Assembly: GCF_004366355.1 (NCBI RefSeq)
Contig: NZ_SODV01000002.1
Location: 2,210,768-2,274,767, forward strand
Length of the DNA: 64,000 nt
Source: Dinghuibacter silviterrae
GTDB taxonomy: Bacteria; Bacteroidota; Bacteroidia; Chitinophagales; Chitinophagaceae
Reading direction: 5' to 3'
Shown here: positions 1 through 64,000 of the stretch, piece by piece
How the letters are laid out: the number at the start of each line of letters is the position of its first letter
Numbering within the stretch: the stretch's first letter is position 1
Position numbers and translations under genes: made by a program
Notes under the pieces: generated by a model
The model's input: only the letters and a program-made list of their open reading frames with translations
The model's database searches: none
Told to the model about the DNA's origin: nothing

Positions 1-73
1 TGGAGACGTCTCCATTTTCATGAACACCCAACACCGTATACTTGTAAAATAAAAAGCTATTATTGTGGCTATC

Positions 74-856
74 CTATTTCTGATCCCCATATTCTGCCAA
101 GATCTTTCTTGCAAATTTCAACGCGTCCTCTTTATTCATCCTGAGCACTATTGATCTCGTCATTTCGTCCAACTTTGAGTCGCTGAAGACATATAGTTCC
201 GAATGAATAGCAGCGATTAAGGATTTAAGAAATATGGATGGATATCGAGAGATCCTTTCATAGAAGTCCCCCAGGGATCGTGAACTGAATACCTTCCACC
301 TTTCGAATTCAGGGATATTTTTAGTGCTTTCGTCTACTTCGCCGGAGTGTTTAATGGCGTTGTTTACACTACGCAACTGATTGATTTCTGTATAACCGTC
401 AAGTTTATTCACTTGGATACCCTTACCTTTCATAAATTCAACAACAACAGTCCATTGATGAAAGCGTTGATTTGTGTAAAAAGCAGCTCTCAATAGCCTA
501 CTTATATTTATTTCAAGGCTTTTAACGGCGTAGACAATCTTCATCTCCATCAGGGCAATCAGTTGATCTTGAAGATAGATCATATCCATAGTCGCATCTC
601 TTTGCTGCTCAAGGATGGACGTTCCAGACTGATCCATTTGGTCCTCCAATTCTGCGTATCTTTCTGGATCGTCTTCTTTTATACTGTCCCAGCCTTCCAT
701 TTCATCCGAAATGGTCTCCATCTGAGTCTTTATATCAGTTATCAGTTTGTCGATGGCTGGATCAAAAAGGTTGTTTTTATCTAAAAAATATGTGTCCAAT
801 CCCATTTTATTCTGTTCTCGTTGATCGTGAATATCCTGTCGAGTTGAATGTGGCAT
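74..856 (-). CDS. Uncharacterised protein, possibly HEPN-like
   Basis: I do not recognise this 260-residue protein. It has no signal peptide or membrane segment, is rich in charged residues, and looks all-helical. Residues near 165-175 read RSVNNAIKH, which resembles the Arg...Asn-x-x-Lys-His pattern of HEPN-type helical proteins (many of them RNases or toxin partners), but the Arg-His spacing is longer than in the classical Rx4-6H motif. A second ATG at 805 would remove 17 residues and start at a more conserved-looking MGLDTYF. It lies 59 bases downstream of the PIN toxin gene on the same strand, so it could be co-transcribed with that module. Function unknown; the HEPN link is a guess. Confidence 0.6.
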   Translation of the reverse strand: MPHSTRQDIHDQREQNKMGLDTYFLDKNNLFDPAIDKLITDIKTQMETISDEMEGWDSIKEDDPERYAELEDQMDQSGTSILEQQRDATMDMIYLQDQLIALMEMKIVYAVKSLEINISRLLRAAFYTNQRFHQWTVVVEFMKGKGIQVNKLDGYTEINQLRSVNNAIKHSGEVDESTKNIPEFERWKVFSSRSLGDFYERISRYPSIFLKSLIAAIHSELYVFSDSKLDEMTRSIVLRMNKEDALKFARKILAEYGDQK

Positions 857-915
857 AAGTTGGCTATTTGATCTTTATTGGGTTAAAAGCAATCGCAGCT
901 TGGCTACGCTTTCAG

Positions 916-1446
916 TTAATTTATTCTATTCTTCTCCATACTTTTCAGAACCTCGTCTACAGTCATAGTCGGGTTTCTCAATACTGCAACCTGTTCTTCA
1001 AATGCCCGGACACTCTTCTGATGGTCCCGTTCAATGCAGGATAAGATAAAACTATCCGGATGTTCAGCACGGATGTTATGTTGGGCTAGCATTACTTCAG
1101 GAAAATCCCTTAGATTGGCAGTAACTATAACCTCCGCCCCTGCTTTAATGGCTGCGGCAAGTACATGGCGATCATCTGGGTCAGGCAGCGCTAGGCGATT
1201 TGCGATGGATTGGACATTTGTTACGTTTGCCCCAGGAAAAGCCTTATCCATTGCCTTACGCGTGGCCTCTAATTGCTTCCTTTTGAGGTCCGGTCTATTT
1301 TTTAGAAGGTTTCTGATCCATTCGTCGTGTATTTCAGGGGTCCATATAGGATCATATAACCCTTCAACCGCAAGGTTTAGCAAGTAATCTCTCAATGAAA
1401 GCGGATACAGGACATTTGCGTCCAATACTGCCGTAATAAATTGCAT
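916..1446 (-). CDS. PIN-domain toxin (VapC-like ribonuclease)
   Basis: A 176-residue protein that begins MQFITAVLDANVLYP, the first strand of a PIN domain with its first acidic residue at Asp9. Further acidic clusters lie at EIHDEW (about residue 38-43), PDPDDRH and TANLRDFP, giving the usual metal-binding set of PIN nucleases. PIN toxins cleave RNA in the cytoplasm. I chose ATG 1446, preceded by AACAGGAAAA, rather than the longer start at 1494, because the longer form overlaps the upstream antitoxin by 38 bases and adds a non-homologous-looking tail. The gene follows the HTH protein by 10 bases and forms a toxin-antitoxin operon with it. RNA target unknown. Confidence 0.8.
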   Translation of the reverse strand: MQFITAVLDANVLYPLSLRDYLLNLAVEGLYDPIWTPEIHDEWIRNLLKNRPDLKRKQLEATRKAMDKAFPGANVTNVQSIANRLALPDPDDRHVLAAAIKAGAEVIVTANLRDFPEVMLAQHNIRAEHPDSFILSCIERDHQKSVRAFEEQVAVLRNPTMTVDEVLKSMEKNRIN

Positions 1447-1456
1447 TTTTCCTGTT

Positions 1457-1909
1457 TCAATAATCCAGTTTGAGGTCCTGGGCTTGTTTTGCAAGGAATT
1501 TCAATTGCTTTCTCCTGGTAGCTTTCAAGGTCTTTTGGTAAGCGATCAAATCACTTATTTTAATTCGACGATGGGTACCGGCCTTAGTAAACGGAATCTC
1601 TCCTTTCTCCAAAAGCCGGACAACATGCGGCCGGGAAACCTCCAAAAAGTCCGCAGCTTCCTGGGTACTTACTTCCATTTCGGTTTGGATCACAGCCACT
1701 GACCTTCCTACGGACATTCCCGATAAAATTTCGGCCATCATCGCAATCACTTTTGCAGGCAGGCGTAATGGTTCATCGCTTTCCGGAAAGGAAATTTCTA
1801 CCACTTTCTTACTCGATCCAAGTGAACGAGATAGCTTTTTAAAAAGGTTCACGGAGCCTTTCGCAATGCGCTGATCTTCCCGGGTTGTCTTTTCTATTAA
1901 GGCGTCCAT
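1457..1909 (-). CDS. Excisionase-family HTH antitoxin
   Basis: A 150-residue cytoplasmic DNA-binding protein. The segment around residues 80-125 (TQEAADFLEVSRPHVVRLLEKG, then THRRIKISDLIAYQ) is a MerR/excisionase-type winged helix (HTH_17). The N-terminal 75 residues are variable and the C-terminus is basic. Family knowledge: such HTH proteins paired with a downstream PIN gene act as the antitoxin and autorepressor. ATG 1909 is the only good start and sits about 13 bases below the expected transcription start of a strong promoter at 1929-1959. First gene of a two-gene operon with the PIN toxin. Confidence 0.8.
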   Translation of the reverse strand: MDALIEKTTREDQRIAKGSVNLFKKLSRSLGSSKKVVEISFPESDEPLRLPAKVIAMMAEILSGMSVGRSVAVIQTEMEVSTQEAADFLEVSRPHVVRLLEKGEIPFTKAGTHRRIKISDLIAYQKTLKATRRKQLKFLAKQAQDLKLDY

Positions 1910-1928
1910 CTCATTGATTTTTATATCA

Positions 1929-1959
1929 CAAAGTTATATAAACGAAATAAACGAACAAA
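1929..1959 (-). promoter_or_regulatory. Bacteroidetes-type promoter of the HTH/PIN operon
   Basis: Reading the minus strand, TTTG (1959-1956) is followed after exactly 19 bases by TAACTTTG (1936-1929). This is a full match to the phylum consensus TTTG-N19-TAnnTTTG. It lies 20 bases above the antitoxin start. Autoregulation by the antitoxin here is inferred. Confidence 0.65.
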
Positions 1960-2111
1960 TCAAGTATGGAAAAAAATATTAAAATAATGATAATCAAAAC
2001 TTTAAATGCGAGGTGTCTCTTAAAAAAAGTGTGGTCCACCGGAAATGACTTAATTATTAAGGATAGTTATTTGCCCCACCCTCTCCGTTGTATCGGGAAA
2101 GCAATCCCAAT

Positions 2112-3209
2112 ATGACTCCCAAATCATTGTTCCTGGCGCTAGCCTGCGCCCTCCTATTCTCCTGTAACAAACAAACCGGCACCGGATTAAAAGCGGTTGC
2201 CAGCGACGCCCAAAACCCCGCCTCTTCGTACACCGTATCCACCTTCGCGGGCAGCGGTATCGCCGGGTTCGCAGATGGTACGGGCACTGCCGCCAGTTTT
2301 AACCACCCCATGGGCCTCGCGATCGATAGCAGCGGTAACCTGTATGTAGCGGATGTACAAAATCTTAGAATACGCAAGATCACCCCTAACGGTGTCGTCA
2401 CCACTTTTGCCGGCAATGGACAGCGTGGATCGGCTAACGGTGTAGATACTGTAGCCGAATTCTATGACCCGGTTAGGTTGGCGATAGATGCTACCGGAAA
2501 TGTATACGTAACTGATGCCAAGTACAATAATATGATCCGTAAAATCACGCCGGCCGGCGTGGTTACGACCTTCGCCGGCGGAGGCGCCGGGACTGTAAAT
2601 GGCACGGGTACCGCCGCCAAATTCGATGATCCCTTGGGAATCACGGTGAATGTCAATGGCAATATCTATGTGTCTGATGCCATCTATCCTGAGATACGCC
2701 AGCTTACACCGCAAGCTGTAGTGACCACATTTGCAGGTAGTGGCGCGACTGGTTCGGCGGACGGTACAGGCGCCGCCGCCAGTTTTTTCGCTCCGGATGG
2801 AATGTGCAGGGACGGTTATGGCAATATATACCTCGCAGATGCTAATAACCAGAAAATCCGTAAAATCACGCCGGCTGCGGTGGTCACCACTATCGCGGGT
2901 ACCGGCGCCCTCGGTTCGTCCGACGGTCCGGGTGCTGCTGCCAGTTTTGATGGACCTTGGGATGTAGCAATAGATGGACTTGGCTATTTATATGTGTGTG
3001 ACGCTATAAATAATACTATTCGCAGGATCAGCCCTTCCGACACGGTGGCGACCATTGCCGGTATTGCCGGAGAACAGGGATCTGCCAATGGTCCGGGAAG
3101 CGTTGCCACCTTTAGCCGACCCGCCGGTGTGGTGGTAGACCGCAGCGGAAATATATATGTTTCGGATGCCTACAACAATGTCATCCGAAAGCTGACGCCC
3201 AACAACTAA
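2112..3209 (+). CDS. NHL-repeat beta-propeller lipoprotein
   Basis: A 365-residue exported lipoprotein. The N-terminus MTPKSLFLALACALLFSC has a signal sequence with lipobox LFSC and lipidated Cys18. The rest is six tandem NHL repeats of about 55 residues, each with the pattern (V/A)xT(F/I)AG-G-xG-DG-G-AASF-xP-G-D-GN-YV-D-N-IRKITP, forming one six-bladed propeller. Repeats are also visible in the DNA: CGTAAAATCACGCCGGC occurs near 2538 and 2861. Propellers of this type bind ligands or partners; some carry lyase activity, but no catalytic residues can be named here. ATG 2112 was preferred over TTG 2088 because it starts the signal peptide. It is a single-gene unit ending in a hairpin terminator. 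Confidence 0.85.
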   Translation: MTPKSLFLALACALLFSCNKQTGTGLKAVASDAQNPASSYTVSTFAGSGIAGFADGTGTAASFNHPMGLAIDSSGNLYVADVQNLRIRKITPNGVVTTFAGNGQRGSANGVDTVAEFYDPVRLAIDATGNVYVTDAKYNNMIRKITPAGVVTTFAGGGAGTVNGTGTAAKFDDPLGITVNVNGNIYVSDAIYPEIRQLTPQAVVTTFAGSGATGSADGTGAAASFFAPDGMCRDGYGNIYLADANNQKIRKITPAAVVTTIAGTGALGSSDGPGAAASFDGPWDVAIDGLGYLYVCDAINNTIRRISPSDTVATIAGIAGEQGSANGPGSVATFSRPAGVVVDRSGNIYVSDAYNNVIRKLTPNN

Positions 3210-3217
3210 TACAAAGA

Positions 3218-3240
3218 CCTCCCGGCATCAACCCGGGAGG
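3218..3240. terminator. Intrinsic terminator between convergent genes
   Basis: CCTCCCGG (3218-3225) pairs perfectly with CCGGGAGG (3233-3240) around a 7-base loop, followed on the plus strand by CTATTTTAT. It sits 9 bases after the NHL gene stop and directly abuts the stop of the convergent DUF1080 gene, so it can serve both. Confidence 0.8.
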
Positions 3241-3960
3241 CTATTTTATCTCCCTGATCATAATATTCTTCCACCCACTCGCCCCCGGATGCTCCTGCAA
3301 CGAAATCTTTCCTTTTGCCACCTTTGCAAAAGCATAGAATTCTTTATTCCTGAACTTGCTTTTGGCGACCAATGAATCCCACTCGGGGCTTCCGATTTGT
3401 CCGTCATAGGTTTGTATGCCGTTTAGCCACAAGGTCAGGTGACCTTTGTTTTGAATAATTCTTACCTGGTTCCACCCGCCGACGGGTACGGGTTTTGACA
3501 CGGATGTATCTCCGGCCATGTCATACAGGCAACCGGCGAGGTGATTTTGTTTTTTGTTATCGGCGGCGTCGATATTATCGAGTACCTGCATTTCCGGGCC
3601 GGTGACATAGGGCTGGGCATATTTGGGGTCTTCCTGTACATCAAAAATCACCCCGCTATTGCCGCCTTTGGATATTCTCCATTGTAACCGGAGCTCGAAG
3701 TTCTCGTATTCCTTGTTGGTGACCAGGTAGCCACCGCCCTCTTTTGGCTTGGTCGGGTCAAACACGATTTGTCCGTCCTCTACCTGCCATCTTGAGCCGA
3801 CGGTGTCGCGCAGGTAGGTGTGCCAGCCATGGGTGGTTTTGCCGTCAAACAAAAGTTGCCAGCCTTCTCTTTTTTCCTTTTTTGTTAAAGTGTTGTCTTT
3901 TTGCTGCGCCAAAAGAAAGGTAGGACTGACGATGAATGCGAATAAATATAGATTTTTCAT
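3241..3960 (-). CDS. DUF1080 (3-keto-disaccharide hydrolase-like) secreted protein
   Basis: A 239-residue protein with signal peptide (MKNLYLFAFIVSPTFLLAQ, cleavage before Gln20). The mature part is a single DUF1080 concanavalin-like fold: GWQLLFDGKTTHGWHTY at the start, GNSGVIFDV and PEMQVLDN in the middle, and VGGWNQVRII...LWLNG near the end, all standard family landmarks. Members bind or hydrolyse glucosides; some cleave 3-keto-glucosides. I chose ATG 3960 over TTG 4002 and ATG 3969 because it begins directly at the signal peptide. It lies 38 bases after the stop of the upstream peptidase-like gene and is probably co-transcribed with it. Confidence 0.85.
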   Translation of the reverse strand: MKNLYLFAFIVSPTFLLAQQKDNTLTKKEKREGWQLLFDGKTTHGWHTYLRDTVGSRWQVEDGQIVFDPTKPKEGGGYLVTNKEYENFELRLQWRISKGGNSGVIFDVQEDPKYAQPYVTGPEMQVLDNIDAADNKKQNHLAGCLYDMAGDTSVSKPVPVGGWNQVRIIQNKGHLTLWLNGIQTYDGQIGSPEWDSLVAKSKFRNKEFYAFAKVAKGKISLQEHPGASGWKNIMIREIK

Positions 3961-3998
3961 ATCGGTCATAAAATGATCGGGTGAAACTACGGCTTTTA

Positions 3999-4964
3999 TC
4001 AATAATATCTTGATTCCTTCAAAAACTCCTTCACTGCCACCGAATCCGGATAATTCAAATTGATAATCGCTTTTATGGCCGTGTTCTTGTTTTTAGCATG
4101 ACTATAAAACGACTTGCAGATGCTATAGCCCATAAAATACCCCAAATCCCCCATCGTCTTTGACGTTGCCCCATTGTACAACCAGTGAGAAAGATCTTCG
4201 GAAAACATGTCTTTTTTAAATTGCTGCTTTAGCTCCTTTTCATGCGTTCTCCCATAGACTAAATAAGAATTCTCCAAGGGCTTTGCCAGTATGAGCTCGG
4301 TAATAAATTCACAGGCGCCCTCATAAATGGACTCCGCCAGGAGGGTCTTGCCTTCAGGCCGTTGTTGTGTATGCACACATTCGTGGATGACTACTGGAAT
4401 AATATTGCCTGAATTTTTCGAATTGAAAAAATTTGCCAGTCTTTTATCAGGGAACTCGGAGACATCCGTGTTTTTGTCGCCCATGGCAATTTCGGAGCCG
4501 ATTAATACCAGTGAATCCTGCGTAGTACCCGCTGCGCGAATGGCGCCGATCGTAAAATAGATGTTGGCCGTGCGCATATCCGGGTATAAAATCTTGAACT
4601 TTCTGAGGTAAGATTCAATGAGCGGCTCATTCTGCCATATAGTCAAGGTATTGGGGCGTATAGATTTCCAAAACCCGGGATATTTGTTTATGCACTCCAC
4701 TAATCTGGCCGCGTCAAATTTTCTCAGTGTCATAAACTTTTTCAGCCCGTACGTTCCCTTGTCGATATACAGAGACTGCATGATCTGGATCTGCCTGTCC
4801 TTATCATGCGTAGTTTGAATGCTGTCAAATGCGCCCCAGAAATGATCGACATCGGATATAAAAACGGCCTGTCCATGTACGGGTGCAGGATGTATAAAAA
4901 AATAAAGGGAAAAAGCTAAAATTGACAATACATGACGGCCGATGTAGCTGGAGTCGAGTTTCAT
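3999..4964 (-). CDS. Putative secreted zinc metallopeptidase (HExxH, DUF2268-like)
   Basis: A 321-residue protein with an N-terminal signal sequence ending near residue 31 (HPAPVHG-Q). It carries the zinc motif HECVH (His194, Glu195, His198). Acidic residues at ESIYEGACEF (Glu214, Glu219) could supply the third ligand, as in gluzincins. The C-terminal part (LGYFMGYSICKSFY) resembles DUF2268 predicted Zn-dependent proteases. Likely periplasmic; substrate unknown. It is first in a minus-strand unit with the DUF1080 gene and diverges from the Crp/Fnr gene across 41 bases. Family assignment is by motif only; the HExxH motif itself is clear. Confidence 0.65.
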   Translation of the reverse strand: MKLDSSYIGRHVLSILAFSLYFFIHPAPVHGQAVFISDVDHFWGAFDSIQTTHDKDRQIQIMQSLYIDKGTYGLKKFMTLRKFDAARLVECINKYPGFWKSIRPNTLTIWQNEPLIESYLRKFKILYPDMRTANIYFTIGAIRAAGTTQDSLVLIGSEIAMGDKNTDVSEFPDKRLANFFNSKNSGNIIPVVIHECVHTQQRPEGKTLLAESIYEGACEFITELILAKPLENSYLVYGRTHEKELKQQFKKDMFSEDLSHWLYNGATSKTMGDLGYFMGYSICKSFYSHAKNKNTAIKAIINLNYPDSVAVKEFLKESRYY

Positions 4965-4998
4965 TGGATAAATTTAAAAGATTTAAATTACACCGTAG

Positions 4999-5032
4999 CA
5001 AACTTATGCCCCCCATATTCGACCATTTCAAA
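4999..5032 (-). promoter_or_regulatory. Candidate promoter of the metallopeptidase gene
   Basis: On the minus strand TTTG (5032-5029) precedes TAAGTTTG (5006-4999), a perfect -7 element; the 22-base spacer is slightly long. It overlaps the start of the divergent Crp/Fnr gene, so the two genes could interfere with one another. Confidence 0.4.
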
Positions 5033-5608
5033 ACCTTCACCGACAGGGAAACAACCCTAACCCCGGAAGAGCTGCAGCAAGTCTGGTCCCTTGCCACGGT
5101 GAAGGAACTCCGGCGTCGCCAGCCGCTTTGGGCAGAAGGCGAGGTCTGCCGCCACAAGCTCTTCGTGGCGAAAGGCCTATTAAGAGCCTTTTGTCTCAAA
5201 AGCGACGGCAGTGAGTCCATCCTGGCCTTTTCCCCCGAAAATTCCTGGTTCACCGATCCCGAAAGTTTGAAAGACGAAACTCCCTCCAGGCTTACCGTCG
5301 AAGCCATAGAGGATACGACCATGCTGCTTTGGACCAAAGAACATTTTGGCCGCCTTTTGGAGACCATTCCCGCGCTGAAATCCTATTTTGAGAAGCTTAT
5401 CGTCAATACCCTATACCTTAGCCGCCAGCGCATCCTGGAGAATATCAGCTATACCACGGAGGAAAAGTACCGGGAATTTATGGAGTCCTTCCCGGACGTT
5501 TTCCAGCGCGTACCCCTGCACATGGTCGCCTCCTACCTGGGCGTCACCCGGGAAACCCTGAGCCGCATCAGGCAGGCGCAACTCAGGCAACAGAAGGTGG
5601 TAAAATAG
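5006..5608 (+). CDS. Crp/Fnr-family transcriptional regulator
   Basis: A 200-residue cytoplasmic regulator. Residues 20-125 form a cyclic-nucleotide-binding-like beta-roll (LWAEGEVCRHKLFVAKGLLRAF); the C-terminus has a winged helix with VASYLGVTRETLSRIRQ as recognition segment. The effector is unknown, since the cAMP-contacting Arg-Ser of true Crp is not obvious. ATG 5006 fits the usual short Bacteroidetes N-terminus; the longer start at 4922 would read through the divergent peptidase gene. The 3' end overlaps the convergent epimerase gene by 26 bases. Confidence 0.85.
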   Translation: MPPIFDHFKTFTDRETTLTPEELQQVWSLATVKELRRRQPLWAEGEVCRHKLFVAKGLLRAFCLKSDGSESILAFSPENSWFTDPESLKDETPSRLTVEAIEDTTMLLWTKEHFGRLLETIPALKSYFEKLIVNTLYLSRQRILENISYTTEEKYREFMESFPDVFQRVPLHMVASYLGVTRETLSRIRQAQLRQQKVVK

Positions 5609-6488
5609 CCTGCGCTATGTCTTCCAACAACGAAGCTTGATTTTCCGGATGCCAGCCCAAATGTTCCTGGGTAAGGGCGCTGGATGCCGGTATATTTGCC
5701 CCGACAAAAGACGACATCCAGGTAAAATGAGAGACCGCTTCTTCAGGGGACAAGGAGGTCACGGGCACATTCAAGCGCCGGCCGACCGCTTCGGCAATGT
5801 CTTTGAGGGTGATGCCTTCTTCTCCTACCGCATGATACCGGAATAAGGGCGATCCTTTCTCCAAAGCCAGGTGGAATACCCGGGCTGCATCCAGTCGGTG
5901 CACCGCCGGCCAGCGGTTAAGACCATCGCCGATATAGGCGGAAAAGCCCTTTTGGCGGGCAAGGTTAAAAAGCTGGCTCACCAGGCCGTGACGATCGCGG
6001 GCATGTACCGAAGGCGGCAGGCGCACGACCGATACCGGTACACCTAACCGGGAAACGGCGAAAGCCGCTTCTTCGGTGGCCATGCGGGGTTGAACCTTGG
6101 AGGGGGCGGGCGGTTCATTTTCACCGCGGAGCTGGCCGGGCGTAACGGGGGCGCCGGTGCCGGAGGTAACCAGCAAGGGATGACCGGTTCCGGCCAGAAC
6201 GGCACCCATAGCTTCAATGGCTTTCCGGTCCGTTTCGCAATTTTCCACGTAAGTGGTAAAGTCGTGGACGAACGCCAGGTGAATGACCCCATCAGCAAGG
6301 GCAGCACCCTTACGCAGGCTTTCGAGGTCATGCACATCTCCCCTATGCACCTGTATCCCCATATCGGTCAGGGTTTGGGCGGATGCGTCGGAGCGGGCCA
6401 TACCCAGCACCTGGTGACCTGCCGCCAATAAATTTTTGACAACGGCTGAGCCGATAAATCCGGAGGCTCCTGTAACAAATACGCGCAT
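5583..6488 (-). CDS. NAD(P)-dependent epimerase/dehydratase (SDR family)
   Basis: A 301-residue cytoplasmic extended/atypical short-chain dehydrogenase. MRVFVTGASGFIGSAVV gives the GxxGxxG Rossmann loop (Gly7, Gly10, Gly13). GDVHD and HLAFVHDF follow, as in SDR_a-type NAD(P)-binding epimerases of the YwnB/NAD-dependent epimerase group. The usual YxxxK is not obvious, so catalysis may be atypical. ATG 6488 starts directly at the Rossmann strand; a longer start at 6539 is less likely. It follows the GH9 fusion gene by 54 bases on the same strand but appears to have its own promoter. Substrate unknown; upregulation with the neighbouring Crp/Fnr gene is only a possibility. Confidence 0.8.
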   Translation of the reverse strand: MRVFVTGASGFIGSAVVKNLLAAGHQVLGMARSDASAQTLTDMGIQVHRGDVHDLESLRKGAALADGVIHLAFVHDFTTYVENCETDRKAIEAMGAVLAGTGHPLLVTSGTGAPVTPGQLRGENEPPAPSKVQPRMATEEAAFAVSRLGVPVSVVRLPPSVHARDRHGLVSQLFNLARQKGFSAYIGDGLNRWPAVHRLDAARVFHLALEKGSPLFRYHAVGEEGITLKDIAEAVGRRLNVPVTSLSPEEAVSHFTWMSSFVGANIPASSALTQEHLGWHPENQASLLEDIAQAILPPSVA

Positions 6489-6501
6489 ATTCTTTTTTGA
6501 A

Positions 6502-6533
6502 CAAAGTTGGCGCATAGTGCTCCCCGGAAACAA
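6502..6533 (-). promoter_or_regulatory. Candidate promoter of the SDR gene
   Basis: On the minus strand TTG (6533-6531) precedes CAACTTTG (6509-6502) by 21 bases. The -7 element has one mismatch (C for T) to TAnnTTTG. It lies between the stop of the GH9 fusion gene and the SDR start, giving a leader of under 13 bases. Confidence 0.35.
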
Positions 6534-6542
6534 GGACAAATG

Positions 6543-9500
6543 TCACCGATTTTCCCGCGCCATCGCCGCCACTGCCTGCAGGAACCACGCCGCATGCGGT
6601 ATCCACTGCTCCGTCCACCGCCATTCGTTGCCCTCGTCATGGGGCTTGTATTCGATCCCGCTGCCATCGGCGTGGACCCCGGTGATGCCATTGGAGATCC
6701 CTCCTATTTCAGAACCATGCCCAAAATTGGACTGCATATAAGGTGTATTGCTATAACCGAATCCGTACATGAAACATACGGAATATGGATTGCCCCCGAG
6801 TATCCAGGACAACTGCTGTGCCGCATACCGTGCGAGCGAATCGCTAACGCGTCCGGAATTTACCCATCTTCCACCCACGAGCGCAGCGGTCGCCAGCGAG
6901 GCTAAACGGGCGTTCTCCCCCTGCCACCACCAGCCGGTCTCATTGTCGTGGGGTATAAAGAACCCGTCTTGAACAGCGCCATGATACAAAAATGTCTGCC
7001 GGGCATAGCCAAAAGGGTTGCTCACACGACGGGTCACGCGGAGGTTATAATCGAGGGCCTTCCGGATAACGGCCAGCGCGCGTTGCCGCTCCCCCCTATC
7101 CTTTTCCTTGTCCAGAAAACGGGAAAGGGCAATCACAGGTAGCCCGGCATCGGAGGCATGCCAGAACGGGCGATGGTTATCGTCTGCAATGAAATAGCCC
7201 AAAGGGGTCATCCGAGCCTCCAGATGGTGCATCCTCAACCGCGCTTGCTCACGGTACAGCGCACTGTCGGTCGCAATCCATAGTTCCGTGGCGGCCATCA
7301 AGGCGCAGTAGTCATCAATAATATTCTCTTTGCCGTCGTCGTCATACCGGGTATTATTGACCAACAGGTGGGCAAATGCACGTTGGGCTGCGGAGAGGTA
7401 CTCCTCAGAAGTAAACGCTCCATACTTTTTCCACCGGGCAATCCGCGCCAGCGCGGCGATGGCCATGCCGCCGCCTTCCCGGAAAGCGGCCTGGTATTGA
7501 TCGGTGGTGACGCTGTTGGCCAAAAGCCTCACGATCCGGCGGGCATTGGGGTCCTTATTGAAATAGCTGAAGACGATCATATAGAAATAATCATCCTTGG
7601 AGAGGGCGCGCATCAGGTAGTCGGCGCCGTACAACGCCTCTTTTTCCAGCGAGTCTTTAATGCCCCATTTTGTCAGCAGACCGGGGATGCTTTCGTCTGC
7701 GCTCTCCATGGACCAGACCACCAGGGGTGTTTGCTGGGGGGACATGAAATTGGCATAGGCAAGGTGGGAAAAGTATTTGCTGACGTCCCCCGACGCATCA
7801 CACCATCCACCGCGGATGTCGACGGTCTTGTCGCTCCCGAATAAGCGCATGTGTGCATCGGCGGCCAGCTCCTGGGGCGTATTGGCCCGCTGCTTATGAT
7901 AATAATGGATGATGGAGGGGATCGTAAGCCTGGCCAGTGCATTTTCTTCGATGGTGAACGGCTCGCTGCTATAGTCCCCCAAGCTAAGACGGTACCTGCC
8001 GGGACTTTTAAAGGACGAAAAATCAGCCTGGTAAAATAGCTTGCCGGGGTCCCATTCGTCGAGACGCTGCGGGGCACTAAGGGCGCCGGTATAAACGACT
8101 TTTCCGGATCCGGCATCGACGAGGTTGAAAGTTGTAAAACCACCCGCACTGACAACAGCCGTTTTGGGTCCGTCCTTATCAAACCCTACCTGGTTCACAT
8201 AGATCTTGGGGGCCCCGAGCCACAGGATAGCGTTCTCAAAAAGCCGGTTTTGTGTGGAAGATGTAAATATGTGATCCCCATGCCCCATGTTCATGTAGAC
8301 CATGTTGTAGCGTGTATTCGTCCAGGCGACAGGAACATCGCCGCCAGGTATCCTGTCCTTCTTACCCAGGGGGTAATTGCTCGTATCCAGTGTGAGCAAT
8401 ACCTTGACATCTTTGTTCTCGCGGGGACTGGGTTTCCATGCATACCATTCGTTCAACGGGGAAACGTAAGAAGAAGGCAAGCCCCTGGTCACCGAATGGT
8501 TGGAGGAATCAACCACCAATGTCGCCGGCAACGGCGGCCAACTGTTGGTATAAAACACCGAGCCCCCAAGAAACCGGACAAACCAGGGCCAATGCGTGTC
8601 TTTGTCGTTGTACCCGCTTACATGAAAACCCAGCCAGGCACCACCCCCGGTCATGTATTTTTCAAACGCCGCTCTCTGTGGCTGGGTCTTCGGAAAATCG
8701 TTTAGCCATAGCACCTCCTGGTAATTTTTTAAAAAATCATCGTTCATATTTGCCCAGTCGGAGGTCGTATCGAAAACAAAGTGCCTCCGAACGGCCAGGT
8801 CGGAATAAAATTGAATGGCATCACGGGCAAAATCAACATGGTCAGGCTCCACGGTGGTTGAATAGAAGGCAACGGCCTTAAAGAAATGCGGAGGCGCCGT
8901 CTTCGCGGCCCAGCATATCGCATTGCTTACAATCTTCTTATAAGCCTCGTTATCAAAGAGCACAGGCGAATGGCCCATAAAAATATAGACATTCCTTGCC
9001 TTGTACTGTTCATTGGTCCAGATGATGGGGTGATCGCCCATCTTTACGGCCGATGAGGGCGTGTAGGATGACTCATCTACATTGGCAATGACGTGGACCT
9101 GGCCCCGGGGGCTTTTGTCATAAGTATACCACTCTTCTTTTGGGATGGTAAAAGTCGATGGTACACCTTTCATGACAGGATGCAGCGTGTCCTCCACCCG
9201 CACCTCGCCCTGGGCAAAACCGGGAATATAGTTCTTCCAGCGGATGCCACCCATAAAGGTGGAAAACCACTGCCACATGGGGTATCCATCGAACTCACCC
9301 AACAGGGTGGCATGATGAAAACCGACCCATCCTCCCCTACCCTGTTCGATGTATTGTTGAAAGGCGTCCACGGCCTTGTCTTTCCAGGCATACGGGGCAT
9401 AATCCAGTTGAAGGATCAGCTGGTAGTTGCTCAAATAGGCCTCGTCGATCTTATCGGTATTTTGTATATAGTCAATAGCAAAATTGCTGTCGAGCGCCAA

Positions 9501-10727
9501 CTGGTCCAGCCAGGTCCGGGCACGCGCGGAGAACGCGACGTGATGTCCTCCATTTTCATACAACGCCAGTACCCGGAAACGGCGTCCGCCGCTGGCCAGG
9601 GAAGCCGTGAAAGCGCTTATATTCCGGTCGATCCCTTTAAAAAGCGCCGAATCCTCGGAGGACCAGGGATGACCATGCCAGTAGTCCCACCACCTGTATT
9701 CAATTTTCGAAAACGCGTTGGTGATCCCTTTTTCAACGGGCTTTTCATAAAAATGCGAGGCATGGAAGGAATAATTGCTGTCCGTGACCCGGATATCAAT
9801 GTCGAAGGTCACCTGGTAATAATTACCGGAGTCCCCGGTAGCAACCCGGAACGTGCCGGTGCCGCTCAGACGACCAGCGGCCCTGTCGGCGGTGATCAGG
9901 CTGGACCCGGAATCCGGCAGGCCGCCCGCGAGCCATTGCCGGGCCCGGTCGAAACCAAGAGACGATGGAATCACTTTTTCATAAGAATAATCGTTAGACC
10001 CCGCCCATACAATGGCATCCCGCACCAGCCGGAGGTAACTCTCATTGCCAAACACCGAAGGATCATGCCCAACCCCGATATAAATCATCCGCCGGTAGCG
10101 CTCATTGGTCCAGACAATCGGGTGATCCCCCATCGGCCGGTTCTGGTGGTAGGTGGATTCATCGGCGCTGGCCAGGACACGCACCGTGGACCGGGGGCTT
10201 TTATTAAATTCATACCACTCGTCCGAAATGTCGAATGTCGGGGGAAGGTGACGGGTAGCGGGGTGGTTGTGGTCTTCGACCAGGACGGTCCCCTTCTGGT
10301 AGGCGGGATGCGGCGAGTAGGTGACCCCGCCCATAAAATCCTCAAACCATTGCCAGTACCGGGTACCGGTGCCCAGAAATTGCCGGCCGGTAAGACCGGC
10401 GGCATGGATCCCCACCCAGCCCTTGCCCTGTTCCACAAACTTCTGCAGGGCCGCCTGCTGGCTATAGGACATATCAAAGGGCGCCAGGTGCAGCATGACA
10501 AAAACCTGGTAGCCGGCCAGACCGGCATCGCTGATCCGGGAGGTATCATCCGTAAAGTCGAGGGCAAAACCATTGTCTTTTGCCATCTGCTCCAACACCG
10601 GCCGGGCCGCCGCGATCATTTTCAGATGGTCTTTGGCCCGGGAGGCAACGACCAAAACCTTAAAGGACTGCGCCCGGAGTCCGGCGGACAACAAAAAGAC
10701 ACCTAAGATGAGAATCAGCTTCTTCAT
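6543..10727 (-). CDS. Secreted ThuA x3 / DUF4468 / CelD_N / GH9 multidomain protein
   Basis: A 1394-residue exported protein (signal peptide MKKLILILGVFLLSAGLRA). Domain order by motif: ThuA-like 1 (about 20-240, VGIHAAGLTG, MGDHPIVWTNE); a DUF4468-like TBP fold (about 258-380, FDRARQWL, DRAAGRLSGTGTF); ThuA-like 2 (about 390-600, GGWVGFHHATL, MGDHPIIWTNE); ThuA-like 3 (about 615-840, GGAWLGFHVSG); an Ig-like cellulase N-domain (about 841-930, IYVNQVGFD); and a GH9 (alpha/alpha)6 domain (about 935-1394). GH9 signs are GGWCDASGDVSKY with the catalytic Asp pair and NEWRWTEQWIPHAAWFLQ near the C-terminus with the acid Glu. ThuA domains occur in proteins acting on keto-glucosides or trehalose-type sugars; GH9 enzymes cleave beta-glucans or glucosaminides. 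ATG 10727 starts the signal peptide. It diverges from the Y_Y_Y regulator gene. Confidence 0.85.
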   Translation of the reverse strand: MKKLILILGVFLLSAGLRAQSFKVLVVASRAKDHLKMIAAARPVLEQMAKDNGFALDFTDDTSRISDAGLAGYQVFVMLHLAPFDMSYSQQAALQKFVEQGKGWVGIHAAGLTGRQFLGTGTRYWQWFEDFMGGVTYSPHPAYQKGTVLVEDHNHPATRHLPPTFDISDEWYEFNKSPRSTVRVLASADESTYHQNRPMGDHPIVWTNERYRRMIYIGVGHDPSVFGNESYLRLVRDAIVWAGSNDYSYEKVIPSSLGFDRARQWLAGGLPDSGSSLITADRAAGRLSGTGTFRVATGDSGNYYQVTFDIDIRVTDSNYSFHASHFYEKPVEKGITNAFSKIEYRWWDYWHGHPWSSEDSALFKGIDRNISAFTASLASGGRRFRVLALYENGGHHVAFSARARTWLDQLALDSNFAIDYIQNTDKIDEAYLSNYQLILQLDYAPYAWKDKAVDAFQQYIEQGRGGWVGFHHATLLGEFDGYPMWQWFSTFMGGIRWKNYIPGFAQGEVRVEDTLHPVMKGVPSTFTIPKEEWYTYDKSPRGQVHVIANVDESSYTPSSAVKMGDHPIIWTNEQYKARNVYIFMGHSPVLFDNEAYKKIVSNAICWAAKTAPPHFFKAVAFYSTTVEPDHVDFARDAIQFYSDLAVRRHFVFDTTSDWANMNDDFLKNYQEVLWLNDFPKTQPQRAAFEKYMTGGGAWLGFHVSGYNDKDTHWPWFVRFLGGSVFYTNSWPPLPATLVVDSSNHSVTRGLPSSYVSPLNEWYAWKPSPRENKDVKVLLTLDTSNYPLGKKDRIPGGDVPVAWTNTRYNMVYMNMGHGDHIFTSSTQNRLFENAILWLGAPKIYVNQVGFDKDGPKTAVVSAGGFTTFNLVDAGSGKVVYTGALSAPQRLDEWDPGKLFYQADFSSFKSPGRYRLSLGDYSSEPFTIEENALARLTIPSIIHYYHKQRANTPQELAADAHMRLFGSDKTVDIRGGWCDASGDVSKYFSHLAYANFMSPQQTPLVVWSMESADESIPGLLTKWGIKDSLEKEALYGADYLMRALSKDDYFYMIVFSYFNKDPNARRIVRLLANSVTTDQYQAAFREGGGMAIAALARIARWKKYGAFTSEEYLSAAQRAFAHLLVNNTRYDDDGKENIIDDYCALMAATELWIATDSALYREQARLRMHHLEARMTPLGYFIADDNHRPFWHASDAGLPVIALSRFLDKEKDRGERQRALAVIRKALDYNLRVTRRVSNPFGYARQTFLYHGAVQDGFFIPHDNETGWWWQGENARLASLATAALVGGRWVNSGRVSDSLARYAAQQLSWILGGNPYSVCFMYGFGYSNTPYMQSNFGHGSEIGGISNGITGVHADGSGIEYKPHDEGNEWRWTEQWIPHAAWFLQAVAAMARENR

Positions 10728-10767
10728 ATATGAGGACCGAATGTACCGTATCGCGGCCATTTGCCCA

Positions 10768-10785
10768 CCCCTACATTACTACTAC
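10768..10785 (+). promoter_or_regulatory. Operator-like 18-bp element, copy A
   Basis: CCCCTACATTACTACTAC is two CC(M)CTAC-type heptamers with starts 11 bases apart (second copy 6/7). It fits the consensus CCMCTACATNNCYMCTAC seen also at 19366-19383 and 19430-19413. It lies 41 bases above the GH9-fusion start and 60 bases above the regulator start. The one-helical-turn spacing suggests a protein binding side by side on one DNA face; the protein is not identified. Confidence 0.55.
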
Positions 10786-10831
10786 ATCGCCTATTTTCAA
10801 TAATTTAGAATTTTAGATGGGCCGATCCGGC

Positions 10832-10840
10832 TAATCTTTG
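10832..10840 (+). promoter_or_regulatory. Possible -7 element of the Y_Y_Y regulator gene
   Basis: TAATCTTTG resembles TAnnTTTG with one extra base. Only 4 bases separate it from ATG 10845, so transcription from it would give an almost leaderless message. No clear -33 element. Confidence 0.3.
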
Positions 10841-10844
10841 CCAT

Positions 10845-13574
10845 ATGAGAAAGTTTCTTCTCCTGGTCATCTTGTGCCGCTTCCTGATGAATGACGCTGA
10901 GGGGCAGTCTACCATCGGCCTGCCGGCTATTCGAAACTATACCAATATCGACTATCACGCGGCGATCGAGATCTGGGGTATCGGCCAGGATAAGCACAAC
11001 ATCCTCTATTTTGCCAATAACGACGGCCTGCTGACCTTCGATGGCGCCTACTGGAAGCTTTTTCCGTTGCCCAACAAAGCGGCGATCCGGTCGCTGGCCA
11101 TAGATGATTCCGGTAAGATCTTTGTCGGCGGCCAGGACGAGATCGGTTATTTCTACCCGGGCGGGACCGGGATGCTGGTCTATCATTCCCTAAAAGAACG
11201 TCTTCCGCCGGTCGCCCGGCAGTTTGCCGACATCTGGAGTATCGTTATCCTGGGAAACGCCGTTTTTTTCCGGACCATTGAATCGATTTTCGAGCTGAAG
11301 GACGATTCCCTACAGACCTTTGACGCACCCGGGGGCTGGCTGTTCCTGGCCAAAGCCGGCTCCACACTGTATGCCGAAGATAGGGTAAAAGGGTTACAGG
11401 TCTTTCACAACGGACAATGGGAAGCAAGCGGAGTAAACCCGATACATATAACGGGTATCATGGAATATGCACAGGATACCTTGCTGGTTGCCACTTTGAA
11501 GAGTGGCCTATACCTGCTGCACGGGTCCGCGTTGTCCAAAGAGCCAACGGCCATCGATCACCTGCTGGCCAGCGACCTGGTCAATACTGCCTTTAAGATA
11601 GAGGATGACCGGTATGTCCTTGGTACCAATGACGGTGGAGCCTATATGATCGATCATGCCGGCCGGCTGATCCAGCAATACGCAAACAATGGCATCCTTG
11701 CTATCTTCCCCGATCGTGATAAAAACCTGTGGTTGGGTCTTAAAAACGGGATGGCCTGCATCCATTACAACACCGCGGTCAAACATATCTACCCGGTGAA
11801 GGACAGGCAAATCATGTGTAATGCAGTCAGCGTATTCGATAAAAAGCTCTTTATCGGAACCTCCAACGGCTTGTACAGCGTACCGCTCGACCCCGCACAG
11901 GACGATATCAGTTCCGGGAAGGGCGTATTCACGGAAGTGGCCGGCTCGAAAGGACAGGTATGGAGCCTGGCGGAAGTCAACCATGAGCTTTTGTGCGGCC
12001 ACGAGGATGGAGCCTTTGTCATCCGCCATGACCGGGCCATCCCGTTGCTGACGGGGCAAGGTGCCTGGGGGTTCGCCTTTATCCCGTCCTCGAACGATAC
12101 TGATATTATAGCGGGCACCTATACGGGATTACAGCGGATCCATTATGAAAAAGGTGAATTCCGGGAAGAAGGGAGGGCCAGCCCTTTATATGAATCGTTG
12201 AGCAGCCTCGCCATGGATGGACATCATACGGTATGGGCCTCCCACCCTTACCGGGGCGTTTTCAAAATAGAGGCGGATGTCCCTTATACACACTATACCC
12301 CAAAAGACGGTTTGCCTTCGGATCTGAACAATTTTGTCTTTTGGATCCGGAATAAGATTGTCATAGCCACGGAGAAGGGAGTCTACGAGTACGATTCATT
12401 AAAGGGGAAGTTCATGCCCTCCCCCTTTTTCAAACCCCTGATCGGAGACAACAGCGTCGAATACCTCGCGGAAGATCACCATGGCCATATCTGGTTTATC
12501 TCCAATCAGCGGGTGGGTGTCATCGATTTCAACAAATCTTCCGTCATCTATTTCCCGGAACTCGACGGGCAGACGGTAAAGGGAGCCGGGTATATATACC
12601 CCTATGACGACGAGAATATCTTTATAGGTGGTAACAACGGGCTGTTCCACCTAAACTATAATCAATATATAAAGACGGACACGGGAGTCTCCGTTCTGCT
12701 AAGTACCGTTGAGCCCGTGGGAAAGAATTCCATTAATTTCGAATATGCGTCCCCGGTATATGCCCGGGAAAACAATGTCGAATTCAGCTATAGGCTGGAA
12801 GGGTTTGACAAAGCATGGTCGGACTGGTCCCCAAAGACCGAGAAGGACTATACCAACCTGTCTTTTGGCGATTACACCTTTTATGTAAGGGCCAGGAATA
12901 ACCTCGGGAATGCCTCCGCCCCCGTCCAATACCGGTTCTCCATAGCGCCCGCCTGGTATCAGACCCCCTGGGCCTGGCTCCTCTATATAGCACTGGCGGC
13001 TTTTGTCGTTTGGGGGGTCCGGAAAAGACAGCGCTCAAGACTCGCCCTCCATCAGAAGCGGCATGAGGAGGAGCAGGAACGATTGAATTATTTACACGGC
13101 CTGGAGCTTATCGCTTTACAAAAGGCCAAACTGGAGACAGAACTGGCTACCGTCACCATGCACCTGGTCGAACGCGGCCGGTTATTACTGACGATCAAGG
13201 AAGAGCTTTTGTCGGTGATCAAAAGACTCAACATCTCCAGCCTGGCCCATGAGTTCAAAAGTGTATTCAGGCTGATGAGCGATACCGAAAAAAGTGATGA
13301 TGACTGGAACCGGTTTGCCATCCATTTCGACCAGGTACACAATAACTTTTTATCCACGCTGAAAGCCAAATTCCCGAGCCTTAGTGCGACCGATCTTAAG
13401 CTCTGTGCTTACTTACGGCTAAATTTAAGCTCCAAAGAGATTGCGCAAATGCTGAATATTTCGCTGAAAGGCGTGGAGGTCAGCCGGTACCGGATTCGCA
13501 AAAAATTCAACCTCGCTACGGAGACCAACCTGTACGATTTCCTGATTGACGTCACCGGTAGATCCTCCCCATAA
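10845..13574 (+). CDS. Membrane-anchored beta-propeller/Y_Y_Y regulator with LuxR-type HTH
   Basis: A 909-residue sensor-regulator. Order: signal peptide (1-20, cleavage after EG-Q), two-component-type propeller repeats (about 35-600, for example IWGIGQDKHNILYFANNDGLLTFDG), Y_Y_Y domain (about 635-705, EFSYRLEGFDKAWSDWS), one transmembrane helix (about 706-727, WAWLLYIALAAFVVWGV), a cytoplasmic coiled coil (about 730-790), and a C-terminal LuxR/GerE-like HTH (about 840-895, LSSKEIAQMLNISLKGVEVSRYRIRKK given in parts). There is no histidine kinase or receiver domain, so signal passes directly from the periplasm to the HTH. Family knowledge: such proteins control neighbouring glycan-use genes. 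Divergent to the GH9 fusion; candidate binder of the 18-bp elements (inference). Confidence 0.85.
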   Translation: MRKFLLLVILCRFLMNDAEGQSTIGLPAIRNYTNIDYHAAIEIWGIGQDKHNILYFANNDGLLTFDGAYWKLFPLPNKAAIRSLAIDDSGKIFVGGQDEIGYFYPGGTGMLVYHSLKERLPPVARQFADIWSIVILGNAVFFRTIESIFELKDDSLQTFDAPGGWLFLAKAGSTLYAEDRVKGLQVFHNGQWEASGVNPIHITGIMEYAQDTLLVATLKSGLYLLHGSALSKEPTAIDHLLASDLVNTAFKIEDDRYVLGTNDGGAYMIDHAGRLIQQYANNGILAIFPDRDKNLWLGLKNGMACIHYNTAVKHIYPVKDRQIMCNAVSVFDKKLFIGTSNGLYSVPLDPAQDDISSGKGVFTEVAGSKGQVWSLAEVNHELLCGHEDGAFVIRHDRAIPLLTGQGAWGFAFIPSSNDTDIIAGTYTGLQRIHYEKGEFREEGRASPLYESLSSLAMDGHHTVWASHPYRGVFKIEADVPYTHYTPKDGLPSDLNNFVFWIRNKIVIATEKGVYEYDSLKGKFMPSPFFKPLIGDNSVEYLAEDHHGHIWFISNQRVGVIDFNKSSVIYFPELDGQTVKGAGYIYPYDDENIFIGGNNGLFHLNYNQYIKTDTGVSVLLSTVEPVGKNSINFEYASPVYARENNVEFSYRLEGFDKAWSDWSPKTEKDYTNLSFGDYTFYVRARNNLGNASAPVQYRFSIAPAWYQTPWAWLLYIALAAFVVWGVRKRQRSRLALHQKRHEEEQERLNYLHGLELIALQKAKLETELATVTMHLVERGRLLLTIKEELLSVIKRLNISSLAHEFKSVFRLMSDTEKSDDDWNRFAIHFDQVHNNFLSTLKAKFPSLSATDLKLCAYLRLNLSSKEIAQMLNISLKGVEVSRYRIRKKFNLATETNLYDFLIDVTGRSSP

Positions 13575-14634
13575 AGGGATCGTCAAAGATGACCTTCTTC
13601 ATTTCTTCCGGATCGATGATCCCTTGGTGCCGGTACACGACTTTGCCCCCCGGCTCCACGAGCAGGCTATACGGCAGGGCGCCCTGCCATGGGGTGTCGA
13701 GGGCATCGATCAGCTTGTACACATCACTACCGGAGAATATAAAGTTGGGTGAAGAGGATTGTTTGTTTTGCAGGAAACGCAGCGCCTGGGCCCGGTGCGC
13801 GCTATCGTCCGTACTGATGCTCACCAGCTCGAATCCCCGGTCCCGGTACATCCGGTTCAGGGTGACCAGGTCCGAAAACTCCGCTGTGCAGGGACCGCAC
13901 CAGGTTGCCCAGACGTTGATCAGCCGCAATTTGCCCGTAGGGTTTTTGATCAGTTCCCTGACCCCAGCCGTATCGACGGATTCCAGGGTCACCGGCTCTT
14001 GGGCCCAGGTGACGGCGGCCTTCTCTTTCCAAACACTTTTCTCTGCCCATTTGATGGAACAGCCAAAGACTTTGGTGACGGTCACCGGGACTTCCCGGTT
14101 GTTCAGCAAGGCCTCGATCGCATTACGGGCATCCTGGCTATGGGGCGTCTTTTTCGGATCTTCCGTGTCATCGATACGGCCGTTATACCGCAGCTTCCGC
14201 GCGCTGTCAAAAATAAAAACATGGGGTGTGCAGACCGGTCCGTATTTGTTGGAGGCAACCTCCGTTGCCCCGTCATACAGATAGGGGAAATTGAACCCGG
14301 CGTTCCTGGCACGGATCTTCATCTCCGCATAAGAATCGCCCACGTCACTGTAGCCCAGTTCATCCAGCCGCACGGCATTCGGGTTGTTGGGATTGATGGC
14401 CACCACCTGTACACCCCTGTCCTTATAATCGCTGGTCAGTTGAATGACACGGCCCTCGTACGCCTGCGAAGTGGGACAGTGATTGCACATAAAAACGACC
14501 ACCAGCACCTTGGCCTCCTTGAAGGATTGCAGCGAGTACATCTTGCCGTCTACGCCCCGCAAATGAAAGTCCGGCGCGGGAGCGCCTATGGCTAGTGTCT
14601 GATGCACAACGAAAAGCAACAATGGTATGATCAT
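13552..14634 (-). CDS. Secreted protein with two thioredoxin-fold domains (AhpC/TSA plus TlpA type)
   Basis: A 360-residue periplasmic protein. A short signal sequence (MIIPLLLFVVHQTLA) is followed by a first redoxin domain (about 16-185) with CNHC (Cys50, Cys53) in place of CxxC, then a linker and a second, TlpA-like domain (about 215-345) with WCGPC near residue 245. The first domain resembles the thioredoxin-family proteins with VFMCNHCP; the second resembles disulfide reductases. It is the last gene of the SusC-SusD operon, starting 2 bases after the SusD stop, and overlaps the 3' end of the convergent regulator by 23 bases. It may keep a partner protein or substrate in the right redox state; target unknown. 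Confidence 0.85.
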   Translation of the reverse strand: MIIPLLLFVVHQTLAIGAPAPDFHLRGVDGKMYSLQSFKEAKVLVVVFMCNHCPTSQAYEGRVIQLTSDYKDRGVQVVAINPNNPNAVRLDELGYSDVGDSYAEMKIRARNAGFNFPYLYDGATEVASNKYGPVCTPHVFIFDSARKLRYNGRIDDTEDPKKTPHSQDARNAIEALLNNREVPVTVTKVFGCSIKWAEKSVWKEKAAVTWAQEPVTLESVDTAGVRELIKNPTGKLRLINVWATWCGPCTAEFSDLVTLNRMYRDRGFELVSISTDDSAHRAQALRFLQNKQSSSPNFIFSGSDVYKLIDALDTPWQGALPYSLLVEPGGKVVYRHQGIIDPEEMKKVIFDDPFMGRIYR

Positions 14635-14636
14635 GG

Positions 14637-16205
14637 TTAAAAATTACCTTTTGCAATATCCCACCACAAACGGGTGCCGCCGTTGTCCGGACCGCCTAAA
14701 AGGGAAAGCCCGGTCTTTAGCCCGGCCGGATTCTGTGTGGCTTCACTGTGCGGATACGCCAGGCGCCGGACCTGGATTTTGGTGTCTATCGTCCCTCCGC
14801 TGTTGTTGACCACGACCGGGAACAGCCTGGGATACCCGGTGCGACGGAATTCCGTCCATGCCTCCTGGCCTTCCGGGAACATCGCCAGCCATTTTTGGGT
14901 AATGATCCTTTCCAACTGCACTTCATTGGAAGCCGTGGGGTCCCATTTGATCGTGATCGTGGACTGCGCCGGTGCATTGTTGGTGGCGTTAAGATAATCA
15001 ACATAATCGGCAGGTTTGCTGGTAGAATCCGTGATGTAGGTGGCCCCGTTTACGCCATACTGGGTCATGGACGTAAGAATGCCCGTTTCGTAGTCGGTTT
15101 TTGCGTCTCCGGCCCCTGTCCAACCCCGCACCGCAGCCTCCGCTTTCAGGAACCATACCTCGGCGGCCGTCATGATGACCTCGGGCGCGGAAATGGTGAA
15201 CGTGGTGTTATAGTTGTATTTGGAGAAACCGGAGTAAAAAGGCTTCGGCGGGATATTGCACCCGATGCGGATGCCCGTATATTGACTGGTATGACCGGCG
15301 TTGGTATCCGGCATAAAATAAACGGGAAGGCGGGGGTCATTGTAACCGGTCATGTAGGACTGTATGGAGGCGTTCATGGAATTGTCTCCATAACTGTCGG
15401 TAATCTGCCAGTAGTCGTTCCCGTTGGCCGAGCTGGCCAGAACGGCTGCGACATCCGTAGCGGCGGACAACAGCCCGCCGCCGGCGCTCAGCGCCTTTTG
15501 TCCCTGGGCCTGGGCCGTAGCCGGGTCCACTTTCACCAGGTGCATCGCCAGGCGTAGCCTGAGCGAATTGGCGAATTTCAGCCACAACGTATAGTCGCCG
15601 CCGAAGATGGCGTCATAGCTGGCGAGGGGTTTCGAGCCCGGTTGGGCGGCAATATATGCCTGGAGGTTGGCCACGGCCGTATCCAACTGCAGGAACATCT
15701 GCTGATAGATGCTTTGCTGGCTGTCATAAGGGACGCTGACCATGGACGTCCCTACCTTGCTATAGGGCACCGGCCCGAATTTGTCCGTGATCCGGTCAAT
15801 GGCTTCCACTTCCACGATGAGTGCAATGGCCCAGTAGTCCGGATTGGTGGTGCTGACCCCGGTCGCTGCGAGCTGGTTTTTGATAGGACCGATCAGTTTG
15901 GTGTAGATACTGCTGAACGCCTCCGTATTCCAGCTATCGATAAAAACGTAGTTGGCATTGTCCAGGGCCTGGCCGAATGTTTGGTCCGGCATGGCATAAC
16001 CGGCATAGACATCGGCATTCAGGTTCTGACCGGTCTGATAGCCGTCGTCCTGGATATACATGATCTCCTGCTCCAATGGAATAAATAAGGTGGCTACGTT
16101 GAGGTCCTGGTTGGGCGTCCCCGTGGGGTCCGTATTATAATCTTTGAAGTTTTTGGTACACCCGGCCAGAACGAACAAGATACCGGCGATATATATCGAT
16201 TTCAT
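14637..16205 (-). CDS. SusD-like outer-membrane lipoprotein (SusD_2 type)
   Basis: A 522-residue surface lipoprotein with signal MKSIYIAGILFVLAGC and lipidated Cys16. The body is the SusD/RagB TPR fold of the 'SusD-like 2' group: NTDPTGTPNQDL near the start, WNTEAFSSIYTKLIGPIKNQL, and the C-terminal QKWLAMFPEGQEAWTEFRRTGYP. It caps the SusC barrel and binds substrate at the cell surface. It sits 10 bases after SusC and 2 bases before the redoxin gene in a tight operon. The ligand is not deducible from sequence; the divergent PTS suggests a sugar or amino sugar. Confidence 0.9.
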   Translation of the reverse strand: MKSIYIAGILFVLAGCTKNFKDYNTDPTGTPNQDLNVATLFIPLEQEIMYIQDDGYQTGQNLNADVYAGYAMPDQTFGQALDNANYVFIDSWNTEAFSSIYTKLIGPIKNQLAATGVSTTNPDYWAIALIVEVEAIDRITDKFGPVPYSKVGTSMVSVPYDSQQSIYQQMFLQLDTAVANLQAYIAAQPGSKPLASYDAIFGGDYTLWLKFANSLRLRLAMHLVKVDPATAQAQGQKALSAGGGLLSAATDVAAVLASSANGNDYWQITDSYGDNSMNASIQSYMTGYNDPRLPVYFMPDTNAGHTSQYTGIRIGCNIPPKPFYSGFSKYNYNTTFTISAPEVIMTAAEVWFLKAEAAVRGWTGAGDAKTDYETGILTSMTQYGVNGATYITDSTSKPADYVDYLNATNNAPAQSTITIKWDPTASNEVQLERIITQKWLAMFPEGQEAWTEFRRTGYPRLFPVVVNNSGGTIDTKIQVRRLAYPHSEATQNPAGLKTGLSLLGGPDNGGTRLWWDIAKGNF

Positions 16206-16215
16206 GCTTTACTGT

Positions 16216-19200
16216 TTATAAGTTCAGGTTTAATTTCAGTCCGTAGGTACGCATGGCGGGCAGGTTGAATACATCCACGCCGCCCAGGCCATTACCGGTG
16301 GAGGAGGCGATTTCCGGATCATAGGGCGCTTTCCGGTAGAAATAGAGCAGGTTCCTGCCTGTCAAGGAAAGCCGCAACACCTTTTTTGCAAAGCGCACGC
16401 TATACCCGAGGGCTACTTCGCGCAGCCGGACGACCGTGGCGCTGTATACGTATTCACCCAGGGTTGCATTCCGGCCGCCGATGAAGGTGTACCAGTTTTT
16501 GGGATTGATTTCTGAAACGGAATTCCCGTTGGGATCCACCCCATTGATCGCGACATACCCCTTGTCGCGGGCCTGCCCGCTCACCTTTGATACGCCATAA
16601 AAATCAAGCATCCCTTGCATGACGGACACCACCTGTCCGCCGAATTTGCCATCCACAAGGAAATTGAAGGAGAAATTCTTGTAACTAAAGCTGTTGTTCC
16701 AACCCAGCTGGAATTTCGGATTCGGATTCCCGACGCGGCTATACCCGTTCAACTCTCCGCCGCCCTGTACCGGGAAATAATTGCCATTCCCGTCCGGTGT
16801 CAGGACGAGCCGCCCCTTGGCATCCGTTTGCAGGGTCTGCACATAAATATCTCCGAAGGAGCCCCCCTTCGCCACATAGGTATCATAGTTGTTGTTGCCG
16901 GGGGTCAGGTCCACCAGGGTAACGCCGTCCTTGGAATCGATGTCGATGACCCTGTTGACGTTCTCGGAGGCGTTGACCATCGTGTTCCAACTGAGGTTCC
17001 GGGAAATTACCCAATTGTAGCCGGCGGTGGCTTCTATCCCTTCGTTCTGGATATTGCCCGCGTTGATATTTTGGGACGCATAACCGGACGCGGGCAGGGG
17101 AACGATGGAGATGTCCTGGTTGTAGGTGTTGGTCTTATACCAGGTAAAGCCGACGCTCAACCGGTCCTTGAAAAGCCGCAGGTCGGTACCCAGCTCATAC
17201 GTCTTGGTCTGTTCCGGCTTCAGGGTGGAAGGCGCAGCCTGGTTCAGGATGGTCGAATTGGTAGAAGTGGTGTTCACAGGGTTCGTCTGGTATTGTCCTA
17301 CGGTGTTGCCTACCTGCGAATAGGTTCCCCGGACTTTGGCGTAAGTGAAAGCGTCGGGCAGATGAATCATCTGGCTTAATATAAAAGATAAGCCTACCGA
17401 TGGATAGAAATAGTGATCGGTGGACGTAAAGGCAAGGTTGGACGACCAGTCGTTCCTTCCGGACACCGTCAGGTACGCCCAGTCCTTGTAAGACAGGTTG
17501 GCGTTCGCAAAGACCGATTGTATCTGGTTGTGGTAAGGCTGATCGGTGCTCACGTTGCTGCCGTAGGTTCCGCTGGAGCTTCCCAGTGGCACGGCAGGCG
17601 CCACTTCGATATTTTGAATGGTAAATAAGTTGGGAAAATAAAGACCAAATCCCTGACCCGCGCCCGGCCCCCAGCCGATGCCGGTCGTGACATTATCAGA
17701 GATGCTGGCGCCCGCCACTCCGTCTATTTTGATGGCCCCGTTACCGGGCGTATGCAAGGTGACCAGCACGTCGCCATATTGGTTTTGTACGGTATGATTG
17801 AAGCCGTTCCAGCTCCCGTTGCCGTTGGGCGCGGCGAGCGGCGCCAACGTGCCCGCATAATATTTCTGATCCCCGATGTCCTGGATCCGGTCGACATTTC
17901 CCCTGGCCTGTACGCTGAGCCAGTTGGTGAAGTCGTATTTGGCGCTGACATTGACCATGATGCGGTTGCGGGTATTCTCATTCGTATTCCGGTGGATGAT
18001 CCACCAGGGATTTTGCTGTATGTCCTCGTGGAAAGGCCAATTCTGGGTAGGCGCGCCGTTTCCCCCCGACACCGGCGGCAGTTCGAACTGCCGTTTATAG
18101 GGAAGGATGTCCAGTCCCCTCGGGAAAAAATACAGACCGGTCAGCGGATTCGAATTGAAACCGATGGGGGGGCTGTTCTTCAGCGTCTGGGTAATATAAT
18201 TGACATTCCCATCCAGCGTCAGTTTGTTATCCAGGAAGCGGGCCGTTTCATGGAAATTGAAATTATTGCGGGCCAGCGAATTTTCAGGCGTAACCCCGCG
18301 GGCGCTGGTATTGGTATAGGAAAAATAGGTCTGGGCTATATCCGAGCCGCCTGAAAGGCTGATGGCATTGGTCAGGTTACCGCCGGTCTGGAAGAAATCC
18401 TTCAGGTTGTCGTGCGCCCCGGTAATTTTTGGCCCCCAGCTATCGACCGCCCCGGGGCTGGTCTCTCCATAGTTGCTTTGAAATTCGGGTGTATATGCTT
18501 TCGTGTCAATGGAAAGAGACGAAGAGAAATTGATCAGGGTCTTCCCTGCCCTTCCTTTTTTGGTGGTGATCACGATGACGCCGTTGGCTGCCTGGCTGCC
18601 ATACAGGGCGGAGGCGGAAGCCCCTTTCAGCACCGTCATGCTTTCTATGTCTTCCGGGTTCAGGTTGGAGATCCCGTCGCTTCCTTCGGGATTGCCGCCA
18701 TACGTGTTGGCAGCCGGCTGTCCGAAGGGATTTCCGTCATTGGATATGGGGACCCCGTCTATGACATACAATGGCTGGTTGTTGCCGCTGGTAGACCGGT
18801 TGCCCCGGAGGATGACCCGCACCGAACCACCGATCCCGGAGGCGCTGGGTGCGATGGTCACCCCGGCAATCTTGCCATTCAGCGAATTCATCAGGTTGTC
18901 GGTCTTTACGTTCGTCAGTTCCGAACCGGATATTTGCTGTGTGGAATAGGTAAGGGACTTTTCGGAGCGCCGGATACCCAGGGCCGTGACCACGATGGCG
19001 TCGAGCTTTCTTGCTTCGGGGGATAATTCCACGGTGAGTTCGCCTTCGCCAATGACCGTCACAGTCACTTCCTTCGTACCGTATCCGATCAACGTAAATA
19101 CCAGTACATCGCCCGGTTTGGCGGAAATGGAGAACCGGCCACCCGCATCGGTGAGCGTAGCCGTTCGGGCGTTTTTGACACTGACCGTCACCCCCTGCAG

Positions 19201-19302
19201 GGGCTGACCCGTGGTCTCCCGGACAACACCCCGTACCGGGGCAGCCCAAGCTCCCATGGCCATGCACGGGATGAATAGCAAAAGATGGAGCAATCTTCTC
19301 AT
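16216..19302 (-). CDS. SusC/RagA-family TonB-dependent outer-membrane transporter
   Basis: A 1028-residue transporter. Signal peptide ([20 protein letters not shown]), then a carboxypeptidase-regulatory-like domain (about 22-105, [20 protein letters not shown]), plug (about 115-240, with [34 protein letters not shown] given in parts), and a 22-strand barrel ending in LKLNLNL. No STN domain, so it is not of the FecR-controlled type. ATG 19302 starts the signal peptide; an upstream start at 19353 adds a non-signal tail. First gene of the SusC-SusD-redoxin operon, divergent from the PTS operon across about 170 bases that hold two copies of the 18-bp element. Confidence 0.92.
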   Translation of the reverse strand: [1028 protein letters not shown]

Positions 19303-19365
19303 TGGAGCAGTTTTTATGCGTGGCCCCCAATCTAATCCGTCCTCCCACCCCATGCTATTTTCCTG

Positions 19366-19383
19366 CCCCTACATCGCCACTAC
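19366..19383 (+). promoter_or_regulatory. Operator-like 18-bp element, copy B
   Basis: CCCCTACATCGCCACTAC consists of heptamers CCCCTAC and CCACTAC with starts 11 bases apart. It shares the exact 10-mer CTACATCGCC with 10782-10791 next to copy A. It lies between the SusC and PTS operons and reads towards the PTS genes. Confidence 0.55.
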
Positions 19384-19412
19384 GGCCCGCAAAAAAACCG
19401 GCCGGCAACGCT

Positions 19413-19430
19413 GTAGGGGAAATGTAGTGG
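19413..19430 (-). promoter_or_regulatory. Operator-like 18-bp element, copy C
   Basis: Read on the minus strand this is CCACTACATTTCCCCTAC, again two CCMCTAC heptamers with an 11-base period and the conserved AT after the first. It is oriented towards SusC, opposite to copy B 30 bases away, so each divergent operon has one element pointing at it. Confidence 0.55.
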
Positions 19431-19473
19431 CTGAAAATTAGCGGTTGAGCAGACTTTGGCGGAGCATTGTACG

Positions 19474-19866
19474 GTGAATAGAAAATTCCTGATCGCCACC
19501 CACGGCGCTATGGCCGAGGGCGTCCTGTCGGCCGTGCATCTTATTACGGGCCAGGTAGAGAACGTATTTTTAATACAGGCCTACTTGCATGAAAACAAGC
19601 CTATTGAGGAAGAACTTGAGGGGCTGTGTGAAGATGAATGGGTGGTCTTTACAGACCTGCTCGGCGGCAGCATCACCAACCAGGTCCTTCGATATGCTGC
19701 GGAAAAAGGGATCCTGGATAACATTCATATCGTGGCCGGGTTCAACCTGGCCCTGCTGATCGAAGTGCTTCTGTCCGATACAGACACCCCCCTGGTGGAG
19801 GTGGTGGAGCAGGCCGTCAATAGGGCAAAGGACCAACTGGTCTATGTAAACAAAGTAGTACAATGA
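19474..19866 (+). CDS. PTS mannose-family enzyme IIA
   Basis: A 130-residue cytoplasmic phosphocarrier of the EIIA-man fold: KFLIATHGAMAEGVL at the start, FTDLLGGSITNQV in the middle, and VAGFNLALLIEVL. The start codon is decided by function: GTG 19474 places the phospho-accepting histidine at position 10, exactly as in ManX; a TTG at 19456 would add six residues. It takes phosphate from HPr-His15 and passes it to IIB. The first gene of a six-gene operon; its last four bases (ATGA) overlap the IIB start. Confidence 0.9.
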   Translation: MNRKFLIATHGAMAEGVLSAVHLITGQVENVFLIQAYLHENKPIEEELEGLCEDEWVVFTDLLGGSITNQVLRYAAEKGILDNIHIVAGFNLALLIEVLLSDTDTPLVEVVEQAVNRAKDQLVYVNKVVQ

Positions 19867-20339
19867 TTAAACTAACCCGTATCGACGACCGGCTGGTGCA
19901 CGGACAGGTGGCCTTCACCTGGACACCCGCCCTGGGTATCGACTGCCTGCTGGTGGCCAATGATAAGCTGGCCGGTGACGAATTTCAGAAAATGGCACTC
20001 GGCCTGGCCAAGCCGGCCGGGGTTACCCTTTTGATCAGGACGGTCCGGGAGGCGGCTGCCTTCCTGAACGATACAAAAAGCCAGGGATATAAGATCCTGG
20101 TGCTCATAGACAGCGTAAAAGATGCGCATGCCCTGTCTCAGGAAGTGCCGGCCATCCGCTCGGTCAATGTCGGTGGTATCCGGGCAAAAGAGGGCGCCAC
20201 GCTTCTGTCAAAAGCCGTTGCCCTAACCGGGGACGATGTACTGCTCGCGCGGGAACTGCTGGGGCAAGGGATCGAGCTCGAAGTACGGCAGGTGCCCACG
20301 GACAAAAAACAAATGCTGGAAAAGCTACTTCCCTCGTAA
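19863..20339 (+). CDS. PTS mannose/sorbose-family enzyme IIB
   Basis: A 158-residue cytoplasmic protein of the PTSIIB_sorb family, of normal length. MIKLTRIDDRLVHGQVAFTW contains the active histidine (His13) in the family motif R-x-D-x-R-L-x-H-G-Q-V. ATGA overlap with IIA shows translational coupling, and the IIC-IID gene follows after 2 bases. It transfers phosphate to the sugar during passage through the membrane component. Sugar specificity cannot be read from sequence; galactosamine-type, glucosamine-type and hexose systems all use this family. Confidence 0.92.
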   Translation: MIKLTRIDDRLVHGQVAFTWTPALGIDCLLVANDKLAGDEFQKMALGLAKPAGVTLLIRTVREAAAFLNDTKSQGYKILVLIDSVKDAHALSQEVPAIRSVNVGGIRAKEGATLLSKAVALTGDDVLLARELLGQGIELEVRQVPTDKKQMLEKLLPS

Positions 20340-20341
20340 CC

Positions 20342-21844
20342 ATGATGTCCTATATATTCATTACGCTAATCGTTGTATTTGGTCACTCGGAGGATTTCCT
20401 GGGGACCACCCTCTTAGGCAGGCCCCTTGTCCTGGGTCCCCTGGTAGGCTGGGTGCTTGGAGACCTTCACCAGGGCCTTGTGATCGGAGCCACCCTGGAG
20501 CTGATATTTATGGGCAATATCAAGGTCGGCGCGGCGATCCCCCCGGATGTGATCACAGGTGGCGTCCTGGGCACTGCTTTTGCCATCCTGTCGGGGAAGG
20601 GCGCCGCCATAGCGCTGGCTTTGGCCATACCCATTTCCATATTGGCGGAAATGCTGCTCAGCGCACTCTTTGTATCCAGGTCCGCGTTCAATAAGAAGTT
20701 CATGGCGTATGCCGGGGCCGGCAGGTTTGACAAGGTACAGCGGCTCCACATTCTATCGGGCCTCTTAAAGCCTTTGTCGATGGGGCTGATCACCTTTCTC
20801 TCCCTTCAGTTGGGGGCCGGTGCCATGAAGTCCCTGCTTGACCGGATCCCTTCCTGGGTGAATGAGGGACTACAAGTGGCCGGAAATATGCTGCCGGCGC
20901 TGGGGTTCGCCTTATTGATGAACCTGATGTTCACCAGGCGGGTGGCGCCTTACTTCTTCCTTGGATTCCTGCTCGCCGCTTATCTAAAGCTGCCGCTGAT
21001 CGCCGTAGGAGGACTGGGGGTCATCATAGCCCTGCTGGTCACACAAGGCGGCCAGCCCGTTCCTGCGGAAGAAGAACCGGACCCTTTTACACCCCAACTG
21101 GCAAAGGCCACGATCCGGAACCTTTTTTTCAGGTCCTTGCTCCTTGAAGCGAATTTCAATTTCGAGACCTGGCAGAATACCGGTTTTGCCTTTGCCATGC
21201 TTCCCGTCCTGAAAAAATTGTACCCCACAAAAGAATCGATGTCACCGGCCCTTCAGCGGCATTTGCAACTGTTTAATACCAGCACTTATGGATCTACGCT
21301 GATCCTGGGGATAACGGCTGCCATGGAAGAGCAGCAGGTCGACCCGGGCACCATTAATTCCATCAAGCTGGGATTGATGGGCCCCCTGGCGGGCGTTTTT
21401 GATTCTTTATTCTGGGGGACCCTCAGGGTGATCGCTGCAGGTGTCGGGGTTTCCCTGGCGCTGAAAGGGAATATCGCCGGTCCCGTTCTTTTCATCCTGC
21501 TGTTCAACGTTCCTCACCTGTGGCTTCGCTATGAACTGACTTTTATCGGGTACAAAACCGGGACCCGGTTCCTGCAAAAGCTTGCCCAGGGCCACGTCAT
21601 GGAGAAGCTGACCACCGGCGCCGCTATCCTGGGATTGATGGTGGTGGGCGCCATGCCGGCTACACTGATGGCCGTCAAAGCGCCCTCACAGGCCGTATTG
21701 GACCAGGTGATGCCCGGTATGATCCCTTTGGGCCTGACATTCCTGGTGTATTATTTTGTAAAAAAGAGTGTCAAAATAACGTATCTATTGTTAGGCTTGC
21801 TGGCGTTGGGCTTTGCCGGGAGCATGCTTCACTGGCTTGTATGA
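20342..21844 (+). CDS. PTS mannose-family IIC-IID fusion permease
   Basis: A 500-residue inner-membrane protein that joins two subunits normally made separately. Residues 1-235 are EIIC (FGHSEDFLGTTLLGRPLVLGPLVG; hydrophobic segments throughout; GNIKVGAAIPPDVITGG). A short charged linker at about 236-248 (QPVPAEEEPDPFT) leads to EIID at about 249-500, with RSLLLEANFNFETWQNTGFAFAMLP and HLQLFNTSTYGSTLILGITAAMEE in the usual places (each quoted in part of the conserved block). IIC forms the translocation path and IID completes it. ATG 20342 or 20345. The fusion is in one frame with no stop, so it is not a sequencing artefact unless a base was gained or lost exactly at the junction. Confidence 0.88.
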   Translation: MMSYIFITLIVVFGHSEDFLGTTLLGRPLVLGPLVGWVLGDLHQGLVIGATLELIFMGNIKVGAAIPPDVITGGVLGTAFAILSGKGAAIALALAIPISILAEMLLSALFVSRSAFNKKFMAYAGAGRFDKVQRLHILSGLLKPLSMGLITFLSLQLGAGAMKSLLDRIPSWVNEGLQVAGNMLPALGFALLMNLMFTRRVAPYFFLGFLLAAYLKLPLIAVGGLGVIIALLVTQGGQPVPAEEEPDPFTPQLAKATIRNLFFRSLLLEANFNFETWQNTGFAFAMLPVLKKLYPTKESMSPALQRHLQLFNTSTYGSTLILGITAAMEEQQVDPGTINSIKLGLMGPLAGVFDSLFWGTLRVIAAGVGVSLALKGNIAGPVLFILLFNVPHLWLRYELTFIGYKTGTRFLQKLAQGHVMEKLTTGAAILGLMVVGAMPATLMAVKAPSQAVLDQVMPGMIPLGLTFLVYYFVKKSVKITYLLLGLLALGFAGSMLHWLV

Positions 21845-21860
21845 CGATAAAAAAAATTAT

Positions 21861-23561
21861 ATGAAAGGGATTGGTGTTTCGCCCGGTATTTCCATCGGAA
21901 GGGCCTATGTCGTCGCGAGTCATACCATGGCCCGGACCGGCATCGTATTGACCTCCGACCAAGCCGTACAGGAAGAGGTCGTGCTGTTCCACCAGGCAGT
22001 AGAGGCATCCATCCATGAAGTGAAGGCCATTATTGCCAATGTCAATTCGGCCATCCCTGAAGAAGGCCTTGCCATTTTAGAGATGCAGGTTGAATTGCTG
22101 GATGACCCTCAATTGGCAACGGATGTGACCACCAAAATAGGCCGGGACCGGAAAAGCGCGCACGATGCCGTCGTAGAGGCCATCCAGGAAGCCGTCCAGT
22201 TGCTAAAAAATACGGATGATGATTACTTCCGGGCAAGGGCGGCCGATGTGCAGGATATCGGTCAGCGGATCCTTCAGCATATAGACGGCCCCGGGAATGC
22301 CGGTCCCCGTACATTCGACGCCGGCACCATCCTTATTGCCGAGGACCTCTCCCCTTCGGACACCATTTTGATAGATACCAGCCGGATCCGTGGGTTTGCC
22401 ACCAATGCCGGCGGGAAAACGTCCCATACGGCCATTATTGCCTTGTCCAGGGGCATACCCGCCGTCGTCGGCTGCGGTGATGACCTCGCGGGTATCGCCA
22501 ACAATGACCTCATCCTGCTGGACGGGGAGACCGGTCTTATTCTGGTCAATCCCAGCCAGGACCAGGTAGACGAATACCAACAAAAAAATGCCGCTTTTAC
22601 CGAGAAACAACGGCTGTTGCAATCCCTGAAAAATATCCCGGCTACGACCACCGATGGGATCACCATACGCCTGATGGCCAATATCGGACGGGAAGAAGAT
22701 ATGGCCCCCGCACTTGAACACGGCGCGGAAGGCGTCGGACTTTTACGGACCGAGCTGCTCTTCCTGGGCAAGGACGCTTTCCCGACGGAAGACGAGCAAT
22801 TCGAGTACTATAAATGGATCGCACTGCTGTCAAAAAACAAACCCGTTACGATTCGGACCCTCGATATCGGAGGGGATAAGCAGTTGCCTTATTTTCCGTT
22901 GCCGGAAGAGCAGAACCCCGTGCTGGGGTACCGGGCCATCCGGATCGGTCTTGACCAAAAGGATATTTTACGCACCCAGCTGAGGGCCATTTTAAGGGCC
23001 AGCGCGTTTGGCCGGCTCCGTATCCTGCTGCCCATGATTTCGGGCGTACAGGAGGTCCGGGCGGTCAAAGAGATCCTGGCGGCGGAAAAAAAGGAAGTTA
23101 CCGGGTTTGATCCCCATATCCCTTTGGGTATCATGATCGAGATCCCTTCCGCTGCGATCATGGCCGACCTGCTCGCCAAAGAAGTGGATTTCTTCAGTAT
23201 CGGCACCAACGACCTCTGCCAATATACATTGGCCGTGGACCGGATGAATGAACGGGTCAAGGGTCTTTACGATCCTTATAACCCGGCCGTATTAAGGCTC
23301 ATCAGTTACACCATCGGGCAGGCCCATGCACACAACATCGGCGTTTGTCTTTGCGGAGAGCTGGCATCCGACCCTTTGGCCACCTTGCTGCTGGCTGGGA
23401 TGGGCCTGGAAGAGTTCTCCATGAACGCAGGGTCCATCCCACTGATCAAAAATATCATCCTGCATTCCAGCCGTTCCGAGGCTGTTGCCGTATTCAAAAA
23501 AGTAATGACCATGGATAATTCAAGGGACATCGTCCACTATTTAGAGGAGGTAAACCGATGA
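21861..23561 (+). CDS. ptsI: PTS enzyme I (phosphoenolpyruvate-protein phosphotransferase)
   Basis: A 566-residue cytoplasmic enzyme that autophosphorylates from phosphoenolpyruvate and passes phosphate to HPr. MKGIGVSPGISIGRAYV at the N-terminus, GGKTSHTAI with the active histidine exactly at position 189 as in E. coli EI, the PEP-binding AEGVGLLRTELLF, and FFSIGTNDLCQYTLAVDR with GVCLCGELASDP (Cys of the C-terminal site) are all present. Length is normal. ATG 21861 was chosen because it gives this numbering; it lies 16 bases after the IIC-IID gene. The stop overlaps the HPr start by ATGA. Confidence 0.95.
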   Translation: MKGIGVSPGISIGRAYVVASHTMARTGIVLTSDQAVQEEVVLFHQAVEASIHEVKAIIANVNSAIPEEGLAILEMQVELLDDPQLATDVTTKIGRDRKSAHDAVVEAIQEAVQLLKNTDDDYFRARAADVQDIGQRILQHIDGPGNAGPRTFDAGTILIAEDLSPSDTILIDTSRIRGFATNAGGKTSHTAIIALSRGIPAVVGCGDDLAGIANNDLILLDGETGLILVNPSQDQVDEYQQKNAAFTEKQRLLQSLKNIPATTTDGITIRLMANIGREEDMAPALEHGAEGVGLLRTELLFLGKDAFPTEDEQFEYYKWIALLSKNKPVTIRTLDIGGDKQLPYFPLPEEQNPVLGYRAIRIGLDQKDILRTQLRAILRASAFGRLRILLPMISGVQEVRAVKEILAAEKKEVTGFDPHIPLGIMIEIPSAAIMADLLAKEVDFFSIGTNDLCQYTLAVDRMNERVKGLYDPYNPAVLRLISYTIGQAHAHNIGVCLCGELASDPLATLLLAGMGLEEFSMNAGSIPLIKNIILHSSRSEAVAVFKKVMTMDNSRDIVHYLEEVNR

Positions 23562-23812
23562 TCGCCAAAGAGTATGTAATCAGCGCCCCTGAAGGGATAC
23601 ACGCCCGCCCGGCCACAGGGCTGGTCCGGCTGGCCAAACAATTCCAATCCGTGATCAACCTGAAAAAAGGAGACAGGATTGTCCGGCTCAACAGCCTGCT
23701 GAACATCCTTTCGCTGGCCGCGAAAGGCGGGGAGACCATCACTCTCCTGATCGAAGGGGAAGACGAAGAGACGGCTGCCTCAGCACTAGATAAATTTTTC
23801 GCCGATATATGA
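23558..23812 (+). CDS. ptsH: Phosphocarrier protein HPr
   Basis: An 84-residue HPr of normal length. GIHARPATGLV carries the phospho-accepting His15, and Ser46 (RLNSLLNILSL) is present at the site that HPr kinase phosphorylates in Firmicutes. No HPr kinase gene lies in the window. Overlaps enzyme I by ATGA and the deaminase gene by ATGA, so general and sugar-specific PTS components are made from one message here, which differs from the usual separate ptsHI operon. Confidence 0.95.
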   Translation: MIAKEYVISAPEGIHARPATGLVRLAKQFQSVINLKKGDRIVRLNSLLNILSLAAKGGETITLLIEGEDEETAASALDKFFADI

Positions 23813-24549
23813 CAATCACCATTGCCAGGAACGAACAGGAATTTGATCAAATGGCCGCATGGCGCATCATTGCCCAAATGCTCGAAAAACCCGATGCCGT
23901 CATAGGGCTGTCCACCGGTCAAACCACCATGGAGATGCACCGGATCGTGTCCGCCATTCATACCGCATACCCCTTCGACGTCTCCCGGATCACCCTTTTC
24001 AATGTCGATGAATTGACCAACCTCCCAAGATCGTATGCCGGCAGTTGTTATACCATGATCCAGAACCAGATTGCCGGGCCCCTGGGCATCCCTCCGGAAA
24101 ATTTTATTATGCCCCCTACCCTGTCGGATGATTTTGAAGCAGAATGTCTGCTCTTTGAGCAACGCCTCGCCTCCCGGGGCGGTGCCGACCTCCAGATGCT
24201 CGGTATCGGGCTCAACGGCCATATCGGCATCAACCAGCCCGGCACTCCATTTGAGCGCGAGACATGGGTGTCGCCGATGGACCCCGACTTCGAAGCGAGG
24301 GTCCGCAGGGAGACGCAGGTACCCGACCACGTCGTCCTGGGCGGCCTGACGCGGGGCATAAAGAACATCATGCACACACGGAAACTGATATTGATCGCCA
24401 AGGGCGCCCACAAAGCGGAGATCATCCAAAAAGCCATCCTGGGGCCGGTGACTACGGATATACCGGCCTCTGTCGTTCAGTTGCATCCGAATTGCGAGAT
24501 CCTGGTCGATGCGGCAGCAGGAGCGAGGATCGCTCACCGCCTGTCATAG
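23809..24549 (+). CDS. NagB/AgaI-type amino-sugar-6-phosphate deaminase/isomerase
   Basis: A 246-residue cytoplasmic enzyme of the NagB/6-phosphogluconolactonase superfamily. GLSTGQTTMEMH (phosphate site), FNVDEL with Asp67 (equivalent to E. coli NagB Asp72), and LGIGLNGHIGINQPGTPF with His138. In E. coli NagB the ring-opening triad is Asp141-His143-Glu148; here the equivalents are Asn136-His138-Gln143. Asn is found in other NagB-type enzymes as far as I recall, but Gln for Glu is unexpected. Length is nearer AgaI (about 251) than NagB (266). Last gene of the PTS operon, so it should act on the phosphorylated sugar made by the PTS, probably glucosamine-6-P or galactosamine-6-P. No deacetylase (NagA) is nearby. 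Overlaps the convergent HepT gene by 6 bases. Confidence 0.8.
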   Translation: MTITIARNEQEFDQMAAWRIIAQMLEKPDAVIGLSTGQTTMEMHRIVSAIHTAYPFDVSRITLFNVDELTNLPRSYAGSCYTMIQNQIAGPLGIPPENFIMPPTLSDDFEAECLLFEQRLASRGGADLQMLGIGLNGHIGINQPGTPFERETWVSPMDPDFEARVRRETQVPDHVVLGGLTRGIKNIMHTRKLILIAKGAHKAEIIQKAILGPVTTDIPASVVQLHPNCEILVDAAAGARIAHRLS

Positions 24550-24879
24550 CAATAAACCGCGAATCTGCGCATCCAGCATATTTAGATCCATCTGAATAAT
24601 CTCCCAAACGATGGCATCATCGATGCCAAAATAGTCGTGAACAAGGATATTCCGGAAATCTTTAACCTGACGCCAGTCGATGTCTGAATGAAGGGATTTG
24701 TAGGATGCATCGATTCTGGCCACAGCTTCCCCAATAATGGCAAAGTTTCGCTCTACAGCATGCTTGGTTTTTAAGTCTGACTTGTACGTGTCAAGCGTTA
24801 GCCCTTGAGTAAATGCCTTGATATTTCCAATGGCTTCCAGAATGTCTTGTAGAAGTGACGGCGTATCTCTTTCAGACAT
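24544..24879 (-). CDS. HepT-like (DUF86) HEPN toxin
   Basis: A 111-residue all-helical protein with the HEPN motif R-x4-H-x-Y at RNILVHDY (Arg76, His81, Tyr83). This is a HepT-type toxin, a putative RNase, regulated by its MntA-like partner; in characterised pairs MntA AMPylates the Tyr of this motif. The reading frame overlaps the partner gene by 8 bases, typical of these modules. Complete, with no missing catalytic residue. Confidence 0.88.
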   Translation of the reverse strand: MSERDTPSLLQDILEAIGNIKAFTQGLTLDTYKSDLKTKHAVERNFAIIGEAVARIDASYKSLHSDIDWRQVKDFRNILVHDYFGIDDAIVWEIIQMDLNMLDAQIRGLLL

Positions 24880-25162
24880 GAATCAGGTTTTTCTCGACGA
24901 AAGGCATATATCGGGGCTTAATGCCTTTACGGGAAATAAGATCGACCTTCTGGTTAAAAAGATCCTCCAGCTCATGGGCAAGTCGGATAAACCGGATACC
25001 TATGGGGCCATTGAAGTCAACCAGGATGTCAATGTCGCTTGCACTGTTATTGTCCCCTCGGGCATAGGACCCAAAAAGCCCGAGTTCGCTAATGGGATAG
25101 CGCGTCTGGAGGTCAGGCTTCTTGGCACTCAGAATGGACAATATTTGATCCTTGTTGTACAC
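24872..25162 (-). CDS. MntA-like minimal nucleotidyltransferase antitoxin
   Basis: A 96-residue nucleotidyltransferase with GSYARGDNNSASDIDILVDF: Gly31-Ser32 and Asp43/Asp45 form the GSx10DxD motif that binds ATP and metal. In known MNT/HEPN pairs this enzyme neutralises HepT by AMPylation. Start is GTG 25162, only 4 bases below a perfect -7 promoter element, suggesting a leaderless message. First gene of the two-gene unit; located 17 bases after the fucosidase gene on the same strand but with its own promoter. Confidence 0.88.
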   Translation of the reverse strand: MYNKDQILSILSAKKPDLQTRYPISELGLFGSYARGDNNSASDIDILVDFNGPIGIRFIRLAHELEDLFNQKVDLISRKGIKPRYMPFVEKNLIHV

Positions 25163-25166
25163 GATA

Positions 25167-25197
25167 CAAAGATAAGAATCTATCTCCGCTCATCAAA
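25167..25197 (-). promoter_or_regulatory. Consensus promoter of the MntA/HepT module
   Basis: On the minus strand TTTG (25197-25194) is followed by exactly 19 bases and TATCTTTG (25174-25167), a full match to TTTG-N19-TAnnTTTG. The -33 element lies inside the 3' end of the fucosidase gene. The start codon GTG begins 5 bases after the -7 element. Confidence 0.7.
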
Positions 25198-26610
25198 CAC
25201 CCCCAGCTCCGCAATAGCCGGCGGCGCATCAAACACATCCAGCCAAACCCTCACCTTATCCCCCCACACCCGGTCAAACCGGTGAATCTTCACCCTCCCC
25301 TTCTGGTCCCCCGTGAGCAGCGGATGCCACACCCCATTCTCACAGTATTCAAAACGATAGTGCGAAGTATGCGCCTCCGCTTCCGTCAGGACGATCGTGT
25401 TAAACGACCTGTCCTTGCCAAAATCAACCTGGTACCAGGGCGCCTTCACGGTCGGATTGGATTGCCATGCACTCCGGAAATCGTCGTCGTTCCCGAAATC
25501 CATGATGTTCATGTCATCGCTCCAACTTCCTTCGGCCGGTTGATGCTTGGCAATGTTGGGTGAAATGACGGGATAGGGACCGGCCGGCACCGGGGAGACG
25601 GGCCCCTGGTTCTTCCACAGGCGCCCAATGGACGCCAGGGCTTCCACTGCATTGTCATCCATCAGGCCGTCCGTGTTGGGCGCGACATTGAGGATGAAGT
25701 TGCACCAGGCATTGTTCAGCGGGACGATAAGGTCATTGACGAGTTTTTGCGGGTCCTTGACGGGCTTGGTGGGGAAGTCCGTCTTCCAAAACCAGTTCTC
25801 CTGAAGGGGCAGACAGGTCAGGGCTGGAAGGCGGTTCGAGCTTTTCGAGATCCGCTGACCGGCGCCGAGTTCATAGGATTTAATGTCTGTGTACAAGAGG
25901 GCCTCCGCGGGGTATTTCGCGGAATTGAGGTCCATCACCAGACAGTCGGGTTGCAAGGACTTGATGAGCCGGTAGACCTCCTCGAAAGGCACCTCGTCAT
26001 AAGAGATCCGCGACCAGGGGGCATCCCATCCGTCTATGATCAGGGCGGTAATGGGGCCGTAGTTGGTCAGCAACTCCGTCAGCTGGGCCTTGATCATGTC
26101 CACGTCTTTTCGGGTGATAAAACCCGGGCGTATTTTGTGGTGGGTATCCAGGATGGAATAGTACAAAAACACCTTTAGCCCCTGGGCCCGGAAGGCCTTC
26201 GCAAATTCGCCCACAACGTCCCTTTTGCACGGGCTGCTCATGATGCTGTAGTCGGTGGTCTTGGTATCCCAGATGCAAAAACCGCTGTGGTGCTTGGTGG
26301 TGATACAGCCGTAGGTCATGCCGGCGGATTTCGCGGCTTTTGCCCACTGGTTGCAATCGAGTTTGGTGGGGTTGACCAGGGATGCAGGTGCATCCGGGTC
26401 CGGCCAGTCCTGGTTCATATAGGTGGGCATCCCGAAGTGAATGAACATCCCGAAACGCAGGTCTTCAAATTGCTGTTGGAGGGTGTGTAGGGCATCCGCT
26501 GAGGGCAAGCCTACCTGGGCGGGCTCAGGCACTTGTGCCACCGCCCGAAGGGAAACTAGACCGATGAAGCTAAGGGAGAGAGATAATTTTGCGAAGAATT
26601 TCCGGGTCAT
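25180..26610 (-). CDS. GH29 alpha-L-fucosidase-like enzyme with discoidin (F5/8C) domain
   Basis: A 476-residue secreted enzyme. Signal peptide (MTRKFFAKLSLSLSFIGLVSLRAVAQ region), a GH29 TIM barrel (about 40-345) with FGMFIHFG, TTKHHSGFCIWDT and the nucleophile region LIIDGWD (Asp near 191), and a C-terminal F5/8 type C carbohydrate-binding domain (about 385-476, APWYQVDFGKDRSFNTIVL). GH29 releases terminal alpha-L-fucose by a retaining mechanism; the position of the acid/base varies by subfamily and I cannot assign it. Divergent from the clan-A glycosidase gene with only 29 bases between the two ATGs. Likely periplasmic, degrading fucosylated glycans. Confidence 0.85.
   Translation of the reverse strand: MTRKFFAKLSLSLSFIGLVSLRAVAQVPEPAQVGLPSADALHTLQQQFEDLRFGMFIHFGMPTYMNQDWPDPDAPASLVNPTKLDCNQWAKAAKSAGMTYGCITTKHHSGFCIWDTKTTDYSIMSSPCKRDVVGEFAKAFRAQGLKVFLYYSILDTHHKIRPGFITRKDVDMIKAQLTELLTNYGPITALIIDGWDAPWSRISYDEVPFEEVYRLIKSLQPDCLVMDLNSAKYPAEALLYTDIKSYELGAGQRISKSSNRLPALTCLPLQENWFWKTDFPTKPVKDPQKLVNDLIVPLNNAWCNFILNVAPNTDGLMDDNAVEALASIGRLWKNQGPVSPVPAGPYPVISPNIAKHQPAEGSWSDDMNIMDFGNDDDFRSAWQSNPTVKAPWYQVDFGKDRSFNTIVLTEAEAHTSHYRFEYCENGVWHPLLTGDQKGRVKIHRFDRVWGDKVRVWLDVFDAPPAIAELGVFDERR
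26584..26591 (+). promoter_or_regulatory. -7 element for the clan-A glycosidase gene
   Basis: TAATTTTG is a perfect TAnnTTTG match located inside the first codons of the divergent fucosidase gene, 48 bases above ATG 26640. No clear -33 element. Confidence 0.4.
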
Positions 26611-26615
26611 ATAGG

Positions 26616-26623
26616 CAAATATA
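26616..26623 (-). promoter_or_regulatory. -7 element for the fucosidase gene
   Basis: On the minus strand TATATTTG is a perfect match to TAnnTTTG, with only 5 bases before ATG 26610, so the message would be leaderless or nearly so. No good -33 element is visible. Confidence 0.4.
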
Positions 26624-26648
26624 TGATAAATTGAAAGCCATGTCGGCT

Positions 26649-27779
26649 ATGAAAAAACGCATCGTTGGTGTTCTTATTTTAGTTTGTATCTTCTGCCTGC
26701 CCGTCGGATCCCGGCCTGTGCAAGAGCAGCCGCAGGATCTGATCCTCGGTGTGAATGCTGCTATCGCTTCCATGAGCGTATCGCAGCAGAATGCCATTCT
26801 TGCTCAGCTGCACGCTGCCGGCGTTCGTTACATCCGGTCGGGCATCCTGCCTGATGATAGGAGTGTCGACTTTGCCCGGCGCGCTCAGGCGCAGGGTATT
26901 GGAATCGACTGGCTGGTCGAGTTGCAATATCGGCCGGGTGCGCCCAGCCGGCCGTGGCCCAATGCGTTTAGCGTGTGGGGCGGACCTCCCCTCTCTGCGG
27001 CCGATCCGGATCAATTCCGCAAGTACTTCGAGCCGCTGCTCGCAAAGCTCGATGCTGCCGGCGTCACACTGGCCGGCTTCGAACTGGGAAACGAAATCAA
27101 CTCCCCCATGTTCAATGCGGATTTCAGCCTGCCTGCTGAAAACCCCAACCAGTCCAAAGAATTCAACCTTTGGGATCTTTCTCATGACCCCGAAGCCAGG
27201 CAGGTGGCAAAGGGCTACCTGCAATATCTCAAGCTGCTGGCGGTCATCAAGGATGTACGCTCCCGATCAAAGCTCAACCGGCATACGTTGATCGTCAGCG
27301 CGGGCCTGGTGTTCAACGAGGCTCCGGACGCTCCCCGTAAAGCGCGGCTGGACGCCGTCAGCGCAGCCGCGACCCTTGATTTCATGCGCGCCGGCGGTCT
27401 GGACACGCTCGTAGATGTCTATGGTGTGCACACTTACCCCTGGACGGACAACCCGGGAAATCCGAGCGCCGCGGCGGGACGCCGGGATCGATTGCAGAAA
27501 TATGTCCTGTCGGTGACCCGGCCACCAGGCAGTGCCGGCGGCAAGCCCTGCTGGATTACCGAATGGGGCATCCCCAATCATGATACCTCCTGTCCTCCCC
27601 GCGAAACGGATCAGATCGCTCTCGTGAATGAGACCCGGTCCAACCTCCGGCCATATATCGCGCAGAAGCGGGTCCTTGGCCTCTTCTACTATGCATGGCT
27701 CGACCCCCGCGAAGGCTTCGCCATCTACCGGTGTGGTCATTTGACGGAAACCGGGCGACTGGCGCTAGCGCCCTTCTAG
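26649..27779 (+). CDS. Secreted clan-A glycoside hydrolase (GH39/GH5-like TIM barrel)
   Basis: A 376-residue exported enzyme (signal peptide MKKRIVGVLILVCIFCLPVGS). It has the clan-A layout: an Asn-Glu acid/base at FELGNEINSP (Glu149) and a nucleophile at CWITEWGIPN (Glu305), with YGVHTYPW between. The exact family cannot be set by eye; GH39, GH5 and unclassified clan-A members all fit. ATG 26640 (three codons upstream) is an alternative start. Divergent from the fucosidase gene, which suggests joint action on a fucose-bearing oligosaccharide. The downstream 128-base gap contains an imperfect inverted repeat at 27870-27896. Confidence 0.7.
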   Translation: MKKRIVGVLILVCIFCLPVGSRPVQEQPQDLILGVNAAIASMSVSQQNAILAQLHAAGVRYIRSGILPDDRSVDFARRAQAQGIGIDWLVELQYRPGAPSRPWPNAFSVWGGPPLSAADPDQFRKYFEPLLAKLDAAGVTLAGFELGNEINSPMFNADFSLPAENPNQSKEFNLWDLSHDPEARQVAKGYLQYLKLLAVIKDVRSRSKLNRHTLIVSAGLVFNEAPDAPRKARLDAVSAAATLDFMRAGGLDTLVDVYGVHTYPWTDNPGNPSAAAGRRDRLQKYVLSVTRPPGSAGGKPCWITEWGIPNHDTSCPPRETDQIALVNETRSNLRPYIAQKRVLGLFYYAWLDPREGFAIYRCGHLTETGRLALAPF

Positions 27780-27869
27780 CCATGGGACGCTATAAATGGT
27801 GCCGGCGCGGAAGCAAACGGAAAAATGCCACTTGCAGCCGTGCCGGACTTCATAATTTGACGGTGCAAA

Positions 27870-27896
27870 CATAGGACAACCGATGTTGTGCCTATG
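27870..27896. other. Imperfect inverted repeat in convergent intergenic region
   Basis: CATAGG-A-CAAC and GTTG-TG-CCTATG can pair around a CGAT loop with a small internal bulge. It lies between the convergent ends of the clan-A glycosidase and TlpA genes. It could stop transcription from either side, but there is no T-run. The rest of 27780-27907 shows nothing recognisable. Confidence 0.3.
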
Positions 27897-27907
27897 CCAA
27901 GAAACAG

Positions 27908-29026
27908 TTAATTCAAGAAAATCCCCGCCAGCCTCTTCTCAAGCTCCTCCCCCCGAAGGTTCTTCCCGATAATCCTCCCCTGCGGGTCGATTAGGAAATT
28001 CTGCGGGATGGCGTTGACCCCATATTGCTTCGCCACCGCGTTGTTCCAGAATTGGAGGTCGGAAACCTGTGTCCAGGAAAGGTGGTCCATTTGAATGGCG
28101 GCGAGCCATTTATCCCGGTCGCCGGAGCGGTCGAGGGATACGCTCAGGATCGCAAAACCTTTGGGGTGGTATTGGGCATAGACCCCTACCAGGTTCGGGT
28201 TCTCCATGCGGCAGGGTCTGCACCAACTGGCCCAGAAATCCAGCAGGACGTATTTGCCTTTGAAGGAAGAAAGTGTGACCGGATTGCCCGCCGTATCGTT
28301 TTGGGTAAAGTCCGGGGCCGGTTTGCCGACGGCGGTTTTTGCGGCGATGTCCAGGCGTTCCCCAAAGGCCTTTCCCTGCCTGGATCCCTTTATGGATGCG
28401 TTCAGGCCATCGAAGATCGGTTGTAACTTATCCGGGTCCATATCCCGGGAGGCATATTGCCCGAGGGCATACAAGGCCAGGGGGGAAGCCGGGTGTTGAC
28501 GGGCAAATGCCCCATATACCGTGTTGGTTTCCGCGCGCAGTTGCTCGTTTTCTTTTTCCAGGGCGGCCATGGCAGCGGTGTCCCCGGCGGCATGGGCGGC
28601 CTGGTACCGGGTGACCAGGTCGGCCTCGCGCTGGCTGTAAGGCTTTTCCGCATCCTGGAGACCTTTGAACTGGGTGTTGAGCTCTGAACCGGTAAAAGCA
28701 GTATTGGAAAATGAATCGGTGTGGGCGACCGTCAACACACCCGGTGTCAGGTAGATTTGTGCAAAATGGGGTTCATGGAGCGGGATCCCCTGGTTGGGAG
28801 ACCTATCGAGCAAATAGGCGGGTCCTTCATCGGACACTTCCCCATGGAATACGTAAGCGCCATCTGTTACGGATACGCTGTCCAATGTGCGCTGACCGTC
28901 CTTGGCATAGAGCAGGTAAATCTCGCCGGCGGTCATGTTCCGGAGGGTGCCGTGTATCGTAAATGTCTGTGCAAATAAAGCCATGGGGACGGCTAATTGG
29001 AAGAAAAAACAGAAGAACTTCTTCAT
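27908..29026 (-). CDS. DUF4369/TlpA-type thioredoxin-like protein
   Basis: A 372-residue periplasmic protein. Signal peptide (MKKFFCFFFQLAVPMALFAQ), an N-terminal DUF4369 beta domain (about 20-110, FTIHGTLRNMTAGEIYLLYAKDG given in part), a helical charged middle (about 115-225), and a C-terminal TlpA/AhpC redoxin (about 235-372) with the redox site WCRPC near 267 and IPQNFLIDPQGRII. A disulfide oxidoreductase of the ResA/TlpA group acting on a secreted partner. The start overlaps the MutS-like gene stop by ATGA, so it is the last gene of the ABC/MutS operon. Confidence 0.88.
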   Translation of the reverse strand: MKKFFCFFFQLAVPMALFAQTFTIHGTLRNMTAGEIYLLYAKDGQRTLDSVSVTDGAYVFHGEVSDEGPAYLLDRSPNQGIPLHEPHFAQIYLTPGVLTVAHTDSFSNTAFTGSELNTQFKGLQDAEKPYSQREADLVTRYQAAHAAGDTAAMAALEKENEQLRAETNTVYGAFARQHPASPLALYALGQYASRDMDPDKLQPIFDGLNASIKGSRQGKAFGERLDIAAKTAVGKPAPDFTQNDTAGNPVTLSSFKGKYVLLDFWASWCRPCRMENPNLVGVYAQYHPKGFAILSVSLDRSGDRDKWLAAIQMDHLSWTQVSDLQFWNNAVAKQYGVNAIPQNFLIDPQGRIIGKNLRGEELEKRLAGIFLN

Positions 29027-31608
29027 GTAATCAGGTTTAAAATTTGTTCGTTTTCGATGATGAGCATGCCATGTCTATCCGCCGAAATACCTGGCTCCAG
29101 CCGATACGTATAGCGCGGGATCGGGCCGTCCATCTGCGTGGGCAAATACACGAACCGCAGGTTGTCGAGGCGCTGTCCCAGGGTTTCTCCCACTTCGGTG
29201 ATGTGGGTGGAGATCAAGAACAGACAGTTCCGGTAGGCTGAAAGTGCTTCTGTCACGGCCAGGGTGGCATCGTAGGCGTCCTTGACGTTCGTACCCTTGA
29301 AGAGCTCGTCAAAGATGACGACCAGGTCCTTACCGGCGCTGACTTCTTCCGCGACCTGTTTGACCCTTAGGACCTCCGCATAGAAGTGGCTATACCCCAG
29401 GCTGAGGTTATCAGGGACGTTGATCGAGGAATACAGACCGTCCCGGACCGAAAAGACCATGTTTTCAGCAGCCACCGGGAAGCCGATATGCCCGAGGTAA
29501 ACCGCGATGCCAAAGGATTTCATAAAGGTGGACTTACCCGCCATGTTGGCCCCGGTGAGGAAAAGCATATTGTTTTCCCCGTCAAGGGACAGGGGATTGG
29601 CAACGGCCTTGTCGATACCCGGGTGTCTCAACGCGGTGGCATTAAAAGTCCGGCACTCCTTTGGCAACGCCTTGGCATACGAAAACCCTTTTTCCCGGGC
29701 GACGTTGCCGACGGCAATGTTGACATCGAGCGCATAAATGCATTGCAGCAGCTTTTCCAATTCGGGGCGCAGCACATTCCGGAAAAGATGATCGAGGGAA
29801 CCCAGCCGGGTCAATGACAGCGCCGCCAAACGCTTATCCGCCAATATTTCCTTCAGGAACCGGACCTCCTCTCCAAAAGGCCCTTCCTCCGGTAATAGCG
29901 GCAAAAATTTTGTCAACACCTCTAAAACCCTGACGACGGCACCCACGCCTGTCTTTAACACGTGATAGGCTTCGTCCCGCATGATGGCGGCGGTTATCCT
30001 TTTCCTGAGCGCCCCTACCCTTGCAGTCAGCGCATTTCCTTGGGCACCGCCCAGGTAGTCTTCCACGAGGGTCAATGCTTCTTTGTCAAAAGGAAAGCGC
30101 AGGGCCAGGTCCGCAAAGTGCCGGAAGACAGCGCTTCGCCGGTTGATGGCGTCCGGGTCGGACAAGGGTTGCCGGAACAGGTGGTCCAGCAGCCGTTCTC
30201 CCCCCACCGTTTGTACCTTGTTAAAAAGACTGTATATCGAATGCGGTTTGTACCTGCCGGGCAGGTTCAAATCATCCAGGGTTTGTTTGTCCGCGATAAA
30301 GCCTTTTTTGGTTGAGCCCGGGGAGGCGGGCGTCTTCAGCACATCGAAAATCCTTTCGTTGTGAATAATGACCATTCCATGCCGGTCGGCGGTTACGCCT
30401 TCTTCCAGGGTATAGGTATATACCGGCGTGTGGCCGTTCATCCGCGTCGGCAGGTAGACGAAGCGGACGTTGTTACAGCGCCTGCCCAGCACTTCGGCCG
30501 CCTCGACGATATGGGTGGAGATCACGAAAATGCTGTTCCGTTTCCCGGCAAAGGCCTCGGTGATGGCAATGGTCGCTTCATACGCATCCTTTACGTTGGT
30601 CCCCCGGAACAGTTCGTCAAAGATGACAAAGAGGTTCCGGGAACGGTATAATTCATGCGCTACCTTTTTGACGCGAAGGACCTCGGCATAAAAGTGGCTG
30701 GCCCCCATCCCCAGGTTATCCGGGAGGTTGATGGTGGTATAGATGCCGTCCAGGACCGAAAATTCCATCTTAAGAGCGGGCACGGGAAATCCCATGTGCG
30801 CAAGGAAGAGTGCGATGCCCAGGGTTTTCATAAAGGTGGACTTGCCCGCCATGTTGGCGCCCGTTAAAAAGAGGACATTGTTTTCCGGTGTGATCTCCAG
30901 GGAATTGGGTACTGCGTTTTTGAGCAAGGGGTGATAAACCGCCTCCAACCGGACGCTGCCCGCGGAAGCAGGCAGTGCGGTGGGAAAGACGAAACCCAGG
31001 TCGAGGGCTGCTTTTCCCACCGCGATGTACACGTCGAGGTAATAAAGCTGTTTGAGCAAGTCCAGGACGAGTGCACGGTGCCTGAACCGCAGCAGCAGGT
31101 CGAGTGCGGCGATCTTTGCATAAGGAAGTTTGCTCCCGGCGGAGAACACCGGTTCGAGGGCCGGATTCGTCAACAGCGCGTCCAACCCGGGATACGGGTT
31201 CGAACCGGCAAAGGCTTTTAGTCCATGAAGGAGCTCCAGCAAGGCTCCTACCCCCTTTTGAATGGCCTTGAACTCCATGTCCGCCCCGACCGCGTTGGTC
31301 AGGCGTTCTCCCAGGCTGCGTTCTTCTCCGGATAATTTTGTCCGCTCGTCGGTGTTCGCCAGGTACGGTTCCACCGCGTCGAACAAATCGCTTCGAAAGG
31401 GAAATGCCACGCCTGACAGGTACCGGATCAAACCCACGCGACGGTTGATGGCCTCCGCGTCCGACAAGGGATAACGAAACATGTCCTCCAGCACCTTGGC
31501 ACCGCCCAGGGTGACCGTACGGTTAAACAACGCATATACGGAGGCCCCGCCCCGTTTGCCAAAGAGGCTGAGGTCGTCCAGGGTCTGCTGGTCCGTAGTA
31601 AATCGCAT
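29023..31608 (-). CDS. Tandem-duplicated MutS-like ATPase (two MutS III/V units fused)
   Basis: An 861-residue cytoplasmic protein made of two homologous halves, about 1-435 and 436-861. Each half opens with TLDDL-(S/N)-L and then LGG/VGG-(A/E)-(K/R)-(V/L)L-D-(M/L)FR-(Y/Q)PLSD-(A/P)-(E/D)AINRR, and each holds a MutS-type ATPase with the Walker A TGANMAGKSTFMK (about 250 and 683), Walker B VIFDELF(R/K)GTNVKDAY and the STHI motif. Neither half has the mismatch-recognition domain I, so this is not classical MutS. MutS-like ATPases work as dimers, so the fusion may form its own intramolecular dimer. It sits 5 bases after the GldFG-like permease gene and overlaps the thioredoxin gene by ATGA. Role unknown. 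Confidence 0.9.
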   Translation of the reverse strand: MRFTTDQQTLDDLSLFGKRGGASVYALFNRTVTLGGAKVLEDMFRYPLSDAEAINRRVGLIRYLSGVAFPFRSDLFDAVEPYLANTDERTKLSGEERSLGERLTNAVGADMEFKAIQKGVGALLELLHGLKAFAGSNPYPGLDALLTNPALEPVFSAGSKLPYAKIAALDLLLRFRHRALVLDLLKQLYYLDVYIAVGKAALDLGFVFPTALPASAGSVRLEAVYHPLLKNAVPNSLEITPENNVLFLTGANMAGKSTFMKTLGIALFLAHMGFPVPALKMEFSVLDGIYTTINLPDNLGMGASHFYAEVLRVKKVAHELYRSRNLFVIFDELFRGTNVKDAYEATIAITEAFAGKRNSIFVISTHIVEAAEVLGRRCNNVRFVYLPTRMNGHTPVYTYTLEEGVTADRHGMVIIHNERIFDVLKTPASPGSTKKGFIADKQTLDDLNLPGRYKPHSIYSLFNKVQTVGGERLLDHLFRQPLSDPDAINRRSAVFRHFADLALRFPFDKEALTLVEDYLGGAQGNALTARVGALRKRITAAIMRDEAYHVLKTGVGAVVRVLEVLTKFLPLLPEEGPFGEEVRFLKEILADKRLAALSLTRLGSLDHLFRNVLRPELEKLLQCIYALDVNIAVGNVAREKGFSYAKALPKECRTFNATALRHPGIDKAVANPLSLDGENNMLFLTGANMAGKSTFMKSFGIAVYLGHIGFPVAAENMVFSVRDGLYSSINVPDNLSLGYSHFYAEVLRVKQVAEEVSAGKDLVVIFDELFKGTNVKDAYDATLAVTEALSAYRNCLFLISTHITEVGETLGQRLDNLRFVYLPTQMDGPIPRYTYRLEPGISADRHGMLIIENEQILNLIT

Positions 31609-31613
31609 GGTCT

Positions 31614-33896
31614 CTATTTCCGTTTACGCCTGATCAATAAAACCGTCCCGAAGACCGCGAGCAGTGCGGGCAGGATCCATACGAAAGACAGGTTTACCCA
31701 CTTCATGCCGCTTAGGGATAAATAGACATGATCGTCGGTCATGGGTGGTCTGCGCACGTCGATCGGCACCTTGTCCCCGGACAGCCAGTAGAACAGGCCA
31801 TCGATCATCGTGTTGTTCATGGGCCGTATTCCCCTGCGGCCGGTGGACAGGTTTGCGTTGTCCACACAATCTGCGTCGCCCATGACGATGATCCGTTGGT
31901 CGTGGCCATTCTGCGTTCGGGAAAGGGCGAGTACGGTTGTATAAGCGGTTTCCACCTCTCCTGCTTTTGGATTCAGGACAACGGTGTCGTCTCCGAAATT
32001 GGTCGTTTCCAGTTCATTCCAACTGCCTGTTGGCTCGGTGCCGAACCAGGATGTTGCCGTAAAGCCCTTGTCCGTTGTATAACTCAACCCGCAGGCGCCA
32101 TCCATGGCGACCACGCCTTCCTCTTTCCTGATCCCCCCCAGCTCATAGGACATCTTCTCCGACACCTTGGTGGGCCGCACCAGGATAAAGTCCGGAGCAT
32201 AATACGGATGGGGCTGAACGATTCTGCCGGGGAGAAAGCTGACCCCGAAACGCCCTGCGATCGGGTTCATAGAGGCTTGTCTTCCCGGGTCGCCGATGAC
32301 CAGGAGGTTTCCTCCCCTCGCAATATAATCATCCAGTTTTTTGTCTTCGGCGTCCGTTAGGGGTGTTTTCAGATCTGCCAGTACGAGGATGTTCATGTCC
32401 GTGGGAACGGCGCTGTCCGCGAGGTTTACTTCCCGTACGTTAAAACCCTGGTTGAGCAGGGCGCTCCGGGTATAACCGCTGTTGGTGAAATCAAAATAGC
32501 CCTTGTCCCCAAAGTTATCGATGTCCCGGGCTCCGTGTCCCGCGAGAAACCCGACGGTAGGCAGGTCCATGGCCAGCCGCTTCATGGCGGCGCTGATCTC
32601 CCGTTCACCTGGGTGCTTGTAGGGGTCGTTGAAAAGACGCAGAAAGCCTTTTCGACCGTCTTCGGTTTCCAGGACGCGCACGAATCGGAAGCGCTCCCCG
32701 GAAAGATCGATCTTCTTTTTGAGCTCCTCCGGGGAAAGGAATATGTCCGGGTCCAGGTCCTTGATGGCACACGCACGTTCCATCCGTTGCCGGTCATTCA
32801 GACCCGGATAGTGCGCAATAGGTGACGACTGGTCGGTTTGGGCATAATAGTAGACGTACTTCATCCGGATATCCGGTTTGAACCGCAGGTATTCCCTGAA
32901 GTTTTGCAGGTCGAAGTTGATAAAATCAGGAACGCACTGGTCGAAATTCGATTCAAAAAGGTTGACATAGGTGGTAATGGTTAATGGCCCCTTTACATTT
33001 TTGACAATCTCCTGGCTGTTGGGTGTAAGGGTATTGATCTTGGTCCTGGTGACGTCATAGAAACCCATCAAGGCCGGCCGCGAAGTGACATAACCCAGCA
33101 GCATGGCGATGACCACGACGGAAGAAAAACGCGCCAGGTTTGATCCCCGGGACCGTTTAACCTTGTCCATGTCCAGCTTGAAGACCGCCAGGAAGAGAAA
33201 AAGAGCAACGATGATCAGGAAATAGAGGATGTCTTCGCTGTTGATCAACCCGTGCAACATATTTTCGACGCGGCCCGTGATCGACAACCAGTAGGTAATG
33301 TCCCTGACGAATGCAATCCCCTGCCACACATGGCTGATGTAATTGAGCGCTGCAAAAAGCGCCAGGGTGCCGATGGCCGCTACGACCTGGTAAGACGTCA
33401 GGCAGGACATAAAAAGCCCAATGGCCGAATAGATGCAGATCAGCAGGTACATGCCCAACAGGGCGGTCACCACCATCGGTATATCCATGTCCTTGATGGT
33501 GAAGAAGCCAAAAATCCCGAAACAGGCCAGCACGCCCGTCAGCACAAGACCGTAGATCATCATCGCCAGGTACTTACCCAGAACGATCTGGGTATTGGAG
33601 ACGGGTGACGAGTACAAAAGCTTGATGGACCCGCTGCTGAATTCCCGGCTCATCAACCCCATGGACAAGAGGGGGATATAGAGATAGAAATACCCGATCA
33701 TATCGCTAAACCGGAAAGCCCAGCCGGTCACATCGGCAAAGTGCTGCCCCATCATTTCTGATTGTAGCTGCCCCTTCATCCCATTGGTAAAGATCAACCC
33801 GGTCTGAACGGCAAAGAGCACCAGGATTAGCCAGGCGATGGGGGAATAGAAAAGGGTCTGGAGTTCTGTAAGGGCGATTTTGCGTATCTTCTTCAC
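31614..33896 (-). CDS. ABC-2 permease fused to GldG-like auxiliary domain (GldF-GldG type)
   Basis: A 760-residue inner-membrane protein. Residues 1-290 are a GldF-like ABC-2 permease with about six transmembrane helices (SREFSSGSIKLLYSSPVS is the typical coupling segment). Residues about 295-720 are the GldG-like ABC_transp_aux domain (TINTYVNLFESN-like region, FLAGHGARDIDNFGDKGY, ILVLADLKTPLTDAED, GGNLLVIGDPGRQ). A final helix (FVWILPALLAVFGTVLLI) anchors the C-terminus. Start is GTG 33896, overlapping the ATPase stop as GTGA. In gliding bacteria GldF and GldG are separate genes; here they are one. A gliding role is not established by this: many such fusions serve other exports. Confidence 0.85.
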   Translation of the reverse strand: MKKIRKIALTELQTLFYSPIAWLILVLFAVQTGLIFTNGMKGQLQSEMMGQHFADVTGWAFRFSDMIGYFYLYIPLLSMGLMSREFSSGSIKLLYSSPVSNTQIVLGKYLAMMIYGLVLTGVLACFGIFGFFTIKDMDIPMVVTALLGMYLLICIYSAIGLFMSCLTSYQVVAAIGTLALFAALNYISHVWQGIAFVRDITYWLSITGRVENMLHGLINSEDILYFLIIVALFLFLAVFKLDMDKVKRSRGSNLARFSSVVVIAMLLGYVTSRPALMGFYDVTRTKINTLTPNSQEIVKNVKGPLTITTYVNLFESNFDQCVPDFINFDLQNFREYLRFKPDIRMKYVYYYAQTDQSSPIAHYPGLNDRQRMERACAIKDLDPDIFLSPEELKKKIDLSGERFRFVRVLETEDGRKGFLRLFNDPYKHPGEREISAAMKRLAMDLPTVGFLAGHGARDIDNFGDKGYFDFTNSGYTRSALLNQGFNVREVNLADSAVPTDMNILVLADLKTPLTDAEDKKLDDYIARGGNLLVIGDPGRQASMNPIAGRFGVSFLPGRIVQPHPYYAPDFILVRPTKVSEKMSYELGGIRKEEGVVAMDGACGLSYTTDKGFTATSWFGTEPTGSWNELETTNFGDDTVVLNPKAGEVETAYTTVLALSRTQNGHDQRIIVMGDADCVDNANLSTGRRGIRPMNNTMIDGLFYWLSGDKVPIDVRRPPMTDDHVYLSLSGMKWVNLSFVWILPALLAVFGTVLLIRRKRK

Positions 33897-34831
33897 TTCG
33901 GCTTATTTTTTTTGTTGGATAATTCGGCAAATACTTCGTCCATGGAACTCCTTTCCACCCGGATCTCGGTGAGCTGCCACCGGTCCTGTACACTTTTTTC
34001 CACGAGTCGTTTGACGACGTCGGTGGAGCCGGAAAATTTTACCCGGATAAACGGCGGCTCTATCGGCTCGGCACTTTTCACACCGGGTATGGACAGGATG
34101 TCTTCCAGCGATGGAGGCGTCTCCAGCCCCATGACCAAAGCGTCGGGTTCTATATAGTTGTCAAACTCCTGGGTGGTCCCGGAAAAAACCAGTTGACCGT
34201 GTTCGATCATCTTGATGTGGTCGCACGTCGCCTGTACTTCGGAAAGGATATGCGTGGAGAGCAACACGGCGTGATCCGTCGCGAGCTCCTTTATCAAGTG
34301 GCGGATCTCCACGATCTGGTTGGGGTCCAGCCCATTGGTCGGTTCATCCAGGACCACGAACTGGGGCATATGGACGATGGCCTGGGCGATGCCCACTCTT
34401 TGCTGATAGCCCCCGGAAAGATTCCGGACAAGGCGCTGGCTGAAATGGGTGATCCCGCATTTCTCCTTTGCCCTTCCTACCGCACGTTTTACTTCGTCCC
34501 CGGGCACGGACCGCAGGTGGGCGGTGTAGGTCAGGTATTCGTCCACAGTAAGGTCCGGATGCAAGGGCGGTTTCTGGGGCAAAAACCCCAGGTATCTTTT
34601 TGCTTCCAGCGGGTGTTGACGGACATCTATGTCATTGATGTATACATTTCCGGCGGTCTGGTTGAGTACCCCGCAAATAATGTTCATCGTGGTCGACTTG
34701 CCCGCCCCGTTGGAGCCCAGCAGCCCCAGCACACCTTTGCCCCGGATGTCAAAGCTGATGTCCTTGATAGCCCATTGGCTCCCCCCGTAGCGGTGCGACA
34801 GGTTCTCTACTTTTACAACGGTTTTTTCCAT
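33893..34831 (-). CDS. ABC transporter ATP-binding protein (GldA-like)
   Basis: A 312-residue cytoplasmic ATPase. Walker A GSNGAGKST, Q-loop LPQKPPL, signature LSGGYQQRV, Walker B FVVLDEPTNGLDP and the H-loop STHILSE are all present. The C-terminal extension (about 230-312) is the DUF4162-like tail seen in GldA and NatA-type ATPases. ATG 34831 was chosen since an upstream start at 35038 would run into the SusD gene without homology. It lies 67 bases below the SusD stop with no terminator visible between, so read-through from the SusCD unit is possible. It powers the permease fusion that overlaps its 3' end. Confidence 0.9.
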   Translation of the reverse strand: MEKTVVKVENLSHRYGGSQWAIKDISFDIRGKGVLGLLGSNGAGKSTTMNIICGVLNQTAGNVYINDIDVRQHPLEAKRYLGFLPQKPPLHPDLTVDEYLTYTAHLRSVPGDEVKRAVGRAKEKCGITHFSQRLVRNLSGGYQQRVGIAQAIVHMPQFVVLDEPTNGLDPNQIVEIRHLIKELATDHAVLLSTHILSEVQATCDHIKMIEHGQLVFSGTTQEFDNYIEPDALVMGLETPPSLEDILSIPGVKSAEPIEPPFIRVKFSGSTDVVKRLVEKSVQDRWQLTEIRVERSSMDEVFAELSNKKNKPK

Positions 34832-34898
34832 ATAATTTATTCCTGGTTTAAGAGATCCACCATGTAGACACACGGCGGCACAGACATGAGAAATGATG

Positions 34899-36293
34899 TT
34901 ATGGGGTCTGGGTGATCGACCCGTTCGACGCCGCGATGATATAGTCCGGCACGGCAAGCGTATACCGGTCATCATTCGGGGGCAACGTATAGGTGACACC
35001 CAGCAAGGTCCTCGTGAGGGTCGTGGGAAAACGGGCATTGAGCCGTCTCAGGTCCGTCCACCGCTCACCCCGCATCACCAGTTCCTTCCTTCTTTCGGTA
35101 AGGACCTGTGCCAGGGCGTCCGAGGCACCGGCCGCGGTCCTGGGTGTAAAAGTCCCGGTGGTATAGCGCTTGAGCAGGAGCGTGTTGAGATCGGCCATGG
35201 CGGCGTTGACGTTTCCCTGCCGGGCGTAGGATTCGGCCCGGAGCAGGTAAAGTTCGTCGACAGCGATACCCGTAAAGGAATAGTATCCGGAGTAATCCCC
35301 GATGAACGCGTATCCGCCCACGTAGGCGTTGTTGGTAAAAAACAGGGTCTTGCGCAGGTCGTTGTTGTCGTACAGATTGACGAGAGTGGAGTCCACGGCC
35401 CACGGACCATACGTGTTGCCGATGGTCCCGCTCTGGTCCATGCTTGTATAGATCGTTTCGGCGTTGAAATTGCTGAAATAGGGTACATTATTATAGTCCA
35501 TGAGGGTGGAATACAATTGGAGGGCGGAATCGGCGTAGAGCCCCACATGAATGGAGTCTCCCATGGCCAGGTAAACACGGGCCAGCATAGCATAGGCCGC
35601 CGCTTTTGAAGGCCGTACTTTGCTGACCTGGGTGTTCTGTGCAGAGGTGTTGGGCAGCAGCGGTACCGCGGCCTTGAGGTCGCTCAGGATCTGGGTATAA
35701 GTCTGCTGGACGTTGGAACGGACAGAAGCAGGGTTCGGATCGGAGGACAGGCGTAACACGATCCCGACGTCCGAGCTCGCGGTAGCGGCGTTGTAGGGCC
35801 TGGCCCAAAACTGCGCGAGGTTATAAAACATCTGCCCCCGCAAAAAAAGCCCCATCCCCATGACGTTGTTCCAGGCAACCTGGTTGGAAGACGTTCGCGC
35901 AATCGCGTTCACCCCCTCGATGGCGATATTGGCGTTCAGGACAACCTGGTATTGTTTGTCCCATTCCAACAATTGGGTGAGGCTGCTGAACATATGCTGA
36001 TTCCATTCCAGGACCCCCGTGATAAAGGGGCTTCCCGCGAAAAAGGTTGTATAGTTATTGTCGGACACCGTCACTTCGTCCGCCAGGTAGTCTCCCAGCG
36101 AACGGTAGGAATATAACCCCGGCGCGTTGTTGATGGCGCCGCCCTCTATTCCGTCCAATAGTGCCTGGTAGTCGCTGATGGTCGAGGGCACCGCAAGGGT
36201 GGCGTTGGGTTTCTGGTCGAGGGCATTTTTGGTGCAGGACGTCTGCGAGACGATGGCCAGTGCCCATAATATGAAGATATTTTTCCGCATCAT
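34899..36293 (-). CDS. SusD/RagB-family nutrient-binding outer-membrane lipoprotein
   Basis: A 464-residue surface lipoprotein: signal MMRKNIFILWALAIVSQTSC, lipidated Cys20, followed by TKNALDQKPNATLAVPSTISDYQALLDG. The C-terminal LTERRKELVMRGERWTDLRRLN is the SusD/RagB C-terminal landmark. It pairs with the STN-containing SusC 11 bases upstream. In this group (SusC with STN, FecR-controlled), substrates range from sugars to peptides; none can be inferred here. Confidence 0.92.
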   Translation of the reverse strand: MMRKNIFILWALAIVSQTSCTKNALDQKPNATLAVPSTISDYQALLDGIEGGAINNAPGLYSYRSLGDYLADEVTVSDNNYTTFFAGSPFITGVLEWNQHMFSSLTQLLEWDKQYQVVLNANIAIEGVNAIARTSSNQVAWNNVMGMGLFLRGQMFYNLAQFWARPYNAATASSDVGIVLRLSSDPNPASVRSNVQQTYTQILSDLKAAVPLLPNTSAQNTQVSKVRPSKAAAYAMLARVYLAMGDSIHVGLYADSALQLYSTLMDYNNVPYFSNFNAETIYTSMDQSGTIGNTYGPWAVDSTLVNLYDNNDLRKTLFFTNNAYVGGYAFIGDYSGYYSFTGIAVDELYLLRAESYARQGNVNAAMADLNTLLLKRYTTGTFTPRTAAGASDALAQVLTERRKELVMRGERWTDLRRLNARFPTTLTRTLLGVTYTLPPNDDRYTLAVPDYIIAASNGSITQTP

Positions 36294-36304
36294 TGAGTCG
36301 TTTA

Positions 36305-39300
36305 TTATTTAAAGGATACCCTCGCCCCCAGGGTGTAGTTTTTGGCCGGACGCATCGTGGTATAATCGGGGTCTATACCCATCTTATTGGCCTTCCACAG
36401 GAGGGTATTGCCCAGGTAGTAACCATACAGCTCCAGGTGGCTGAGAGGGGTATGCTTGCGGGCCCAGTCACTGAAGTCATAACTCAGCGAGACGTCTTTC
36501 AAGCGGATATTGTCCCCTTTTTGCACCAGCGTGGAAGAGTACTCATAGAATATATCCCGGAGGTAACTGGAATTCGCCAGGGTGGGCATGGACGGGACAT
36601 TTGTCTTTTTTTCATCCCCCGGGTGTTGCCAGCGTTTGGCAAAGTCGGAAGAGCCGTCATACACGCCCACCATATTGTACCCGAAAAGTTGCCCATAATT
36701 GATCGACTGGGCGTGGAAGTAATAACCCATCTTGTAAGAAATGTTGACCGACAGGGTGAAGCCCTTCCAGGTAAAGTCGTTCATAAAGGAGCCGTAACTC
36801 GTGGGAATGGCGGACCCCGCGTACACCAAGTCCTTCGTTCGGGCGTAGTTGGTCATCTGGTTATAGTCCTCGCTCACCTTGCCGGTGCTGTCATACCCCT
36901 GGGGGTTGCCACCGGCATCCAGACCGGCCCAGCGAAGGCTGTATATCCCATACACCGCATTGCCGGTAATGGGGGTCGGAGAAGACGGAGGAGCGCTGCT
37001 CGATTGCTCCTCCAACACCTGGATGGCGGGTGTGTTCTGGTTGTATTTGGTCAGTTTGTCCTTGTCAAGACTGACCAGCAGACGGGTCGTCCACCTGAAG
37101 ACCCGGGTATTGATGTTCTTGCTTGTAAGGGTAAGATCCATCCCACGCCCCGTCATATTGCCCACGTTACCCGTTCTTTGGGTCACGCCGACGGTCGGAT
37201 CCACACTATAATTGGCCACGAGACCGGTGGCGTTCTTTTTGTAGAATTCAAGCGTGCCGGTAAGGAGTTCCTTCCTGATCCCGAAATCCACCGCCACGTT
37301 TGCCTGGCCCACCCTTTCCCAGGTCAGGTCGGGGTTGGCGATATTGTTCAACACGGCGTAGGGAAGCCCCGAAGAATTGGTGGTGCCCGGATAGTAGGAA
37401 ATCGTGGTCAGCGTGGAGGCGCTGGTATTATTTACCGCGCTCCCCAGGTATATGTTGCCCTGGTATCCATAGGTCGCCCGCAATGTCAGGTGGGGCATCC
37501 AGCGTATTTTGTAAAAGGACTCCCTGTCCATCTTCCAGGCGACACCGCCGCTCCAAAGCAATTTCCGCTTATCGTTGGCCGTGACCCCAAAGAGGTTGGC
37601 CTGGTCCATGCGGGCGCTCCCGGTAAGGACATAGCGACCCTTGTAGGTATAGGACGCATTGGCAAAGCCCGATATAAAGGCTATGAACTCCTGGGTCAGG
37701 GACGTCTGAAGGGGATAAATCGTGCTGGTGATGTTATACGGAAGACCCTCGATTTTATAGTTGGTCAGCGGGAAATAGGTCACGTAGTCCACCACATTCT
37801 GCGCTGTGCCCGTATTGGGGTTGTACCCATAATAGCCGTATTGGTTCCCCGTTATCCGCGTCTCGTTGCGCTCATAGCCCCCTATCGCGTCCAGGCGGTG
37901 GTCTTTTCCCAGGGTGTGGTTGTAGCTGAGAGAGAACCGCATGTTGTTGTCTTCCTGGTTCTGGTCGTTGTAGTTTAGGATCCCCCCCTGGTTGATGGGA
38001 TAGGTCAGCTGGCCGGTGGGGCTGATCTGGGTGTAGTTGTTGATCATGTCTTTGACCGAAAAGACCGAATCGCTCTGGTAGACCGTATTGTTGGTGACCG
38101 TGCGGCTATACTGGTACCGGGCCTCCAGGCTAAAACCGTTCAAAAAACTGTATTTGAGGCTGGGCGAAACCCGGATCAGGGTGGTGTTGGTATGATTGTA
38201 CTGGGAGGCGTGGAACTGTTGAATGGGGTTGTAATTCATGTCGTACAACCCGTCCGAGAGCGCGGTTTGTATAAAGGCCTGATTGTATCCCCCGCTCCAG
38301 GTCACATTTTGGGGCTGACCCTGGGCATCGACGAGACGGGTATAAGGCGCGTAGTTGCCCTCGCTGAACGACCCCACGTTGGACCCCGCCTGGTCGTCGG
38401 AGAAGGTAACCGGCAAAGCGACTTCCAGGTTCTGCCAGGGTTTGAAGGTATTGGTCGCCGTGAGGGTAAAGCGTTTGAGGAAGCTGAAATCCACCGCGTT
38501 GACGTTGTCGTAGCCCGCCGCTATATAATATTTGTCAAAGGACGATCCGCCGCGAACCGAAAGGTTATACTGTTGCTGGGTACCGGTGTGGTAGAAATAT
38601 TTGAGGGCATCATTGCGGATATCTTCATGGGACAGGGCGGCGATCTGCGCATCGGCGTCCGCCTGGCTGATCGTACCGGCGGCGGCTTCGCCCAGGAGTT
38701 GAACAACTCCGGTAACCGGACGCCCATTGGCCGTGGCGGGGTTTAGAAAATTCGTATAATTGCCCTGTTGGAAAAGGCTATCCTCCACAGTGATATAGTC
38801 CGGGCTCGATATCAGCCGCTGGGTGAATAACCGCGGCTTGCCGGTGAACGTGACGGATGTATTAAAGCTGATCTCCGGCTTCTGGTTGTACTTCCCGTTC
38901 TTGGTCGTAATGATTACGACGCCGTTGCCCGCCCTGGCGCCCCAGATGCTGGCCGCGGCCGCGTCTTTTAACACCGTGATGGATTCGATGTCGTTCGGGT
39001 TGAGGTTGTTGATGTCCTGGCTGTAGGGAAGGCTGGAGTTATAGGGGAATCCGTCTACGACGACCAACGGGTTGGTAATCGCGTTGAGGGTGCTGATCCC
39101 CCGGATCGTGAAATTCTGGCTCAGTCCGGGACCATAGGCATACGTAAGAATGGATCCCGACGTACGGTTGTCGAAGAGAACCCCGCTGGCTATGTCGCTG
39201 ATGTGATCCAGGAGATTGGGCGACACGCTGCGGTTAAAGAGTTTGTTGTCGATGATGTCGAACGAACCCGTCGTCCGCTCCAGGGGGATCATTTGATACC

Positions 39301-39913
39301 CGTTATCGACTTCTACCGATACCCCGGCGAGCTCAGCGACGTGTTTTCTCATGGTGATATTGAACACGGTCCGGTTATCGTATTTGATGACCTGGGTTTG
39401 GTAACCGACACAGCTAAAGACGATGACTCCTTTGTCGGGAACCCCGCCCATGCTGAAATCACCCCCGGAAAGCGTAGCCAGGGTAAAATCCGTGCCCGGA
39501 ATGGAGATGGTGGCGCCTGCAAGCGGGACACCGTTTTCATCGGCGACCTTTCCCCGGATGTCAATATGCCCGGTGCCTTCATAGGGCAACCGCACCTCCC
39601 GGTTGATTACCACCGAATTTCCCTGCACGCTGTATTGCAATCCCTTCCCTTCCAGGGCCCGTCTCATTACCTCTTCCAGGCTGGCGTTCCGGACGTCGAT
39701 GCTCACAGTTCCCATATCCCGGATAAGTGCGTCGTCATACATGAATGAAAGCCCGGTCTTGCGGGAAATATCGTTAAAGACCTTTTTGAGAGATGCATTC
39801 TTTTCCTGTAGGGTGATGCCTGTCTGGGCTCTTGCGCCCAAAAAAACAGCCAGGAAAAGCGCAAGCATACATTGGCTCTTGCCAAAAGCAATCAATTGCA
39901 TAGTTTTGCTCAT
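36305..39913 (-). CDS. SusC/RagA TonB-dependent transporter with STN domain
   Basis: A 1202-residue outer-membrane transporter. Signal peptide (ending GARAQ, about 30), STN domain (about 36-110, NASLKKVFNDISRKTGLSFMYDD...), carboxypeptidase-like domain (about 118-195), plug (about 205-350, LNPNDIESITVLKDAAAASIWGARAGNGVVIITT given in parts) and barrel ending in FK. The STN domain signals to the FecR protein encoded 65 bases upstream, which releases the ECF sigma factor when substrate is bound. Start at ATG 39913 is clear. Confidence 0.92.
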   Translation of the reverse strand: MSKTMQLIAFGKSQCMLALFLAVFLGARAQTGITLQEKNASLKKVFNDISRKTGLSFMYDDALIRDMGTVSIDVRNASLEEVMRRALEGKGLQYSVQGNSVVINREVRLPYEGTGHIDIRGKVADENGVPLAGATISIPGTDFTLATLSGGDFSMGGVPDKGVIVFSCVGYQTQVIKYDNRTVFNITMRKHVAELAGVSVEVDNGYQMIPLERTTGSFDIIDNKLFNRSVSPNLLDHISDIASGVLFDNRTSGSILTYAYGPGLSQNFTIRGISTLNAITNPLVVVDGFPYNSSLPYSQDINNLNPNDIESITVLKDAAAASIWGARAGNGVVIITTKNGKYNQKPEISFNTSVTFTGKPRLFTQRLISSPDYITVEDSLFQQGNYTNFLNPATANGRPVTGVVQLLGEAAAGTISQADADAQIAALSHEDIRNDALKYFYHTGTQQQYNLSVRGGSSFDKYYIAAGYDNVNAVDFSFLKRFTLTATNTFKPWQNLEVALPVTFSDDQAGSNVGSFSEGNYAPYTRLVDAQGQPQNVTWSGGYNQAFIQTALSDGLYDMNYNPIQQFHASQYNHTNTTLIRVSPSLKYSFLNGFSLEARYQYSRTVTNNTVYQSDSVFSVKDMINNYTQISPTGQLTYPINQGGILNYNDQNQEDNNMRFSLSYNHTLGKDHRLDAIGGYERNETRITGNQYGYYGYNPNTGTAQNVVDYVTYFPLTNYKIEGLPYNITSTIYPLQTSLTQEFIAFISGFANASYTYKGRYVLTGSARMDQANLFGVTANDKRKLLWSGGVAWKMDRESFYKIRWMPHLTLRATYGYQGNIYLGSAVNNTSASTLTTISYYPGTTNSSGLPYAVLNNIANPDLTWERVGQANVAVDFGIRKELLTGTLEFYKKNATGLVANYSVDPTVGVTQRTGNVGNMTGRGMDLTLTSKNINTRVFRWTTRLLVSLDKDKLTKYNQNTPAIQVLEEQSSSAPPSSPTPITGNAVYGIYSLRWAGLDAGGNPQGYDSTGKVSEDYNQMTNYARTKDLVYAGSAIPTSYGSFMNDFTWKGFTLSVNISYKMGYYFHAQSINYGQLFGYNMVGVYDGSSDFAKRWQHPGDEKKTNVPSMPTLANSSYLRDIFYEYSSTLVQKGDNIRLKDVSLSYDFSDWARKHTPLSHLELYGYYLGNTLLWKANKMGIDPDYTTMRPAKNYTLGARVSFK

Positions 39914-39978
39914 GTTTTGGTGATAAGAAGTCCTGCCTTCCTTACAGGATGGATGTATATTTTTTTACCGAAGTGCCT

Positions 39979-41118
39979 TTATGGTAAAACGATCAGTTTT
40001 CGCCCTTCTATGCTAAAGTGTATACCATTGCCCTCCAATAGATGCAGCACTTCCGATAGGGTGAGGTTCCGGTTGATCCGCCCGTCAAAAAGCCTCCCGT
40101 TGCCGTTGCTTTGATAGATAGGTTCTACGCCGTACCAGCGTCTTAATTGTCGCATAAGGGTGGGCAGGTCGGTTTGATCGAATTCAAAGAAGCCGGTAGT
40201 CCAGGCGGTTTCACGGTCGGTATCCACAGTCCCTACCGTTATCCGCCCTTCAGTCCTCGCCTGCTCCCCGGGTCGGAGGATTACGCTCTCCTTACCCGAC
40301 AAAACCCTTACTTTTCCTTCCACCAGGGTGGTATTGATGGACGCCTCATCCGCATAAGCCATCACGTTAAAGTGTGTGCCCAAGACCTGTATCGACGTTC
40401 CGCGGACGTCCACGGTAAAGGGCATCCTGGTGTTTTCTTTTACTTCGAAATAAGCCTCCCCGGTGATCTCCACCCTTCTTTCCCGCCCCGAAAAAGCCGT
40501 CGGGTAGCGGATGGAGGAGGCCGAGTTCAGCCACACGAGGGTACCGTCCGGGAGCGTAATTTTATATTGACCGCCGATCGGCGTGGCAAGCGTGTTGTAC
40601 AGCGGTTCACCGGCGTCGGGATTTGTTCCGCGCACATAAGCCAGTTGACCATTCGCGACTTTGACAATCGTCGACTGTCCCTGGGCGGTCAGGTTGCCAT
40701 TGGCGGCGCTATCCAGGACGATCGTCCGGCCGCCGGCAAGCGTAAGCGTGGCATGGTTTCCGCCGGGAAGAACGTCCACCTTTGCGGTGGGTGTCTGCAC
40801 GGTATGGCCGTTGGTTCCCCTGAAAAGCCAGTACGCGCCGGCGGCCAGCAAAAGCACCGCGGCCGCTGCAGCAATACGCGGGAGGGGCCGGCGATAGAAC
40901 GGGAGATGATATATAGGGGCGGTCGACCCGGCTATGCGATTTTTCAGTTTTTCGAGCAGACGGTCTTCCTCCCCGGTGGAGAGCAAGGCTTCCGCGGGTT
41001 TCCCTTCGAAATACCCGTAGTAGGCTTCCACAAAGGCTTTCTCACTGGTAGACGCCGTCCCGTCCAGGTATTTCCGGATCATCCGGTCGAGCCGTTTTTT
41101 CTCCTCTTTTGCGCGCAT
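39979..41118 (-). CDS. FecR-family anti-sigma factor
   Basis: A 379-residue inner-membrane protein. Cytoplasmic N-terminus (about 1-77) binds the sigma factor, one transmembrane helix (about 80-98, IAAAAAVLLLAAGAYWLF), and a periplasmic FecR domain (about 140-260: TPIGGQYKITLPDGTLVWLNSASSIRYP, given in parts; RRVEITGEAYFEV) with a C-terminal DUF4974 (about 310-379, DLPTLMRQLRRWYGVEPIY, ending LIVLP). The periplasmic end reads the STN domain of the SusC protein. Complete and normal in length. Confidence 0.92.
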   Translation of the reverse strand: MRAKEEKKRLDRMIRKYLDGTASTSEKAFVEAYYGYFEGKPAEALLSTGEEDRLLEKLKNRIAGSTAPIYHLPFYRRPLPRIAAAAAVLLLAAGAYWLFRGTNGHTVQTPTAKVDVLPGGNHATLTLAGGRTIVLDSAANGNLTAQGQSTIVKVANGQLAYVRGTNPDAGEPLYNTLATPIGGQYKITLPDGTLVWLNSASSIRYPTAFSGRERRVEITGEAYFEVKENTRMPFTVDVRGTSIQVLGTHFNVMAYADEASINTTLVEGKVRVLSGKESVILRPGEQARTEGRITVGTVDTDRETAWTTGFFEFDQTDLPTLMRQLRRWYGVEPIYQSNGNGRLFDGRINRNLTLSEVLHLLEGNGIHFSIEGRKLIVLP

Positions 41119-41191
41119 ACTATCATGCCACAGAAAGGAGAAAAATTCCCAAGCGAAATGAAGAAATCTTTAAAAAATCTTTAAGGGCGGG

Positions 41192-41764
41192 TTACCGGTG
41201 CGTCGTCAGCAGCAGCAGGATCGCGGGGGCGAGATGGGTACGTAGCCCGTTGATGGCCGTCCCCAGGTGGTTATGCACCGTCTTTGTGGTAATATTCAAC
41301 TCTTCGGCTATTTCATTCACCGACAGCTTGTCCTTTATATGGAGTAGAAAAACCTGCTTTCTTTTTTCGGGGAGTGTCTCCGCATATTTGTAGACCAGCT
41401 CCAGGAGCTCTTTGGCGATCAGCCGGTTCTCGGGTGTATCCGCGTCCGCCAGGATGGCTTCGAAGGGGGCGTAGAAAGCGGCGGGAGCCTTGTGCCGGGT
41501 AATATGGTTCAGGATCTCGTACCGGACGGCGGTATGCAAATAGGCGCCCAGGTTATCGATGTGCAGTTGGTCCCGGCGGTTCCACAAACGGAAAAAAACA
41601 TCTTGCACCAGGTCTTCCACCAGCTCCTTGTTGTCCAATCGCTTATAAGCCGCCAGGTAGAGCTCGCGTACATAGCGCCGGTAGATGACGTCAAAAGCAT
41701 CCATGTCCCCCTGGCGTAGGCGGTCCAGCAGAGCCTGTTCGTCATATACATCATTGTTGCCCAA
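41192..41764 (-). CDS. ECF-type RNA polymerase sigma-70 factor
   Basis: A 190-residue sigma factor. Region 2: DAFDVIYRRYVRELYLAAYKRL, VEDLVQDVFFRLWNRR; region 4: LPEKRKQVFLLHIKDKLSVNEIAEELNITTKTVHNHL (quoted in part). It is released by the adjacent FecR to switch on SusCD. No in-frame ATG is available near the N-terminus; TTG 41764 (LGNNDVYDEQALL) fits the family length, and the alternative TTG at 41818 lies at or above the predicted transcription start at 41823-41853. Either way a non-ATG start, which may keep its level low. Confidence 0.85.
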   Translation of the reverse strand: MGNNDVYDEQALLDRLRQGDMDAFDVIYRRYVRELYLAAYKRLDNKELVEDLVQDVFFRLWNRRDQLHIDNLGAYLHTAVRYEILNHITRHKAPAAFYAPFEAILADADTPENRLIAKELLELVYKYAETLPEKRKQVFLLHIKDKLSVNEIAEELNITTKTVHNHLGTAINGLRTHLAPAILLLLTTHR

Positions 41765-41822
41765 AACGGAATGAAGTAAAAATAAGAAATCGTTATCATT
41801 CCCGGAGCATATAAACAATTGG

Positions 41823-41853
41823 GCAACATAGAGTGTTTTTTTGTATATATCAA
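41823..41853 (-). promoter_or_regulatory. Candidate promoter of the sigma/FecR unit
   Basis: On the minus strand TTG (41853-41851) precedes TATGTTGC (41830-41823) by 20 bases, one base short of TAnnTTTG. It begins directly at the stop of the upstream GH18-like gene. Confidence 0.35.
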
Positions 41854-42788
41854 GGCTGCAAGCTCGCTCTGAGCTGCTCCAGGTACTGGGACACGCTGGT
41901 CGCGCTACCCGAAGCCGGCTCCTTGACCGCGCAATTCATCCGGATATAGTCTTTAATATCCGCCAGTTGCCAAATGCCTGCGCCATGCAACCCCGGACAT
42001 TCCCTGGCAAATTCCTGCATGCTGGTCCGGATCTCTTCCGGTGACTTGCTGTTGTGCGTGACACTGCAGGTACCAAAGCTCCCGCGGCACAGGAATACCG
42101 GGTATACCGGTACCTGCCCGCCCATGCCGCGCACCCACGGGCCAAGGGTATTGTCGCCGCCTCCGTCATAACATTGCAGGTAGACGGCATCGACAAGACC
42201 CTTGCGGCTGCTGTCAAGGATCGTCTTCCAAAAAGGGATCCTGGTATAAGGACAAAGAGTCATGTGCAAACCAAGACCATGGAGGATCTCCCCAAACCGG
42301 ATGATCGAATGACTGTCATAGACCGATTCGTCGTCGATACAAAGGGCGTCGGCGCCGATGGTTTTTTTCATGATGCGGGCAATCGCGTAAAGGGTACCGG
42401 TCTTGCCGCTGTCGATCCAGTCCTTGATAAAGTCGTACGTGTTGGGCGCCTGGTTGAACCACCTTCCTTCCAACAGGATTTCGACCCGTTTGATGGAGCC
42501 GCCCTTTTTCACCGCGGCGATGCGATCCAACCATTCCTTACTACCGGTATACTGTCCGTTATGGATGATCGGATGCTGGCCGTCATCCCCCGAAAAGACG
42601 TCGCCATTGGCGTGGATATAGAAACTGGACAGCATCAACGTGGTAAACCCGGAGTTCCGGATCAGGGTAACCGTGGAGTCGTCACCGGGGTAGGTGCCGC
42701 GGCCGAAAAGGATGAGTTGCTCAGGGGTTTGCCCCAGCAGAAAAGTATATGTCCCGATGAAAAATAACGTGAGGGCCCATTTTTGCAT
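41850..42788 (-). CDS. Secreted GH18-like TIM-barrel protein
   Basis: A 312-residue exported protein (signal ending LLG-Q, residue 20). DALCIDDE at 147-154 matches the GH18 catalytic signature DxxDxDxE at the first Asp, the second-last Asp and the catalytic Glu154, with Cys in place of one Asp. VYLQCYD near 215 resembles the GH18 (M/Q)xYD motif that positions the substrate acetamido group. This suggests an endo-glycosidase or chitinase relative with altered mechanism, or a binding protein. It lies upstream of the sigma gene on the same strand but is separated from it by a candidate promoter. Family placement by motif only. Confidence 0.55.
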   Translation of the reverse strand: MQKWALTLFFIGTYTFLLGQTPEQLILFGRGTYPGDDSTVTLIRNSGFTTLMLSSFYIHANGDVFSGDDGQHPIIHNGQYTGSKEWLDRIAAVKKGGSIKRVEILLEGRWFNQAPNTYDFIKDWIDSGKTGTLYAIARIMKKTIGADALCIDDESVYDSHSIIRFGEILHGLGLHMTLCPYTRIPFWKTILDSSRKGLVDAVYLQCYDGGGDNTLGPWVRGMGGQVPVYPVFLCRGSFGTCSVTHNSKSPEEIRTSMQEFARECPGLHGAGIWQLADIKDYIRMNCAVKEPASGSATSVSQYLEQLRASLQP

Positions 42789-42921
42789 GGGCGCAAATTA
42801 CACTATTCCACGCAACCGTGAAAACACCCGTTTTCCCCGGAGCTAGCCCTGTCAGGATTTCTTCCTTTCTTATAAAAATATTATATATCTTCATACAATA
42901 AGCCAGACTATTCCTGAAACC

Positions 42922-44367
42922 ATGAGACGCCGCACCAAATTGCTTGTGTTATACACTTTGCTCCTTTCCTGCCGTGCTTTCGCCCAGGATACCTCCACCC
43001 TGAAAAACGTCGATCTAAGCCAGGTCAGCGGGCATACCTTACAAAAGCTCAATACCCAATACGCGGCCATGGGCAATCAGGTCAGCCGCCAGTCCGGTAA
43101 GCTTTTGTCGGCCTGCCTGCAAAAAGAACAAAGCCTGGAAAAAAAGGTTTCCCAGACCGACACCAACAAAGCGAAGCAGGTCTTCACCGGCGTTCAGCAG
43201 CAATACCAGCAGTTGCAGAGCAAAATGCAAAGCTTATCGGCCAGTTCGGTGACGGAGAAGTTCCCCCTGAAGCAATATATCCCCCGCCTGGACAGCCTGC
43301 AGACCACCCTGGCGTTCCTTTCCCAAAAGGGAGCGAATATCCCGGCCGGAAAGCTCCAACAGCTCCAGCAGCTCAGCGGGTCCGTACAGTTGTTGGAGGC
43401 CAAGCTGCAGATGGCCGGTCAAATACAGAATTTCGTCCAGCAGCGGGAACAGCAATTGACGAGTGCGTTGCCCACAGTCAATGTGTCGGGCATGACCCAG
43501 CAAGCCTATTATTACCAGCAGCAGATCGGACAGTACAAGGCTGCCCTGAACGATCCCAAGAAAATGGAAGAAGCGCTTTTGTCGACGGTAAGCCGGCTGC
43601 CCGTCTTCCAACATTATATGCAACAAAACAGTTACCTGGCGATGCTCTACCCCACTCCGCAAGGGGCGGGCACACCGGTGGCTTTGGCCGGGCTGCAAAG
43701 CAGGGCCCAGGTGCTGACGGCTGTGCGGGCAAAGATCCCGGCCCAGACGGAAGGGGGTGATCCTTCCCAATTCCTGCAGGGCCAGTTACAACAGGCCCAG
43801 TCGCAGTTGGGCGCGCTGAAGGACAAGCTGAGCGGCCTGGGGATCAATACGGGGGGCAGTAACAGTATGATCATGCCCGCGTACACGCCCAACACCCAGC
43901 ATGGGAAGACCTTTTTCAAGCGTATCGAGATTGGATTGACGTTCCAGAACAATCCCGGGACCACCCTTTTGCCCCAAATGACCATTTTCGGCCTTACGGC
44001 GGGGTATAAGTTCAGCGACCGGGTGACGGCCGGTCTGGGCGTGGTATACCAGTTGGGATTGGGCAACGGGCTCACCGATCTGCAACTGAGCAATCAGGGG
44101 GCCGGGCTCCGGAGCTTTGTGGACATCAAGGCTAAAGGGAGCATCTGGGTGACGGGTGGTTTCGAATACAATTATATGCAGCAGTTCTCCAGCCTGCATA
44201 CCCTCTACGATATCAATCTTTGGCAAAAGAGCGCCTTGCTCGGGTTGACCAAAAAGATCAAGATCGGCAAAACCCAGAATTCCCTTTCCCTGCTCTACGA
44301 CTTTCTGGCGGCCAGCCAGGTACCCAAGGGGCAGTCCATTGTTTTCCGTATTGGCTATACCTTCTAA
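42922..44367 (+). CDS. Secreted coiled-coil protein with C-terminal beta-barrel, RHS partner
   Basis: A 481-residue protein of unrecognised family. Signal peptide (ending CRAFA-Q, about 21); a long helical, Gln/Leu-rich stretch (about 40-305) with coiled-coil character (LQKEQSLEKKV, QQQYQQLQSKMQ, LQQLQQLSGSVQLLEAKLQ); then from about 330 alternating beta-strands (IEIGLTFQNN, MTIFGLTAGYKFSDRVTAGLGVVY, SIWVTGGFEYNY) ending in ...VFRIGYTF. The terminal Phe is the outer-membrane barrel insertion signal. The stop codon overlaps the next start as TAATG. It is the first gene of the RHS operon, and may form the outer-membrane exit or anchor of the RHS protein (inference from order and fold only). Confidence 0.7.
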   Translation: MRRRTKLLVLYTLLLSCRAFAQDTSTLKNVDLSQVSGHTLQKLNTQYAAMGNQVSRQSGKLLSACLQKEQSLEKKVSQTDTNKAKQVFTGVQQQYQQLQSKMQSLSASSVTEKFPLKQYIPRLDSLQTTLAFLSQKGANIPAGKLQQLQQLSGSVQLLEAKLQMAGQIQNFVQQREQQLTSALPTVNVSGMTQQAYYYQQQIGQYKAALNDPKKMEEALLSTVSRLPVFQHYMQQNSYLAMLYPTPQGAGTPVALAGLQSRAQVLTAVRAKIPAQTEGGDPSQFLQGQLQQAQSQLGALKDKLSGLGINTGGSNSMIMPAYTPNTQHGKTFFKRIEIGLTFQNNPGTTLLPQMTIFGLTAGYKFSDRVTAGLGVVYQLGLGNGLTDLQLSNQGAGLRSFVDIKAKGSIWVTGGFEYNYMQQFSSLHTLYDINLWQKSALLGLTKKIKIGKTQNSLSLLYDFLAASQVPKGQSIVFRIGYTF

Positions 44368-47300
44368 TGCACATAATGTATCCTGCTATGTTCCGCAACT
44401 CGGCTTTCAGAGCGCTAGGGCTTTTTTCGGGAATATTTTGTTTTTCCCTTGCATCCGCCCAAGTCGAAACCAGCAATTCGCAAATAGAATGGTCGGCCAA
44501 CCTGTCGGCCTCCAACAGCCTGATGTCCATGGGCGTGTCCAGGGACAGCGTGTCGGTCGATCAGTTTACAGGGATGGCAACGGCGCTCATTCCCCTTTGC
44601 ACCCTGAGCGGGATCGACCTTTCTGTCCCTGTCGGTTTGGCCTATACCAGCGGGAACGGGGTGCGGGTTCAGGACTTTGCGTCGGACGTCGGTCTGGGCT
44701 GGCAGCTCAACGCTGGCGGCAGTATCACCCGCACGGTCCGGGGACTTCCCGACGAACAGGATTACGGATATATCGGCATCGTGCCCAACAATACGGTGAA
44801 CCAACCTCCGATGGGCCAGGTGATCAACAGTTGGTTGGGAAGCAACCAGGCGCTCACCACGGACGAACAACGAGCGATTGGAGGTTCCGGTGCACCAGGG
44901 AGCGAAGCCACGGAAGATTGCGAGCCGGATCTTTTTTACGTATCCACCCCGTACTTTTCCTTTCAGTTTGTCTTCGACCAAAATGGGAATCCTGTCTTCT
45001 CCAATAACTATGGATTCAAGGTCATAGCCAACAACTTTTACCTTACTCCGAATAACTATGGCACAACCTCTTTCGAGGTCATCGACGACAGGGGAAACCA
45101 ATATTATTTCGGGGCCAACCAGAACGACGTCCAGAACGTGCAAACCACTTTGTTTTCCCCGACCGTCTATACTTTTCCAACGACCTGGTACCTGGATAAA
45201 ATAGTGACCTTTAATTCCAAGGAAACCATTACCCTGACCTACCTCCACGGGTCCGCCAACGATGCCCAGAACCACTATATGGCAGGGAACTCTTATTATT
45301 GTAACACCACGGACAATCCTCCCCTGGTGACCGGGCTCATCCAGGGCGATGCCACGCCCCAGGTGACCACCCTCATCCCGCCTGTGTACGTGAGCACCAT
45401 TACATCTTCCCAGGGACAAGTGACCTTTAATTATGCATGGGACCGAAAGGACGACGCCAACGCGGCCAGGTTGTCCAGTGTTGTGTTGACAGGCTATGAC
45501 CCGCTAAGCGGCGCGTATGACAATACGCTGCGGACGTATGCCTTGAATTATACATACTTCAACCAGGCTTCGGGAGATCCCAATCAAATGAGGCTCCAAC
45601 TGGAAAATGTCCTTTTGGAGGACAACAACCCGCAGGACCCGCCGATCCCCCTGGCGACGTTTGGTTATTATACCACCTATAACCTTCCTTCCCGGACGGC
45701 GTACTATGCTGCGGACTATTTTGGGTTCTACAACAACGGGACGGTGGCGTCCACGATGACCTACCCTTCCTCCGGAAAAGCGCCCAATATGCCCTACACC
45801 GAAGCGGACATCCTGACGGATGTCAATGACGTTTTTGGCGGGAACTGGCATTTTACATACGAATCCAACATGGCCAACAACCTGGGTACGGCGGTATCGG
45901 TGGATGGCATCAGGGTAAACCAATTGTCCCACAACCTGGCTACCGGGGAGAGCCTTACCAAAAGCTACAGCTACCTCACCTCCGGTAACTTTTCTTCGGG
46001 ACAGTTGAGGGTAACTCCCTACAATGTCACCTATGTTTCCCAAACAACGGGTGGGTCGAGTAACGCTTTTTATACCTTCTCGGAAACGCCCTATATACTA
46101 TACGACCCTTATGGAAATTTCGTGACGTATTCCACCGTAAAGGTCACGGATCAGGACGGGGGATCTACCGTCACCAATTTTACCAATTACCCGGATCAGT
46201 CGGATGCCCAGGGCTTAGGCACCTTGTATGAGCTCGACCCGATGACCAGCAATGCGTACAAACGGGGTTTGCTGTTGTCCCAGTACATCTATAACGCTGC
46301 CGGTACACTGTTGGAATCGGTGCAAAATACCTATGCTTCCCAACTTTCGCAGGTCGGACAGGCGGCCTGGGGTTGGCACCAGGTCAACTATTGGTATTAT
46401 CTCTTAGGTTCGACGGGCTATGTCAATTATGACAATCCTTTATCGGGCGCCTACCACACCAATGTGGATAATTTTGCCCTGACCACCACCGTAGCGACGA
46501 AATATGACATGGTCAATTCGGGCAACACCCTGGTAACGACCACCTCGTATACGTATAGCCCCAATGACCTGAGCCTGGTGCACCAGATCACCACTACGAA
46601 TTCCAAGGGCAATACTTTTACCCGGACGATCTACCACCCGGGTGACGCAGCAATACCGATGGTAGCCAACCAGGCGGAGAGCAACACCATCACCGCGATG
46701 GCAACCCCGGCGGTGAACAATCTGGCGGCTGTCATACATCAAACCGATTCGACGAATACCGTAGTTACAGATGTCCATAATACCTATATCTCCGCGCTGA
46801 ATCAGAATATTTACCTGGGAACCTCGACGCAATATGTGAACAAGGCCGCCGGGAGACAAAAGAACTACTTCTTTGATCAATCGGCGTCGGATCTGCTTTC
46901 TTCCTATATGACCAACGGCATGCCGGTATCCTCCTCTTATGGGTACAATGGATCTTTTGTTGTGGCGAAGGTCAACAACGGCACCTCCACTACCGCGCAG
47001 TCGACCCATACGCTGACCTCCGACCTGTATTGTTCGTCCACCACCCCCCTGTCGATCACGATGGGCTACGCGGGAACGGTGACACTCGCCCTGGTGTACA
47101 CCAACCTTCCGGGCTCCGGGACTTACAATACAACGGTCAATTTTTCCTATACCGGGCCAACCTCGGGCAGCGGTTGCCTGTGTACCTCCTCGAACAGTTC
47201 CTGCGGGAGCTGCGGCGGAAGCTCGCTTACGCTGAGCCTGCTCAAAGGCACCTATCAAATATCCGTCACCTCCTATACCAATACGGCAACGGGGACGACC

Positions 47301-48053
47301 AATCCTTTCATACAAGCCACCTATCCGGGGCCGGTTACGAACACCCTTACGACCGGGTTCTTCTTTGAGGGATTCGAGCAAAACCACGCCGCCACCCTGG
47401 GGAGCGCCCATACCGGTAATGCTTATTATAACGGCAATGATACGGTTACCTGGCAACCGCCGGACAGCAGAACCTACCTTATTCAATGGTGGAACCTTTC
47501 CGGCGGCACCTGGAACTTCAACCAAACCAACTATACACCCAATAAAGTGTTGACCGGCCCGGTGGATGACATCCGCATTTTCCCCTCCGACGCCCAGATG
47601 ACCACCTATACCTACACGCCGATGGTGGGCAAAACCTCCGAGACGGATCCCGCCGGACATTCCGTCAACTATACGTACGATGCCTTTGGAAGGCCACAGC
47701 TGGTGATGGACCAGGACCATAATATCCTCAAAGACTATGCGTACAGCTATGGCTCCCAATCCCAGCTTGCCCGGATCATATTGACCAACAACACGAGCTA
47801 TACGACGACCCCCGACATCATCAACCTGACGATAGACAACAATACCTACTCCTTCCCGGCCAGCAACAGCCTTGGGTCGGTGGTGGAAGGGTATATTCCT
47901 TATGGTACGCACCTGTTCACCTTTTCCTGCACCAGTGCCAACAACGACAACCCGTCATCCATCCAGTATACGATGAACGGGACCGCCGTCCCCTGTACGA
48001 CTTCCCAGACGGCATTTACGGTGAACGGAGACATCAACATCATTGCCCATTAA
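44367..48053 (+). CDS. Large secreted YD/RHS-related protein (N-half partner)
   Basis: About 1228 residues with signal peptide (FRNSAFRALGLFSGIFCFSLASAQ, quoted in part). The N-terminal ~150 residues (QFTGMATALIPLC, GLAYTSGNGVRVQDFASDVGLGWQL) match the N-part of Bacteroidetes YD/RHS-type cell-surface proteins. A Cys/Ser-rich loop (CLCTSSNSSCGSCGG) lies near 47200, followed by a jelly-roll-like segment (FFFEGFEQ...AHTGNAYY). The end contains one clear YD repeat (DPAGHSVNYTYDAFGRPQLV). It lacks the RHS core and toxin tip, which are in the next gene. ATG 44367 is chosen because of the TAATG coupling; ATGs at 44376 and 44388 are alternatives. Coupled to the core gene by 6 bases. Confidence 0.75.
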   Translation: MHIMYPAMFRNSAFRALGLFSGIFCFSLASAQVETSNSQIEWSANLSASNSLMSMGVSRDSVSVDQFTGMATALIPLCTLSGIDLSVPVGLAYTSGNGVRVQDFASDVGLGWQLNAGGSITRTVRGLPDEQDYGYIGIVPNNTVNQPPMGQVINSWLGSNQALTTDEQRAIGGSGAPGSEATEDCEPDLFYVSTPYFSFQFVFDQNGNPVFSNNYGFKVIANNFYLTPNNYGTTSFEVIDDRGNQYYFGANQNDVQNVQTTLFSPTVYTFPTTWYLDKIVTFNSKETITLTYLHGSANDAQNHYMAGNSYYCNTTDNPPLVTGLIQGDATPQVTTLIPPVYVSTITSSQGQVTFNYAWDRKDDANAARLSSVVLTGYDPLSGAYDNTLRTYALNYTYFNQASGDPNQMRLQLENVLLEDNNPQDPPIPLATFGYYTTYNLPSRTAYYAADYFGFYNNGTVASTMTYPSSGKAPNMPYTEADILTDVNDVFGGNWHFTYESNMANNLGTAVSVDGIRVNQLSHNLATGESLTKSYSYLTSGNFSSGQLRVTPYNVTYVSQTTGGSSNAFYTFSETPYILYDPYGNFVTYSTVKVTDQDGGSTVTNFTNYPDQSDAQGLGTLYELDPMTSNAYKRGLLLSQYIYNAAGTLLESVQNTYASQLSQVGQAAWGWHQVNYWYYLLGSTGYVNYDNPLSGAYHTNVDNFALTTTVATKYDMVNSGNTLVTTTSYTYSPNDLSLVHQITTTNSKGNTFTRTIYHPGDAAIPMVANQAESNTITAMATPAVNNLAAVIHQTDSTNTVVTDVHNTYISALNQNIYLGTSTQYVNKAAGRQKNYFFDQSASDLLSSYMTNGMPVSSSYGYNGSFVVAKVNNGTSTTAQSTHTLTSDLYCSSTTPLSITMGYAGTVTLALVYTNLPGSGTYNTTVNFSYTGPTSGSGCLCTSSNSSCGSCGGSSLTLSLLKGTYQISVTSYTNTATGTTNPFIQATYPGPVTNTLTTGFFFEGFEQNHAATLGSAHTGNAYYNGNDTVTWQPPDSRTYLIQWWNLSGGTWNFNQTNYTPNKVLTGPVDDIRIFPSDAQMTTYTYTPMVGKTSETDPAGHSVNYTYDAFGRPQLVMDQDHNILKDYAYSYGSQSQLARIILTNNTSYTTTPDIINLTIDNNTYSFPASNSLGSVVEGYIPYGTHLFTFSCTSANNDNPSSIQYTMNGTAVPCTTSQTAFTVNGDINIIAH

Positions 48054-48059
48054 AAAGCC

Positions 48060-51000
48060 ATGCCTGATTTTATGAAACACTCCATCTTCCTCCTGGTTCT
48101 GGGCATCGTCGTATGGGGCCCGCTCTCTGCGCAGCGGACCCCCAACAGGCCCACGGCGGCCGGCCAGGTGCCCGCCGCGACCGGCACCGTGGGTGTCAAT
48201 ACGGTGCAGAGTATCGTCAACCCTTACCCCGGCACGGAATTGCTCACCCAGACGACAACATGGCAACCCAAACAACCGTTTTCCACGGAATCCAGCGTCA
48301 GCGCGTCCTCCAACACGGTCCTCCAGGTCCAAAAAGTGATCCGGTTTACCGATGGGCTGGGCCGCCCTGTGCAGGTGGTGAGCTGGCAGGCTTCCCCGAC
48401 CGGCAATGATATTGTACTGCCCATTTATTACACTTCCACCGGCACCGATGAATACAAATATCTCCCCTATGCGGATAACACAGGGACCGGTCAGTTCCAG
48501 TACACGGCCTTTGCGGACCAGCAGAACTTTTACAACAGCACCTATCCGGCGAGCGAGCCGGCGATGCAGGGGGAAAAATATTATTATGAGCACCTCGACT
48601 ATGAAAAATCGCCCCTGAAAAGGGTAACGGCGGACTACGCCCCGGGCAACAGCTGGGCGGGAAGTGAGGGCGGGACCACGCCGGCGGGCAAACTGATTCA
48701 ATATTCGGTGAACACCACCGCGGATCAGGTATACGTATGGAACATCGCCCCTGCCTACACCCTCGCCTATTCCTTTAGCGATGTGGGCGCCTTTACACCG
48801 CAAGCCAGCACCACGTATGCGCAAGGGACCCTGACGAAGACCATCACTACCGATGAAAACGGCAACCAGGTCGTTCAATTCTACGACACCAACCAGAAGC
48901 TGGTTCTCCAGAAGCAGCAAACCGGGGCCGTCAGCTCCAGCGCCCCGTATCAGAATTGGTCTTGCACCTACTATGTGTACGACGACATCGGGAACCTCTA
49001 TTGTACCATTACGCCCAAGGCCGTTGCGCAAATGGTGGCGGGCTCTTCCTGGAGCCTGACGTCCGTCATGATCAGCGACCTTTGCTTCTGGTATGTCTAT
49101 GATGTAAGGGGCAGGACTATCGCCGAAAAAGCACCCGGTGCCGGGTGGTCCTACATCATTTACGATACCCGGGACCGGCCGGTATTCACCCAGGACCCCA
49201 ACCAGGGCAACCTGAATGAATGGCGTTTTACCTTGTACGATAACCAGGATCGTCCGGCGGAAACCGGGATGATGCAATATGCCGCGACACCGGCGACCTT
49301 GCAAGGACTGGTGAACAACCTCACCAGCAGTTTAACCACGGTCATCAATACCGTGAATACGACGGCACAGGTCCCGCCCACCCTTGTCGTCAGCCAGCCG
49401 GACCCCACCAGGTCCGTATATACGGCTACCGGTTCGGTCGTCTGTGAACCAGGGTTTTCGATCACTGCGCCGGCGAACGGTACGGCAGTAAACATCCAGA
49501 TTACGGCGGACCCCACGATCACGACCAGCACATCGACCCAGACGATCAACTACAGCCCCCTTTCCATATCGGGCGCCAGTTATACACCGCTGACGATGTC
49601 CTACTATGACAACTACAATCAGTCGTCATCGGCCGTCGGCTTCACGGCGGCATACAACAGTAACCTGACGGGAGGAAGTAACCCCGCCGCCACCCTGGTG
49701 GCGCAGCCCGGTGCCTACAGTCCCCAGATCCAAGGCATGGTAACCGGTGGAAAGGTGATTGCCCTGGAGAATCCGGCCACCTTTGCCGGTCTGAGTACGG
49801 GCAACTGGATGGAAACGGCAAAATACTATGACAGCAAAGGAAGGACGATCGAGTCCGTTTCTGAAAACTACAAAGGAGGGATCGATACCTATCTTGCCGG
49901 CTATAATTTCAGTGGGGATGTCGTTTATACCTACCTGAACCACAATAATCCCCTGGGAAACATCAGCAACTTCGGGGAACTCACCTCTAACAACTATGAT
50001 GCCGGGGGAAGGCTGACCTCCGTCACCAAGATGCTGAATGGGAACACCGCCACATTAAGGACCATTTTAACCAACAAGTACGACGCGCTGGGCAGATTGC
50101 AAAACCGCGAGATCGGCGAGCAGACCAGCCTTCCGACGACGGCAGGTGCCTTCCCCTCCCCTACGCCCGGAACTTTTCTGGAAAACGAGAACTATGCCTA
50201 TAATATCCGGGGGTGGTTAAAGGGGATCAATTGGAACTATCCTTCCAGCGGCCCTACCACCTCCCAGGTGAATACTCAGAATACGGCAAATTACCAGTGG
50301 GTAGGCGAAGACCTGGGCTATGACTATGGATACGCCAATGGAAGTACCGCCGCCAACCAATTCAACGGCGACCTCTCGGGGATGAAATGGATGAGCGGCG
50401 GGGACCTGAGTGAGCGCGTCTACGCCTATGCCTATGACCCTTCGAACCGGTTGTTGAATGCGGACTTTGCACAAAATTTCGGGTCCGGGACCACGGAGAA
50501 CTGGCTGAACACCGACCCCAACAACAGCAAGTTCCAAATCGATTATAGTGTGGCCGTCGGCAGCAGCAGCATCCCCGCCTACGACGCGAATGGCAATATC
50601 GGCTACCTGCAACAAAATGGGATGTACAACAACGGGACCGCCTTTGTCAGCAACAGCATCGACCAGATCACATACCAATATACCCAAACGAACAGCACAA
50701 ACGTACTCCTGTCCGCAACCGACGCGAACTCCACCAATACCCTCCAATACAACCTGGGGAACTTTATCGACAACAATTCCGGCAACAACGACTATTTGTA
50801 CGACGGCAACGGCAACCTCACCCAGGATCTGAACAAGCGCATCACCCTCACCTACAATTTCCTCAACCAGCCCTACCAGATCGCTTTCACCAACGCTAAC
50901 GGCTCCGCCAAAGGTACCCTGACCTATATCTACGATGCGGTGGGCAATAAGTTGGAAACGAGGGTCAACGAGCTTCCCTCTTCTACCAACAACAACGCAA

Positions 51001-53042
51001 CGATCCTGACGACGGTCTCTTACGTGAGCGGCTTTCAATACAAAAACAACGTACTGCAGTTTTTATCCCAGGAGCTGGGACAGATCCGCCCCCAAAGGGA
51101 CCCATACGGGAACCTGCTGGGGTATGATTATGATTACTTCCTGAAAGACCACCTGGGCAATATCCGCTCCATCGTTACGGACCAGCAGCAGCAGGACATC
51201 TATCCCGCGGCAACCCTGGAGGGGGGAGCCACCGGACTGACCAGCAGCAGCTCTGCGGTGTACGTGGAAAACAGCTACTATACCATCAACGGGGGCGATA
51301 TCTTCCCTTCCAATGAAGTCACCGGGATCACCAGCTACTGGAATAAGAACGGGGGAGATGCCGCGGCAGATCCACCGGTCAACCCGAACCCCAACTCCAA
51401 CGTGACGGCCACCAGCCAGTACGTATACGAACTGAGCGGCGCGGCGGGCAGCACCACGCAAACCGGGTTGGGCATCACCCTTCGGGTCATGGCGGGTGAC
51501 CAGGTCAGCGTATTCGGCAAAAGCTATTACAACCTGAATGCCCTGTCCCAGCCCTATAATCCCCTGCCAGTAGCCACCATTATCGCCTCCATGCTGGGAA
51601 CGCCCCAGGGCGCTTCGATCACCGCCGGGGATGGCATTACCAGCACCATGATCAACGCCAACAGCGAGGCCACGGGTCCCATCGCCTTGCTCCAGGCCGC
51701 ACAGGCGACGGCCACTTCCAACAGCACTACCTCCACCTTCGCGCCGCCCCGCGCCTACATCAATTATATTTTATTCGATAATAATTTCAACGTCAAAGGC
51801 TACGGAACCGATCCCGTAGGGTCGGAAGGCGTGGTGAAAGACTATTCTTCGGACGCCGTTTTGCAGAATATCCCGATAAAATTCAGCGGCTATATTTACG
51901 TCTATTGTAGCAATGAATCGCAGGTGCCCGTGTATTTTGACAACCTGCAGGTAGTGGCCAACCACGGCCCCCTGGTCGAGGAGAATCAATACTATCCAGC
52001 CGGCCTGATGATGGCGGGGATCAGCTCCAGGGCCCTGAATTTCGGGGGCGTGCCGAACTACCTCAAGTACCAGGGCAAAGAGTTGCAGGACGGAGAATTT
52101 AGTGACGGCAGCGGCTTGAAAGCCCATGACTTCAATGCCCGGTTTTACGACCACCAACTGGGTGTCTGGCACAATCAGGACCCCGATCAGCAGTTCTCCA
52201 GCCCTTACCTGGCCATGGCCAACAACTGGCCACAGAACATCGATCCAACAGGGAGGGGAAGCTCGTTCCTTAATATTGCTTTAGAGGTTGTCGTGACGGC
52301 GGCTTTAGCTTATTTTGGTTTGGACATCTTTGGAACATCGGGTCAAATTTTAGGCGACGTGGGCATCGCCTCCAACAGCGTCGCGGCAACCGCTATATAC
52401 GGTGGATTGTTAGGTGCGGCCAAGGCGGGAGCGTTGGATATTAAGAACCAGTTATTTAGCGGTCAGAGTTATGGGCTCTCCAATTACTTCGAGGCCATTG
52501 GACTGGGCGCTTTGGAGGGGTCAATCACTAAGTCAGGTGGGTACGGCCTCCTCGATGGCGGGGAGCAATGGCAGAATATTTTATATAGTGTAATTAAGGA
52601 GACAGGGGGAGCGGTCGTTTCCAATGTGGAGAAAAATCAAAATATGTTCTATAATTTGCCGGTGCCCCTAGGACCCGTGGAGGTTAATTTCAGTGGAGGG
52701 AGGCCCTGTCTTGAACTGAATGAATATAATTTGTTATCGGCCGGAATGTTTTTAAACGCAGTCACGGCGCCAGGTGATTTTTCCAATATAGGGCTGACGA
52801 ATACCCTGAATTTTGCATCCCCCTCCGTTAACGGTAATTCCGGAATACTTGACAACCTCGATGGTTGGCTTCGGAGTTGGAATTTGAGCGGAGGGAATAT
52901 TTTTGGCCACGATTTAGGAGGCCTTTTGGACTTGGCGGCTAAACAGGGAGGGCTTGCCCTGACGGATGCGATGATTGATCAGGAATATTATCCAATGTAT
53001 TCAACCTCGGTGCTGTTGTCCTTCATGAACGCATTACCATAG
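48060..53042 (+). CDS. DUF6443 / RHS-repeat core protein with variable C-terminal tip
   Basis: A 1660-residue exported RHS protein (signal ending PLSA-Q, about 25). DUF6443 (about 30-150, FTDGLGRPVQVVSWQASP), then YD/RHS repeats, then the RHS core end: ARFYDHQLGVWHNQDPDQQ, SPYLAMANNWPQNIDPTGRG (each a family landmark). After DPTGRG the remaining ~260 residues (about 1400-1660) are unrelated to the core, begin with a hydrophobic stretch (LEVVVTAALAYFGL), and are encoded by visibly AT-richer DNA. In known RHS proteins this is the toxin or effector domain, released by cleavage and different between strains. I do not recognise its activity. Confidence 0.85.
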   Translation: MPDFMKHSIFLLVLGIVVWGPLSAQRTPNRPTAAGQVPAATGTVGVNTVQSIVNPYPGTELLTQTTTWQPKQPFSTESSVSASSNTVLQVQKVIRFTDGLGRPVQVVSWQASPTGNDIVLPIYYTSTGTDEYKYLPYADNTGTGQFQYTAFADQQNFYNSTYPASEPAMQGEKYYYEHLDYEKSPLKRVTADYAPGNSWAGSEGGTTPAGKLIQYSVNTTADQVYVWNIAPAYTLAYSFSDVGAFTPQASTTYAQGTLTKTITTDENGNQVVQFYDTNQKLVLQKQQTGAVSSSAPYQNWSCTYYVYDDIGNLYCTITPKAVAQMVAGSSWSLTSVMISDLCFWYVYDVRGRTIAEKAPGAGWSYIIYDTRDRPVFTQDPNQGNLNEWRFTLYDNQDRPAETGMMQYAATPATLQGLVNNLTSSLTTVINTVNTTAQVPPTLVVSQPDPTRSVYTATGSVVCEPGFSITAPANGTAVNIQITADPTITTSTSTQTINYSPLSISGASYTPLTMSYYDNYNQSSSAVGFTAAYNSNLTGGSNPAATLVAQPGAYSPQIQGMVTGGKVIALENPATFAGLSTGNWMETAKYYDSKGRTIESVSENYKGGIDTYLAGYNFSGDVVYTYLNHNNPLGNISNFGELTSNNYDAGGRLTSVTKMLNGNTATLRTILTNKYDALGRLQNREIGEQTSLPTTAGAFPSPTPGTFLENENYAYNIRGWLKGINWNYPSSGPTTSQVNTQNTANYQWVGEDLGYDYGYANGSTAANQFNGDLSGMKWMSGGDLSERVYAYAYDPSNRLLNADFAQNFGSGTTENWLNTDPNNSKFQIDYSVAVGSSSIPAYDANGNIGYLQQNGMYNNGTAFVSNSIDQITYQYTQTNSTNVLLSATDANSTNTLQYNLGNFIDNNSGNNDYLYDGNGNLTQDLNKRITLTYNFLNQPYQIAFTNANGSAKGTLTYIYDAVGNKLETRVNELPSSTNNNATILTTVSYVSGFQYKNNVLQFLSQELGQIRPQRDPYGNLLGYDYDYFLKDHLGNIRSIVTDQQQQDIYPAATLEGGATGLTSSSSAVYVENSYYTINGGDIFPSNEVTGITSYWNKNGGDAAADPPVNPNPNSNVTATSQYVYELSGAAGSTTQTGLGITLRVMAGDQVSVFGKSYYNLNALSQPYNPLPVATIIASMLGTPQGASITAGDGITSTMINANSEATGPIALLQAAQATATSNSTTSTFAPPRAYINYILFDNNFNVKGYGTDPVGSEGVVKDYSSDAVLQNIPIKFSGYIYVYCSNESQVPVYFDNLQVVANHGPLVEENQYYPAGLMMAGISSRALNFGGVPNYLKYQGKELQDGEFSDGSGLKAHDFNARFYDHQLGVWHNQDPDQQFSSPYLAMANNWPQNIDPTGRGSSFLNIALEVVVTAALAYFGLDIFGTSGQILGDVGIASNSVAATAIYGGLLGAAKAGALDIKNQLFSGQSYGLSNYFEAIGLGALEGSITKSGGYGLLDGGEQWQNILYSVIKETGGAVVSNVEKNQNMFYNLPVPLGPVEVNFSGGRPCLELNEYNLLSAGMFLNAVTAPGDFSNIGLTNTLNFASPSVNGNSGILDNLDGWLRSWNLSGGNIFGHDLGGLLDLAAKQGGLALTDAMIDQEYYPMYSTSVLLSFMNALP

Positions 53043-53052
53043 ATAGCATACT

Positions 53053-54222
53053 ATGCGGTTTGTATTATTCATAATTTTTCTGTACCCGGCAATTATTTTT
53101 TGCCAGGTAAACCCAGTCAATTACAACCAGGTACACCTGCTGCATCCTAAGGATACCGTGCGCCTTCAGAGACTCCCCTTCGGCACCATCTCGGTTCTGG
53201 ACGGAAGGCTGTACCAGACCGATGAGGTTGGAACCTATGAGACGCGCAAAAAAACGGACTTCAGATATACGATCCCATTGCGCATGGATACGACGCCGGT
53301 CGCAGCAATGGAGCGGTATTTGAACCGGTGGTATGTCTCGGGAACCGGAGACCAGGCCTTGTGTGTCTACCTGAGAAAATACGTGCTTTTCGACGGTAAA
53401 GTGGCCCTGGGGGCGGATGTGTATCTGGAGAAAAACGGGCGCTACTACCAGATCCTTAGGGAAGACACAACATTCAGGCGGGATTGGAAGTATTATATAA
53501 GCGGTGGCGCCCTCGACGTTCTCATGGAAAGGGTACGTGCGATGGGAGGGCAGTCAGGCCATGAAGTATCCCTGAATGAAATCGAGCAACGCCGGGATGG
53601 ACTGGATTGGAATCTGCATGCCGATGCTGCAATCAATGGAGTCTATCCCTCCATACACGACTTTTTGATGGCAAAACCACAGGCCGTATCCGGCAAAGTC
53701 GACACCATTACAGGGCGGGACTATTCCTGGAGACCCCGCGTACCCAAAGTGTCCATGAGCCGGATACCCCAAGGTGATACGATCTATACCATTACCTTTC
53801 CCAGGGAGTCCCTGAAAAAACACCGGTGGCTGCGCCGGTGGCAACGTCAACCTTTGGCCATTGCGAGCCAGAACGGGGCGCTGTACCTTCGCTTCAAGAA
53901 AGGGGCTTTCCTGAAACTGACCAAAGAGGGAAGTACTTTTGTGGCAAACCCCTCTCCGAGCCTCATTTGGGCGTATTTACGGACCGTATTGGTTTTTCAG
54001 TCGGGATTGGTCTTGGGATCTGATACGTCCTACGATGTTTATTATCCCTCTACTCCGGTGGGAAGCGGCTTTTCCGGTGCTTTGCTTGGCCAGGTTGGCA
54101 GGGAAACCATGGAGAGCAAGGCAACGCAGGCAGGTCTCCTGGCACGTTACAGCGCCAACTCCGACCGCCACGGCTGGCATTATTACGTGGATATGGACCT
54201 GCAGACCGTGATTTGCTACTAA
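53053..54222 (+). CDS. Uncharacterised secreted protein downstream of the RHS gene
   Basis: A 389-residue protein, family not recognised. Signal peptide (MRFVLFIIFLYPAIIFC-Q). The rest is rich in aromatic and basic residues, with paired beta-strand-like segments (GRLYQTDEVGTYETRKKTDF, KVALGADVYLEKNGRYYQIL) and a C-terminal Gly/Ser part (SGFSGALLGQVGRE). No Cys-based lipobox with small -1 residue, so it is probably periplasmic rather than a lipoprotein. It begins 10 bases after the RHS stop, where an immunity gene often sits, but at 389 residues it is larger than usual immunity proteins. No assignment. Confidence 0.55.
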   Translation: MRFVLFIIFLYPAIIFCQVNPVNYNQVHLLHPKDTVRLQRLPFGTISVLDGRLYQTDEVGTYETRKKTDFRYTIPLRMDTTPVAAMERYLNRWYVSGTGDQALCVYLRKYVLFDGKVALGADVYLEKNGRYYQILREDTTFRRDWKYYISGGALDVLMERVRAMGGQSGHEVSLNEIEQRRDGLDWNLHADAAINGVYPSIHDFLMAKPQAVSGKVDTITGRDYSWRPRVPKVSMSRIPQGDTIYTITFPRESLKKHRWLRRWQRQPLAIASQNGALYLRFKKGAFLKLTKEGSTFVANPSPSLIWAYLRTVLVFQSGLVLGSDTSYDVYYPSTPVGSGFSGALLGQVGRETMESKATQAGLLARYSANSDRHGWHYYVDMDLQTVICY

Positions 54223-54301
54223 CCCCCTTGCTTTGCGTATATCTACGGTTGCATATTGATGCCTCTTCGCTTATTTTATCCCCCCACCAAAGTCAATTTT
54301 T

Positions 54302-54952
54302 ATGACAAAAGGCATCGATGTCTCCCATCTCAACGGCCAACCCGGCCACCACCCCATCGACTGGCAGCAGGTGGCCAAAGCGACGACGCCCCATGGGTCT
54401 GTAAAGTTCGCTTTTATCAAAGCCACGGAAGGGGTCGCCTTTGATGATCCCGCCACCGCCAGCAATGCCCAGGAAGCCAAGGCTGCCGGTGTCTCTTTTG
54501 GCTATTATCATTTTGCCCATCCGGCCACCTATTCGGCCTCGGATGAAGCAAGCCACTTTTACCGGCGCGTTACCGGTCTTACGACGCCCACCTTCACCTA
54601 TCCGTTTGCACTGGACCTCGAAACCAATTCCAATCCCAATACAAAGGCGAGCCTAAGCCCAGCCAACTACCTCGCCTGGGTGGAGCAATTCATGACCGTC
54701 TTTTTAGGCCATTTTGGCAAAGCGCCTGTTCCTGAGATCATCATTTATGGGGCACCGGACTTTTTGGATAGGAATTTGCCGGCGACGCATACCTTAGGTG
54801 AGCAATACAAACTCTGGGTTGCCCATGTCAATGTTGCCGTTCCGAGGTTGCCAAAGGGCTGGAGTGATTGGACCCTCTGGCAGTATTCATGGAATGAGAC
54901 CGTCACAGGTGTTGCCAATCCTACGCTGGATGCGGACCTGGCTAAAATATAG
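54302..54952 (+). CDS. GH25 lysozyme (muramidase) without signal peptide
   Basis: A 216-residue GH25 barrel of normal catalytic-domain length: GIDVSHLNGQ (catalytic Asp at 6), FIKATEG, FGYYHFAHP and ALDLET (acid Glu). GH25 enzymes cut the beta-1,4 bond between MurNAc and GlcNAc in peptidoglycan. The protein starts directly at the barrel with MTKGIDVSH and has no export signal, unlike most cell-wall hydrolases. Being placed 79 bases after an unknown secreted protein at the end of an RHS locus, it may be exported by another route or released by lysis. The bases above ATG give no clear promoter. Confidence 0.88.
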   Translation: MTKGIDVSHLNGQPGHHPIDWQQVAKATTPHGSVKFAFIKATEGVAFDDPATASNAQEAKAAGVSFGYYHFAHPATYSASDEASHFYRRVTGLTTPTFTYPFALDLETNSNPNTKASLSPANYLAWVEQFMTVFLGHFGKAPVPEIIIYGAPDFLDRNLPATHTLGEQYKLWVAHVNVAVPRLPKGWSDWTLWQYSWNETVTGVANPTLDADLAKI

Positions 54953-54987
54953 GAAGCCTCCCGATGCCCTTCCGGGAGGGAGGCTTC
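54953..54987. terminator. Hairpin terminator between GH25 and peptide genes
   Basis: GAAGCCTCCC (54953-54962) pairs perfectly with GGGAGGCTTC (54978-54987) over 10 bases, loop of 15 with an alternative inner pairing CTCCCG/CGGGAG. It starts at the stop of GH25 and lies 7 bases after the stop of the convergent peptide gene; the minus strand continues CTATATTTTA. Serves both sides. Confidence 0.8.
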
Positions 54988-54994
54988 AAAAAAC

Positions 54995-55177
54995 TTACAG
55001 GCAGGCCGTCGTTGTGCAATAGTATACGGTTTGCCCGTTCGCGCCATCCCGGCTGCAACAGGCCTGGTATTTGCCGCACGTTTCGGTGCCGCAGGACTCA
55101 CCGCCGCCAATACCGCCCTGCACCTTTTTCATTTCGTTTTTTGTAAGGACTTTGCCGAATTTGGTTTCGTTTTTCAT
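54995..55177 (-). CDS. GG-leader peptide precursor with six-cysteine core
   Basis: A 60-residue peptide. The first 22 residues (MKNETKFGKVLTKNEMKKVQ then Gly21-Gly22) are a classic double-glycine leader of the Bacteroidetes natural-product/bacteriocin precursor group (LTKNEMKxVxGG). The core after GG has six cysteines (29, 34, 40, 41, 54, 59), many Thr/Gly and ends YYCTTTACL. The length and Cys count suggest disulfides or, less likely, Cys-Thr thioether bridges. No peptidase-transporter, LanB/C or radical-SAM gene lies in the window. ATG 55177 is set by the leader; an upstream frame to 55276 runs into the neighbouring gene. It follows the multi-module enzyme gene by 22 bases on the same strand. 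Confidence 0.75.
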   Translation of the reverse strand: MKNETKFGKVLTKNEMKKVQGGIGGGESCGTETCGKYQACCSRDGANGQTVYYCTTTACL

Positions 55178-55199
55178 GTGTATATTTTTGAAAATTAAT

Positions 55200-58100
55200 T
55201 TACAATAATTTCGGCAAAGGAAGTATAACCCCCAATTTCCTATACCCCTCCGCATTAGGATGTAACCCATCCACAAACAAAGCCTCCTCTATCTTGCCGT
55301 CCGCGGAGAGCAAGTGCCTGCCCGGATCGATATAGGTGACACCGGGTATGCGCGAGATCTGTTGATTCAGGCGTGCGATCCGGGCTTCCATACCTCTCCT
55401 CGGCAAAATGCCCGCGAGTAAAATCGCCGCCCGTGGCTGACGCTCCCGGACCACACGCACCAGGTGGGTCAGCCCTGCGACGATCTCGTCGTCGGTATTG
55501 ACGGCCAGGTTGTTGGTCCCGATCATGATCAGGACGTTTTTGGCAGAATAGCCGTCCAGCTCCCCATGGAGTACCCGCCAGAGCACGTTCTCGATCCTGT
55601 CCCATCCAAACCCCAGGTTCCGTGCGTCCTGCGGCCAGGAGTCGCTGCCCCTGCTGACCGGTCCGGCAGGCATGCCTCCCCAATAATGGACGATGGAATT
55701 GCCCAGGATCACATCGACAGGCGGCGATGTTTTATTCAGTGCCAAAACCGCCTCGTGCCTGGACTGCCAATTATAGGAGGCGTCCCTGCTCTGTACGACC
55801 GGAACCAGGGTGGTGACGGTATCCACATCGGTAAGAACCACCGGTGGCCGCCGGTCCGGCAGCGCCGTGGCCAAAGTCAACCCGCTGATGCTAAGACCCC
55901 TCACGTGTCGTACGTAAAGACCGGACGCCGGTAAGGTGTATCCGAAAATCCTGTTTTCCGGATAGCCGTCTCCTCTTTCGGGCACCGGGGCGTGCGCCTG
56001 ACTGTCCGTGCCTCCGCCCGGGCCGTTGATCGTAATATCGTTTAGCCGGACGATGTCCACGGGTGCGCCGGGCAGACCGGTGATGGAGGAGGTCATGAGA
56101 CTGCGTGCCGTTGCCACGACATGGCTGATCGTCACATCCTGTAAGGTACCTTCCCCGCTGCGGTGACCCAACCGGATAAAGATCGGTGTCTGCACGTCGT
56201 CCATGCGGATGTTGGAGACATTCACGTCCTCCGTGGCGCCACCGTCCACTGTTTCTATGGCGATGCCCGCCAACACGGTTCTTTCGGCGGAGATGCCATA
56301 GAAGCGCCGTTTCCAATGCCGGATGGGATCCGAAGAAGCCGCCCGCACCGTGCAATCGCTGATGAATATATGCTGAAACCCGCCGCGGGACGCGGTCCCC
56401 AGCTTGATCGCGTTGCAGTTGCTGGCCAACCGGCAATGGCTGACACGGACATACGCGCAGGCCGTATCCGGCCTCTCGCTCTTCAGACAAAGCGCGTCGT
56501 CGTCGCTGTCGATGGTGCAATCGGATACCGTCACGTGCCGGCTGTCGATGTCCAGACCGTCATTGTTCCAGTTACAGTGGCTGTACACCTTGATGCCCTG
56601 GATCGCTACACTGTCGCAGCCGCTGTAATACTGTACCCAAAAGGGGGAATTCCGCAAGGTCACGTCTTTTATGCGCACGTCCCTACAGCGCACGAAGTAG
56701 ATCAGCCGGGGCCTCCCCGGTCCGTTGTCGCCTTTTTGAAAGACCGGGTCCCCACCCCGCCCGTCGATGGCGCCTTTGCCGGTGATCGCAACGCCCGTAG
56801 CGTTTTCGGCATAGATCAAAGCGGGCTGGGTGTAGTCTTCAAGGTGGGTGCTGCCAAGCAATACGGCGCCGGAGTCGAGGTGAAGTTCGACGTTGTCTTT
56901 TAAGAAAAGCGTACCAATGATATACTTACCGGGCGTGACCCGGACGACCCCGCCGCCCCGCAGGGCACAATTGTCGATCCACCGCTGGATCGCGGCAGTG
57001 GCGCCGGCTGCTGCCGGCTTCTCAAACCCAAACGCCACCTCATTCGCCCAGTGCGTCTTCCAATCCGGGTGAAACGCCCGCGCATTGACCTTGGAGACGC
57101 TGCGGTCCTTCGCCAGCTCCATACAGGCACCCGGTGCGCCGTTGTCGTTGACCCGGAAGGAAAGCTTGACCGTGCGTCCTTCCACCATCGCCTTGTGGAC
57201 GTCCGGGATCTCGGACCAGGGCAGGGCACATTCGGTGATGAGGGTGTTGCCTTCCCTGCGGATGACGAGCTTTCCGTCGCCGACCGGTCCTTCCCCGGGA
57301 GACTTTGGTTGGCGGGGAAAAAAATGCTTTCGGTTCAACCCCGGTTTCAGTAACCGCCAGATCTCCGTTCCGCCACCGTATTGCGGAGCCACAGGGTTGA
57401 GCGCGTATTCATAGTCGGTGCACTTATAACCCGTATAGCGAGGCATGGTCCCCGGCGGATTTGCCAGCATCCCGTCCTGTCCTATAGGCAGCGCGTTGAA
57501 CGCCAGCAGGACATTATCGAACATATACCCGAGCCCGGAGTTATCGGGTGTTACCGGGTTTTTCCGGTAGGTAAAATGCCGGACACCGGCGGGCCAGACC
57601 AAAGGCGTCAAGCGGTTCTGTTGGATCGGCCGGAGGGTCACGCCCGGAGGGAGGCGCAAACTGCCATACACGCGCGCCGTATCGAAGTCTTCTTTTACAA
57701 ATCCCTCGCGGCCGGACGCCGTATCGAAAAAGACCCCGCCCAGCTTTGCGGTATACCACCACCCGAAACTATGGAAGACCACCCGCACACGACCGGAAAG
57801 GTTGCATACCTCGTACACCCCATTCCACAATTTATCGATACGACGATCGAACAACAAGCGTCCCGTCGAATCAAAACATTCCATAGCAACCCCATACACC
57901 TTGATATTGGGCAGATAGAACGCCACCTGCATCGGCCGGGGCAGCACCAGGTCAACCCCAAAGGAATTGCTATGCTCTCCGTTTTCCCAATATCCATTGC
58001 CTTCCTTGGTCTCCAACGACCCTTGCATATCATAAGCCGTATCGGGATAAAAGAACGTGGAATCGGGTCTGTTCGCAAAGCGATACGTCCCCGGATGCGG

Positions 58101-60299
58101 CGTACTGTCCGCTACCTTGGCGGCAAAGTAAAAATAACGGTCATCATAAGCGAAATACCCGGTGGCAAAACCCCCTGAGCGTGTATCGAAATTTTTGAAG
58201 GGGTACCAGGCCGTTTCGGTAAGGCTAATCCCCCCCGAATCGCTGCTTCTGACTTGTTGGGGCAACACCCCCTCCCAGTCGTCCAGCCGTCCGTCTACAG
58301 TAATATGGCGACGGGTAATCAGGTTGACGTGCATATCCTCCTCGTGGCTGGCGACACCATCCACACCGCCGTCAAACCGGACGGAAAGATGATAGCGGTT
58401 ATCGGGTGAACTGCCGGGGACGTGCACCGGGATTATCCGTGCTTCGTGAGGCCGGAGCCGTATCCATGAATGAATGGCCAGCCCTTGTAACTCCACCGAT
58501 AACCGCCCTTGTACCGGCCGGTTGAGGACATTCCGCAACTGTAAAGACAAAACGGATGGCGGCCGCGCCGTCATATCCCGCGCGACGATCTCCACCGGTG
58601 AATAGCCCTCGATGCGGGCATTCCGCAACGCCGCGATCAGCCGGTCATGCGCACCCCTCAGGTAATAACCCTGGCTGTTCAGCGGTATCATGAGCTTGCC
58701 GTGCAAAGGGGGAATAATATTCCCATAGAAGTCGTACAACCGGAAGGAAGGCAAAGCGGGAATGGTCATTGTCCCGTGCGCGAGCTGTACGCCCCTGTAC
58801 AATACATGATCCCGTCCAAAGAGCTGCCCGATGTCCCCGCAGACGACAGCCGTCCCGTCGTCGGGGTCGTGACGATACCCGTCAAACAACATGACCCAAG
58901 GCAGGCCGCCCTTGAACAGCAATTCCTTAAAATCCCGCTCCCCTATGAAATGCTGCACAGCGCCCACCGCCGCCGCGGGGGACCATGTACACGCGGCGCT
59001 ATCAGAAGGGCCGCCGGTACGCATATACCCCGCATAAATCCCCATCGACCGGTCATACCCCGCCGACCGGTCTGTCGCCACGACCAGCCCGATCCGGTCA
59101 TCGGTATTCCCCACCCAGCTCTCGGTATCCCAGATCTTTACCCTCCCGTTGGGGGAACGCCGGTGGACCCATTCCGGGTAAAGGGCCGGTGACTCTATAC
59201 CCTGGTAGTGGATCGAGCAAAAGTCGAAAACCGGCAGGAAAGTCATTTTTCCATCGGCGAACAATTTGTCCCAGGCATTGGAGTTGGAATCGCCCCCACC
59301 GATCAACACCCGGGCGCCCTCCCTGCGGGCCAAAAGCACGGCATCGGCCATGGCGCGGTATATTTCCCGGTAGCGCGGTATGTCCGCCTGCCAGCCGGAG
59401 ATCGACATCCCTTCCCAGGGTTCGTTCCAAAGCGAGACGGCCGTGACGGGCCCCGCGGGCCAGCCCCATTGTATACAAAGCCGCCGGACAAATTCCCGGA
59501 AATCATGATCGGCGGAAGGCAGCCAGGCGAAGTCCTGTTTGGTCTTGAGCAATGCGCCGTTGCTGTCCAGGAACGGCCGGGAAATCCCGAGCGGCATGGG
59601 GGCCGTACCTGCACCAAACATCAGCAAAACGGTGATGTTTTTCGACCGGTATTCCGCCAGCCTCCGGCCGAGCGCCTTCATCAAAGAATCGTATGAAGGC
59701 GCCGTTGTCGGCGTATAATCGACGCTCATACGGATGGCCTGCACCCCCACACGGTGGAGGAATCCCGCCCCCATATCATCCAAAGACTGCTTCGGAAATT
59801 GCAGACGCCGGGCGTCAGCCCGGAACGTCCGCACCAGGCTCGTCACCAGCCGCCGTCCATAAGGTCCAAGGTCCATCACCAAGGCGTAGCCGCCGAACAA
59901 AGCAGGGATGAAAGGACAAACACCGACATCCACATAACCGCCCGCGGGCACATCGACAGACACGGTGGCAATGGAAGAATCCAACCCCACTACAGAGGGG
60001 CGCCAGATGTCGTTCAAGCGACCCCGGGTGCCGTATCGAATGACCGACAACCGCCCAACCCGCTGAAGACGTCCGCCTGTATGATTGACGACCCGTATAG
60101 TAACCCTGGGTTGCTCTCCCGGCCACAACACCCCCGCCGGAACCGACGATCGCACCATGAAGGCGTCATAGTCATAGTGTCTCCAACCAACCGACACCCC
60201 AAAAACCGTTTCATAGTTCACCCACTTCTCCGGTGGAACCATCTGTGCAAAACAGGCAACACGAAAAAATACCAGCAAACAAAGGCCAAGCCGCCTCAT
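55200..60299 (-). CDS. Multi-module secreted enzyme: clan-A glycosidase + CBM9-like + GH28-like + SGNH hydrolase
   Basis: A 1699-residue exported protein (signal MRRLGLCLLVFFRVACFA). Modules by motif: an N-terminal immunoglobulin-like region, then a clan-A TIM barrel (about 160-500) with acid/base in SLWNEPW (about 291) and nucleophile in IWDTESW (about 391); a CBM9/DOMON-like domain (about 665-1080, ITVDGRLDDWEG); a GH28-type right-handed beta-helix (about 1090-1500) with NNDGLDIDSRH and DSDDDALCLKS; and a C-terminal SGNH hydrolase (about 1525-1699) with GNSI, IGTNNLA and VDGLHPNAEGY (Ser, Asn, Asp-x-x-His). Canonical GH28 GHG and RIK motifs are replaced (SNCNAIKLGT). The set suggests attack on acetylated pectin-like chains. 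Overlaps the propeller gene stop at 60299 (TAATG). Confidence 0.8.
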   Translation of the reverse strand: MRRLGLCLLVFFRVACFAQMVPPEKWVNYETVFGVSVGWRHYDYDAFMVRSSVPAGVLWPGEQPRVTIRVVNHTGGRLQRVGRLSVIRYGTRGRLNDIWRPSVVGLDSSIATVSVDVPAGGYVDVGVCPFIPALFGGYALVMDLGPYGRRLVTSLVRTFRADARRLQFPKQSLDDMGAGFLHRVGVQAIRMSVDYTPTTAPSYDSLMKALGRRLAEYRSKNITVLLMFGAGTAPMPLGISRPFLDSNGALLKTKQDFAWLPSADHDFREFVRRLCIQWGWPAGPVTAVSLWNEPWEGMSISGWQADIPRYREIYRAMADAVLLARREGARVLIGGGDSNSNAWDKLFADGKMTFLPVFDFCSIHYQGIESPALYPEWVHRRSPNGRVKIWDTESWVGNTDDRIGLVVATDRSAGYDRSMGIYAGYMRTGGPSDSAACTWSPAAAVGAVQHFIGERDFKELLFKGGLPWVMLFDGYRHDPDDGTAVVCGDIGQLFGRDHVLYRGVQLAHGTMTIPALPSFRLYDFYGNIIPPLHGKLMIPLNSQGYYLRGAHDRLIAALRNARIEGYSPVEIVARDMTARPPSVLSLQLRNVLNRPVQGRLSVELQGLAIHSWIRLRPHEARIIPVHVPGSSPDNRYHLSVRFDGGVDGVASHEEDMHVNLITRRHITVDGRLDDWEGVLPQQVRSSDSGGISLTETAWYPFKNFDTRSGGFATGYFAYDDRYFYFAAKVADSTPHPGTYRFANRPDSTFFYPDTAYDMQGSLETKEGNGYWENGEHSNSFGVDLVLPRPMQVAFYLPNIKVYGVAMECFDSTGRLLFDRRIDKLWNGVYEVCNLSGRVRVVFHSFGWWYTAKLGGVFFDTASGREGFVKEDFDTARVYGSLRLPPGVTLRPIQQNRLTPLVWPAGVRHFTYRKNPVTPDNSGLGYMFDNVLLAFNALPIGQDGMLANPPGTMPRYTGYKCTDYEYALNPVAPQYGGGTEIWRLLKPGLNRKHFFPRQPKSPGEGPVGDGKLVIRREGNTLITECALPWSEIPDVHKAMVEGRTVKLSFRVNDNGAPGACMELAKDRSVSKVNARAFHPDWKTHWANEVAFGFEKPAAAGATAAIQRWIDNCALRGGGVVRVTPGKYIIGTLFLKDNVELHLDSGAVLLGSTHLEDYTQPALIYAENATGVAITGKGAIDGRGGDPVFQKGDNGPGRPRLIYFVRCRDVRIKDVTLRNSPFWVQYYSGCDSVAIQGIKVYSHCNWNNDGLDIDSRHVTVSDCTIDSDDDALCLKSERPDTACAYVRVSHCRLASNCNAIKLGTASRGGFQHIFISDCTVRAASSDPIRHWKRRFYGISAERTVLAGIAIETVDGGATEDVNVSNIRMDDVQTPIFIRLGHRSGEGTLQDVTISHVVATARSLMTSSITGLPGAPVDIVRLNDITINGPGGGTDSQAHAPVPERGDGYPENRIFGYTLPASGLYVRHVRGLSISGLTLATALPDRRPPVVLTDVDTVTTLVPVVQSRDASYNWQSRHEAVLALNKTSPPVDVILGNSIVHYWGGMPAGPVSRGSDSWPQDARNLGFGWDRIENVLWRVLHGELDGYSAKNVLIMIGTNNLAVNTDDEIVAGLTHLVRVVRERQPRAAILLAGILPRRGMEARIARLNQQISRIPGVTYIDPGRHLLSADGKIEEALFVDGLHPNAEGYRKLGVILPLPKLL

Positions 60300-62407
60300 T
60301 ATTCCTTTATGAATTTACTTTCCGAAATCATCTTGTGCGTGGACAGGTCGGCGACTGTCAAAATATAAAGCCCGGGACGCAGATCGGCTACCCCCACCGC
60401 AAGCGACCCCGCTGCGGAAACACGTGTGGTGCGAAGCACTTTTCCGGAAAGATCGACGATACGTACACAAAAATTGCCGGAGGTGTGCTCCCCCAGCGGC
60501 ACATTCAACGTACTGCGTACCGGGTTGGGATAGACCGTTGCCGGACGCGCCCGAACCGCCGCCACCGGTGTAAAAGGCGCCCATGTGTATACTACAATCT
60601 TTGTCCCGTTATAGTCGTCTTTCGTGATCACGTAAGTACCATCGGCTTTATGATACGCCTGCACCCCGTACTCCGAATCCACGTCATTCCCTATATAGAT
60701 GGTGCTGTCGTTGCTCACCAGCGTCAGCACCAGGTGACCGCTGTCCAGGTCGAAGACGTCGATGTCGGGGACGGCGTAATACCCGATGAACACATAGTTA
60801 CCGGCTACCGCCATTGACTTGCCTTGCCCGCGGCTGAGGGTAATGACCGTATTAGGGGTCCGGTTGCCGGCCAGCCAGCCGTTGTACACTTCGATTCTGT
60901 TGCCGAGAAGGGTCCAGTCCGTGCTGCCGCCGTCCAGTACCATTTTATCACTGGCGGGCAGGTAGCCGAGACGGTTCAACGGCGCGATGGAAGAAGGGGT
61001 CGGCGTGGTGACGGCGGCGCCCCATAAGGGTTGACCATTGGACGCGAAACCCGTCAACGGATAGTGTGTAATGGCGTTGGTTTTGTCGATACCCAACCAG
61101 AGATCGCCCACCGAATCCACGTCAAAACCGTTCCGTATATGCGAGATGGTGTCGTAGGGTATGGCAATATAGCCGTCGGTGGCCGGATTGAAATAATAGG
61201 TATAGAAAATGTCCGCGTTCTGGTTGTTGGCAAACAGTATCCGGTGGCCGCCGACCGTCGCCAGGTGCCCGAAATGCTCGCCCCGGCTGTGGTCGTTCCA
61301 CTGGATGCGTGCGTCATGAGGATAACGGTAAGGATCGACCGTGTTTGCTTTATAGCACGCGCCACCGGTCCCCGTAAAATGATAGATGATGTTTCCACTG
61401 TACAAGTCGGCGGTGGTATCCGCCGCCGCGTTGCCTTCAAAGTTCAGTGCCTGGAGGGTCCATTGCAGGCAACCGGCGCTGTCGTAGCAATGGATGTCCG
61501 TGGCGCCGTTCCGGCCGAGGTCCCAGGTGCCGCCCCAGGGATTGTTCAGGACGTAGATATGGCCCGTAGCGTCGCGGCCGATACCGACGACGCGCGTAAA
61601 ACGCTTGTCCCCGGTTTGCCCCCGGATACCGGTGGACTCATTCAGATAACCGCCGGTGACACCAAAAGTGCCCGCCAGGGTGCCGGTTGACAACCCATAG
61701 ATTTTGATATTCATATCCGGCCCCTTGTCCCCGACCCACAGCTGTCCGTGGGCATTGTCCACAAACAGCGAAACAGGCCGGGAAGCGCTATCCATTACAA
61801 TAGAATCGCGTGGTACCCCCGTCGAATCGAACTGGAGGATCTTCCCCAAGCTGTCACTGGTGACCCATACGTGCCCCTGGCTATCGACGGTGATGGGGCC
61901 TGGAAGATGAACACTCCAGGAACGCAAGAGTACACCGCCTTCCGTAAAGACGGCAACCCGGTTCCCGGAAGAGTCGCTGACATAGACCGACCCACCGAGC
62001 ACCGCGATGCCCCGTATGCAATCGATCGTGCCCGAGCTGGCCTGGAACAGCAAATCGCGCGTCAACGTAGCCCGGTTATACCGGCCGATTTTCCCGTTGT
62101 TGGGTTTTTCCTGGGCGGCGAATATCCAGGTAGTGTCGCCGCTGATGGCGCTGCCCTGGGACTGGCTGGTGCCGCCCATGGAACCTAAGGTTACGCCGTT
62201 TTGATAGATACCGATGTTGCGGCCGTTTTCGTCCCAGTTGGAAGACGTGTAGATGATACCGCCCGGAGATACCCACATGGCGCGGGCGCAGTTGCCGACG
62301 TGGTGGGCGTTGTCGCCGTAGGTGTTGCCGATCCAGGAGGTGGTATACTGCTGTGCAAGACCGGCAGTTGCGGGCAGCAATAGTGCAAGAACGATGAGTG
62401 TTTTCAT
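60299..62407 (-). CDS. Secreted beta-propeller with T9SS C-terminal sorting domain
   Basis: A 702-residue secreted protein. Signal MKTLIVLALLLPATAGLA, then NHL/propeller-like repeats throughout (GGSVYVSDSSGNRVAVF, GHVWVTSDSLGKILQFDS, GHIYVLNNPWGG), and a C-terminal type IX sorting domain of about 85 residues (VYPNPVRSTLNV...VRIVDLSGKVL...GLYILTVAD...KMISESKFIKE). Type IX export moves the protein across the outer membrane and may anchor it to the surface. The propeller likely binds glycans or a partner. It is 1 base from the SusD gene and overlaps the enzyme gene by TAATG. Confidence 0.85.
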   Translation of the reverse strand: MKTLIVLALLLPATAGLAQQYTTSWIGNTYGDNAHHVGNCARAMWVSPGGIIYTSSNWDENGRNIGIYQNGVTLGSMGGTSQSQGSAISGDTTWIFAAQEKPNNGKIGRYNRATLTRDLLFQASSGTIDCIRGIAVLGGSVYVSDSSGNRVAVFTEGGVLLRSWSVHLPGPITVDSQGHVWVTSDSLGKILQFDSTGVPRDSIVMDSASRPVSLFVDNAHGQLWVGDKGPDMNIKIYGLSTGTLAGTFGVTGGYLNESTGIRGQTGDKRFTRVVGIGRDATGHIYVLNNPWGGTWDLGRNGATDIHCYDSAGCLQWTLQALNFEGNAAADTTADLYSGNIIYHFTGTGGACYKANTVDPYRYPHDARIQWNDHSRGEHFGHLATVGGHRILFANNQNADIFYTYYFNPATDGYIAIPYDTISHIRNGFDVDSVGDLWLGIDKTNAITHYPLTGFASNGQPLWGAAVTTPTPSSIAPLNRLGYLPASDKMVLDGGSTDWTLLGNRIEVYNGWLAGNRTPNTVITLSRGQGKSMAVAGNYVFIGYYAVPDIDVFDLDSGHLVLTLVSNDSTIYIGNDVDSEYGVQAYHKADGTYVITKDDYNGTKIVVYTWAPFTPVAAVRARPATVYPNPVRSTLNVPLGEHTSGNFCVRIVDLSGKVLRTTRVSAAGSLAVGVADLRPGLYILTVADLSTHKMISESKFIKE

Positions 62408-62408
62408 A

Positions 62409-63803
62409 TCAGTAACCAGGATTTTGTAATAAGCGTGGATTCACTCCAATTTCATACAGCGGAATGGGCCATAAACTTTGGTTCGCCGTAATGCCAAGAA
62501 CCGCCGCCGCGCGCCCGGTCCGGACCAGGTCAAAGAACCGGTACCCTTCAAACGCCAGCTCCTTGTACCGTTCGTTTTCGATGGCCAGCGCCAGGGTATA
62601 CCCGTTCGCCTGGTCGTCGGCATCGGGATAGTCATAGACGGATGCCGACGAAAGCGGCAAAGCAAACGCGCGACGGCGGATCGTATCGAGCAGGCTGGTC
62701 GCAGCGGCCGTCTGCCCAAGGTCGTTCAACGCCTCCGCCCGGACGAGGATGATGTCGGCCAGGCGAAGGGCGATGATGTCGGGCTCCGTCCCGTTGATGA
62801 GGCGGTCATATTTGTTGACATAAGGTACGGCCGCACTGGACGTACCCAGTGCGGCAGCAGCCCGTATATCCCCCGGGGCATAAGCCGACATGATCTTGGC
62901 CGTAGGCGCAATCTGATACTGCCCCGGCTGGATCCCCGACGGCAAACCGGTGGTGGGCATATAAAAGCTGAATAAACCGTTGCTTTGGTTGGTGGCGCTG
63001 ACAAACTGGATCTCGAAGATGGACTCCGCCCCGTTCTTGCCGCTGGTAGAGAACATATTGCTGTACGCGGCGCTGCCCAGAACCAGGCTGTAGGTCGGGT
63101 TGTTCATCACCGCCAGGGCGTTGGCCGCGGCGGAATCGTAGTTCTTCAGGCTGAGAAACACTTTGGCCAGCAGCGCCTGTGCGCCGCCCAACGTCGCCCT
63201 GCCCCGGGTATCCACCTGGGCGGCCCAGGTCTGGGTCAGGCCGGATTCCGCGGCGTGTAAATCAGAAAGGATCAACAGATATACGCTGTCCACCGACGAT
63301 CGACCGATGGTAAAGTCCGCATTGAACGACGTATAGGGCGTGGTGACGATGGGCACGGCACCAAACGCCTGGACAAGGCCATAATAGAAGTAGGCCCGGA
63401 GAAAATACGCCTCACCGAGGATCCGTGCTTTCTCCCCGGGCGTAAAAAGGCTGTCGCTGATGGCGGGGACGTGTTTCAGCAGGTCGTTGGCCCGGCCGAT
63501 GCCGGTATAGTTGTTATCCCAGTAGGCCGCCACCACCGCGTTGTCGACGGGTATGGCGTGCTGGCTGAAGGGGCTGTAGTTCGCCAGCAAACCCGTCGTC
63601 GCATCCGAACAGGCGTCAAAGGCCAGCGGGAATTGCTGGGCCAGGGACTGGACGGCGGGATAGATGCCCGTGGCGGCGCTTTCCGCGTCGTTGGACGTTT
63701 GCCAGAAGTTATTTTGGGCAATGGTATATTCGGGCGTCTGGTCCAGGACTTTGCTGCAAGAGGCAAGGGTCGCCAAACAAAAAAGACAGTATAAGCGATA
63801 CAT
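62409..63803 (-). CDS. SusD/RagB-family nutrient-binding lipoprotein
   Basis: A 464-residue surface lipoprotein: signal MYRLYCLFCLATLASC with lipidated Cys16, SKVLDQTPEYTIAQNNFWQT, ARILGEAYFLRAYFYYGLVQAFGAVPI (quoted in part) and the C-terminal ENERYKELAFEGYRFFDLVRTG are SusD landmarks. It lies 11 bases after the SusC stop. Downstream propeller and multi-module pectin-type enzyme suggest a polysaccharide ligand. Confidence 0.93.
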   Translation of the reverse strand: MYRLYCLFCLATLASCSKVLDQTPEYTIAQNNFWQTSNDAESAATGIYPAVQSLAQQFPLAFDACSDATTGLLANYSPFSQHAIPVDNAVVAAYWDNNYTGIGRANDLLKHVPAISDSLFTPGEKARILGEAYFLRAYFYYGLVQAFGAVPIVTTPYTSFNADFTIGRSSVDSVYLLILSDLHAAESGLTQTWAAQVDTRGRATLGGAQALLAKVFLSLKNYDSAAANALAVMNNPTYSLVLGSAAYSNMFSTSGKNGAESIFEIQFVSATNQSNGLFSFYMPTTGLPSGIQPGQYQIAPTAKIMSAYAPGDIRAAAALGTSSAAVPYVNKYDRLINGTEPDIIALRLADIILVRAEALNDLGQTAAATSLLDTIRRRAFALPLSSASVYDYPDADDQANGYTLALAIENERYKELAFEGYRFFDLVRTGRAAAVLGITANQSLWPIPLYEIGVNPRLLQNPGY

Positions 63804-63814
63804 ATAGCAAGCGT

Positions 63815-64000
63815 TTAAAAATTAACCGAAAGACCGGCAAGAAGGGTGCGGGGTTGCGGCTGGACGGCCCAGTCGATGCCCAGCTGAGAGTTTTTGACAG
63901 ATTGATTTTGTGATTCCGGATCGAATCCGGAATAGCTGGTGATCATGAGCAGGTTTTGCCCGCTGATGTATACCCGGAAGCTGGAAACTTTAAAACGACG
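63815..64000 (-). CDS. SusC/RagA TonB-dependent transporter, C-terminal 61 residues (partial)
   Basis: The minus-strand frame entering from the window edge ends at TAA 63815 and encodes the last barrel strands of a SusC: FRVYISGQNLLMITSYSGFDPE followed by PRTLLAGLSVNF with terminal Phe. It is the partner of the SusD gene 11 bases downstream. The gene begins beyond the window. Confidence 0.85.
   Translation of the reverse strand, partial: RRFKVSSFRVYISGQNLLMITSYSGFDPESQNQSVKNSQLGIDWAVQPQPRTLLAGLSVNF

Follow-up and report, generated by a model that had tools for sequence, protein, structure and literature searches.

The 64-kb window (the whole stretch of 64,000 nucleotides from Dinghuibacter silviterrae that was analysed) carries at 19474-24549 an operon of six genes, encoding PTS IIA, IIB, a fused IIC-IID, Enzyme I (EI), HPr and a NagB-fold enzyme. 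An earlier sequence-only reading had delineated this operon correctly, but the cassette extends beyond it and includes a ThuA-ThuA-ThuA-GH9 protein, a Reg_prop/GerE regulator, a redoxin and a SusCD pair. The features are the following.

6543..10760, minus strand: 1405-aa protein with three ThuA domains, CelD_N and an exo-type GH9 domain (Pfam: ThuA in three stretches, 416.8 bits; GH9, 78.2; CelD_N, 66.3)
10769..10786, plus strand: candidate operator site 1, score 21.8, the best of the window, between the divergent ThuA-GH9 and regulator genes (gap of 84 bp)
10845..13574, plus strand: 909-aa regulator with Reg_prop propeller, Y_Y_Y and a GerE (LuxR-type) DNA-binding end (Pfam)
13552..14634, minus strand: two-domain redoxin, AhpC/TSA plus thioredoxin-like (Pfam)
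14637..16205, minus strand: SusD-like lipoprotein (PF12741, 543.9 bits)
16216..19353, minus strand: SusC-like TonB-dependent transporter (PF07715, PF13715, PF00593)
19367..19384, plus strand: candidate operator site 2, score 21.1, in the SusC/PTS divergent gap
19412..19429, minus strand: candidate operator site 3, score 20.1, in the same gap, inverted relative to site 2 (inverted repeats)
19474..19866, plus strand: PTS IIA, mannose family, His10, GTG start (PF03610, 45.4 bits)
19863..20339, plus strand: PTS IIB, His13 (PF03830, 149.8 bits)
20342..21844, plus strand: fused PTS IIC-IID, 500 aa in one frame (PF03609, 232.4 bits; PF03613, 281.8 bits)
21861..23561, plus strand: PTS Enzyme I, His189 (TIGR01417, 609 bits, cut-off 341.7)
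23558..23812, plus strand: PTS HPr, His15 and Ser46 (PF00381, 85.6 bits)
23809..24549, plus strand: NagB-fold enzyme, with Asn at E. coli position 141 and Gln at 148 (PF01182, 61.6 bits)

All six operon genes exceed the Pfam cut-off in a profile search of the frames of the window. Overlaps of 4 bases occur at IIA/IIB, EI/HPr and HPr/NagB, and the remaining gaps are 2 and 16 bases. The operon diverges from SusC, as had been noted before, with a gap of 120 bp if the longest SusC frame, starting at 19353, is taken. SusC and SusD are adjacent and accompanied by a carbohydrate-active gene and a regulator, as in SusCD polysaccharide-utilisation loci, with which the cassette shares the SusCD pair, a glycoside hydrolase and a locally encoded regulator; the difference is that the inner-membrane step is here a PTS.

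The permease is of the mannose family, since IIA and IIB are of the mannose/sorbose type with their phospho-histidines and both the IIC and the IID membrane domains are present. The domains, the phospho-histidines and the closest solved structures, which for IIC-IID are PDB entries homologous to ManY and ManZ, are shared with known members such as E. coli ManXYZ and the Aga PTS. The structural comparison used a predicted monomer model that is weak (mean pLDDT 69.5) and served for fold recognition alone. In contrast to these systems, in which IIC and IID are usually, though not by definition, separate, they form a single protein here, EI and HPr are encoded in the same operon, and the partner genes are GH9, ThuA and SusCD; a further difference, from E. 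coli ManX as annotated, is that IIA and IIB are encoded separately. The fusion is not confined to this genome, as in 66 of the 72 relatives a single frame aligns over 85 percent of the length or more. The phospho-accepting histidines lie where the sequence-only reading had placed them (IIA His10, IIB His13, EI His189, HPr His15) and are invariant in alignments of 69 IIA, 69 IIB, 66 EI and 64 HPr rows, counts which include the proteins of the window itself. Also invariant are R17 and S46 of HPr (64/64) and, in the 66 EI rows, R296, R332, R358, E431, N454, D455, R465 and C502 (E. coli numbering). With a TIGR01417 score over the cut-off, these catalytic residues and its grouping with sugar-PTS enzymes, the EI qualifies as a sugar-PTS Enzyme I. 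A second ptsHI was looked for in the genome and only a single EI and a single HPr were found. The predicted function of the operon's PTS is PEP-dependent uptake and phosphorylation.

The PTS is rare in the class: HPr was detected in 1/395 sampled genomes, that of the window. In a phylum sample, HPr was detected in 283 of 395 genomes; the other 282 carriers are listed under the same phylum, none under the same class. An EI-like frame lay beside HPr in 19 of 20 such phylum-sample loci read by eye. IIC was found in 1/395 genomes of the phylum sample and, over the cut-off, in 4/294 of the family, where three further PF03609 matches were weak (E 3e-4 to 7e-4) and below the cut-off. A 2008 paper describes the PTS as absent from Bacteroidetes (PMC2405797), and a 2023 paddy-soil study detected SusCD in Bacteroidota gene clusters and lists the PTS with the transporters of Firmicutes clusters (PMC10576277). 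No description of the cassette was seen in titles or abstract starts among the literature matches listed, a scope outside which most subscription journals fall.

The operon is nevertheless not peculiar to this genome. A scan of a genome collection for the fused IIC-IID, using two short peptide patterns, gave 72 related loci from five orders, all but one titled Bacteroidota, of which 60 keep the six-gene order. Because the whole gene order recurs elsewhere, the arrangement is not due to chance. The genes more usually linked are an exo-type GH9 (>300 bits; 51/72 loci) and ThuA (37/72); redoxin relatives (32/72), regulator relatives (22/72) and GH18 (15/72) also occur. The proposed linkage of SusCD and PTS recurs in some relatives, but within flanks of 8 kb or less SusC is found in only 8 and SusD in only 6 of the 72 loci. 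One locus (L056) has GH9, redoxin, IIC-IID and the NagB-fold gene, with IIA, IIB, EI and HPr absent from the cluster.

Further support for the linkage comes from putative operators. An 18-bp weight matrix, built from other genomes with the window left out, describes two CMCTAC half-sites 11 bp apart, and its three best scores in the 64-kb window all fall at the two divergent promoters of the cassette. Random sequences reach 23.5, so that a single site of 21.8 is within chance, whereas the set of three is not. The presence of sites at both promoters lends regulatory support to the coupling of SusCD and PTS genes, which apparently share a DNA control site and constitute one regulon. Of 68 loci, 39 have a candidate operator upstream of IIA and 29 lack one there. 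Among 53 loci of at least 15 kb, such an operator occurs in 20/21 with the regulator and in 10/32 without it, relatedness being ignored. Near the second GH9, NagA or NagB-PIG-L regions of the genome no operator scored over 11. The Reg_prop/GerE regulator is the presumable reader of this putative operator.

The GH9 domain gives a clue to the substrate. The best solved relatives of the window protein are 3h7l, 6gdt and 5dgq (E 1e-125 to 1e-127). The GH9 of the loci is nearest to these three (E about 1e-125 to 1e-135), and for the Mucilaginibacter copy the next GH9 structure entry reaches 8e-11 only. It is closest to the exo-glucosaminidases VC0615, PBPRA0520 and VP2484, not to endoglucanases. 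The catalytic Asp pair and C-terminal Glu are present, the motif Glu being equated with Glu546 of VC0615 by manual count along the alignment; the window protein contains the motifs GGWCDASGD and WRWTEQW, and both motifs also occur in 47 of 52 relatives. Compared to VC0615 and PBPRA0520 of Vibrionaceae chitin catabolism, with which it shares exo-type GH9 relatives and active-site motifs, the protein differs by its ThuA fusion, its linkage to PTS and SusCD, and an N-terminus that by eye looks exported. VC0615 (6gdt) is reported to act faster on chitobiose, (GlcN)2, than on cellobiose, to leave (GlcNAc)2 uncleaved and also to cleave beta-glucosides, and chito-oligosaccharides are the preferred substrates of PBPRA0520 (PMC6096475). 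The Vibrionaceae exo-glucosaminidase type of the GH9 therefore points to glucosamine, and the beta-glucoside activity makes glucose possible too. We predict activity on chito-oligosaccharides, and the cassette probably serves for eating chitosan-like amino sugars.

The last gene had been read as a NagB-type sugar-phosphate deaminase. The fold stands: both fold and best sequence match are those of glucosamine-6-phosphate deaminases, with 2bkv of B. subtilis nearest, and in common with 2bkv and 1dea it has Asp72, His143 and Lys208, kept in 64/64 rows; Arg172 is kept in 62/64. The deaminase function is doubtful, since in all 64 rows Gln replaces the catalytic Glu148 beside His143 and Asn replaces Asp141, and the enzymes form a separate clade on a long, fully supported branch. 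In the tree set, the remaining NagB-family sequences all have Glu148 (17/17); Asn141 also occurs in B. subtilis NagB. Trp158 and Leu74 are further differences from 2bkv and 1dea, and the NCBIfam deaminase cut-offs are missed (191.2 vs 326 and 149 vs 236.9 bits). No active-site geometry was drawn from the predicted model, in which the stretch adjoining the active-site motif (residues 149-157) has a pLDDT below 50. The idea that the genome has no amino-sugar enzyme other than this one was rejected, as a NagB-PIG-L-like fusion and NagA occur elsewhere, the latter over the cut-off on another contig (G000:C1:653016). A second NagB-like protein in the genome has an intact NEPG motif, and the strongest PF01182 match adjoins a G6PD-like frame and, on reading by eye, looks like a 6-phosphogluconolactonase.

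We moderately favour the view that the locus is a glycan-utilisation locus ending in a PTS rather than in a permease and kinase, in which SusCD, ThuA-GH9, PTS, NagB-fold enzyme and regulator form one glucosamine route. Gene content, intact phospho-relay residues, recurrence and operator-like sites can be read directly from the sequence. SusCD would carry oligosaccharides over the outer membrane. In the periplasm, the presumably exported ThuA-GH9 protein would then trim them from the ends to monosaccharides, most probably glucosamine. Import and PEP-dependent phosphorylation of the sugar would be the task of the fused IIC-IID together with EI, HPr, IIA and IIB. The NagB-fold enzyme would feed the 6-phosphate into glycolysis as one of its intermediates, yielding fructose 6-phosphate and ammonia in the case of glucosamine. 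If the regulator acts via the 18-bp site on both divergent promoters, SusCD and PTS would rise together. Several observations do not fit easily: the missing carboxylates at 141 and 148 and the missed NCBIfam cut-offs, the beta-glucoside activity of VC0615, the SIS-domain genes beside plasmid IIC/IID (see below), the few loci with SusC nearby, the reduced cluster of L056, and the 29 loci without operator upstream of IIA.

Alternatively, the same transport machine might take up a different hexose (glucose or mannose, a galactosamine, or an amino sugar in modified form), with the NagB-fold enzyme representing a new subfamily that catalyzes another aldose-ketose conversion of the 6-phosphate, a possibility that deserves consideration although we would not expect it. 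The substitutions and the separate branch agree with it, as do the cleavage of beta-glucosides by exo-GH9 enzymes and the second NagB-like protein with intact NEPG. A search of plasmid records, with matches in 342 of which three were opened, points the same way: the closest plasmid IIC and IID (38-47 percent among the matches listed) belong to Man-type operons of Enterococcus, Klebsiella and Cetobacterium, which in these three records have separate IIC and IID and two SIS-domain genes instead of the NagB fold; those of Enterococcus and Klebsiella also encode a sigma-54-type regulator. Such operons presumably resemble the gfr glucoselysine/fructoselysine PTS. On the other hand, the preference of this GH9 type for GlcN over Glc (PMC6096475), the deaminase fold and best match, and the conservation of Asp72, His143, Lys208 and mostly Arg172 argue against this alternative. 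It is improbable that N-acetylglucosamine from chitin is the substrate, with NagA deacetylating before the NagB step: NagA exists and GH18 lies near some loci, but NagA is encoded outside the window in a region lacking an operator over score 11, and VC0615 did not cleave (GlcNAc)2.

Two further explanations appear very improbable. A regulatory rather than transporting PTS would suit the conserved HPr Ser46, but a complete permease is present, and no HprK C-domain match was found in the genome, in a search that also missed one of its controls, Bacillus subtilis, which has HprK. The other is recent acquisition of a foreign PTS from Bacillota or Gammaproteobacteria, functionally unrelated to the neighbouring SusCD. 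The operon EI indeed groups with the sugar-PTS EI of these phyla, apart from 7 EIs of the phylum's other classes; as these 7 form a separate clade, descent from the HPr/EI pairs common there was rejected. However, the operon EIs form one clade (support 96/96; 18 rows chosen of 66), members of an order tend to group together in the concatenated tree (8 label changes against a minimum of 5 and a shuffled mean of 17.2), and the operator is shared with SusC. Plasmid records reach at best an identity of about 46 percent to the EI and 47 percent to IIC-IID, and among Bacteroidota genomes and plasmid records no outside sequence of much higher identity was seen to nest the genes of the window. Recent transfer from outside the phylum is unsupported by the trees, and an old single entry from outside it is likely.

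A more speculative thought, which we hold to be unlikely, is prompted by the fact that both carboxylates around the catalytic histidine are amides in every relative seen. The NagB-fold enzyme might be a new catalytic type that performs no pyranose ring opening and acts on a sugar 6-phosphate that is open-chain, keto or altered in some other way. Such a sugar may be produced by the ThuA domains ahead of import, and the cassette would be a new PTS-run sugar pathway, observed to date in Bacteroidota only.

The genome belongs to a group described as lacking the PTS, yet it carries a complete one adjoining its usual outer-membrane glycan-uptake genes, and the glucosamine route that we favour would run through it. 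Having a single PTS, the genome offers a testable case, the fused IIC-IID is useful for structural work, and the NagB-fold enzyme is strongly conserved and of uncertain chemistry. In this organism, one apparent regulon couples TonB-driven outer-membrane capture to PEP-driven uptake.

The six genes of the PTS operon (IIA, IIB, fused IIC-IID, EI, HPr and a NagB-fold enzyme; 19474-24549, forward strand) were confirmed at the coordinates proposed by the sequence-only reading. IIA starts with a GTG codon at 19474, which places the phospho-histidine at His10, and the phospho-accepting and EI catalytic residues that were checked are invariant in 66 EI, 64 HPr, 69 IIA and 69 IIB rows, window included. 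IIC and IID share one frame in 66 of 72 relatives (alignment covering at least 85 percent). A search of the whole genome gave a single HPr and a single EI N-domain; thus no second ptsHI was found, and the set does not look redundant. The absence of a match to the HprK C-domain in the genome carries little weight, since the same search was positive in just 3 of the 14 genomes used as controls, and Bacillus subtilis, which has HprK, was not one of the three. The end of the NagB-fold gene is overlapped by 6 bases by a HepT/MntA toxin-antitoxin-like gene pair (24544-25162, reverse strand), both members of which score below the curated cut-off.

The NagB-fold enzyme is the most conserved part of the cassette, with 78-87 percent identity to the window protein (set A2), as compared to 32-60 percent for EI and 39-59 percent for IIA. 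Its predicted fold is NagB-like (2bkv best; mean pLDDT 80, under 50 at residues 149-157). All 64 rows keep Asp72, His143 and Lys208, and 62 of the 64 keep Arg172; Leu74, Cys85, Trp158, Ser160 and Pro161 are also invariant. Nevertheless, the label of sugar-phosphate deaminase does not hold as written: all 64 rows carry Asn141 and Gln148, the operon-type enzymes form a clade of their own (100/99) on a long stem, and the best match outside the window's own genome reached 35 percent in a class sample where 39 of 247 genomes had a NagB-family match. For these reasons the enzyme is not classed among the GlcN6P deaminases. Glu instead of Gln is found in 17 other NagB-family rows; B. subtilis NagB shares Asn141 with the operon enzyme, but retains the Glu. 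According to PMC4008608, Glu148 touches the catalytic His143 in the R structure.

The view that such a PTS is unusual in Bacteroidota stood as far as rarity is concerned. IIC (PF03609) is above the cut-off in 4 of 294 family genomes, and in 7 of them if E 0.001 is the limit. In the phylum sample it passes the cut-off in a single genome of 395, the window's own, which is also the only HPr carrier among the 395 genomes of the class sample. HPr occurs in 283 of 395 genomes of the phylum sample; the remaining 282 carriers are listed in the same phylum, none in the same class. An EI-like frame adjoins HPr in 19 of 20 same-phylum HPr loci read by eye (none at L093), and the EIs from 7 of those other-class loci form a separate clade. 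Genera that carry the cassette may be under-represented in these samples. Uniqueness did not stand, with 72 related loci in the named collection scan, which would miss distant relatives since only two short peptide patterns were used. Their titles include Mucilaginibacter, Pedobacter, Hufsiella, Daejeonella, Puia, Chitinophaga, Ferruginibacter, Chryseolinea, Dyadobacter, Flagellimonas, Allomuricauda and Bacteroidales bins; all are titled Bacteroidota except L067, titled Beijerinckiaceae yet bearing a Bacteroidota cassette, probably a labelling error. None of the papers listed in the literature searches describes the cassette. PMC2405797 states that Bacteroidetes have no PTS. Against this, a table in PMC10322874 assigns fructose-PTS orthologues of low abundance in an estuary metagenome to Flavobacteriaceae; going by that table, some PTS parts have already been assigned to the phylum.

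All six genes occur in the same order at 60 of the 72 loci (61 of 75 before removal of L083, which repeats L067; L081 and L082 likewise duplicate L041 and L042). Contig ends truncate nine of the other twelve, L041 stops soon after EI, and at L056 and L080 genes are missing though the contigs continue. At L056 (5028-10327, a Bacteroidetes bin) GH9, redoxin, IIC-IID and the NagB-fold gene lie side by side without IIA, IIB, EI and HPr, although the contig goes on; phosphorylation-free use of IIC-IID is possible, as is a location of these parts elsewhere. At L080 (8001-8384) the IIC-IID frame is only about 130 residues long, and the 166-kb contig showed no EI downstream of it; this copy looks decayed or misassembled. 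In a concatenated tree of 62 rows (quick, simple model, long branches flagged), order labels need 8 changes (minimum 5; mean after shuffling 17.2). The window belongs to a supported group of six (96), whose other members are three Puia bins or strains, a Chitinophagaceae bin and a bin titled Sphingobacteriales. The operon EIs, represented by 18 rows chosen from 66, form one clade (96/96), which groups with sugar-PTS EIs from other phyla. We read these sequence comparisons as one old entry, after which the cassette was retained patchily and exchanged to some extent between orders.

Partner genes and candidate operator sites (the three best matrix scores in the 64-kb window)
6543-10760: three ThuA domains, then CelD_N, then GH9
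10845-13574: regulator with Reg_prop, Y_Y_Y and GerE
10769: operator site, score 21.8
19367: operator site, score 21.1
19412: operator site, score 20.1

In relatives the cassette parts are often separate genes. A GH9 scoring above 300 bits is present at 51 of the 72 loci, and neighbours at E up to 1e-10 are ThuA (37), redoxin (32), the regulator (22), pectate-lyase-like proteins (18), GH18 (15), SusC (8) and SusD (6), counts which miss distant genes since flanks were 8 kb or less. SusC relatives with 53-75 percent identity are present at L022 (partial), L025, L052, L058, L067, L071 and L075; the eighth, at L036, has just 24 percent. A Flagellimonas locus (L065:3793-6303) encodes a ThuA-GH9 fusion in the window's order, but with one ThuA. 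ThuA is tied to 3-keto sugar chemistry, and a few kb past the ThuA-GH9 gene lies a 3-keto-disaccharide hydrolase family protein (3241-4002, reverse strand; PF06439, 160 bits). An 861-aa protein with two tandem MutS-like halves by eye is encoded at 29023-31608 (reverse strand).

Inverted repeats were first noticed in the SusC/PTS gap of the window. Of 69 regions upstream of IIA, counting that of the window, 36 contain CCACTAC, which ties with the A+T-rich AAAATAG as commonest 7-mer. The operator consensus, CACTACATTACCACTACT, consists of two CMCTAC half-sites 11 bp apart, and the weight matrix was made from other loci alone (48 instances, window left out). The fourth-best score in the window is 14.9. 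A set of 60 first-order Markov sequences gave single-best scores of up to 23.5 (mean 11.2) and third-best scores of at most 11.9; thus the set of three sites is beyond chance, and no single one is. The letters of the two sites near 19.4 kb had been seen beforehand, so these two do not count as independent of the discovery, and a half-site of the 10.8-kb site likewise turned up before the matrix scan. With leave-one-out matrices, 39 of 68 upstream regions score at least 9, the lowest of these 16.3. The operator is present in 20 of 21 loci with the regulator versus 10 of 32 without it (53 loci of at least 15 kb; Fisher 2.7e-6, relatedness ignored), and further sites occur close to the starts of GH9, redoxin or SusC at L070, L042, L052 and L058. 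The proposed coupling of SusCD to the PTS holds and is strengthened by this shared candidate operator, so that the earlier interpretation is supported in its rarity and coupling parts, not in uniqueness or the deaminase label.

The GH9 domain matches the Vibrionaceae entries 3h7l, 5dgq and 6gdt with E values of roughly 1e-125 to 1e-135. The GH9 entry that follows them matches the Mucilaginibacter copy at 8e-11, and beyond these three the window copy has no match among GH9 entries at 0.001. The window protein carries the motifs for the catalytic Asp pair and for the C-terminal Glu, and 47 of 52 relatives have both. The genome holds a second GH9 of the same type (62 percent to a Mucilaginibacter copy), beside a frame resembling a DUF5009 protein by eye; no operator over score 11 was found near it. 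PMC6096475 reports that chitobiose, (GlcN)2, is a much faster substrate of VC0615 than cellobiose, that (GlcNAc)2 is not digested by it, and that PBPRA0520 prefers chito-oligosaccharides. By analogy, the match to these enzymes, their preferences and the kept catalytic motifs favour glucosamine as the substrate, with glucose as second choice.
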